Virus record (IMG/VR): IMGVR_UViG_3300042691_025331
Coordinates: 1 to 34,343 of that record
Reading direction: 5' to 3' (one strand)
Origin: a virus
Length of the DNA: 34,343 nucleotides
Positions 1 to 34,343 of this stretch are shown one piece after another. Every line of letters starts with the position of its first letter. Position 1 is the first letter of the stretch. The notes under the pieces are model-generated. The model saw nothing but the letters and a program-made list of their open reading frames with translations, had not been told where the DNA came from and ran no database searches. The position numbers were made by a program, and so were the translations under genes.

Positions 1-35
1 CCAAGGGCGACAGCGACCATGCTAGAGGGTTCTAA
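1..35 (+). CDS. C-terminal end of an upstream gene (partial, tentative)
   Basis: The third reading frame is open from the window edge to a TAA at 33-35 and reads KGDSDHARGF. Its codons (aag ggc gac agc gac cat) resemble those of the genes that follow. If real, it overlaps the start of the next gene by 17 bases, in line with the overlapping junctions downstream. The fragment is too short for any functional statement. A different frame stops at 23-25, so which frame is coding is not certain. Confidence 0.3.
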   Translation, partial: KGDSDHARGF

Positions 36-339
36 CGAGCACGTCCGCCTCCAGCGTGAGGCGACCCAGCAGGCCCTTGACGCCATCCGTGCGTCCAAGG
101 CCAGCCAGAACCGTCTGGGCTTCGGGGCTTGGGCTGACAACGTAATCATGAACTTCATCGAGGACAACATGCCCATGATGAGCATGGGCAAGGGCAAGAT
201 GAGCGTCGAGTCCAAGGACTACAACCTGTACGCCGAGTTTGATGACTTCTCCTACTCCATCGTCGTAAGTTCTCACACTGTTGACGGGTGGCAGATTCAT
301 GAGCGTCACTTTAAGTTCAAGGAGGGCGAAAAGAAGTGA
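19..339 (+). CDS. Small protein of unknown function (106 aa)
   Basis: I do not recognise a family. The first 35 residues are charged and look helical. The middle is methionine-rich (DNMPMMSMGKGKM), and the last third looks like beta strands (YNLYAEFDDFSYSIVV, then a tryptophan and HERHFKF), so a small two-part fold is plausible. All five arginines use CGT or CGC. No Shine-Dalgarno sequence precedes the ATG. The stop codon overlaps the GTG start of the next gene, and the last codons contain the ribosome binding site of that gene. It is the first complete gene of the rightward unit that leads to the DnaC-like ATPase, so a role in DNA metabolism or host takeover is possible but unproven. Confidence 0.7.
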   Translation: MLEGSNEHVRLQREATQQALDAIRASKASQNRLGFGAWADNVIMNFIEDNMPMMSMGKGKMSVESKDYNLYAEFDDFSYSIVVSSHTVDGWQIHERHFKFKEGEKK

Positions 340-341
340 GC
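319..341 (+). promoter_or_regulatory. Strong ribosome binding site and GTGA start-stop junction
   Basis: AAGGAGGGC at 319-327 lies eight bases before GTGAGC at 336. The GTG starts the next gene and the overlapping TGA ends the previous one. This is a near-consensus Shine-Dalgarno site and fixes the GTG as the start. The same nine bases and the same spacing recur at 669-691. Confidence 0.8.
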
Positions 342-689
342 GACATTCAACTCTACATCGACCCCGAGTGCAGGTTGTCCAAGGTGCCGTACAAGGTGCC
401 TAACAACACCCACTACGTCCTCCTTGAGGATTACGAGAACCTTAAGTCCGACCTCCAGATGGAGAAGGACAACGAGGACCGTTTGGTTCGCATGTGGCAG
501 AGGGCCAATAACGAAATCCATGGGTTGAACTCTCAGGTGGCCGCTTTGATTGACGAGAACGCCCGCCTCAAGGCCGAGGTCGAGCGTCTCCGCAAGGCCG
601 GGGATGCGGTCTGCGAGTCTCCTTATCTCTTGGAAACTGACCCTGCCGTGATTGCGTGGAGAGCCGCCAAGGAGGGCAAGCAGTCGTGA
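336..689 (+). CDS. Coiled-coil protein of unknown function (117 aa)
   Basis: Residues about 30-90 form a long helical, heptad-like stretch (ENLKSDLQMEKDNEDRL, later LIDENARLKAEVERLRKA) that strongly suggests a coiled coil and so a dimer or oligomer. The N-terminus has short possible beta strands (IQLYIDPECRL). The C-terminal tail holds a short PAVIAWRAAKEG segment. No enzyme motif is visible and I cannot assign a function. The GTG start is chosen because it overlaps the previous stop and sits eight bases after a strong Shine-Dalgarno sequence. Its own stop overlaps the GTG start of the AAA+ ATPase in the same way, so the two are probably made in coordinated amounts and could act together. Confidence 0.7.
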   Translation: MSDIQLYIDPECRLSKVPYKVPNNTHYVLLEDYENLKSDLQMEKDNEDRLVRMWQRANNEIHGLNSQVAALIDENARLKAEVERLRKAGDAVCESPYLLETDPAVIAWRAAKEGKQS

Positions 690-691
690 GC
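669..691 (+). promoter_or_regulatory. Ribosome binding site and GTGA junction before the AAA+ ATPase
   Basis: AAGGAGGGC at 669-677 is followed by eight bases and GTGAGC at 686-691. This decides the start of the ATPase gene: an in-frame ATG 30 bases upstream (656) has no such site, and starting there would place residues MESRQGGQAV before the zinc ribbon. The layout duplicates that at 319-341. Confidence 0.8.
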
Positions 692-1387
692 AACGTAGGC
701 AAGTGCATTTACTGCGGGGGAGAGACACACGCCGTGACCTTTCAGGGCATGGGCAACTCGTTCACCTTCGTGGCTCCTGACATCTGCTCTGACGTATTGT
801 GCTTGGCCAAGGGCGAGCGTGATGCCCTAGCCGCTGAGCGTCGCGAGTACATCGCCAAGAACCCGCCTGAGGTGCCTATGCCTGTCCTGTTTGAGGGCAC
901 CGACCCGGAGCGTCTGGCTCCCGAGTTGAAGGACCTGTGCCACAACTGGGTGCCGACTGGCAAAGGCCTGTTGGTCCACGGCACGACCCGCAAGGGCAAG
1001 ACTCGTACCGCGTGGTACATCGCCGACCGCCTGTTCAAGGCCAACCCCAAGGCCAACCGCTTCCTGTTCCTGACCATGTTTGAACTGGAGGCCCGTCTGG
1101 TCGCCTCATGGGGTACCTCGACATGGGACAAGACCATGCACCACATGGTCAACGTGCCCCTGCTGTTCTTGGATGACTTGGGCAAGGAGCGGATGACCGA
1201 GCGTATGGCCTCCTGCCTGTTTGCTCTCATCGACCAGCGTACCATGCACCAGCGGTCCACCATCATCACGACCAACCTGACGGGGGATACCCTGCTGGAG
1301 CGGTTCCACGACAAGGAGACCGGGGCCGCCTTTGTGGCCCGCCTGAAGGACAGCGACCTGTTCGAGCGGCTGGGGGTTAAAAACTGA
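686..1387 (+). CDS. DnaC-like AAA+ ATPase, putative replicative helicase loader
   Basis: Counting from the GTG at 686, the protein is 233 aa. The N-terminus has a zinc-ribbon-like set of cysteines (C7-x2-C10 and C34-x4-C39). The AAA+ core has a Walker A motif GTTRKGKT (G99 to T106) and a Walker B motif LLFLDD (D163-D164) followed by LGKE. A sensor-like TIITTNL then precedes a C-terminal RLKD segment that could hold the arginine finger. This layout fits the DnaC/IstB family, whose phage members load a replicative helicase onto single-stranded DNA at origins or forks in an ATP-dependent way. The helicase partner is not in the window. The Walker A has an unusual TTRK insert, while K105 and T106 are intact. 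An IstB-like transposition helper is the alternative, but no transposase is present and the phage setting favours helicase loading. Confidence 0.85.
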   Translation: MSNVGKCIYCGGETHAVTFQGMGNSFTFVAPDICSDVLCLAKGERDALAAERREYIAKNPPEVPMPVLFEGTDPERLAPELKDLCHNWVPTGKGLLVHGTTRKGKTRTAWYIADRLFKANPKANRFLFLTMFELEARLVASWGTSTWDKTMHHMVNVPLLFLDDLGKERMTERMASCLFALIDQRTMHQRSTIITTNLTGDTLLERFHDKETGAAFVARLKDSDLFERLGVKN

Positions 1388-1482
1388 AAATAAATCTTGC
1401 GGAGGACTACACAATAGTATCTCTTACTCATCTCGACCCGATTAACATTGGGTAAAACCAGCAACGACCAACCAACAAACGC
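1388..1482 (+). other. AT-richer intergenic leader, 95 bp
   Basis: This is one of the few gaps in the rightward unit and could hold a promoter for the genes from 1483. It begins AT-rich (aaaataaatctt) and ends in an A- and C-rich unstructured run (accaaccaacaaacgc) just before the ATG, with no Shine-Dalgarno sequence there. I could not find a convincing pair of -35 and -10 boxes with normal spacing, so I make no promoter call. The A/C-rich leader may itself aid initiation without Shine-Dalgarno pairing. Confidence 0.4.
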
Positions 1483-1719
1483 ATGAGCGAAATCAACATC
1501 AACGCCATCAAGACGCGTCTCGAAGACCTCGAAAAGGAAATCAAGACCATCAAGACCGAACGGGATGCCCTCGTCGACCCCACCATCAAGGGGCTCGGCA
1601 AGAAGTACTCCGAACTCGGTATCGGTGACGCCTCAGCGGTCATCCACCTCCACAACGCCGTCATCGAGCGTCTGGAGGCCCTGACCGCGAAGGTGGCGGC
1701 CCTTGAGGCCAACAAGTAA
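1483..1719 (+). CDS. Small coiled-coil protein (78 aa), unknown function
   Basis: Two helical coiled-coil segments, residues about 8-32 (IKTRLEDLEKEIKTIKTERDA) and about 55-78 (HNAVIERLEALTAKVAALEANK), flank a short glycine-containing linker (IKGLGKKYSELGIGDAS). This suggests an antiparallel hairpin or a dimer. There is no enzymatic motif. The ATG has no Shine-Dalgarno site and follows an A/C-rich leader. It sits between the helicase-loader-like gene and the recombination genes, so an accessory role in DNA metabolism is possible, but the sequence does not show it. Confidence 0.65.
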   Translation: MSEININAIKTRLEDLEKEIKTIKTERDALVDPTIKGLGKKYSELGIGDASAVIHLHNAVIERLEALTAKVAALEANK

Positions 1720-1761
1720 TCCATCGGGGGAGCAAGGCCCCCACAACTTTCCCGCACATAC

Positions 1762-2145
1762 ATGAAACTCAAATCCACAGATACGTCCTCCATCGAGGAC
1801 CTAAACCTGTTCAAAGGTAAGAAACAGGCCATGCCCCACGCCGTGTCCAAGCCCCTTCCCGATAACGACAAGTTCGCTCGCTACGGCAACAAGGCCACCT
1901 ACGACCTTGCCGACGCCATCCGCAACGACCCGGCCCTGAACGACCTGTGCCGTTGCCTGTACGAGGACGGCTACAAGTCCGCCGGTGCCATGCTCTGCAA
2001 ACTGCGTGAGTACGGCCCCAAGTGGCAGTCCGCCTACACCGGCCTCAACTCCATCCACCTCAAAGACGACACGGTCAAGTGCTCCGAAATCACTCCGTTG
2101 CTCGAACGCCTTTTCAAGCCAACCAAAACCAAAAAAACCAAATGA
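1762..2145 (+). CDS. Protein of unknown function (127 aa)
   Basis: I do not recognise a family. The N-terminal 45 residues are polar and probably extended. Residues about 47-95 look helical (TYDLADAIRNDPALNDLCRCLYEDGYKSAGAM), and the C-terminus is very lysine-rich (LFKPTKTKKTK), which would suit nucleic-acid binding. Three cysteines are present but not spaced as a zinc site. The ATG has no Shine-Dalgarno sequence. The TGA overlaps the ATG of the following RHH gene (ATGA at 2142-2145), so translation of the two is probably coupled and they may act together. Confidence 0.65.
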   Translation: MKLKSTDTSSIEDLNLFKGKKQAMPHAVSKPLPDNDKFARYGNKATYDLADAIRNDPALNDLCRCLYEDGYKSAGAMLCKLREYGPKWQSAYTGLNSIHLKDDTVKCSEITPLLERLFKPTKTKKTK

Positions 2146-2324
2146 GCAAACCAACCAAGTCGCCTACCGAACCTAGCAAGTTGCTGTGGGTTAAACTCCC
2201 CCAGAACCATTCCGACAAACTGAAGGACGCCGCTGTCAACATGGGCATCTCCCGTGCCGACCTGATGCGTCTCATCCTCATCCACTACGTCCAGAACGGA
2301 CACACCTTCACCATCACCAAATAA
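2142..2324 (+). CDS. Ribbon-helix-helix (RHH/CopG-like) DNA-binding protein (60 aa)
   Basis: After a short polar N-terminus the protein reads LLWVKLPQNHSDKLKDAAV, then NMGISRADLMRLILIHYVQN. This is the classic RHH pattern: a short beta strand with alternating residues that would contact the DNA major groove, a helix, a turn containing G-I-S-R, and a second helix. RHH proteins dimerise through the strand and usually act as repressors or local DNA organisers. A longer in-frame reading from 2022 exists, but the ATG at 2142 overlaps the previous stop and gives exactly the domain, so I chose it. It probably regulates early transcription; its operator is not identified. Confidence 0.75.
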   Translation: MSKPTKSPTEPSKLLWVKLPQNHSDKLKDAAVNMGISRADLMRLILIHYVQNGHTFTITK

Positions 2325-2328
2325 TCCT

Positions 2329-3081
2329 ATGTCCTACGACAACATGAACCAGAACATCACGCCAGAATTCGCCGCCGCCTACACTCAGGCCGTGGCCCGC
2401 ACCACCGCCGTCATGGCGGACGCGGAGAACCCGTTCCACAAGAACTCCTACGCCACGCTCGGGGCTCACATTGATGCCACCAAGGGCATCTTCGCCCAGC
2501 ACGGCCTGTCCATCGTCCAGTTCCCCTGCGGCGACGGCGAGAACGTCGGCATCGAGACCATCGTGCTCCACGCCTCCGGTGGTTTCATCGGCCGCAAGAC
2601 GTTCATCAAGATTCCCGATAACTTCAAAGGTCAGGACGCCGGTTCCCTGTTCTCGTACCTGAGACGGTACGCCATCGCGGCTGTCGCTAACGTGGCTACC
2701 AGTGATGACGACGGGGAGGCTGACCGCATCGTGCGTTCTGCTCCTGCCGACGTCAGCAAGTTCATCCACTCGTCGGCCCTCCCGAAGGTTCCTGCTACGC
2801 CCGCTCCGAAGCCTGAGCCCAAGGCTCCTGCCCCGAAGGCTACGCTCGGTGGTCTGGCTGAGGCCCTGTCCTACGTCGTGCCTTTCGGCAAGAACAAGGG
2901 CGTGACCCTCGGCGAACTGCCTGAGAACTCCCTCCAGTGGTACATCAAGGAGTATCAGCCGAAGCCCTACAACGGCTCCATCTCGCCCAAGGACAAGGCG
3001 TTCCGCGACGCCCTCGACCTCATCCGCGACGGTCGTCAGGCTTCTCAGGACGACTCCTTCACCGATAACGTTCCGTTCTAA
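2329..3081 (+). CDS. ERF-family single-strand annealing protein with ExoX-like C-terminal domain
   Basis: The first ~130 residues match the ERF family of phage recombinases: NPFHKNSYATLGAH, then SIVQFP, IETIVLHASGGFIG and DAGSLFSYLRRYAI. ERF proteins form rings on single-stranded DNA and anneal complementary strands, a step in phage recombination and genome circularisation. A linker rich in proline, alanine and lysine (about 145-170) leads to a second domain at about 172-235 with VPFGKNKGVTLGELPENSLQWYIKEY. This is the small domain found at the C-terminus of exonuclease X-like proteins and in DUF3820; it is not itself a nuclease. The protein ends DDSFTDNVPF, resembling the acidic C-terminal tip of single-stranded DNA binding proteins. 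No SSB or exonuclease gene is visible in the window. The ATG lacks a Shine-Dalgarno site. Confidence 0.85.
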   Translation: MSYDNMNQNITPEFAAAYTQAVARTTAVMADAENPFHKNSYATLGAHIDATKGIFAQHGLSIVQFPCGDGENVGIETIVLHASGGFIGRKTFIKIPDNFKGQDAGSLFSYLRRYAIAAVANVATSDDDGEADRIVRSAPADVSKFIHSSALPKVPATPAPKPEPKAPAPKATLGGLAEALSYVVPFGKNKGVTLGELPENSLQWYIKEYQPKPYNGSISPKDKAFRDALDLIRDGRQASQDDSFTDNVPF

Positions 3082-3101
3082 TCTCCAACCCAAGCACACA
3101 C

Positions 3102-3449
3102 ATGCCCAAAAACCGCATCACCAAGGTCACACGCACCGTGACCCGAACTCCCAAGGCCAACAAGGACCCGTTCTACGGCATTGAGACCGTCTGCACGACC
3201 GTCACCCCGGACATCGTCAACAGCATCGAGGAGGTGCTGTTGAAGTCCGGGTTGAACCGGTCGGAGTTCGTTCGCAACGCCGTCATCCGCGAGTTGGCCT
3301 ACCACCAGTTCTGCAACTTCCACAAGGTCGACCCTACCACCTACCCGGTGTTCGAGGGACGCATCACTCCGATGGAAGTCGACGCCGCTGTGGCCAAGGC
3401 CAAACATCAGGTGCTCGACGAGGTGAGCAAGGCCCTCGGTATCAAGTAA
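3102..3449 (+). CDS. RHH-like DNA-binding protein (115 aa)
   Basis: The N-terminal 25 residues are very basic (MPKNRITKVTRTVTRTPKANK). Residues about 33-66 have an RHH-like pattern: a strand (TVCTTVTPDIV), a helix (NSIEEVLLKSGL), a turn with N-R-S-E and a second helix (FVRNAVIRELAY). The remaining half is helical and ends in VAKAKHQVLDEVSKALGIK. It is likely a sequence-specific DNA-binding regulator acting as a dimer, the second RHH gene of this unit after the one at 2142-2324. It is the last protein gene before the tRNA cluster. The start lacks a Shine-Dalgarno sequence and follows an A/C-rich run (ccaagcacacac). Confidence 0.65.
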   Translation: MPKNRITKVTRTVTRTPKANKDPFYGIETVCTTVTPDIVNSIEEVLLKSGLNRSEFVRNAVIRELAYHQFCNFHKVDPTTYPVFEGRITPMEVDAAVAKAKHQVLDEVSKALGIK

Positions 3450-3455
3450 TCACTT

Positions 3456-3527
3456 CGGCCATTAGTTCAACGGATAGAACATCCGCCTTCTAAGCGGAGA
3501 ATCTTGGTTCGATTCCAAGATGGCCGA
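3456..3527 (+). tRNA. tRNA-Arg (anticodon UCU)
   Basis: Full cloverleaf: acceptor CGGCCAT (3456-3462) pairs with ATGGCCG (3520-3526), discriminator A3527. The D stem GTTC pairs with GAAC. The anticodon stem TCCGC/GCGGA encloses the loop CTTCTAA with anticodon TCT at 3489-3491. The T arm is CTTGG, TTCGATT, CCAAG. CCA is not encoded. It reads AGA and probably AGG codons, which the late genes of this window use often. Confidence 0.95.
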
Positions 3528-3534
3528 AACCTTA

Positions 3535-3606
3535 CAGCCAGTATCTCAATGGTAGAGTCCCTGCTTTGGGAGCAGGGTGTTGCAGGTTCAAGTCCTGTCT
3601 GGCTGA
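3535..3606 (+). tRNA. tRNA-Pro (anticodon UGG)
   Basis: Acceptor CAGCCAG (3535-3541) pairs with CTGGCTG (3599-3605), discriminator A3606. The anticodon stem CCTGC/GCAGG encloses TTTGGGA with anticodon TGG at 3567-3569. The T arm is GCAGG, TTCAAGT, CCTGT. The C1-G72 pair and A73 fit the known identity elements of bacterial tRNA-Pro. CCA is not encoded. It lies seven bases after tRNA-Arg. Confidence 0.95.
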
Positions 3607-3610
3607 TTAT

Positions 3611-3681
3611 GGGGCGTTCTTTCAATGGTAGGAAATCCCGCTTGCACCGGGAAAATGGGAGTTCGATTCTCCCACGCTCCA
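3611..3681 (+). tRNA. tRNA-Ala (anticodon UGC)
   Basis: Acceptor GGGGCGT (3611-3617) pairs with ACGCTCC (3674-3680), discriminator A3681. The third pair is G3-U70, the hallmark alanine identity element. The anticodon stem TCCCG/CGGGA encloses CTTGCAC with anticodon TGC at 3643-3645. The T arm is GGGAG, TTCGATT, CTCCC. The D arm is slightly irregular (TTTC with GAAA). CCA is not encoded. It lies four bases after tRNA-Pro. Confidence 0.93.
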
Positions 3682-3700
3682 TTCCCTTTTCGTGTTGGGC

Positions 3701-3717
3701 GGACCGCTAAACGGTCC
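3701..3717 (+). terminator. Hairpin after the tRNA cluster, possible terminator
   Basis: GGACCG (3701-3706) and CGGTCC (3712-3717) form a perfect six-pair stem with loop CTAAA. It lies 19 bases after tRNA-Ala at the meeting point of the two transcription units. No run of U follows, so it is not a standard intrinsic terminator. It could slow convergent transcription or guide tRNA 3' processing. Confidence 0.4.
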
Positions 3718-3745
3718 ATTAAGGCGTAGCCACCCGCACGACACA

Positions 3746-3767
3746 TACCCCGCCATGAGGCGAGGTA
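3746..3767 (-). terminator. Hairpin after the leftward late unit, possible terminator
   Basis: TACCCCGCC (3746-3754) and GGCGAGGTA (3759-3767) form a nine-pair stem with a four-base loop. The one C-A mismatch on the + strand becomes a G-U pair in the RNA of the - strand, so the hairpin is fully paired only in the leftward transcript. It starts just four bases past the stop of the last late gene, as a terminator would. No U run follows. Confidence 0.45.
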
Positions 3768-3771
3768 GCAA

Positions 3772-4488
3772 TCATTGGGCCGCTTCCTTCTGGGTCAAGC
3801 GGCTCTTTATTTCCCGGTGGTTGTCGTAGTACACCCACGCACCCCAAAGAGCCGCCAGCAGGCAGGCAGAGACCGTGGCGTAGGGGAACCACCAAGCCTC
3901 CACGACATCCCTGATGACGAACGGAGCACCACCGAAAAACACAGACAGGGCAATCATGCACAGGCCTGCACCGCGTCCCTTGCCACCTACGAAGGTGGAC
4001 ACGACGATTAAGCCTGCACCGACTACCGCGAAGATGCCCGAGAGCGTCAGGAACTTGGCCCTGAGTTCTCCCCACGCCGTCTCCTTGGCCGCGGCCTCCA
4101 ACTGGGCCTTCAGTTCCCGGTTCTCCGCGTCCATCTGCTCGACCATGCCGTACAGGTTGGACGTCTCCTCGTCCACCTTCCTTGCCTTCTCCTCCTCGGC
4201 CTTGAGTGCCTTGTCGTCGCCTAGGGTCTTGGCGTACTTGTCCAGCATCGCCTTGGTCGGCTGTTTGATGCCAGCCAGCCTGTCGTAGGTCAGTCCCACC
4301 AGAGGCACTCCAGCCCCGGTGAGCCTGTCCTTGGCCACGGCCAATGCGGCCGCACCCTCGCCAGCCTCGGCTTCGAGACGCTCGACGTAGGCATCCTTCT
4401 TCGGATTATCGACGACCTTTACCTCTGGCAGGGGCGGCGGGACGCTTTGGCAAGCGGTCAGGAGCAGGACTGGTAGGATTCTTAGCAT
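3772..4488 (-). CDS. Lipoprotein with coiled coil and three C-terminal TM segments, candidate unimolecular spanin
   Basis: The N-terminus MLRILPVLLLTAC ends in a perfect lipobox (L10-T-A-C13), predicting a lipid-anchored N-terminus, probably in the outer membrane. A proline-rich stretch (VPPPLPEV) follows, and residues about 95-136 form a charged coiled coil. Three hydrophobic segments lie at about 146-168, 174-193 and 200-221, and the tail is charged. Spanins destroy the outer membrane in the last step of phage lysis of Gram-negative hosts. Unimolecular spanins join an N-terminal lipobox to a C-terminal TM segment, as here, but usually with one TM and a shorter body. The lipobox fixes the start at 4488, so the gene overlaps the previous one by 83 bases. 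It is last in the lysis cluster. A different membrane lipoprotein cannot be excluded. Confidence 0.65.
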   Translation of the reverse strand: MLRILPVLLLTACQSVPPPLPEVKVVDNPKKDAYVERLEAEAGEGAAALAVAKDRLTGAGVPLVGLTYDRLAGIKQPTKAMLDKYAKTLGDDKALKAEEEKARKVDEETSNLYGMVEQMDAENRELKAQLEAAAKETAWGELRAKFLTLSGIFAVVGAGLIVVSTFVGGKGRGAGLCMIALSVFFGGAPFVIRDVVEAWWFPYATVSACLLAALWGAWVYYDNHREIKSRLTQKEAAQ

Positions 4489-4801
4489 TTCGTTTGAGAT
4501 AGATGCGGCCGATGCTGGCGAGGAACACCAGCCCGCCGATGCACATGGCCAGAAGGCAGACGAACTCGTAGTTGCGGACGATGGCCTGCACTTGGCTTAG
4601 GTCCACCTGCACCTTGTCGCTTGTGATGCCGTCGTCTGTGATGATGGCGACCATTGATTCCTTGTCCCTCAGGGCCCTGAAGCCAGCGTTGACCGGTCCT
4701 ACCGCCATCATGCCAGCCAGACCCATCAAGGCTAGGATGGCCGATTGGACGGCGATGATTATCTCACTTGGACCGACGCTTGATGGCTGTGTCGACTTCA
4801 T
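4406..4801 (-). CDS. Two-TM membrane protein in the lysis cluster (131 aa)
   Basis: Two hydrophobic segments are clear: residues about 13-35 (EIIIAVQSAILALMGLAGMM) and about 80-102 (VCLLAMCIGGLVFLASIGRI). They enclose a polar domain of about 45 residues (RALRDKESMVAIITDDGIT and on). A strongly basic, proline-rich tail (PAPDRLPKRPAAPARGKGRR) follows and by the positive-inside rule should be cytoplasmic, which puts the N-terminus there too. The gene starts 38 bases inside the holin-like gene and ends inside the lipoprotein gene, so the three are translated from interlocking frames. Such a position suits a second holin, an antiholin or an inner-membrane spanin partner. The sequence does not decide among these. 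Confidence 0.6.
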   Translation of the reverse strand: MKSTQPSSVGPSEIIIAVQSAILALMGLAGMMAVGPVNAGFRALRDKESMVAIITDDGITSDKVQVDLSQVQAIVRNYEFVCLLAMCIGGLVFLASIGRIYLKRNAKNPTSPAPDRLPKRPAAPARGKGRR

Positions 4802-5108
4802 TGGTGACGATTCTCAGTAGGCGTTTACGCATCATCTCGACGAGTTCAGGTGCGGCCGTACCGCACACCGAATAGAAAAGGGCCTCGTAAATCGGCTCCG
4901 TCCTCCCGTGTATCACGAAGTATCCGAGTATCGCCACGATGCCGCCCGCCGCGATGCGACGGACCCACCAGACCCAAGCGAGATTCTCGTCGGTCAGCAG
5001 GAGTCGGCAGAGTGCACCAGCAGCACCAAGGACCGCTACCAGCCATCCGCCTCGTTTCAGGTCGTCCGCCGCTCTCATCAGGTTGTCGTCCGGTGGGGGT
5101 GGGCTCAT
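4764..5108 (-). CDS. Putative holin, LydA-like (114 aa)
   Basis: After a short polar N-terminus (MSPPPPDDNLMRAADDLKR) come three hydrophobic segments at about 20-38, 46-67 and 74-92, and a basic tail. The pattern (an arginine after the first TM, a WVRRIAAGGIVAILGYF second TM, and CGTAAPELVEMMRKRL in the third region) resembles LydA-type phage holins. Holins collect in the inner membrane and open at a set time to release or activate the endolysin. The ATG overlaps the stop of the giant gene (ATGA), so its synthesis is probably tied to the end of translation of that long message. No endolysin gene follows, which is unusual for a lysis cluster. Confidence 0.65.
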   Translation of the reverse strand: MSPPPPDDNLMRAADDLKRGGWLVAVLGAAGALCRLLLTDENLAWVWWVRRIAAGGIVAILGYFVIHGRTEPIYEALFYSVCGTAAPELVEMMRKRLLRIVTNEVDTAIKRRSK

Positions 5109-8100
5109 CGTTCTTCGTCCTGCGTACGGCTTGTGGATAGCGGCTTGATGTCCTCATAGAATTTGTAGACCCTGATGGCTTCCTTGATTCTGGCCGTCGG
5201 GTTCTGGAGGTCGCCGACGGACATGAGCGGGATGCCGCTTCGGACCATCTTGAGCATCTCCTTGCGGAAGGCCTCGGTCTGGTATCTGGGCTTGATGATG
5301 AGCATCGGTCCGTTGAAGCCCACCATCCTGTTGACCGCGTGGGCGACTTGAAGGCTGTCGGACGCCGAGGTGATGCCCATCGCATGCAACATGACGGCGT
5401 TTGTGCCGTTGCCGTAATTGGGTGCCGACTGCCACCCTTCGGCGGCCTTGCGAATCTGGTTGAACGACTTGATTTTGCCCACCGTGGCAGGTTCGTCCAC
5501 TCCGCCCACTACGGTGTTCATGCCGAACGGGTCGGCCGCGGATGCTTCCGTGCTGGCTCTGGCCCTGTTCATCTTGAGCCGGGCCTCCTCTAGGGGAATG
5601 TCAGGATACTTCTCCTTGAATCTGTTGTAAGCGGCTTCGTTCATCTTTGTGGAGGCCATCGTTCCGGCACTTGAGCCCTCGAACAGATGTCCTTCCATGG
5701 CGTATCCGCCGACCCTAGCGAACTGCTTGAGGAATACGGAGACGATGGGAACGCTACCCAGATACTTCGACAACTGGGCCATACGTTCCCTGAGTTCTCC
5801 TTGGGACTCGATACCGCCGATGAGCAGTTTGCCAGTCTTTGGGTCGAGGATGTTGAACTTTCCGTCCTTCATCTCGACCACGGGTCTGGCGAACAGGTCG
5901 TGCGACTGCTTGGCGATGAAGTCCGCGGGAAGGCCCGCGTAGTAGACCAGATTGTTCCAGTGCGGTGCACCGTAGTTGACCGCGTAGCCGTGGGTCTTGT
6001 CCACCGGAACGTTGCTCATCAGGTACTGCGGATTGTCCACGTACTTGGCCACACGCTTGAAGATGTCCAAGCCCTGCTCCGTGCCGTGGTATTGCTGGCT
6101 GAGTTCAAGCAGAATCTCAGGTGCGGCAGGTCCGCGACGTCCGCCGATAATTTCGGTAAGCACCTGTTTAAGGGGGTACTGTCCGTTAGGCGTGTTTACC
6201 CTGACGCCTGCGACGCTCTGTCCGAACGACTCGGCAGTAAGGTCCGACGAAATCTGAGGAAGTTCGGGCAGGACTTCTCTGGCCATGGCCGCGATGTGAC
6301 CATCCACAAAGGAGATTAGTCCGTTATGCTCGATTTGACCATCGGTGCGAAGGCCGCTAGACATCTCGCCGGAGACAAGCCTTCCGAAGAAGTCCCCGTG
6401 TGCCTTCTTTTCGACGGCCTTGGACAGCACATAAGGAATCACCAAGTTCTGCTTGCCGATGGCGTAGACGTGACCTTTGCCCAGAGTGACCATGGCGGTC
6501 ATGTGCTCCAGCGAACTGTATCTGGTGCGGTGGTGTCTGGCGTCGGCGATGACGAGGCCGTTCTGGCCAGCCTGCAAGGCCCGCATGGCGTAGTACTTGA
6601 CGGCCAGTTCGCGGTAGGCGTTGTCCTCGCCGAGAGGGATGGTATCCGGGAAGTTGTAGTCCTTCGGCTCAGGCAGTTTCATCTTGGCCATCAGTTCCGA
6701 ACGCTTCTGCTTGAGTTCGTTGACCTTGATGTCTCCGCCAAACTGGTAGACCGAGGACATGGCGTAGAACGCGTTGATTTCAAGCATCCTGCCAAGCGGG
6801 GTCTTTGCCTCATGCGGGAAAGCCAGAAGGTAGGAACCCGACACGCCGGTGCCTGCCGGGTCCATGTCTCCGTCCACCCTGTTGAGGGTCGAGAAGTCGT
6901 ATCCGTCCTGAATGGCTTTCTGAATCAGTTCAGGGGTGATGGACTCGGGCTGGAACATGTAGATGTTCCTGAGGAAGATGCCCGGATTCATGAGCGGGTC
7001 CTCGCCGCGTCTGATTGACGTTTCGTAAGCCTCCCTGACATTGGCCAACTTGGAAGGGTCCGCGGCGATGTGCTTGCTCTGCCTATCAAGGTCGTACATG
7101 ACGGCCTCGACAGGGGTCATCGCGATGTAACGAGAATACTGCTCGGAACCGCCGGGGGAATTGAGTGCGTCGACGTAATAGACGAACTTCTTCTGCGACC
7201 AAGACGCGTAATCGTGTTCGCCCATTTCGTACTTGGCCCACCTGTTTTGCTTTTGGTCCCTAGTCAGGTGCTCTGGATTGATTTCCCCCTGCTTCAGCAT
7301 CTCCTCCATGGACATCGCCATCAGTTTGGCATACTCCTTGGAGGACGGGCTCAGGGTCGTGTTCTCGGACAGGCGTCTGTTGAACTCGTTCAGGAACGAG
7401 TAAGCCATGGCGTCGAAGTCGATACCATGCTTGGTTCCACGCTCCATGACGGTTGCGAGACGCTCTGCGGAAGCATGCAACGACTCGTCGCCCAATGCCA
7501 TGAACCCGAGCAAGGCGTAAATTTGCCCGCCTACGCCCTTTTGCGTCCGGTTGTAGGACTGGAAGTAGTTAACGTACTCGAACTTTCCGTCTAGGTTGGG
7601 AACCACGCCGGTCTTTTCCGGGAACAGCGTCCTCGACAGTTTGGCCGCATGCATGCTCCCGTCGTCGGCCGTGTATTGGTCGGACAGGAGATGGCCGGTG
7701 ATGTATTCGTGAACCGAGGCCTCGTCTACCTCGCTCAACTCGAACGGGCGAATCTCCTGAGGAAGGCCGAACCTGCTGGCTTCCTCCTTGGAAAGCATGA
7801 CCGCAGACTCCGGCCTGATGTCGTAGGACGGGTTCAGGTCCCTTCCGTCGTCGATGGCCAGCCTCAGGACCATGTGCTTCTCAGGAAGCGAGAGCCTGCT
7901 GAAAAACAGGGGGGCGATAATGGCGTGATGGATGACTTTGGTGTTGTTGGTCCTAGGCCAGTCGTAGTTCCACCTGACCGGCACCATTTTGGAGTCCGTC
8001 GAAACCTCGAACACGGACAGTTCCTTGTTGATGGCCTTCAATTCAGGGATGAGACCGAAGGCCTCGGCCTGCTTGAAGTCGCTTGCGGACATCTGTTCCG

Positions 8101-11100
8101 CATCCTTGGGAGGTCCGAAGGTCGCTCTCTGGTATGGGTCGGACTGCAACTCCTCGATGAGGGTGACGAACTGGCCAGCACCATGCTCACCGGCATAGGA
8201 GGTATGGTTGACGGAATCCACCAACTCAAGGGGGTCTGGGTTCGGAAGCGACTCGGCCAAGGCGATAACGCCGGAGTAACGCAGGTGCGTGTACTGCATG
8301 GTGCCATCTCCGGTGTTCCAGTGGCCGTTCTGTCTGGACTTCTGAGCGGCATGTTTGCGGAACTCATAAGTTCTATGTGCCGAAGCCAGCATGGATTGAA
8401 GCCTTTGGGCCTCGGCGGCGTCAGTGGTAGCCTGAATTCGGCCCTTGATTGCGTTCGTGTACTTTTCGTACTCCTTGGCATCGACTTCCACTCTGCCGAA
8501 CAGGACGTCTACCTGATAAGGGTTGCTGGCGGCCGACGAGTATTCAGCCCAGTCTCTCGTCCCGGTCTCGTTTGTGAATACCTTGTTGCCGTTGATTTCA
8601 AGGGACTCCGTGGAAGCAGGTGCCTCCAGCGGACGCAGATAGCCGGGCCTGACGTTCTGCTGGTCGTAATGGCCACGCGGGTCTGGCAACAGCAGTTCGA
8701 CTCCAGCCGCTAGATTCAACTGCTCCTGAGGCATGGACCGAATCATGTCGTTGAAGCCTTCGCGGTAGATTTCCATGAGCGGCCCCGAAATCTTGAGCAT
8801 CTCTCTGTCCAATGAAAACGCCTCGTACACATGAGAGTAGGACGGGAACATCTCGTCTACCTTGTCGGCCGAATAGAACTCAGACAGAGCCTTCTTGAAA
8901 GCATCAAGGTGTCTTGCTTTCAGTGCCTCAACAAACGCGGCCAGTTGAGGCTTGTCGCCGTCCGCCGCTGATTCTTCAAGGGCTTTCAGTTTGGCGAACA
9001 TGTCGTGGTGCATCAGTTTGTACTGATGAGCCATGGCTCTAGCCGCACCAAGCGGGTTCTTGGTGTCCGGGATTCTGCCATCAGAGGAGCCTGAAGTGCC
9101 TCTCTCGGCGATGGACCGACGGCCAGTGATTGGGTACATGGCGTAGATGTACTCGGCGACTTCCTGCCTGCTGAGCGTGACCGTGCGATGGTCGTACAGG
9201 AACTGGGCGAGGCCGACGACACGCATCTCCTGCTTGCCCACGCCGTTGAAGGTGAGCATCTCGTACCACTGGAGACCGGTGGCCTTGTCCTTGAATTGCC
9301 TGTTCTTGTCTCCGCCTCTGACGATGGCGTTCATCGCCGTGGAGGCGAACTGGAGCGGGCTTCCCATGGTGCTGAACCCGATTCTCTCCTTAAGGTCTCG
9401 CTCCATGGCCAGCAGGTCGCCAGTCGAAAGCCTGACGGTTCCGGGCTGGGGTGCCTTGCCGGTGATGGCTTCGGACTCCAAGACCATCTTTTGGAAGGCT
9501 TTTGCCTCGGCCTCAGTGGCGAAGGTCTTGGCGAAGTTGCCGACCGCGTAGGTGCTGTCCTCAGTCAGGATGGGTGCGGGGCCTTCGATGGCCGCTTCGT
9601 TCAGCCTGAGAGGCTGGTAGATTTCAGCACCGACGTTCGGGTCGCTGGGCAGTTTCTGGATGGTGGCATCCGTCTCAAGGCTGAGCATCTTGACGTGCTC
9701 GGCGAGGATGCCGCTCTTGGCCACCGAATTGGCGAACTGACGGGCATCGGCCTCCGAGCGATGACTTCTGACCACACGCTCCTTGATAGGCATGCCAGCG
9801 GAATCGTAGCCGACAACCTTGTCGTAGCCTACAAGCCAACTCTTGTTGCCGGAGCCTCTGCTCGGGGCGACCACCGACAGGTTCATGGAATCGGCGTTGT
9901 CCCAAGCGAACTGCTCAAGTTCCGGGCGTCCGGGGAACATGGCACGGATAATAGCAAGCCTGTCGCCGCTCTTGCGGAGATTCTGTTCGGCAAGAGGCAT
10001 GTGATAGCCCTTGTCGGAACTGGTCATCATCTGGAAGGCCTGCTCGACGCCGCTGATGAACAGCGGGTCTCTTTCGTGAATCTTGGCCAGCAACGAGGCG
10101 TACCTGTTGCCGACGAGGTTGCCGCCGCCGCTTTGGTCGGACATCTTTTCAATGGCGGAGAAGTCGCGGACAGACATGTCCCTGCCTGCATCTTCAATGG
10201 CGGTCTGCTTCAACTTGGCCGTCATCATGTCCACGTACGTGCCGCTACGGTTCCAAGTGTAGTTCTGGGTCAGGAACTTCGACTTGGCGTTGAAAACACC
10301 GGCCTCCGAGAACATGTCCGCGTTTGAACGCTCTGAGGCTATCATGTAGTAGGCCATGATAGCCCTCTGGAACTGCTCGATGGTGGCGTCCTTGGGCAAC
10401 ACGAACGACACATAGCCGTAATCGTTCTTGAGTCCGCTGATGATGCCGCCGTTGCCGCTCATGAAGTTCGTGATTCCTTCGATGTTCCCGCTTGGTCCGA
10501 GGACCGGGGAGATTTCGGTATTGGCGTTCCTGTAAGCCGTTTCCATCTCTCTGGCCACAAGACCGGCACCCCTGAGGCCTGCGGCGGTTTGGTCGGTCAG
10601 AAGTCTTTCGGCATACACTGGGCCGACTACGGCCTTGCGAAGGTCCGCGGCGATGGAACGCCTGTAATGGCGGATGAGGGCTTGGTCAATCGCACCATTC
10701 GCGTCGAAGAAAGGAAGATGACCCAGCATGTGATTGGCCGCATAGCCGATGATACGCTGGGAATCCCTAAGGGCCCTGCCGGTGCCGTAGGAGAAGCCCA
10801 TGCCAGCCATGGTCGCCTGATAGCGAGGGTCCTGAGGCGTGATGATGCCGCCGAAGTCGTGGTTGTAGCCGAGGACTCTGGACAGGTTGATGCCGATGTC
10901 GTGCTTCCTGTTGACGGCTGAGTATGCCCGGTCTCCGCCAGCGATGACGTTGGTATCAGGGCTGAAGTTCACCAAGATTCTTCCGTCCTCCAGCCGGTTC
11001 CAAGAGAAGCCCGTGCTGGGCCTGTTCTCGACGCTTCGTCTGACGCCGAAATTGAAGCCGGTAGTGAAGGCCGTGCTCATGCCGAAGCCGGACCTGCCAG

Positions 11101-14100
11101 CCACATTGGCTACGTCGGCGGAGGTCCTGAGCGAGTAAAGAAGTGCGTCCGGTCTGCTGGTGGCCGTGTATCTGGCTGGCTGGATGGAGACTTTCTCGAC
11201 GCCGAGTTTCTTAGCCATGTCGGCGATTTGGTTGACCATCAGCGTCCTTCTGGTGCCGTTGGACAGGTACGAAGGATTCGGCAACGCCTTGATTTTCCCG
11301 CCGACTTCCTGAACGGCCTTGGTGACAGGCATGCTTTCTGAAAAGACCGCCCTGCCTCCGGTCGTGGTCCTTTCATCCCTGCCAAGTAGCATCAGGGAAC
11401 TGGCGTTGAACTCCTCAAACTGGCCAATCTTGATTTCCTGAGGAATCGCGAAACCCATCGGCCTGCTCATCGCCGAGATGACAGGCCCGCCTACTCCTAT
11501 CGCCTTGTTGTAGGAATTTTCTCCGTAGGCGGTGGTCCAACTTGGGTCGTCGATGCCAATCTTGTTTTCGCCGAAAGTTTGAAGCCCTGAGGCCGACGTC
11601 TCGACATAGGAGATGTTATCTACCGAGTGTCCGTTCTTGACGTTGGTTCGGTACAAGTTGTTGCCACCGGCGGTGCCATAGAACACAGGAACCCTCTCCT
11701 CGGACTTGCTGTGCCTGCTGAAGAACAGGCTGGAGTCGTTGGCCCTAGGGATGTACGTCTCCATCTGGTTGGCCGCCCGAGGCTGTGAGAAGAACCCAAT
11801 CCAGAAGTCCTTGGTCTTGATTGCCTCGGAGATTACCCTGACGTAATCCTTGGTCATGGCGGGGCTGAAGCCAGCGATGTCGTCGGCGAGGGCCGCATGA
11901 ATCTTGGCGTTGTAGTGGGCGGAGGTGGCCAAGGCGAAGTCGACCGAGTGCTTCAACTGCTTGTCACCGAGTTTGGCGATTGGCTCGCTGATGTCCTTGG
12001 AGAGGACCTCATGCAGGTTCATGTACGCCATCAGGTCGGCGACCGTTCTGGCGTTCTGGTTGGTGCTAAGTTCACCGACCATCGTGTCGATGGCATGGGT
12101 GTCCAGTTTGGCCATGAAGGCGTCAAGCATCGCGTCCGTCTCCGGAACGAGCACGCCGGTCTTGAATTCGGCAAGACCTTCATCGGAGGTCAGGAACTTG
12201 TACTCCACGCCCCTGAACGCCGCAGGGACGTTGAGACTGAGTTCGTTGTCCTTCTCCCAGAAGTCCATGAACCCATGCTTAAGCATGACGGACAGCGGGA
12301 AGGCGGCGGCAAGGCCGACGGTCCTGTTGTTCACCCTGATGGTTCCGCCTTGCTCATTGGCGGAAATCTTCTGCCCGAGCGACGTGCTAGGCTTCGAGAA
12401 CAGGTTGTTCTGGTTGCCGAAAATCTCTTGGATTCTGCCGGAATTGGCGGACACGTAGTTCTTCATGTTGCCGCTGGCCAGACCGGCTTCCATGAGGTTT
12501 CCTACGACAAGGACGGCGTTTCCGCCAACGACGTGAGCCAGCCCGGAATCCCGCACCACGGTGTAGGATGACTGACCTCCGAACTTGTCGTCGCCCGAGA
12601 GTTCGAGTGCGACCTCGCCCACGATGGAAAGCCTGTCGGTCGCCCTGCTCTGGGGCTTTTCCGTGTCGCCGGTGTCGGCGATTGAACCGAACAATGCGAT
12701 TGCCAAAGACAGGTCCTGATAGGTCTTGCCCTTGACGTATCTGCGTCTGATTTCCAGCGGAACAAGCCGCATGGTCATCCCGGAACTGGCGAAATAGGAA
12801 TCGGCGGTTAGAGAAGGCGACACCTGCTCCACGTCCACGACAAGCGAGTCCCCGATTACCCGGCCTTGTGCGTTGGAGATTGCGATTGTACCCTGTCCAG
12901 CCACCGGGAAGCCCTCTCTGCGGCCAACGACGTCAACCTGCATGCCCCTTGAACCGATGGAAAGATTCCTGTCGGCGTTGTAGTACTCCGTGAACAGTTC
13001 GGAATTGGCGATTCTGTCCATGATGAGTTGGTCTCTGCCGAGAGAGAGCGTCTCGTTGATTAGGCTTTCAAACAATGTCTCGGCCTGTTCTGCCGTCAGC
13101 GTGGCATGCTCATCGAGAACGTAGTCCCTGTCTCCTTTCATTATGGAGCGAAGGGATTCCTTTTGGTCCGCAATTTCGCGAAGTCTAGCCTCTCGCTTTA
13201 TGACGGCCTGCTCGACGATTTGCTCCTTGATGGAGTAGTCTACGTTACGCGGCGAAAGGGTGGACAGGACTGTTTTGGCTATTGACGGCTCGTATCCCTT
13301 GAGCCCGCTGAACATCGTCGGACGCGAACCCGCTTCAATCGTTGTAATCGGAGAGACGCCAACGTGGATGGTGGAGGTGGCATGGCCAACGGCGTCAGCG
13401 AGCGAAACCGCAGACGGATTGAAAAGCGACAACTGGAGCAAGGGTGCGTTTATCTCGCTCCTTGAAGGCAAGTGACCGGTGAACGGCTCCTCGGCACCTG
13501 TGCCGCCGATTGCAAGAAGTGCACCTTCCTTGCCTCCCGCTCTCTTGGGAAGGTTTGATAGGCCATAGCCCAAATGGCCATGAGGGGTCATGAAATTGTA
13601 CGCCGTACCTTCACCAATGAGAGAGATGTTTGCCGGATGCTTTGGCATGATTTCATGCGAAACCATGACCATGTTGGCACGCTCGATGTCATCCATGAGC
13701 ATGAAGGCCATCTTCAACTTGTCCAGCCTGCCGATGTTTGCACTTTCGGAAATGGACTTGATTGCCTCGTTGACGATTGGCTCGATTAGGGATGCCTTGG
13801 CATGGAATTCCCTATTGAGTCTTTCGACTGTCTTGTTGCGAAGTTCCGCGTCCCCTATGAAAGCGTTTCTATCACGCTCCTTGAGTCTGTTTCCGATGTT
13901 GGCGGAAATTTGGGCCCACTTTTCAACGGCTTCTTGACCTAGGTCCAGTACCCATTTCGGAGTATCGCCGGTTTCAAAAACGATTCTTTGACCGTTCACT
14001 CCAAAGTATCCGACGGCAAAACTGCTTGAGTGCGTTGCGTATTCCGCGGACCCAGTTGCACTCGACATGAAAGGTCTGCCTTCTTCGCTAAGGACCAAAG

Positions 14101-17100
14101 ACCTGCGTTTTTCACCGCTTGCCGTGGCGACGGCGTTGGCAAGAACCTCGCCAGCCCTGACAATGGGAGACCCCTTCGAGGATTCCATCTGCGTCGGCAT
14201 GACGAACTGGCTGTGGTTGACGGCCATCAGGTTGATAAGGTCGTTCTTGGTCAGGGTGACGTCCGAGAAGGCCTCGGCAATCTTGGCGACCTTGGCCACG
14301 GCCATGGCATCCTCGGTGGCGATGCCAGACTTACGCATCAGTTCCATGACGTCCGACCCCCTGAAGTAGGCAGGGAAGTGGGGTGCCATAACGGCGTCGA
14401 TTGCTGAATTGCCGACCGTGAAAACGCTGGACGACTCAACCACCGCACCGCCAAGGATGGCCAAGTCCTCGATGGTGTAGGTATGGCCTTCGCTCGCCAT
14501 GACGTTTCCGGGAATCGTAATCTCGTTTCCGCCGCTCGTCGAAGGGACGTTTTCCTCGCCAAACACCTGCTTGAGGTTTTTTGCGAACTGCTCGCCGGTG
14601 ACGCCCTTGAGGATGTGGGTACCCGTGGTCAGGGTCATCCTGCCGTTTTTGTCGACCTGCCAGCCATTGGTCCTGACGGCGACACGATTCAGGATGTCCA
14701 AGGTCTCGTTGGCCATGTCGGCGATGCCGTGCATGAGGACGGCCTTGCCCATGATGGTCAGCACTCTGGAGTCGGTGACATCCGTCTCACCGAGACCGCC
14801 GACGGACTGCAAGATGACCGGGGCGATACCGTGCTGGCTGATGTTCTTAACCATGTCACGGTCCGAGCCCAACTTGGACATGTCCATGGCGTTGCGGATG
14901 ATTTTGAGAACCGGGTCCTTGACGTTATCGTCGGTGGCGACCCTAGGCTCGGCGGTCAGTTCCGCCTCGGTCTTGCCGCGTCTCTGCTCGGTCTCGCGGG
15001 CCATCTTCTCGACAGGGGCCATGACGTACGACATGTCCTTGTAGTTGCTGATGGATTCCATGAGCAGTGCGGCCGCTTCGGTTGGCATGGCCGCATCAAG
15101 GATGTCGAACGTGCTGACCAGACCTAGGGCGTTGAACGCCGTACGGAACTGCATGTTGTCGTGCATCCTGATGGAGTAGTTCGGCATCGTCAGGATGGAA
15201 TCCCTACGGAAATCCGCCAGACGTTGGTAAACGTCGATGACAGCCGTCAGGTCTCCGGCGAACTTGGCGTCGAAGTGCAGTTCCATGGCCTTTTTGGCCA
15301 TGGCGTCGGACACGTTCCCAAGTTCATGCTCGGAAAGGATGAATTCGGCGAAGTTTCTGGCGGCGGACACCATCAACGGCTTCGCGTTGGCCTTGAGCGA
15401 CCTGATGACGGGCGACTTGGACGCCTCGACCATACGCGTCAGCAGTTCGGCCTCGCTGTTGGCGGCCTTGTCGGTCTCCCTAAGTTCGATAAACCTTCCG
15501 CCCTTCATCATGATGTCAGGCTCTTTAAGCGACTTGATGAGGTCGGACTTGAGGGCTAGGCTCGTCTTGATGCCAAGCAGGTTGCCGAAGGCATGAGCCG
15601 CGACCTTCTGCGGGATGGCGTTCAGTTGGATGTCGTTGCCAATCCAGCCATGCTTCAACTGGATGGCATGCTGAACCTCATGCAGGATGATGGACGACAG
15701 CGGGTTGTCCTTAATCCACTGGCTACGGAGGGCTTCCCTGTTGTTGAAGATGGTGCCCATCTGCTCGGCGGGCAAGTTGAGTTCGGTCGCGGCGAACGAG
15801 CGAAGGCCCAGTTCGATGACGCTGGTGCCACCGGCGTTTACGTGCCTGCCGCCGTGGAAATCCTTGAAGTGAACCCTAATGTCCCTGAACTCAGGATAGT
15901 ATTTGTACAGTTCTGGGTGGTCAAAGATGTCGCCCAACTTGGCCTCACCTAGGATGATGTTGTCGCTGATGTATCTTTGTTCTGGTGGCAGAGTCAGCCT
16001 GCGTCTGACGGCCGCGGCGTAATCAGAGAACGCACCTTCTGGGTCAGGGGTATTGAGGAACGGCAGGATGTGCGGACGATTGGCCGCTTTTGCCAAGTTG
16101 AGGGATGCACCGGCGTCCGAGAACTCGAACACGTTGATGGTCTTTCCGTTGAAGGTAATCTCCGAGACAAGACCCTTAGCCTTCAGTTCGTCCCTTTTGG
16201 CGAAATCGTCGACAACGGATAGGTCGCCGACGGACAGGCGATACTGGTCGGAGAGAACGTCGAAGTCTTTGTACGACTTGGACATTTTTTCGAGCATGAG
16301 CCTGTACTGGGAAATGGAACTCTCGTCCGCCCTTCCCGTGGCCCTGAGCATCCTAGTGACCCTGCTTTCGACAAGAGCGGCATGCCCGACGGTTCCATCT
16401 TCGGTTGGGATGGCGTAATGCCTAGACAATGCGTAGGCAACCTTGGCTCTGCCCCATGCGTTATTGTACTGGATGTCAGCCGGGGACTGCGACTTGAAGG
16501 TCATTCCTTCATGTGCCATCACGCCAGCCCTGACGTCCTCGACGAACTCCATAACCATGTCGTTTTTCGACTCGGCGGCAAGCCGGTCAATCAGGTTGAA
16601 GAACGCAACCTTGTCGTTGGTGGTTACGTTAGGATTTTGAATGATTGAATCGTACGCGGATTCGATTGCCTTGGCGTTTTCAGGCATCTGGTGCATGGCC
16701 ATGATGGCCGTGAGTTCAGCGGGCTTGTTGTCACGCATGAACCCCTCGGAAGGAAGTGCACCAAGACCCTCAAGCATTGAAACCATGTCAATCGAACCGA
16801 CCCTAACGCCTCCCTTGAAAATTTCCTTAGACAGGTTTCTGACCGAATCCCTGTCAGCCATTGAAACGTCGGTCGTAATCCCGACAAAGCCACCAAGATA
16901 ATTTTTTTGGTATTCGCCCTTTGCGTTACGCGTGACCGCCATTACGTAATGAGCACCACCGGAAAGAACGCCAGCAACGCTGGAAGGGTATCCTTTCTCT
17001 CTTTGGACAATGCTCGACTTGAGGACGCCTGAAGAATCAAACCCGAGATTCGCAACAACCTCCTTTGGCCTGACAAAATACGTCTTGGCAACTATGGGTT

Positions 17101-20100
17101 TGATTACTGGCTCTTTTTGGCGGCTGGAAAATTCCCTTACTGCTTCTACGTTGTTTGTTTGAACAAGAACATGACTCAGGGTGTTTGCGAAGTCCGCCAG
17201 CATTGGCTCTACGGCGACTGCGGATTCGAGCCTAGACTCAACAATCATCGAAAGTTTCTCCAGCCTGCCGGACCTGTCTTTCGGAATGACGATGGCGGCG
17301 GTGACGCCTCCGCTTTCGTTAGGGAAATAAACAAACTCGGAATCTTTTTCAAATGCCTCGTTAAATGAGAAAATCGCTTCCATCAACCTGATGGCCTCCC
17401 TGTTGAATTGCTCGGACTTCAGAATGTCTTTTCTGTCCAATTTGCTAACGATTCCCTTTAAGGCATTAACATAATCAGTCCTTCCGACAGAACGTTCCAA
17501 CGCCTTGGCAAAAGAGTCTTTCTCCTTGAGGTCAATTCCTTGAAGTAAGCCGGAAGATGACGCCTCATAAACATCCGCGTCTCCTTCGGTTGCAGTAAAG
17601 TGCTTTCTTAGCGGCTCGTTAGTTTCAAACAGACGTTTTCTGGCTTCAATCTCAGACGATTTTGTCAGACCCTCTGCAAACCCTTTGCCGCCCTCCTTCA
17701 AGGCTTTGATGAGCCCAGCCAAGGCAAGGTAGTTCAATCTTACGCCCGCTCCTGTGTCTGCGTTGTTAGGCTCGGACAGGAAAGACCCGAAGATTGCCGA
17801 GGCCGCACTGAACTGACTGTGAAGGTCCTCGAACCTAGTGTTGATTAGGTTTTGAATCTTGTTCTCAAGTCCCCTTGGTCCAATGTCCCGGATGAGGCCA
17901 TCCAAGTCCAGAAAGATGGTAGGAAGCCCGGTATCGGTATCAATCTTCAGGGCGGCGTACTCGCCATGCTGGTCGATTGATTGAAACCTGCCAAACGCAC
18001 CTTTGCCACCGGCGGTAGATGGGACTATGACCACATCAGAGGCACTTCTGATTGGCGAATTTACCTTCCTGAGGAACTCATTAACCTTGGCACCACCGTC
18101 GGAAAGCAGGTCTGCGTATCTTGGGAATCTGTCTGCGATGTAAGGCCTGTCCTCTTTGCTGTATTCTTTGGTCCAGTTTCCGTCCTTGTCCTTCCAAGCG
18201 GAATCCCTGACTTTGAGCAACGTGGAAGCCAGATTGCTTACGAGTTCCTGATTAACTTCGACGTAATTGCCGTCCTTATCATAGCCGCCTACCGAAAGGC
18301 GGACACCGTTTTCGTAAGACGCCTTCTTTCTTTCTGAGAACTTTCCGAACGTACGTTCTTCGATTTTTTCAGGCCTGCTCACCTTGGCGTCCTCCATAGC
18401 CACCGGGGCGGGCATGATGTCTGCCTCGTCCAACTTGGTCAGGTCCTTGTTGGCCGCTTTGATGGCCTTCTTGGCGGAGTCGTAAATGCCGACCATCACC
18501 CCGAACGGGTTAAACAATTTGAACTTCCTGTTGGCTTCGGAGATTTCGTAGCCCTGAGCGTTACGCAGTCTGTTCTGGTTCTGGCCGTGGATAGCGAAGC
18601 CGCCGACGGAGTAATTGCGTCTGAGGCCCTCGTAGGACCTGCCGTGGTGGTACGGCATGGGCTTGGCCGGGATTCGCTCGGCACCGACAATCAACTCCAG
18701 TTTCATGGAGTGAATCGGGTAGTCAGGGTTCTCCGGGTTGCTGGAGTAGCCCTCACGCGGGACGTTGATGTAGGACTCGTCGGCACGCTTTCTGCCACCG
18801 AAGGTCTCGTACATGGCGTCACGCACGGCTTCGGCCTTGGAACCGAACTCAGCCCTGAACAGTTCCGCGGACGGCACTCTGGTGGCCGGGTCGGACATCA
18901 TGTTCGTCAGGTACTTGTCGAACATCGAACTGTAATGCTCGGCGGAGGTGAACAGCCTGCTAATGTCGGCTCTCTGCCACAGGCGAATCTTGCGTCTGTG
19001 GATGGCCATGTAATCGACGACCGTGGCCACGGCACCGCCCTTCGGGGCCCGCAGAGGCTTGCCGTTGGAGTCGGTGGTCCTGAGGGTCATCTTCAACTCG
19101 AACGGAACGTACACGCGGTAAGTGACCGGGACGTCGTTGCCGAGCAGACGCTGGAAGAAGCCGTCCTTCTTGATTCTGTGGCTGTCGCCCCAGTAGAAGG
19201 AAGCCATGATGTTGCCTTCGGAGAAGCCGCTGGCCTCCCAACGCTTCATCGTGTCACGCATGCCCTTGGCGGTCTCGACCGAGTGGGCGTCGAGGACACC
19301 GGCCGCGAGAAGGGCGTCATAAGCCTCGTCCTTCATCTCATACATGTCGATGGACTTGTTGCCGTGCTCATCAAACATGACGTCAGGTCGAACGTCCTCA
19401 GGAAGTGAGTCGATGACGGCGAACGCCTTCTGGGCGTTCTTGGTGAACAACTCGTTCTGCTCCTTGGTGCCAAGGATGGTGGCCTTGTTGCCGCTGATGT
19501 TGAACAGGTACTCCTTGCCGTATCTTCTGGCCTCGATGGCCTGACGTTCGGGGGAGAGGCCTCCGATGGATTGCGTCTCGCCGGTTCTAGCCTCGTTGAT
19601 GAGGGTCTTGACGAGTCCCTCCATGGCTTCGTGGCGGTAGTACTTACCGCCGTCGTAAACTTCCGCTTGGATGGTAGGAGTCTGGTCTTTTCCGAAATAC
19701 TCACCAACTCTTGCACGGATGCCCGCAAGTTCGAGGTGAGTGACTTGCTTTGCGAAAACCTCGTTTCTCAGTTGCTCCATGACGAGCCTGATTGGCTTCG
19801 TCTTTCCCTCGAACGGGATGTTGTACAGATTGGTGTGCAGGAACAAGGACTCGGAGTACTTGGCTATTGTCTCCTCGAAGATGTACCTGCCGATAATGTC
19901 GCTTTTAACGACGCCAATGGTTGCGTCCGTGTCGGTAAGACCATTCCATTCCCTGTTCAGCCAATACCTAGGTCCGGACGTCTTGGCGTCGTTTCGGACG
20001 GTATCAAGGAGCGATTCGACGCTACGGTAAACCTCGTCGTACCTTTGCTTGCCAATCTCGTTGGCGATGTCGATAGGCGAGCGTCCTTCCCTTTGAGACC

Positions 20101-22135
20101 TAGCAACAACTTCAGCACCATAAGGGCTACCGCTATCTACCAACTGCTCGGTGATGATGCGTCTAACGGCACCGTCGATAAGCATCCTGTCGTCTCCGAA
20201 GATACCGGCGTTCTTCTCATGCCCGATGAGTTGCCTGACGTATTCCCCGGTTTTACCCTTCAGCCCAAGCGAATGGATTGCGACGTGCGAAAGGATTTCG
20301 TGGCCTACGTCTGCCGGGCGGTATTGAGCCTCGTTGAGAAAGAGGAAAGCCCTGTCTCCGGCCGCCATGAACATCCCCTTGGTCGTTGATTTTGGGTCAA
20401 ACAACGGCTTTGCGACGTAGTTCTTGCTGATAAGCAAGTTGTTAAATTCAGAGACGCTACCCTTGAAGAAAACTGTTCTAGCCTTGTCCGCATCAGACAG
20501 GGCAAGCCATGCGGTCTGAAGTGCGAATCTGGTATTCGCCGAAATCTTGGTGGACTTGAGTGCGTCGACGTCGGCCAGAATCTTTCTGGTCATGCTGGCA
20601 AACTCGCCGTTCTTGCTTTCGGTCGTCGGCAGGAAGTTCCTGTCGAAGTTCTCGATGACGTTGGCGTAGTGGAATCCGCCGTTGATGTTGGCCCAAGTGT
20701 GGCGGAACGCACCGCTGTAACCGCCCCAGACCATGCCGGTCGCGGCACCGCCCACGGCACCACGCATCTGGTCGTTCATGTAACCAAGACCACCGAAGAT
20801 AAGGGCGTCCTTGTAGGCGTTCTTCAGTCCAGCGGTGGACATCTGGAGGAACGGGTCGACAATAACGTTGGCCGCTTTGGCCGCGTAACGGGCTGAAGGC
20901 GACAGATTCTTGGACGAAGCCAGACGCTCAAGGACCGTAAGGCCGTTGATTTCGCTGACAGGAATCGAGCCACTGGCTCGCTGAAGGATGGTATCACCAA
21001 GTTCCTGCAACAACTCAGACGAGGTTCGGACACCAAGCGAGCCGATGAATCCTACGGTCTGCTTTGCACCGACCGCCTCGGTGGCGTTCATAGCCGTCAT
21101 GACTGCGGCGTTCTCGACCTCTCTGGCGACATAGCCGCTACGTTGTGCGATAGACTCGACGGTGCCGCCGAACACGGACTCTGCCGCCGTGGCGATAGGT
21201 TGGAGGGCCTTGCCAGCACCATAGGCCACGTTGCCCACTACGGTCTCAGAGAATCTGCTGGCCATGTTCTCGAAGTCCTTGGAGACCTTGGCCATGGTCA
21301 TGCCAATCTTGCTGATTCTGCTGGCGTTGGCCTGCAATCTCATGGCCTTCCCGGCACCAGCCGCGATAGCACCCGCCGTCGAAGCACCACCCGTGAACGG
21401 AGCCGCAATAAGAGACGGCAGTTCAAGGCCCATGAAGGCCATGGCGTGGGCAATCTTCGGGTTGACCATGCCCCTGAGGTTCTGCTTGGCCTCCTCGCTG
21501 AGGTTCAGGGACGAGAACTGCTCAAGCAGGGTCTCGTCGCCTTGGGACATCAGGTGGGAGTGATACAGGAACTTTCTGGCCTCGTTCCACTGCTGGGCTT
21601 CCTCCTTCCAGTCCTTGCTCAACTTGCCGTGCATGACGGCACCGATAAGCGACCTGAGGTTGAAGAAGATAGAGTCAGGGTTTTCGGACTGGGCGGCGAT
21701 GCCCCACATGTCTCTTAGGCCTCTGGCGGCACCCTCGACCGTACTGTAAGCCGTCTTGGCCATCCCGGTAGGGGTAAGGCCGTTCTCGATGACGCCTTCG
21801 GCAAGGCCGACCGGAATCTTGGCGATTTCACCGGCCGCACCCATGAACATGTCAAGGTAGTCGGTATGACGCTTCTGAAGTGCCGTACGTACGGCCTTCC
21901 AGTTCTCCTCCGCGTCAGGAGCGTCAAGGTCGATGCCAAGACCGGGATTCTCCTCGTAGAACTTGGCGACCTCCTCTGGGTCGTCTACGTTCGCTACTGC
22001 GAAAGAGCCGTCTGCCTGTTGTTCAAGCGACGGCCCGAGGTCGAGGCGTTTGCCAGCCTCCAGATACTGCTGGGCGAAGAACGCCGCTTCGTTTCTGTCT
22101 GGTTGCTGGTTGGTGAGGTCTAGTTCGTCGGCCAT
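5105..22135 (-). CDS. Giant polyvalent protein (5676 aa), putative virion ejection protein
   Basis: A single uninterrupted frame of 17 kb, far longer than known internal ejection proteins such as T7 gp16 (about 1.3 thousand residues) or the N4 virion RNA polymerase (about 3.5 thousand). Hydrophobic, glycine/alanine-rich stretches lie near residues 230-265 and 450-475. HEILSH at 612-617 looks like a metallopeptidase zinc site. LHEVQHAIQ around 2152 belongs to a domain common in phage polyvalent proteins. A third hallmark module is spread over about 4280-5210. VFYGTAGG near 3483 faintly recalls ADP-ribosyltransferases. Polyvalent proteins are packed in phage particles or moved with conjugative elements and act on the recipient cell. 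Its position after six ejection-like genes and before the holin supports a virion protein injected with the DNA. The ATG overlaps the previous stop (TAATG). Catalytic roles are inferred from motifs only. Confidence 0.85.
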   Translation of the reverse strand: MADELDLTNQQPDRNEAAFFAQQYLEAGKRLDLGPSLEQQADGSFAVANVDDPEEVAKFYEENPGLGIDLDAPDAEENWKAVRTALQKRHTDYLDMFMGAAGEIAKIPVGLAEGVIENGLTPTGMAKTAYSTVEGAARGLRDMWGIAAQSENPDSIFFNLRSLIGAVMHGKLSKDWKEEAQQWNEARKFLYHSHLMSQGDETLLEQFSSLNLSEEAKQNLRGMVNPKIAHAMAFMGLELPSLIAAPFTGGASTAGAIAAGAGKAMRLQANASRISKIGMTMAKVSKDFENMASRFSETVVGNVAYGAGKALQPIATAAESVFGGTVESIAQRSGYVAREVENAAVMTAMNATEAVGAKQTVGFIGSLGVRTSSELLQELGDTILQRASGSIPVSEINGLTVLERLASSKNLSPSARYAAKAANVIVDPFLQMSTAGLKNAYKDALIFGGLGYMNDQMRGAVGGAATGMVWGGYSGAFRHTWANINGGFHYANVIENFDRNFLPTTESKNGEFASMTRKILADVDALKSTKISANTRFALQTAWLALSDADKARTVFFKGSVSEFNNLLISKNYVAKPLFDPKSTTKGMFMAAGDRAFLFLNEAQYRPADVGHEILSHVAIHSLGLKGKTGEYVRQLIGHEKNAGIFGDDRMLIDGAVRRIITEQLVDSGSPYGAEVVARSQREGRSPIDIANEIGKQRYDEVYRSVESLLDTVRNDAKTSGPRYWLNREWNGLTDTDATIGVVKSDIIGRYIFEETIAKYSESLFLHTNLYNIPFEGKTKPIRLVMEQLRNEVFAKQVTHLELAGIRARVGEYFGKDQTPTIQAEVYDGGKYYRHEAMEGLVKTLINEARTGETQSIGGLSPERQAIEARRYGKEYLFNISGNKATILGTKEQNELFTKNAQKAFAVIDSLPEDVRPDVMFDEHGNKSIDMYEMKDEAYDALLAAGVLDAHSVETAKGMRDTMKRWEASGFSEGNIMASFYWGDSHRIKKDGFFQRLLGNDVPVTYRVYVPFELKMTLRTTDSNGKPLRAPKGGAVATVVDYMAIHRRKIRLWQRADISRLFTSAEHYSSMFDKYLTNMMSDPATRVPSAELFRAEFGSKAEAVRDAMYETFGGRKRADESYINVPREGYSSNPENPDYPIHSMKLELIVGAERIPAKPMPYHHGRSYEGLRRNYSVGGFAIHGQNQNRLRNAQGYEISEANRKFKLFNPFGVMVGIYDSAKKAIKAANKDLTKLDEADIMPAPVAMEDAKVSRPEKIEERTFGKFSERKKASYENGVRLSVGGYDKDGNYVEVNQELVSNLASTLLKVRDSAWKDKDGNWTKEYSKEDRPYIADRFPRYADLLSDGGAKVNEFLRKVNSPIRSASDVVIVPSTAGGKGAFGRFQSIDQHGEYAALKIDTDTGLPTIFLDLDGLIRDIGPRGLENKIQNLINTRFEDLHSQFSAASAIFGSFLSEPNNADTGAGVRLNYLALAGLIKALKEGGKGFAEGLTKSSEIEARKRLFETNEPLRKHFTATEGDADVYEASSSGLLQGIDLKEKDSFAKALERSVGRTDYVNALKGIVSKLDRKDILKSEQFNREAIRLMEAIFSFNEAFEKDSEFVYFPNESGGVTAAIVIPKDRSGRLEKLSMIVESRLESAVAVEPMLADFANTLSHVLVQTNNVEAVREFSSRQKEPVIKPIVAKTYFVRPKEVVANLGFDSSGVLKSSIVQREKGYPSSVAGVLSGGAHYVMAVTRNAKGEYQKNYLGGFVGITTDVSMADRDSVRNLSKEIFKGGVRVGSIDMVSMLEGLGALPSEGFMRDNKPAELTAIMAMHQMPENAKAIESAYDSIIQNPNVTTNDKVAFFNLIDRLAAESKNDMVMEFVEDVRAGVMAHEGMTFKSQSPADIQYNNAWGRAKVAYALSRHYAIPTEDGTVGHAALVESRVTRMLRATGRADESSISQYRLMLEKMSKSYKDFDVLSDQYRLSVGDLSVVDDFAKRDELKAKGLVSEITFNGKTINVFEFSDAGASLNLAKAANRPHILPFLNTPDPEGAFSDYAAAVRRRLTLPPEQRYISDNIILGEAKLGDIFDHPELYKYYPEFRDIRVHFKDFHGGRHVNAGGTSVIELGLRSFAATELNLPAEQMGTIFNNREALRSQWIKDNPLSSIILHEVQHAIQLKHGWIGNDIQLNAIPQKVAAHAFGNLLGIKTSLALKSDLIKSLKEPDIMMKGGRFIELRETDKAANSEAELLTRMVEASKSPVIRSLKANAKPLMVSAARNFAEFILSEHELGNVSDAMAKKAMELHFDAKFAGDLTAVIDVYQRLADFRRDSILTMPNYSIRMHDNMQFRTAFNALGLVSTFDILDAAMPTEAAALLMESISNYKDMSYVMAPVEKMARETEQRRGKTEAELTAEPRVATDDNVKDPVLKIIRNAMDMSKLGSDRDMVKNISQHGIAPVILQSVGGLGETDVTDSRVLTIMGKAVLMHGIADMANETLDILNRVAVRTNGWQVDKNGRMTLTTGTHILKGVTGEQFAKNLKQVFGEENVPSTSGGNEITIPGNVMASEGHTYTIEDLAILGGAVVESSSVFTVGNSAIDAVMAPHFPAYFRGSDVMELMRKSGIATEDAMAVAKVAKIAEAFSDVTLTKNDLINLMAVNHSQFVMPTQMESSKGSPIVRAGEVLANAVATASGEKRRSLVLSEEGRPFMSSATGSAEYATHSSSFAVGYFGVNGQRIVFETGDTPKWVLDLGQEAVEKWAQISANIGNRLKERDRNAFIGDAELRNKTVERLNREFHAKASLIEPIVNEAIKSISESANIGRLDKLKMAFMLMDDIERANMVMVSHEIMPKHPANISLIGEGTAYNFMTPHGHLGYGLSNLPKRAGGKEGALLAIGGTGAEEPFTGHLPSRSEINAPLLQLSLFNPSAVSLADAVGHATSTIHVGVSPITTIEAGSRPTMFSGLKGYEPSIAKTVLSTLSPRNVDYSIKEQIVEQAVIKREARLREIADQKESLRSIMKGDRDYVLDEHATLTAEQAETLFESLINETLSLGRDQLIMDRIANSELFTEYYNADRNLSIGSRGMQVDVVGRREGFPVAGQGTIAISNAQGRVIGDSLVVDVEQVSPSLTADSYFASSGMTMRLVPLEIRRRYVKGKTYQDLSLAIALFGSIADTGDTEKPQSRATDRLSIVGEVALELSGDDKFGGQSSYTVVRDSGLAHVVGGNAVLVVGNLMEAGLASGNMKNYVSANSGRIQEIFGNQNNLFSKPSTSLGQKISANEQGGTIRVNNRTVGLAAAFPLSVMLKHGFMDFWEKDNELSLNVPAAFRGVEYKFLTSDEGLAEFKTGVLVPETDAMLDAFMAKLDTHAIDTMVGELSTNQNARTVADLMAYMNLHEVLSKDISEPIAKLGDKQLKHSVDFALATSAHYNAKIHAALADDIAGFSPAMTKDYVRVISEAIKTKDFWIGFFSQPRAANQMETYIPRANDSSLFFSRHSKSEERVPVFYGTAGGNNLYRTNVKNGHSVDNISYVETSASGLQTFGENKIGIDDPSWTTAYGENSYNKAIGVGGPVISAMSRPMGFAIPQEIKIGQFEEFNASSLMLLGRDERTTTGGRAVFSESMPVTKAVQEVGGKIKALPNPSYLSNGTRRTLMVNQIADMAKKLGVEKVSIQPARYTATSRPDALLYSLRTSADVANVAGRSGFGMSTAFTTGFNFGVRRSVENRPSTGFSWNRLEDGRILVNFSPDTNVIAGGDRAYSAVNRKHDIGINLSRVLGYNHDFGGIITPQDPRYQATMAGMGFSYGTGRALRDSQRIIGYAANHMLGHLPFFDANGAIDQALIRHYRRSIAADLRKAVVGPVYAERLLTDQTAAGLRGAGLVAREMETAYRNANTEISPVLGPSGNIEGITNFMSGNGGIISGLKNDYGYVSFVLPKDATIEQFQRAIMAYYMIASERSNADMFSEAGVFNAKSKFLTQNYTWNRSGTYVDMMTAKLKQTAIEDAGRDMSVRDFSAIEKMSDQSGGGNLVGNRYASLLAKIHERDPLFISGVEQAFQMMTSSDKGYHMPLAEQNLRKSGDRLAIIRAMFPGRPELEQFAWDNADSMNLSVVAPSRGSGNKSWLVGYDKVVGYDSAGMPIKERVVRSHRSEADARQFANSVAKSGILAEHVKMLSLETDATIQKLPSDPNVGAEIYQPLRLNEAAIEGPAPILTEDSTYAVGNFAKTFATEAEAKAFQKMVLESEAITGKAPQPGTVRLSTGDLLAMERDLKERIGFSTMGSPLQFASTAMNAIVRGGDKNRQFKDKATGLQWYEMLTFNGVGKQEMRVVGLAQFLYDHRTVTLSRQEVAEYIYAMYPITGRRSIAERGTSGSSDGRIPDTKNPLGAARAMAHQYKLMHHDMFAKLKALEESAADGDKPQLAAFVEALKARHLDAFKKALSEFYSADKVDEMFPSYSHVYEAFSLDREMLKISGPLMEIYREGFNDMIRSMPQEQLNLAAGVELLLPDPRGHYDQQNVRPGYLRPLEAPASTESLEINGNKVFTNETGTRDWAEYSSAASNPYQVDVLFGRVEVDAKEYEKYTNAIKGRIQATTDAAEAQRLQSMLASAHRTYEFRKHAAQKSRQNGHWNTGDGTMQYTHLRYSGVIALAESLPNPDPLELVDSVNHTSYAGEHGAGQFVTLIEELQSDPYQRATFGPPKDAEQMSASDFKQAEAFGLIPELKAINKELSVFEVSTDSKMVPVRWNYDWPRTNNTKVIHHAIIAPLFFSRLSLPEKHMVLRLAIDDGRDLNPSYDIRPESAVMLSKEEASRFGLPQEIRPFELSEVDEASVHEYITGHLLSDQYTADDGSMHAAKLSRTLFPEKTGVVPNLDGKFEYVNYFQSYNRTQKGVGGQIYALLGFMALGDESLHASAERLATVMERGTKHGIDFDAMAYSFLNEFNRRLSENTTLSPSSKEYAKLMAMSMEEMLKQGEINPEHLTRDQKQNRWAKYEMGEHDYASWSQKKFVYYVDALNSPGGSEQYSRYIAMTPVEAVMYDLDRQSKHIAADPSKLANVREAYETSIRRGEDPLMNPGIFLRNIYMFQPESITPELIQKAIQDGYDFSTLNRVDGDMDPAGTGVSGSYLLAFPHEAKTPLGRMLEINAFYAMSSVYQFGGDIKVNELKQKRSELMAKMKLPEPKDYNFPDTIPLGEDNAYRELAVKYYAMRALQAGQNGLVIADARHHRTRYSSLEHMTAMVTLGKGHVYAIGKQNLVIPYVLSKAVEKKAHGDFFGRLVSGEMSSGLRTDGQIEHNGLISFVDGHIAAMAREVLPELPQISSDLTAESFGQSVAGVRVNTPNGQYPLKQVLTEIIGGRRGPAAPEILLELSQQYHGTEQGLDIFKRVAKYVDNPQYLMSNVPVDKTHGYAVNYGAPHWNNLVYYAGLPADFIAKQSHDLFARPVVEMKDGKFNILDPKTGKLLIGGIESQGELRERMAQLSKYLGSVPIVSVFLKQFARVGGYAMEGHLFEGSSAGTMASTKMNEAAYNRFKEKYPDIPLEEARLKMNRARASTEASAADPFGMNTVVGGVDEPATVGKIKSFNQIRKAAEGWQSAPNYGNGTNAVMLHAMGITSASDSLQVAHAVNRMVGFNGPMLIIKPRYQTEAFRKEMLKMVRSGIPLMSVGDLQNPTARIKEAIRVYKFYEDIKPLSTSRTQDEER
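6500..9298 (-). other. Expanded polyvalent-protein module within the giant gene
   Basis: Three blocks, in the order known from smaller polyvalent proteins: residues about 4283-4335 (TGLQWYEML, FNGVGKQEM, GLAQFL, LSRQEVAEYI), about 4620-4680 (GHW, HLRYSG, then IEELQSDPYQR with E4661 to D4666) and about 5173-5207 (ELAVKYYAMRALQAGQNGLVIADARHHRTRY). In typical members these correspond to a W-x-x-x-L, GVK-x-x-E, GL-x-x-x-L block, an EEIQSDWHQ block and a K-x-x-L-x-YA-x-x-x-G-x-D block within about 300-400 residues. Here they extend over about 930. The biochemical activity of this module is not known to me. Confidence 0.6.
15611..15958 (-). other. LHEVQHAIQ domain of polyvalent proteins within the giant gene
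   Basis: Residues about 2060-2175 read LGDIFDHPELYKYYPEFRDI, later GGTSVIELGLRSF, then SSIILHEVQHAIQLKHGW with H2152, E2153 and H2156. The order 'L-x-D-I-x-DHPEL-x-x-x-YPE' followed by 'LHE-x-QHAIQ-x-x-x-G' is a well-known combination in large polyvalent phage proteins. The HExxH triad suggests a zinc metallopeptidase-like fold. I do not assign a domain number. Confidence 0.7.
20156..20338 (-). other. HEILSH metallopeptidase-like site within the giant gene
   Basis: Residues about 600-660 contain PADVGHEILSHVAIHSLG. H612, E613 and H617 give the HExxH zinc motif, and H621 could be a further ligand. Similar 'HE-x-x-x-H-V-A' sites occur in metallopeptidase domains of polyvalent proteins. A role in cutting host proteins, or in cutting this protein itself during maturation or ejection, is inference. 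Confidence 0.5.
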
Positions 22136-23112
22136 TAGAGTTGCTTGGATTTACGAAGGAGTTTCTCGTTGTCGATGGCTCGCTTTTGGCCCTGCGTCTC
22201 AGGCAGGAGGTCGAGACCATTGGCTTGGGCGGTGCTCCTAAGTTTCTCCAGCGTCATAGACCTGACCTGTTTAATCAACTGCATTTCGTTGCCCTTGAAC
22301 CTAGTCCACGTGTGGGAAGCCCGCTGGGGGGTCATGGATTCGACAACGGAAAGGTCGCGGTCGGACACGCCGCCACCAAGGCCCTTGGCCTCGGACATGA
22401 TGCGGGAGAAGTCCAAGAGGATTCTGGCCTCAAGGCCCCGTGCCTTGCTGGAAGCCTCGCTGTACCCGACATTGGTCAGAACAGCGTTCTCCCCGTACAG
22501 TTTTTCGAGGTCTTTCAGGTTCTTCAGAAGGCCTTGGCTGGTTCCGATTAGGGTTCTGAAGCGGTCGGCGTTCTCATCCCCGCCCTTGAACGGGACGTTG
22601 GTGACGCCGTTCTGGCGGGCCAGAAGGTGGACGGGCACCTTGAATGGCTTGCCGTCAGGGCCAAGGCCCTCGCGTTCCCCCTTGGGGACGATACGCATCT
22701 TGACGGTGCCGCTGGGGGCTCTGGGGTCAGTCTTGTCCTGTTCGCCAAGGTCGAAGTCGTACCCGTCATACATCTGGAAGATGTTACGGCCTTCTTTGGA
22801 CGAAATTAGGGACTGGGCGGCACCGAGGTCCCCAATCTTGTTGGCGTAGAACTCGGCGTCGGCAAGGAAGGGGGATGCTTGCTTTTCGGAGCCACCGGAC
22901 GCTCGGCCAGCCATCTGACCCATCTGGGCTCGTTGGGAGGCTGGGGCGAACAAAGGGGCCACCCCAGCAAGCGGGTTCATGCCAGCCTGCTTGTAGGCCA
23001 TGGACTGGGCCGGGTAGTAGCCCTGAGGCTGTTGGGCCTGAGGCTGGACGCCAGCGTTCCCTAGGACGTCCTGCGGGCTTACGCTGAACTCCGGGTCATA
23101 GTCGGCTTCCAT
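22135..23112 (-). CDS. Putative internal virion/ejection protein (325 aa)
   Basis: I do not recognise a family. The N-terminal ~80 residues are low-complexity and rich in Gln, Pro, Ala and Gly (NAGVQPQAQQPQGYYPAQ), probably disordered. A middle part has alternating strands and loops (GTVKMRIVPKGERE, KPFKVPVHLLARQNG), and the C-terminal ~150 residues look helical (LLKNLKDLEKLYGENAVLT, then EARILLDFSRIMSEAKGLGG). The tail is basic (LLRKSKQL). The helical C-terminal part could pack against the giant protein encoded immediately after it; the genes overlap by one base (TAATG), as does the one before. GC content is high here (a hand count at 22321-22380 gives 40 of 60), unlike the next two genes upstream. 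Confidence 0.65.
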   Translation of the reverse strand: MEADYDPEFSVSPQDVLGNAGVQPQAQQPQGYYPAQSMAYKQAGMNPLAGVAPLFAPASQRAQMGQMAGRASGGSEKQASPFLADAEFYANKIGDLGAAQSLISSKEGRNIFQMYDGYDFDLGEQDKTDPRAPSGTVKMRIVPKGEREGLGPDGKPFKVPVHLLARQNGVTNVPFKGGDENADRFRTLIGTSQGLLKNLKDLEKLYGENAVLTNVGYSEASSKARGLEARILLDFSRIMSEAKGLGGGVSDRDLSVVESMTPQRASHTWTRFKGNEMQLIKQVRSMTLEKLRSTAQANGLDLLPETQGQKRAIDNEKLLRKSKQL

Positions 23113-23963
23113 TACTGCTGTTCCCCTTGGCCCTGCTCCTCGCGAATGGCGTACTTAAGGGCCTGCATCGAGGTCTCGTTGCCCTTCTTGCCTTTCATTG
23201 GAGCGATGACAATGACACGCTTGGATTGGCCGGAGGACGCAAGACCCGGAAGCACGTAAGGCTGGGTGCCTGCCTGCTTCATGACCTCCTCGTCGCCGAG
23301 TTCAGCGATGGCATCGGTAAGGGCTGAGTGCATGTCCATGGCAGAAATCTTCCCGTCTGCCAAAGCCTGCTTCATGACGACATACTTTTCCTTGCCGATT
23401 TGCTCGATTGCTGTGCGAACCCAAGGGGACTGGTCTCTAACGGCACGATACTTAGCGGATGAAAACATCTTGTCACCGCCGAGGTAATCCTGCTGGAACT
23501 TGGAGCGGAACTTGGCCATTTCCTCGTTGAACTTTGGGTTCTTGACTCCGTTTGCATCGGTCGCTGGCTCTGTCCCATCTCCGCTAAACATCTTGTATCC
23601 AAGAAGTCCAGCACCCGCGGTTCCAGCATAACCAAGACCTTGAAGCGTAACACCAAGACCGGTCAGAGGCCTGCTAAGATACGGAGCGGCATCTCCCCAT
23701 TCTGACGCAGTGCCAGCAACAGCAGGAACGTAATCAGGGTTTGGAACTCGCTCGAATCCGATGTCGCCAATTTCCCTCTCAATTGTTGGCTCACCAATTG
23801 CTTGTTTTGGTGCGACTCCGGGCTTAATTAGTCTTGGTGCGACTTTTTGACGAGTTCTGAACCCGAGTTTATGGCCGATACCTTCAGCCCATCTGGCAGG
23901 ATTGATGTTCGTGTTTTTAAGCCATCTTCCTGCTCTAAGCAGTGCTCTTGATTGTAGGGACAT
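23112..23963 (-). CDS. Putative internal virion/ejection protein with a hydrophobic segment (283 aa)
   Basis: No known family is recognised. The first 55 residues are strongly basic (RALLRAGRWLKNTN, FRTRQKVAPRLIKPG). Residues about 98-126 form a glycine-rich hydrophobic stretch (LTGLGVTLQGLGYAGTAGAGLLGYKMF) that could insert in a membrane. Then come a helical part (KFNEEMAKFRSKFQQ), another helical part (DMHSALTDAIAELGDEEVMK) and a short strand (RVIVIAPMKGKKG). A basic N-terminus with one Gly/Ala membrane-like segment is a common feature of proteins ejected with podovirus DNA, which must cross the envelope. This is inference from position and composition. The stop overlaps the next start (TAATG). 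Confidence 0.6.
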   Translation of the reverse strand: MSLQSRALLRAGRWLKNTNINPARWAEGIGHKLGFRTRQKVAPRLIKPGVAPKQAIGEPTIEREIGDIGFERVPNPDYVPAVAGTASEWGDAAPYLSRPLTGLGVTLQGLGYAGTAGAGLLGYKMFSGDGTEPATDANGVKNPKFNEEMAKFRSKFQQDYLGGDKMFSSAKYRAVRDQSPWVRTAIEQIGKEKYVVMKQALADGKISAMDMHSALTDAIAELGDEEVMKQAGTQPYVLPGLASSGQSKRVIVIAPMKGKKGNETSMQALKYAIREEQGQGEQQ

Positions 23964-23968
23964 GGTGT

Positions 23969-25420
23969 TTACTTGAATCGCTTGTTGATGAGTGCTCTCG
24001 TCGAAAGGAAGTCATCGGCGTTTCTTCTACCCTCAACTTCGCTCAGCGTTCTTCTTGCTGGGCTAAGCAAATCGCTACCAACAAAATCGTAGTCAGTAAC
24101 CATGGTGCTTGGAGATTGAGTTCTTGTTCTGACCCCAGAGAGTCTTGGGTCTGACGGATTAGCCTGAGGCATTGGAATCAAGGTTGGCCCGATTGTCCCC
24201 CTGACAGTTCCGGGAACTCTTGTCGGAAGGCTCGCTTCGTTGGCATCAAAAGCATCAATTTTTCTGCTCAATGGGAATCCGAGCACTGGGTCATTTTGCA
24301 TCCTAAGGGATGGCTTCACGGAGATGTCAGGAACGCTAGGCTGTTGTGGCCTGAAGGTTGAAGCGTAAGGGGCTCCAATGTTTCTGATTCTCGCTGCCTG
24401 AACGGCCGGTGCACTCTTCCTAATGACTTCTTGAGTATGATTGTAGGCGTTGATACGTGCCGCTTGGTCTGCGTTCAACGCATCATAAGTCTGCTGGAAT
24501 GAGTCATCCATGGCCTTGGCGAGTCTGGCCTGCCTAGAGTCAAAGAACCCGTTCTTGTCCGCCCAGTCCATGTATCTTTGATAACCGGTGCTTCTGACAT
24601 TTCCCTGAGCATCGACATCGTAGGACTCGCCAAAAGGCTTAGATTCCTTGGGATTTCTAGGGTCCACGTAATCCCTAGGCATCTGGTCTGCCGTAATCAG
24701 CCCTTTGCTTAGCAACCTCAAGGCGTTAGCAGTGCCTTGGTCTCTGCCTTTAAGTTGGTCTTTCGGTACCTGTGCGTATGGGTTGTTCGCCTGTGCACCG
24801 GCGTAATGACGGTTAAGTGCCGCGTTAAACTGGGATTCGTCTCGGCCGTTAGCCCTCGCCCAAGAGGCAAGTTGCTCATCCATCGGACCGGAGGAATAAC
24901 CCATTCTTCGCTTGATTGCGTCATTCAAAAATGCCGTGTTCATCTGGTCTGGGGTCATGGCCGCGTAACGCTGTGCTACGTAGTCGGGGAGTTTCGAGTT
25001 AGACACGACGTCTTTTGGTCCGACAACAGGCTTTTTCGTAGCAACGTCAGCCCTAGGAGCAGAACCAGCATCAATTCCTCGAATCCCCTGAGGCATCACC
25101 TTTCCTCTGTTTTTGAAAAAGGAATCAATAATCTGCCTTTTTTCCTGCTCATCGTAGCCTTGGTATTCCGGATTGTTCATCACGTGCTCGGTGATGTCCG
25201 CTAGGTATCTGTCAGGGCCATAGGCATCAAACGCCTCCGGGACTTGCCAACGTTCATCCGGAGAAAGCATGTCCATCTCATCCCTAGCGTTAAGGATAGA
25301 CTTCCTAAGGGGCGTCACCCTGCTAGGAGGAGGGCCTCCGGCAATCTTTAACGTCGGAAGTGGGTCGCCTCCAGATGGACCCTGCTGATAGCCTGTGCCT
25401 GAAAGGAAAAATTCTTGCAT
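23969..25420 (-). CDS. Putative internal virion protein (483 aa)
   Basis: No family is recognised and no enzyme motif is visible. It is polar, with much Pro, Arg, Asp, Asn and Gln and no TM segment. Helical parts include PDYVAQRYAAMTPDQMNTAF and RQARLAKAMDDSFQQTYDAL. The last ~130 residues are proline- and serine-rich and probably flexible (RPQQPSVPDISVKPSLRM). GC content is visibly lower than in most of the window (hand counts of 26/60 at 24241-24300 and 24/60 at 25081-25140). Five bases separate it from the next gene and eight from the previous one. Position between tail and giant ejection genes suggests a virion protein. Confidence 0.6.
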   Translation of the reverse strand: MQEFFLSGTGYQQGPSGGDPLPTLKIAGGPPPSRVTPLRKSILNARDEMDMLSPDERWQVPEAFDAYGPDRYLADITEHVMNNPEYQGYDEQEKRQIIDSFFKNRGKVMPQGIRGIDAGSAPRADVATKKPVVGPKDVVSNSKLPDYVAQRYAAMTPDQMNTAFLNDAIKRRMGYSSGPMDEQLASWARANGRDESQFNAALNRHYAGAQANNPYAQVPKDQLKGRDQGTANALRLLSKGLITADQMPRDYVDPRNPKESKPFGESYDVDAQGNVRSTGYQRYMDWADKNGFFDSRQARLAKAMDDSFQQTYDALNADQAARINAYNHTQEVIRKSAPAVQAARIRNIGAPYASTFRPQQPSVPDISVKPSLRMQNDPVLGFPLSRKIDAFDANEASLPTRVPGTVRGTIGPTLIPMPQANPSDPRLSGVRTRTQSPSTMVTDYDFVGSDLLSPARRTLSEVEGRRNADDFLSTRALINKRFK

Positions 25421-25428
25421 GATAATGC

Positions 25429-26547
25429 TTAAGGATTGCTACGATAGGGATTAGGCCTGCGAAGTTTTTCGGAAAGGGTGCTGTTGTACTGGTCAAATCT
25501 CTCAGCAAGCCTCAGTTCTGGGAACATCGCGGCCATTTGTTCCGGGGTTGCTCCCCTGTAATAGTCTGAATCAGGGTCGTTTACATCCATTACAGGCTTT
25601 TCGGTGTATGTGGTTCCGCGTGCTTCTCCGGGGATTATTCCAAGTCCAGCAAACTTTTGCTTAGCGGCCTCTTTGCCGTAGGTTTCTTCGGCCGTTTTGG
25701 CCACGTCTTTGGTCGTAAATCTTGCGTTGTAAATGTCTGCCAACATTTCGTCGTTGGCGTCATAACCAACGTCCAAAATCCTGTTTGCGGCGGCCCTGTA
25801 ACCAAGTCCTGCCGCAGTGCCCAATGGGCTGAATGACATGGCACCTTGAATCATGTCGATGTCGGAACCGATGTTACCCTCGTTGGCATAAAGGTCTGGT
25901 GCCATGAATTCCTCGCGTCCGCCAAGAGTTTCTGCGACGCCCCTAGGAAGCACTTGGCTTGGACCAACGCCAATCAACGCACCTCCAGCCTGCGGATTTG
26001 CGTAAATGTCTCCGCCAAGCGTGAGCAATTCAAGTGCTTCTTCCTGAGTCATTTTTCTGCCGTATTTCTTTTTAGCATAATCAATCACTCTGGCGGCTCT
26101 TTCTTCCATCGACTTTTTGGTCAAGCCATCTACCACCGGAGTAGCGAGAGAGCCAACGACGGCACTACCGACGTTAACGCCAATCTTCCCACCAAGCGTA
26201 GTGGCACTTGGCTTCATCCAATTTGTCGCACCTTTTACCGCATTGTTCGCGGTCGCCATGCCGGACGCCGCTTTAGCACCAAGCATCCCCTTCTCTGCGG
26301 CCTTGGCACCTGCGGCGACTACGGTTGCACCGCCAGCAATTGCTGAAGGCGTCACTGCGGACATAGTTGTCTTTCCGGGGTTAAGATTGCCGTATTCACC
26401 CCTTTGTCTGGCGGTAGACGGATTCTGAATTTGGTCGTAAGGAATTTGCTGGCCCGGAGAGTTAAAGTTCCTTGGTGAGTACAAAACCCGCATTTCCTCC
26501 GGGTTTTGAAGGTACGGCTCGTCGCCGGTTGGTCTGCTGGTTGCCAT
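25429..26547 (-). CDS. Putative internal virion/ejection protein, Ala/Gly-rich hydrophobic (372 aa)
   Basis: The N-terminal 60 residues are polar. Residues about 60-100 are almost only small residues (AVTPSAIAGGATVVAAGAKA), and residues about 120-140 form a second hydrophobic segment (IGVNVGSAVVGSLATPVVDG). Both could enter a membrane. The rest mixes helical segments (SMEERAARVIDYAKKKYGRK, TQEEALELLTLGG) and loops, with a final DQYNSTLSEKLRRPNPYR. This suits a membrane-active protein that helps form the DNA ejection channel, but no family is recognised. Base composition is AT-richer than its upstream neighbour. There is no clear Shine-Dalgarno sequence, and eight bases separate it from the genes on either side. 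Confidence 0.6.
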   Translation of the reverse strand: MATSRPTGDEPYLQNPEEMRVLYSPRNFNSPGQQIPYDQIQNPSTARQRGEYGNLNPGKTTMSAVTPSAIAGGATVVAAGAKAAEKGMLGAKAASGMATANNAVKGATNWMKPSATTLGGKIGVNVGSAVVGSLATPVVDGLTKKSMEERAARVIDYAKKKYGRKMTQEEALELLTLGGDIYANPQAGGALIGVGPSQVLPRGVAETLGGREEFMAPDLYANEGNIGSDIDMIQGAMSFSPLGTAAGLGYRAAANRILDVGYDANDEMLADIYNARFTTKDVAKTAEETYGKEAAKQKFAGLGIIPGEARGTTYTEKPVMDVNDPDSDYYRGATPEQMAAMFPELRLAERFDQYNSTLSEKLRRPNPYRSNP

Positions 26548-26555
26548 GTTCGTAA

Positions 26556-27176
26556 TTAGGAGTTAAGGTCTGCGTCGTCCTCATAGCCAGATGGTGCTGG
26601 CTTCGGGAGGGCTTTTTGTTGGGCGGCGGGCTTGGGTTTCGTGGCCTGCTGGAAGCCTGCGGCTCCGGCGGCACCTTGGCTCATCATGTCTCCGATGTTT
26701 CGGTCGCCGATGAAGTTCATGTAGCCCTTGTTGTAGGCCGTGGAGCCACGCTTGCGGGACTTAATCATCTCAAGCGTCTTGACCGCTTGCTTGTACTCAG
26801 GGCTGTCAGGCTCGTAGAGACCAATAACGTTGGTCGCCCAGTCGGTCATGGCGGCTTCCTGACCAGCCATAGCCTCGTCCTCCATCATCAACATCTGAGC
26901 CTGTTTCTCGGCCGCGGCCTGACGCTGGAACTCGTAGTTGTTCCGGGCGATGCCCATCTGGTCGGACAGGGACTGCCTGCCCATAATCATCTTGTTACGC
27001 AGGTCTAGGTCGTACTTCTGCTGTACGGCATGCTTGCCAATCATGCCCTGAAGCCCAAGCGAGCCGAACGTAAGTGCGGCCTGATTGATGTTCTTGAGTT
27101 GGGGAATCTCGGCACCCATCAGGTTCGTGATGCTCTCACGACCCCCGCGGTAGTCCCCTAGTTGCATTGTGTTCAT
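26556..27176 (-). CDS. Putative internal virion protein, helical (206 aa)
   Basis: Residues about 25-110 are almost wholly helical, with long polar and Met/Gln/Ala-rich runs (AVQQKYDLDLRNKMIMGRQS, EFQRQAAAEKQAQMLMMEDE). The N-terminal helix region also holds a glycine-leucine segment (LTFGSLGLQGMIG). The C-terminal 35 residues are a Pro/Lys/Ala linker (KPKPAAQQKALPKPAP) ending in an acidic tip (GYEDDADLNS). Such helical small proteins between the tail nozzle and large ejection proteins are common in podoviruses, where they are often core proteins, but I recognise no family. The ATG overlaps the previous stop (ATGA). Confidence 0.6.
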   Translation of the reverse strand: MNTMQLGDYRGGRESITNLMGAEIPQLKNINQAALTFGSLGLQGMIGKHAVQQKYDLDLRNKMIMGRQSLSDQMGIARNNYEFQRQAAAEKQAQMLMMEDEAMAGQEAAMTDWATNVIGLYEPDSPEYKQAVKTLEMIKSRKRGSTAYNKGYMNFIGDRNIGDMMSQGAAGAAGFQQATKPKPAAQQKALPKPAPSGYEDDADLNS

Positions 27177-27862
27177 TTGGTAATAGCGGCGGCTCCGGTG
27201 GAATTGACGGAAGCGAAGGCGAGAACCTCCTCGTAAGGCGTCGGGTTATTGCCTTGGTTAGGTGCGGCGTTGGAAAGAATAGTACCGGCCGCAACCGATT
27301 GACGGATTTGCTGGGACCTGATTTGGCCCATGGCATGTGCCTCAACCGCAGATGCGGCGGAGTCCGCAACCAACTGGGACTCAAGCGGCACGATGAGAGG
27401 CATGGCGGAGGTCGACTGATACGTGAGGGAATTGAGCGTCTGGAGGTTCTTGGTAGCCGCGTCGATGATGGCCAGTTTGCGTTCCTCACTGCTGACCTTC
27501 TGGAAGATTGCGGTGTTCGTATGACCCCCGCCGAAGGCCGCACTCATGCCAGAAAGGTACTGACCATAGGCAAACTCTGCCTGATTGCCTAGAACCTCAC
27601 TGCTGATAGACGACAGTTTGGTCGCCCATCTGGAGTTGATGTTAGAATACAGAGTATTCTCGACTGAATTGAACCTAGCCTTGAGGACGTCACCAGCGGC
27701 GGTTTCTGCCGTTGCCCAAGTCCCGCCGACCTGAAGCAGTTGCCCAAGCGTCTGGACCGTGTATTCCATTTCCGCGGCCGGGTCGCGGGTGATGAACTTA
27801 AAGTTCTCCTCACCCGCTCCGGTGCGGTCGTAGTCAGGATAAAGTTTAGTTGGAAGGGGCAT
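27173..27862 (-). CDS. Putative virion protein, Ala/Ser-rich helical (229 aa)
   Basis: The protein starts with a polar loop (MPLPTKLYPDYDRTGAGEEN) followed by helical, alanine-, serine- and glutamine-rich sequence over most of its length (YTVQTLGQLLQVGG, AIIDAATKNLQTLNSLTYQS, ASAVEAHAMGQIRSQQIRQS). There is no TM segment, no enzyme motif and almost no cysteine. It lies directly after the putative nozzle gene, overlapping it by one base (TGATG), and before another helical protein. This is consistent with an internal core or tail-lumen protein. The function is not shown by the sequence. Confidence 0.6.
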   Translation of the reverse strand: MPLPTKLYPDYDRTGAGEENFKFITRDPAAEMEYTVQTLGQLLQVGGTWATAETAAGDVLKARFNSVENTLYSNINSRWATKLSSISSEVLGNQAEFAYGQYLSGMSAAFGGGHTNTAIFQKVSSEERKLAIIDAATKNLQTLNSLTYQSTSAMPLIVPLESQLVADSAASAVEAHAMGQIRSQQIRQSVAAGTILSNAAPNQGNNPTPYEEVLAFASVNSTGAAAITK

Positions 27863-29286
27863 CAGAATACTCCGAAGATAGAGCGGCCAGCAACGGTTGC
27901 ATCAACAGATACAGAGTAGAAATGAGGTCGACCAGCAGAAACAACCACCTCGACCTTGCCTCCGACGGACTTTTTCCCAGCCAAAGCACGTCGAACCGTC
28001 GTGCCAAGGTTGCCGTCCACCCTGTCGATAGCCGTGGACGAGTCCGGGTTTACGGTCAGAAACCGCATCTCGAACGTGGTCGAGCCCTTCGTATCCACTT
28101 TCATGGTCACGGCGTCGTACCGCTTGTCCAAGTCGGTTCGGAAGTTGTAGTCTCTGGTCCTGAACGAGGCTTGGATGGCCGTACCGTCGTCCGTATCGCC
28201 CTCGTCAAGGAGGTAGACCGTGCCGTTCGGCGTGACGGCATAGACCCTGAGGATGCCAAGCGAGTTTCTGGCCTTCACCAGATGCTTGATGGAAAACGGA
28301 TAGGTGTCGATGCTCTCAAAAGTTCCGGGAATAGCCGTGTTTACGACCAAAACGCGGTTGTTTGGGCCAGAGCCGACTGACGGGTAAGCGATGTAATAGC
28401 GTCCTTGGCAGGCCACGGCCGTGCAGTTGGCCAATTCCGAACTAGTCCTGCCTCCGAAGATGTCATTGATTGGCATCGAAACCGGCAGTTCGCCCTCAAT
28501 CATGCCCTTTCCTAGGTCTATCTTGTTCAGGCCACCGTTGTCCAACCACATGATAGAGCCGTTTGTCTCGCCAACCGTGTCTGGGGCCGCGATTCCCTCC
28601 TGAGCGGAAAGCAGTCGAATCTTGGCGAAGAAGGATTCGTTGGGTTTGCCCTCGGCAAGGGCCGCGGCAGTCATGGCTGGCTCGACCTCGTAGACGCTGG
28701 AAGCACCGAAAGCGTACAATTTACGCGTGGTGTTCGAGTAGTGCAGTTTCAGGATGTCGTCGTAAGTGCCAAGAGTCAGGGAAAGCGTGTCTGGGTCGAA
28801 AGGCTGAACGCCGCCGAACAGGGAAAACCAGATTTGGTCGCCCTTGGCGTAGGCCATGCGTCCTACCACATTGCAACAGGTGGCAAAGTCGTAGGCCCCG
28901 TTCCAGTATTGGGTGTTGGCGGCTTCGATGGCCCCAAGGGTGGCGTAACCCTGACCGGAGCACTTGATGTAAGGCCTAGGAGGGGTAGGCTGGGTGGTCG
29001 GCGTGACGTATTGGTTGCTGGTGCAGAGGCTTTTTACCTGACCGGCGACGGAGAATACGTGGATGTAGTCCTCTACCCCATGAGACGAGGCCGCGTAGGC
29101 ACAGTCCCCTAGGAGCGGGTCGGACACCTTGACGCACCCGTTGCGAGGACGCATCACACCGGCGTCGATACGCATGTTGACCGACGATTCAAGGATGCCC
29201 TTGTTTGGGTCAAACGATGAACTGTTGGGGAAACTATTGAAGCCCCCGAAGGAGACCTCGCCGTCCTGTTGGAATTCGCGTGGCAT
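27862..29286 (-). CDS. Putative tail nozzle/tail tube protein, beta-propeller-like (474 aa)
   Basis: The frame extends upstream to 29415, but the ATG at 29286 overlaps the previous stop (TAATG) and begins a sensible protein, MPREFQQDGEVSFGGFNSFP. The pattern at the start (G-x-N-S-F, then GILESSVNMRIDAGVMRPRNGCVKV) resembles podovirus nozzle and tail proteins in which an initial strand region leads to a propeller. The following ~330 residues are repeated short beta strands with aromatic residues (ILKLHYSNTTRKLYAFGASSV, GSIMWLDNGGLNKIDLG, RYYIAYPSVG, LRVYAVTPNGTVYLLDEGD). The last ~90 residues look like a beta sandwich. A nozzle closes the end of a short tail and controls DNA exit. Assignment rests on fold-like pattern and gene order, not on a confirmed match. 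Confidence 0.5.
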   Translation of the reverse strand: MPREFQQDGEVSFGGFNSFPNSSSFDPNKGILESSVNMRIDAGVMRPRNGCVKVSDPLLGDCAYAASSHGVEDYIHVFSVAGQVKSLCTSNQYVTPTTQPTPPRPYIKCSGQGYATLGAIEAANTQYWNGAYDFATCCNVVGRMAYAKGDQIWFSLFGGVQPFDPDTLSLTLGTYDDILKLHYSNTTRKLYAFGASSVYEVEPAMTAAALAEGKPNESFFAKIRLLSAQEGIAAPDTVGETNGSIMWLDNGGLNKIDLGKGMIEGELPVSMPINDIFGGRTSSELANCTAVACQGRYYIAYPSVGSGPNNRVLVVNTAIPGTFESIDTYPFSIKHLVKARNSLGILRVYAVTPNGTVYLLDEGDTDDGTAIQASFRTRDYNFRTDLDKRYDAVTMKVDTKGSTTFEMRFLTVNPDSSTAIDRVDGNLGTTVRRALAGKKSVGGKVEVVVSAGRPHFYSVSVDATVAGRSIFGVF

Positions 29287-30539
29287 TAGGTCAGCATTGG
29301 AAGGGGTTGATTCTGCAACGACAAGTAAGAATACCAGTTGCCCGTTATGGCCGTAGGAGATGTCATCACATACCCCTGACTGCCTTCGTCGTACACCCAG
29401 ACGGACGGCGACCAAGTGCCACCAAAGTCTATGCGTAGAAGGTCTTGGTCCTGTTGCTTGACGTAAGTCTGCATGACGACATTGGCTACCCCGTTGGCAA
29501 TCTCCACGTATCCAAGAGGATACCTGTAAAGTACGTCTGTGGTATTCGGCGAGTCGTTTTGTGCACCGGACATCGGGTTAATGTCGTAGGTGATTTTAAA
29601 GTCGGTGATGCTGTCCGCAATCCATTCATACAGATTACCGTAGTTTGTGGATGGGTTAAGGTCGCCAAGCCCGATTGTTGGAGCATGGGTGAACTCAAGG
29701 AAGAAGTATGTCGTTTCCGTTATGTCCTTGTGCGGATTTTGAGACCAAGTTGCGTTGAGGGGGACGGTATCTAGGGTGGGAGTCAGGAAGTTGTATTGGT
29801 TAGCCCAAGGCGTGCTAGGGACCCAACTTCTGTATGAGACGCCCGTCGTCATGTTGCCCTCGATAACCCTGTCATGCTGAAACTTGACCCTGAACGTTCC
29901 GGGCGTTGCCGTCTGTGTCACGTTCATCTCGTAAAAATGATTAACGGCGTCCTTGCGTACGATGTAATCGCTTTTCCAGAGTTGAAGCAGGTCCCACTGT
30001 CTCATGCCCCTGCCCGTGAACTTCTTGATTACGACTATCCTGATGTCGTCAGCCGTCAGTTCGCTCTCATCTACCCAACTCAAATACCATCCGTCTCCGT
30101 TGGGAGATTTGATTTTGTGAAGAATCAGGTAGATGCTGTCAGGGCGGTTGCTACCTAGGATGTTCGCCTCCGTCCACACGGCATACCCTTTTTGCTCGTC
30201 CAGCGGCGTGGCATTTGAAACCGTGCAACGTCCGAAAGCGGTTCTGCATTTCAGGATGACGGAGCCCGTCTTGGCACCGGTGCTGAACACGCCAGACCGC
30301 ATCTTGACCCTGCCTTGGCTGACCGACCTAGTAGACATGCCTTGGGTTGTGACAGCCATCGACATGGCCACTTTTTCAGGGAAACGTCGAGGAAGCCACT
30401 CGTTCTGGGCCAAGAGTTCTTGGTCCATGACGATGCCCGCATAGCATCTCAGTTCCTGACCCTTGGACCACTCGACTTGGAACGGGTGGTGTACTACGTG
30501 GGGGGCCGTAGGTACGACTATGGACCCCCTGCGAATCAC
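29286..30539 (-). CDS. Tail structural protein, beta-rich (417 aa)
   Basis: Start GTG at 30539 overlaps the stop of the tail fibre gene (GTGA), and its own stop overlaps the next start (TAATG). The protein is strongly beta-rich with many aromatic residues (SDSIYLILHKIKS-like strands, GDGWYLSWVDESEL, TTYFFLEFTHAP, QDLLRIDFGGTWSPSVWVYD). Cysteines are few. No catalytic motif is seen. Lying between the fibre gene and the putative nozzle gene suggests a tail component, for instance a fibre adaptor, receptor-binding protein or tail knob. I recognise no family, so the role is from position. Confidence 0.55.
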   Translation of the reverse strand: MIRRGSIVVPTAPHVVHHPFQVEWSKGQELRCYAGIVMDQELLAQNEWLPRRFPEKVAMSMAVTTQGMSTRSVSQGRVKMRSGVFSTGAKTGSVILKCRTAFGRCTVSNATPLDEQKGYAVWTEANILGSNRPDSIYLILHKIKSPNGDGWYLSWVDESELTADDIRIVVIKKFTGRGMRQWDLLQLWKSDYIVRKDAVNHFYEMNVTQTATPGTFRVKFQHDRVIEGNMTTGVSYRSWVPSTPWANQYNFLTPTLDTVPLNATWSQNPHKDITETTYFFLEFTHAPTIGLGDLNPSTNYGNLYEWIADSITDFKITYDINPMSGAQNDSPNTTDVLYRYPLGYVEIANGVANVVMQTYVKQQDQDLLRIDFGGTWSPSVWVYDEGSQGYVMTSPTAITGNWYSYLSLQNQPLPMLT

Positions 30540-31651
30540 GTTCTAGCCGGGACGTAATAGGTAGTCCCGTTGATAGTCAGGGCCAGTTCCGAAGGGTAGT
30601 GGACGGTATCAAACTGGGCGTTGGTGTACCCGCTGGCGTTCGTTCCAGCAGAAGCCGCCGTCAGGATGGCGGACGGAATCGAAACCCATCCAAGGCTTTG
30701 GCGACCATAGGTAGAGCCGTCATTTGGGGCGTCGGAGATGCCGTCGTACAAGGTCCAGACGTTATTCATCCGGAGGTACTTGTTGCTGTCCATCGGGGCA
30801 TCGCTGAACGTGAATCCTGCGTTCAAGACCCACTGAGGCGTGCCCATGAGGGTTTGCCTCACGTATTGCTGTCCGTCGGTAGGTGCATCGGTAATGTACC
30901 CAAGCCCTGTCACATAGGTGCTGACATTGGATGCCGTCTGGTACCCAAGACCAGTCACATAGGTGCTGACGTCGGATGCGGTCTGGAAGCCGAGACCGTT
31001 GACCCAAGACTGTGTGGCCGCTGTTTCGGTGTTAGCGAACAGGGAAGCCCAAGCACCATTGACCCTGACATAGACGTTGTTGTCGCTCGGTGCGTCGGCG
31101 ATGCCGCCACCGCCGCCACCGCCACCGGTGACAACAGCCCAAGCACCGTTCTGGCGGGCGTACTGAGAGCCATCGGAGGGTGCGTCGGAGATGCCCCTGC
31201 TGACCCAAATCAAGGCGGAGCCAGTCCAAGAAAGCACAGTATTGCTACCAGCGTCTTGGATGCTACCCCACCCGGTTACGTCGGAAACGTCGTGGGTATG
31301 CACGGAAGCCGCCTTGCCATTCAGGGTCGTCTGAAGGTTGGTGACGTCAGTGATGGCGTGGCTATGTGAGGTAGCCGCCTTGCCGTCTAGGCTGGTTTGA
31401 AGGTTGGTAACATCAGAAATGGCGTGGCTATGCGACGTAGCCGCCTTGCCGTTCAACGTAGTCTGAAGGTTGGTGACGTCCGAGATGGCGTGACTATGCG
31501 ACAGGGCCGCGTAGTACGAGGACAGTTGAAGGTTGGTCCTAGCGGTCCCTGCGTTAATCAGGTCGCTAAGATTGTTGGCCATCTTGAGAGCGGACGGGTC
31601 GCTCTCGACGGTGATGCCTGCGACACCGCCACCGCCGTTGTAGATGGGCAT
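30536..31651 (-). CDS. Tail fibre protein with 22-residue H-x-H repeats (371 aa)
   Basis: Residues 51-116 hold three tandem copies of a 22-residue unit, SHSHAISDVTNLQTTLNGKA plus two residues, and a degenerate fourth. Such units build trimeric fibre shafts, and H-x-H pairs can bind a metal ion on the trimer axis, as in T4 gp37. Five copies of D-A-P-x-D then Y-x-R then W follow (near residues 154, 183, 253, 281 and 304), a motif frequent in phage fibres. Three TYVTGLGYQTAS-like repeats lie at about 216-250, and an eight-glycine run near 175 may be a hinge. The C-terminus (ALTINGTTYYVPART) is probably the receptor-binding tip. The fibre is the likely host-range factor. Three bases separate it from the gene before. 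Confidence 0.85.
   Translation of the reverse strand: MPIYNGGGGVAGITVESDPSALKMANNLSDLINAGTARTNLQLSSYYAALSHSHAISDVTNLQTTLNGKAATSHSHAISDVTNLQTSLDGKAATSHSHAITDVTNLQTTLNGKAASVHTHDVSDVTGWGSIQDAGSNTVLSWTGSALIWVSRGISDAPSDGSQYARQNGAWAVVTGGGGGGGGIADAPSDNNVYVRVNGAWASLFANTETAATQSWVNGLGFQTASDVSTYVTGLGYQTASNVSTYVTGLGYITDAPTDGQQYVRQTLMGTPQWVLNAGFTFSDAPMDSNKYLRMNNVWTLYDGISDAPNDGSTYGRQSLGWVSIPSAILTAASAGTNASGYTNAQFDTVHYPSELALTINGTTYYVPART
31304..31501 (-). repeat. Three tandem 66-bp repeats in the tail fibre gene
   Basis: Copies lie at 31436-31501, 31370-31435 and 31304-31369, each encoding the 22-residue SHSHAI(S/T)DVTNLQT unit. A degenerate fourth copy (VHTHDVSDVTG) continues to about 31270. The copies differ at many third codon positions, so the array is not freshly duplicated. 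Recombination between copies could change fibre length. Confidence 0.9.
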
Positions 31652-31654
31652 GGA

Positions 31655-31951
31655 TTAGACTTCCTCGGAGAAGTGGTAGACGTAGCCGGTGCCCTTGGCG
31701 TAGACGTAGCCGTTGTAACCGTTGAACTCAAGGCTACCGCCGTCGGCCGCGGTCAGGGTGCTGGCCGCTTTAAGGTAAATGGGGTCGCCGTTACCGGCGT
31801 CGTTCAGGCGAACCTCCATGACGGTGGTCCCCCTGTTGACGATGCCGAAGATGCGGCGGTTACGGGCACGGTCCAGCACCTTGGCACTGGAGGCGTTGTC
31901 AAACGAGGTCACGGAGACGCTCGGAATCTGTTGGGGGAGTAGTTTGAACAT
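31655..31951 (-). CDS. Small beta-rich virion protein (98 aa)
   Basis: The frame is open further upstream, but the ATG at 31951 (MFKLLPQQIPSVSVTSF) comes one base after the previous stop and has a GAGG sequence close upstream, so I take it as the start. The body has short strands typical of small virion proteins (RRIFGIVNRGTTVMEVRLND, PIYLKAASTLTAADGGSLEF, GYVYAKGTGYVYHFSEE). It has no cysteines and no catalytic motif. It lies between the adaptor-like gene and the fibre gene. It could be a capsid decoration protein, a head-tail piece or a fibre-anchoring protein; the sequence does not decide. Confidence 0.6.
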   Translation of the reverse strand: MFKLLPQQIPSVSVTSFDNASSAKVLDRARNRRIFGIVNRGTTVMEVRLNDAGNGDPIYLKAASTLTAADGGSLEFNGYNGYVYAKGTGYVYHFSEEV

Positions 31952-31952
31952 G

Positions 31953-32699
31953 TTAGTATCCTCTGAAATTGATTGGTCTTGTCGAGCCCTGTTGCCGCAG
32001 GGTCTGGTCAAGGGCGGCGTCTACCGCTTTCGCGTAGTCCGCTTCCGCCGACTGGGCCGCTTCGAGTTCGTTCGTAGAGCGGCGGTAGTCAGCGTGGACG
32101 CCATGGATGACGGCGTTGGCAAAGAGTTTCGGGATGACGACCCGTTGCCACGAAGCAACCGTAGGAACAGAGCCAGTGCCTGAAGGATTTTCTCCCGTGT
32201 ACTCATAGAAGTCGCCCTGCACGGGGTAGCCGTTGACAGGGATGAGGGAGCCGCTTTCGGACCCCGAATCGTAGTAAACCTGAGCCCCCTTGCGGTAGGA
32301 CTGATTGGTGTTCCAAGCGTCGCCGAACAGGCGGGGGGACTCCTTGCGGGTCTCTACCCAGACGTTCTCCTCCCGGCGGCTACGGAGGTTGATTACCCCG
32401 TCGATGAGTTCAAAGTCACGCTGGGTGGCACTGTAAGCCAGAGGGTCCTTGTCCCAGATGGTGATGACCTGACCGAGGGAAGCCGCGATGGGGACGGTGC
32501 GGCGTTCGCCGACCAGAACCACCGGGCACGAAGTCAGGACCTTAAGGTCGGTCCACTCGTTCATCTCCCAGACGGAGCGAAGCCGCATGGAGGCGAAGTC
32601 CCTGACCATGGAGAAGCGTTCGGGCGTGGTCAGGCCCCTGTCCAGTCCTGCGAGTTGCAGGGCCGTGTGGAGAATTTCGCTGAAGTAGACGCTTCTCAC
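31953..32699 (-). CDS. Putative head-tail adaptor (248 aa)
   Basis: The GTG start at 32699 overlaps the previous stop (GTGA). The N-terminal half has helices (FSEILHTALQLAGL, ERFSMVRDFASMRLRSVWEM) and then strands (QVITIWDKDPLAYSATQRD). A middle insert (YRKGAQVYYDSGSESGSLIP to YEYTGEN) has a carbohydrate-binding-like feel and is probably a surface domain. The C-terminal part is one long helix (IPKLFANAVIHGVHADYRRS) that continues ELEAAQSAEADYAKAVDAAL and ends in RPINFRGY. This helical-beta-helical layout, and the position between the capsid and tail genes, fit the adaptors that join portal and tail in podoviruses. I cannot confirm the family. Confidence 0.45.
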   Translation of the reverse strand: MRSVYFSEILHTALQLAGLDRGLTTPERFSMVRDFASMRLRSVWEMNEWTDLKVLTSCPVVLVGERRTVPIAASLGQVITIWDKDPLAYSATQRDFELIDGVINLRSRREENVWVETRKESPRLFGDAWNTNQSYRKGAQVYYDSGSESGSLIPVNGYPVQGDFYEYTGENPSGTGSVPTVASWQRVVIPKLFANAVIHGVHADYRRSTNELEAAQSAEADYAKAVDAALDQTLRQQGSTRPINFRGY

Positions 32700-32926
32700 T
32701 GTGCTGGCTTGAGGTTGTTACCTTTCGCTTCCGGGCGTCTCTGGTAGTTGGTTGCACCTAGGGTCATGGTGCCGTCAAGGCTGACGGTCGACCTAGTATC
32801 CCTGCCAGCGGCCTTGAGTGCCGCCTTCGCGGCGTAAAATGCCGAAGCATCCCTGAAGGTCTGCACGGGAACCGGGTCTTGGATTTGACCCGCTGGCTTG
32901 GATGCCTTCTTGGGAGGCGTGTTCAT
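32696..32926 (-). CDS. Small basic virion-region protein (76 aa)
   Basis: The longer frame starting at 33016 would overlap the previous gene. The ATG at 32926 overlaps its stop by one base (TAATG) and is preferred. The protein begins with a basic, proline-rich segment (MNTPPKKASKPAG), has one alanine-rich helix (DASAFYAAKAALKAAGRD), then a polar stretch with repeated basic residues (NYQRRPEAKGNNLKPAQ). No family is recognised. Its position after the capsid gene suggests a minor head protein. The TGA overlaps the GTG start of the adaptor-like gene. Confidence 0.55.
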   Translation of the reverse strand: MNTPPKKASKPAGQIQDPVPVQTFRDASAFYAAKAALKAAGRDTRSTVSLDGTMTLGATNYQRRPEAKGNNLKPAQ

Positions 32927-33297
32927 TAGGAAAGTAGACGGCCGTGGGCATCTACGAGGCCCTTGGTGCCGTTGACCAGCAAGGTGAGGTTCTCCGCTTT
33001 GGAGTTCACCTTGCACTCGGGGTTATCACGAAGGAACTCCTTCATGAACCCATCGTCACGCCAGCAGGCGTACCCCAGTCTCATCCCCCAGTAGTGGTAG
33101 GATTCCTCAGGGATACGGGCTGACATTTGACCAAGACCTTCAACGTGACGGTGTTGAAGTTGGTTGAATTGGGCCATGGCCTTTTTAGTGGCCGCGGCCT
33201 GAGCCTTACGGAGGGCCCACCCCCGACGGAACTCGGCTACCATGTCTGGTATGAGTTCGTCGGGGATGGATTCGTGGATGGATTCTAGACCAGCCAC
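32926..33297 (-). CDS. Unknown protein following the capsid gene (123 aa)
   Basis: Start GTG at 33297 lies 12 bases after the capsid stop, with a GGGA sequence close by as a weak ribosome binding site. The N-terminal ~60 residues are helical (IPDELIPDMVAEFRRGWALR, then AQAAATKKAMAQFNQLQHRH). The rest holds a YHYWGMRLGYACWRDDGFMK segment and a short beta C-terminus (NLTLLVNGTKGLVDAHGRL). No catalytic motif is visible and no family is recognised. Genes just after the capsid in such units often encode head-completion or decoration proteins, but that is inference. Confidence 0.55.
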   Translation of the reverse strand: MAGLESIHESIPDELIPDMVAEFRRGWALRKAQAAATKKAMAQFNQLQHRHVEGLGQMSARIPEESYHYWGMRLGYACWRDDGFMKEFLRDNPECKVNSKAENLTLLVNGTKGLVDAHGRLLS

Positions 33298-33309
33298 TCC
33301 CGTGCCCGA

Positions 33310-34343
33310 TTAGGCGTTGTTCGCCTTGTAGTCGAACATCCCGAAGGTCAGGGGGCTGTGGACGAGCAGAGCCGCCATGGCCTCCATCATGCGACGAGGA
33401 CCGCCGCCGTTTTCGGTGAGTTCGCGGACCTGAGCGATGTTACCGCCGTAGCGGACTTCGAGCATGTCCCAAGGGATGATGAAGCCCTTGCACTTGGCGT
33501 TGTCGAGGTGCAGGTTCGCACGATACTTCGCCAGAGCGGCGGCGGCGTTGCGGTCTGCGGTCGAGGACGACGCGGCGGTGATGGTGAGGTTATCAGCCGT
33601 CAGGGCGTTGTTGGCGGCGGCGAGAATCGCGGCCTTCTTGGCGTCGAGGTTAGCGGCGGACACCGTGATGGTGCCGGTCGTGTTGCCGTCGGACGTGAGG
33701 GCCTTGACTCGGTTGGCCTCGGTGGTTTCGCGGCCGTCGTACAACTTGAACGAGGAGACGCCGGCGGCGACGGTCTCGACGATGGTGTACGGGTTCACGC
33801 CAGCGTGGAGGAACTGGGTCGGGATGAGGGCCAACTTACCGAAGTCGCCCTCGAAGTAGTCGACGGAGGCCGAGATGGTGTCCGAGTTCGCGTCGCGGGT
33901 CGAGCGGATGCCCGAGGGGTTGGCACCACCGGCGGCGGCAGGGGCACGGGTCGTGTAGACGAGTTCCGTGAACTGACGCTTGAGTTTGGTACCGACCACC
34001 GCTTCGTGGTTCTTGAACTGACCGGTCTGCTCGTAGACCGAGGTCATGACGTCCTGAACGGTGTTCTCGTTCAGGTTGCTGACATCGGTGCCCGTGCCGA
34101 CGATGGACGACTCAGGGGTGACGAAGTTCGCGTCGATTTCGCGGATGGACTGGTTCTGGACGCCGTACTTGTCGGCGTTCGTGGTCGCGGTGGCCTTGTC
34201 CTTCTTAATCCAAGAGGTAAGGCAACGGGTGCGATACGGGGTCACGCCGTCGTCGATGGCGGGCATGATGTCCGAGGTGAAGGTGATTTCCATCGAACGC
34301 TTGAGGTCGATGGTGGCCTTCGCCAACTGGCGGCTCAGTTCGT
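33310..34343 (-). CDS. Major capsid protein, SU10/DUF5309-like (5' end beyond the window)
   Basis: The frame runs into the right edge; a TTG at 34326 could serve as a start, but the frame continues upstream (ELSRQLAKATIDL), so the gene is most likely cut. About 340 residues are visible. The N-terminal part is polar with a SMEITFTSDIM-like strand. A middle part, VDYFEGDFGKLALIPTQFLH, resembles the strand seen before the P-domain in DUF5309-like capsid proteins of HK97 fold. A Ser/Thr/Ala-rich stretch (VKALTSDGNTTGTITVSAAN and on) could be an inserted surface domain. The end reads IIPWDMLEVRYGGNIAQVRE and then LLVHSPLTFGMFDY, like the C-terminal strand region of this family. As the highest-copy virion protein it forms the icosahedral shell. 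Portal, terminase and scaffold are presumably upstream. Confidence 0.6.
   Translation of the reverse strand, partial: ELSRQLAKATIDLKRSMEITFTSDIMPAIDDGVTPYRTRCLTSWIKKDKATATTNADKYGVQNQSIREIDANFVTPESSIVGTGTDVSNLNENTVQDVMTSVYEQTGQFKNHEAVVGTKLKRQFTELVYTTRAPAAAGGANPSGIRSTRDANSDTISASVDYFEGDFGKLALIPTQFLHAGVNPYTIVETVAAGVSSFKLYDGRETTEANRVKALTSDGNTTGTITVSAANLDAKKAAILAAANNALTADNLTITAASSSTADRNAAAALAKYRANLHLDNAKCKGFIIPWDMLEVRYGGNIAQVRELTENGGGPRRMMEAMAALLVHSPLTFGMFDYKANNA

What the first reader, a model, noticed from the sequence alone, without database searches (positions are those of the whole stretch)
5105..22135. A single 5676-codon polyvalent gene in a podovirus-like late unit
Half of the window is one uninterrupted frame. 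It carries the signature motifs of polyvalent proteins (HEILSH near 612, LHEVQHAIQ near 2152, and the GVxxxE / EELQSD / K-Y-A-x-G blocks at about 4283-5207), plus two Gly/Ala-rich hydrophobic segments in its first 480 residues. Its place after six ejection-like proteins and before the holin suggests it is loaded in the virion and injected, a load of some 600 kDa. Most of the protein matches nothing I recognise, so new domains are likely. Motifs and length are seen; virion location and injection are inferred.
Basis: partly seen in the sequence, partly recalled or inferred. Interest (0 to 1): 0.88.

Follow-up and report, generated by a model that had tools for sequence, protein, structure and literature searches.

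The report
Giant cysteine-free injected phage protein
A group of small uncultured phages spends over a third of its roughly 48-kb genome on one gene for a 5,300-6,400-residue protein that looks built to travel inside the virus particle and be injected into the bacterium, which would make it one of the largest such cargoes known and largely unlike any described protein.

Summary
It is not an assembly artefact. 24 near-full-length homologues (5,266-6,436 codons) and about 48 contigs carry it in IMG/VR. Eight records with terminal repeats look complete (47.6-50.0 kb); in the seven where the gene is not cut by the record ends it fills 35-39%. dN/dS is 0.07-0.48 where measurable. It evolves fast: 19-31% identity where the head protein keeps 65-93%.

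Three results bear on function. (1) Both metallopeptidase motifs are invariant. (2) A predicted structure of residues 395-1235 matches phage proteins annotated as large polyvalent proteins (E down to 5.5e-17). (3) The giant and the six genes before it hold no cysteine in 7,574 residues (106.6 expected; tryptophan normal), as in ejected proteins of T7, N4 and P22.

Best reading: a virion-packaged, ejected polyvalent protein, the largest part of a DNA ejectosome, delivering metallopeptidase and unknown effector modules. Virion location and injection remain inferred. No RNA polymerase signature was found, and no Pfam family matches. One relative carries the gene as two overlapping frames. New variant of a known kind.

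The parts
5105..22135 (-). Giant gene, 5,676 codons, 624.6 kDa, no cysteine
20702..20869 (-). Residues 423-478: conserved Gly-rich hydrophobic stretch (GGLGYMND..GAVGGAATGMVWGGYSGAFRH), candidate membrane-active segment
   Evidence: 11 columns at least 95% identical across 24 homologues; 22 of 60 residues Gly/Ala; membrane role inferred
18431..20953 (-). Residues 395-1235: region whose predicted structure matches large polyvalent proteins; block 801-1230 is the best conserved of the protein
20285..20302 (-). Residues 612-617 HEILSH: first zincin-type motif (HExxxH in near relatives, HExxH in distant ones)
   Evidence: on a helix after three strands in the model
14096..16213 (-). Residues 1975-2680: second strongly conserved region, with the second metallopeptidase motif
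   Evidence: 83% identity to G002, 17-36% to the wider group
15668..15682 (-). Residues 2152-2156 HEVQH: second zincin-type motif, invariant in 24 homologues as HE.QH
14975..14977 (-). Residue 2387: site where the homologue in L195 is split into two overlapping frames
9056..10009 (-). Residues 4043-4360: conserved block including W..........GVGKQE.R..G (GVGKQE at 4298, nt 9227-9244)
8138..8155 (-). Residues 4661-4666 EELQSD, with H4605, T4616, H4617, R4619 before it
6479..6616 (-). Residues 5174-5219: conserved Y...DA......RG block
22135..23112 (-). Upstream gene 1 (325 aa, no Cys); its stop overlaps the giant's ATG
23112..23963 (-). Upstream gene 2 (283 aa, no Cys)
23969..25420 (-). Upstream gene 3 (483 aa, no Cys)
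25429..26547 (-). Upstream gene 4 (372 aa, no Cys)
26556..27176 (-). Upstream gene 5 (206 aa, no Cys)
27173..27862 (-). Upstream gene 6 (229 aa, no Cys); first gene of the cysteine-free block

Best explanation
The gene encodes a giant polyvalent protein made late, packed inside the head of a short-tailed phage with about six smaller ejection proteins, and threaded unfolded through the tail into the cell with or ahead of the DNA. The small proteins would form the channel through the envelope. The giant, in the position of N4 vRNAP or T7 gp16, would sit at the inner-membrane and cytoplasmic end and refold there. Its two zincin-type metallopeptidase modules would release parts of it or cut host proteins, and its other, mostly undescribed modules would act on host targets. 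Shown: one intact, selected gene; conserved motifs; polyvalent-type fold in the N-terminal part; cysteine absence; gene position. Inferred: packaging, ejection, protease activity, targets.
For: Foldseek matches to annotated polyvalent proteins, E 5.5e-17 and weaker. Both HExxH/HExxxH motifs invariant, both forms known in polyvalent metallopeptidases. No Cys in 7,574 aa of giant plus six upstream genes, 106.6 expected, Trp normal; 81 Cys in 137,390 aa family-wide; T7 gp15/gp16, N4 gp50/51/52 and P22 gp7/20/16 also have none. Last gene of the late block, start overlapping the previous stop, as vRNAP in N4. Phage polyvalent proteins typically lie among late genes.
Against: No virion data. No sequence homology to T7, N4 or P22 ejection proteins above reversed controls. 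Hydrophobic segments are weak. The fold was modelled for only two regions and the C-terminal one matched nothing. Most distant homologues have 1-10 cysteines rather than none.
Confidence: 0.75

Rival explanations
1. A self-processing polyprotein: the two metallopeptidase modules cut the giant during assembly, and the virion carries several separate fragments rather than one 625-kDa chain.
For: Two invariant peptidase motifs; P1 DdrB is processed before packaging (PMC5512222); one relative encodes the protein as two frames split after the second motif.
Against: N4 vRNAP also has a HExxH domain and is packaged whole; no cleavage site is known here.
Confidence: 0.3
2. A divergent virion RNA polymerase, as in N4 or crAss-like phages, that starts early transcription.
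For: Size, position, cysteine absence and a HExxH domain resemble N4 vRNAP; crAss-like vRNAPs reach about 6,000 aa.
Against: No conserved DxDxD; no profile match to the N4 polymerase domain above the reversed control; no polymerase in Pfam scans. N4-type polymerases are very divergent, so this is not final.
Confidence: 0.06
3. An external structural giant such as a tail fibre or adhesin, or a tail tape measure.
For: Very large late gene; fast evolution suits receptor binding.
Against: A separate collagen-like fibre or whisker gene is present; no tape-measure match; metallopeptidase motifs and polyvalent fold.
Confidence: 0.06
4. Assembly artefact or chance open frame.
For: Metagenome origin; one relative shows a split frame.
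Against: Independent metagenomes give the same frame of 5.3-6.4 thousand codons; purifying selection.
Confidence: 0.01

Closest known systems
Phage polyvalent proteins (Iyer et al. 2017, PMC5512222)
   Same: Very large late-gene protein, HExxH and HExxxH motifs, structural match to proteins annotated with large polyvalent domains
   Different: 5.3-6.4 thousand residues, over a third of the genome, no credible Pfam domain, one conserved gene in a whole phage group instead of a shuffled architecture
N4 virion RNA polymerase gp50 (Schitoviridae)
   Same: No cysteine, last gene after other ejection proteins, contains a HExxH domain
   Different: 3,500 aa and carries an RNA polymerase domain; no detectable homology here
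T7 gp16 and P22 gp16 ejection proteins
   Same: No cysteine, encoded last in the internal-protein block
   Different: 609-1,318 aa; no detectable homology; no metallopeptidase motif claimed
crAss-like phage giant vRNAP and cargo proteins (PMC10136315)
   Same: Giant cargo in a short-tailed phage, up to about 6,000 aa
   Different: Those are RNA polymerases in larger genomes; no DxDxD motif is conserved here
StenR_269 large late protein (PMC10747016)
   Same: Large cysteine-free late protein of a podophage with unknown function
   Different: 2,270 aa; its homology to this protein was not tested

Membership tests
Phage polyvalent proteins | Very large multidomain protein (often over 2,000 aa) | tested here: met
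   5,676 aa; 24 homologues of 5,266-6,436 codons
Phage polyvalent proteins | Encoded near late virion genes of a phage with portal and terminase | tested here: met
   Head protein in the window, terminase and portal in relatives
Phage polyvalent proteins | Zincin-like metallopeptidase domain with HExxH or HExxxH (common but not universal) | tested here: inconclusive
   Motifs invariant and placed on a helix after strands; no significant match to a solved zincin
Phage polyvalent proteins | Homology to known polyvalent-protein domains | tested here: met
   By fold: nine viral models below E 0.001, five annotated polyvalent. By sequence: not met in Pfam
Phage polyvalent proteins | Several domains of disparate biochemical activity | tested here: inconclusive
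   Several separate conserved blocks, activities unidentified
Phage polyvalent proteins | Carried in the virion and injected | not testable with these tools
   Indirect support only: cysteine absence and gene position
Podovirus ejection proteins (T7, P22, N4) | Cysteine absence (seen in 8 of 9 reference ejected proteins here) | tested here: met
   0 Cys in 7,574 aa against 106.6 expected; controls
Podovirus ejection proteins (T7, P22, N4) | Encoded together at the end of the internal-protein block | tested here: met
Podovirus ejection proteins (T7, P22, N4) | Sequence homology to T7 gp15/gp16, N4 gp50/gp51 or P22 gp16 | tested here: not met
   No profile match above reversed controls
Podovirus ejection proteins (T7, P22, N4) | Membrane-spanning segment in the largest protein | tested here: inconclusive
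   Conserved Gly-rich stretch, hydropathy at most 1.34
Virion RNA polymerases (N4, crAss) | RNA polymerase catalytic motifs | tested here: not met
   No conserved DxDxD; no N4 polymerase profile match; no Pfam polymerase. Very divergent forms could escape

The most novel reading that the evidence does not exclude
A previously undescribed phage group has fused its inner-membrane ejection protein with an effector arsenal into one conserved, nearly cysteine-free protein of about 600 kDa that cleaves itself after injection with its two metallopeptidases, releasing several new enzyme families.
Probability: 0.3. Interest if true: 0.85.

Novelty: new variant of a known kind. Interest (0 to 1): 0.7.

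Why it matters
It is about 1.6 times the length of N4 vRNAP and comes from a genome about a third smaller, so it sharpens the open question of how such chains are packed, threaded through a tail and refolded. Thousands of conserved but unassigned residues are a likely source of new injected enzymes. The paired test used here, cysteine absence with normal tryptophan, could be scanned for in other genomes to find ejected proteins that have no homology to known ones.

Tried and rejected
Pfam and PHROGs scans of the window protein in ten overlapping pieces, and of divergent members: nothing credible. PDB sequence searches with three profiles: nothing. tblastn in INPHARED with window pieces and three pieces of divergent members: nothing. 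Pattern scan of bacterial and archaeal genomes: no relative, but only two short patterns were used. Phage C75C1, whose terminase and portal are the nearest hits, has unrelated 2,769-aa and 1,343-aa proteins in the same place. Comparison of the two HExxH regions with each other and with N4 C1: no significant homology, although one alignment paired HEVQH with N4's HELVH. C-terminal model: no significant fold match. Artefact and chance frame rejected. Virion RNA polymerase considered and judged unlikely. Literature searches for a longer described phage protein of this kind gave nothing direct.

Full report
OBSERVATION. The minus-strand frame 5105-22135 is 5,676 codons with an ATG and no stop. It makes up half of a 34,343-base IMG/VR fragment. 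The mass is 624.6 kDa.

IT IS A REAL, SELECTED GENE. No relative was found in 50,697 phage records by DNA or by tblastn. IMG/VR gave two close relatives on other contigs: G001 (C-terminal 2,594 codons, 70% identity) and G002 (N-terminal 4,339 codons, 55% over its first 3,100 residues); each is cut only by its contig end. dN/dS in 250-codon windows is 0.07-0.48 where synonymous change is not saturated. A scan with the major head protein gave 67 loci. Of the 47 records then searched, 27 carry the giant with no internal stop. Extracting the frames gave 24 near-full-length proteins of 5,266-6,436 codons. Eight records have terminal repeats of 38-127 bp and so look complete, at 47.6-50.0 kb; in the seven of these where the gene is not cut by the record ends it takes 35.4-39.2%. 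A scan with the conserved N-terminal region added further contigs, about 48 in all by my count.

FAST EVOLUTION. Against G001, many core genes keep 90-98% identity while the giant has 70%. Across the wider group the head protein keeps 65-93% to that of G001 and the giant only 19-31% to the window. Conservation is patchy: blocks near 400-480, 800-1230, 2000-2680, 4000-4360, 4600-4670 and 5100-5220 stand out from weakly conserved stretches such as 1300-1900 and 4900-5100.

METALLOPEPTIDASE MOTIFS. Residues 612-617 read HExxxH in near relatives and HExxH in distant ones, at the same place in every homologue that covers it; residues 2152-2156 read HE[VAIM]QH in all 24. Iyer et al. describe both HExxH and HExxxH forms in polyvalent metallopeptidases (PMC5512222). 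In the model of residues 395-1235 (22 sequences, mean pLDDT 70.9) the first motif lies on a helix after three strands, as expected of a zincin core.

FOLD. That model has no PDB match below E 0.001; the human metallopeptidase MATCAP is the highest-probability hit listed, but at E above 1. Against predicted viral structures it has nine matches below E 0.001, the best 5.5e-17; five are annotated 'Large polyvalent protein associated domain' or 'ART-PolyVal-like'. The model of residues 4250-5230 is weaker (pLDDT 63.7) and has no significant match. The EE.QSD and neighbouring blocks recall a domain common in large phage proteins, but this is from memory and a PHROGs scan did not confirm it.

CYSTEINE ABSENCE. 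The giant and the six genes directly upstream contain no cysteine in 7,574 residues. Their own position-specific base use predicts 106.6 (Poisson probability 5e-47), while tryptophan, whose codon shares the first two bases, is normal in the giant at 36 against 40.9. Other window genes carry 1.09%. The next gene upstream (27862-29286, 474 aa) has 8. Most genomes with the region in view show four to six cysteine-free genes before the giant, then a gene of about 460 aa with several cysteines. Among reference phages, T7 gp15 and gp16, N4 gp50, gp51 and gp52, and P22 gp7, gp20 and gp16 have none and T7 gp14 has one; among the non-ejected proteins over 600 aa in those stretches none is free of cysteine, though three shorter ones are. 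The link between cysteine absence and injection has been proposed for N4-like vRNAPs (PMC3915230) and used for StenR_269 (PMC10747016). Here it is applied with a composition control and to a whole gene block.

GENE ORDER. The giant is the last gene of the late block. Its ATG overlaps or abuts the preceding stop within a few bases in most genomes, which suggests coupled translation. In N4 the vRNAP gene holds the same place after gp51 and gp52. Downstream are three small membrane proteins that could be lysis genes.

ONE SPLIT COPY. In L195 the frame stops after 2,371 codons and a second frame starts with an ATG that overlaps the stop; homology continues without loss across the junction, at window residue 2387, after the second metallopeptidase motif. 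A one-base sequencing error is possible; if real, the protein works as two chains.

MECHANISM. Most likely the protein is packed in the head, ejected unfolded with the six smaller proteins, and refolds at the inner membrane and in the cytoplasm, where peptidase modules process it or host proteins. Packaging, ejection and activity are inferred. An RNA polymerase is unlikely: no DxDxD motif is conserved, and no profile match to the N4 polymerase domain exceeds the reversed control.

NOVELTY. The kind, a phage polyvalent protein acting as ejected cargo, is known. Its size relative to the genome, its conservation as the dominant gene of a phage group absent from the isolate collection searched, and the amount of unassigned conserved sequence make it a new variant. 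crAss-like vRNAPs reach about 6,000 residues (PMC10136315), so the length alone is not a record claim.

Noticed in passing
L195:5478-19138: One relative carries the giant as two overlapping frames (2,371 codons, then a frame whose ATG overlaps the TGA). Either a natural split between modules or a one-base sequencing error.
   Followed up: partly
23969-26547: The middle genes of the cysteine-free block are replaced or rearranged between close relatives: in G002 one 759-aa gene stands where the window has 483-aa and 372-aa genes, sharing only one segment.
   Followed up: partly
3455-3682: Three tRNA genes (Arg TCT, Pro TGG, Ala TGC) in tandem, conserved in the same place in G001, which also has two tRNA-Phe genes elsewhere.
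   Followed up: no
3772-5108: Three small genes after the giant encode membrane proteins; the 238-aa one begins with a lipobox-like LLLTACQS and has three hydrophobic stretches, so a lysis cassette is possible.
   Followed up: partly
L171: Phage C75C1, with distantly related terminase and portal, has 2,769-aa and 1,343-aa proteins in the same genome position that are unrelated by profile to the giant.
   Followed up: partly
30536-31651: A 371-aa gene with matches to whisker and tail fibre families whose middle part is unalignable between the window and G001, possibly the receptor-binding fibre.
   Followed up: no
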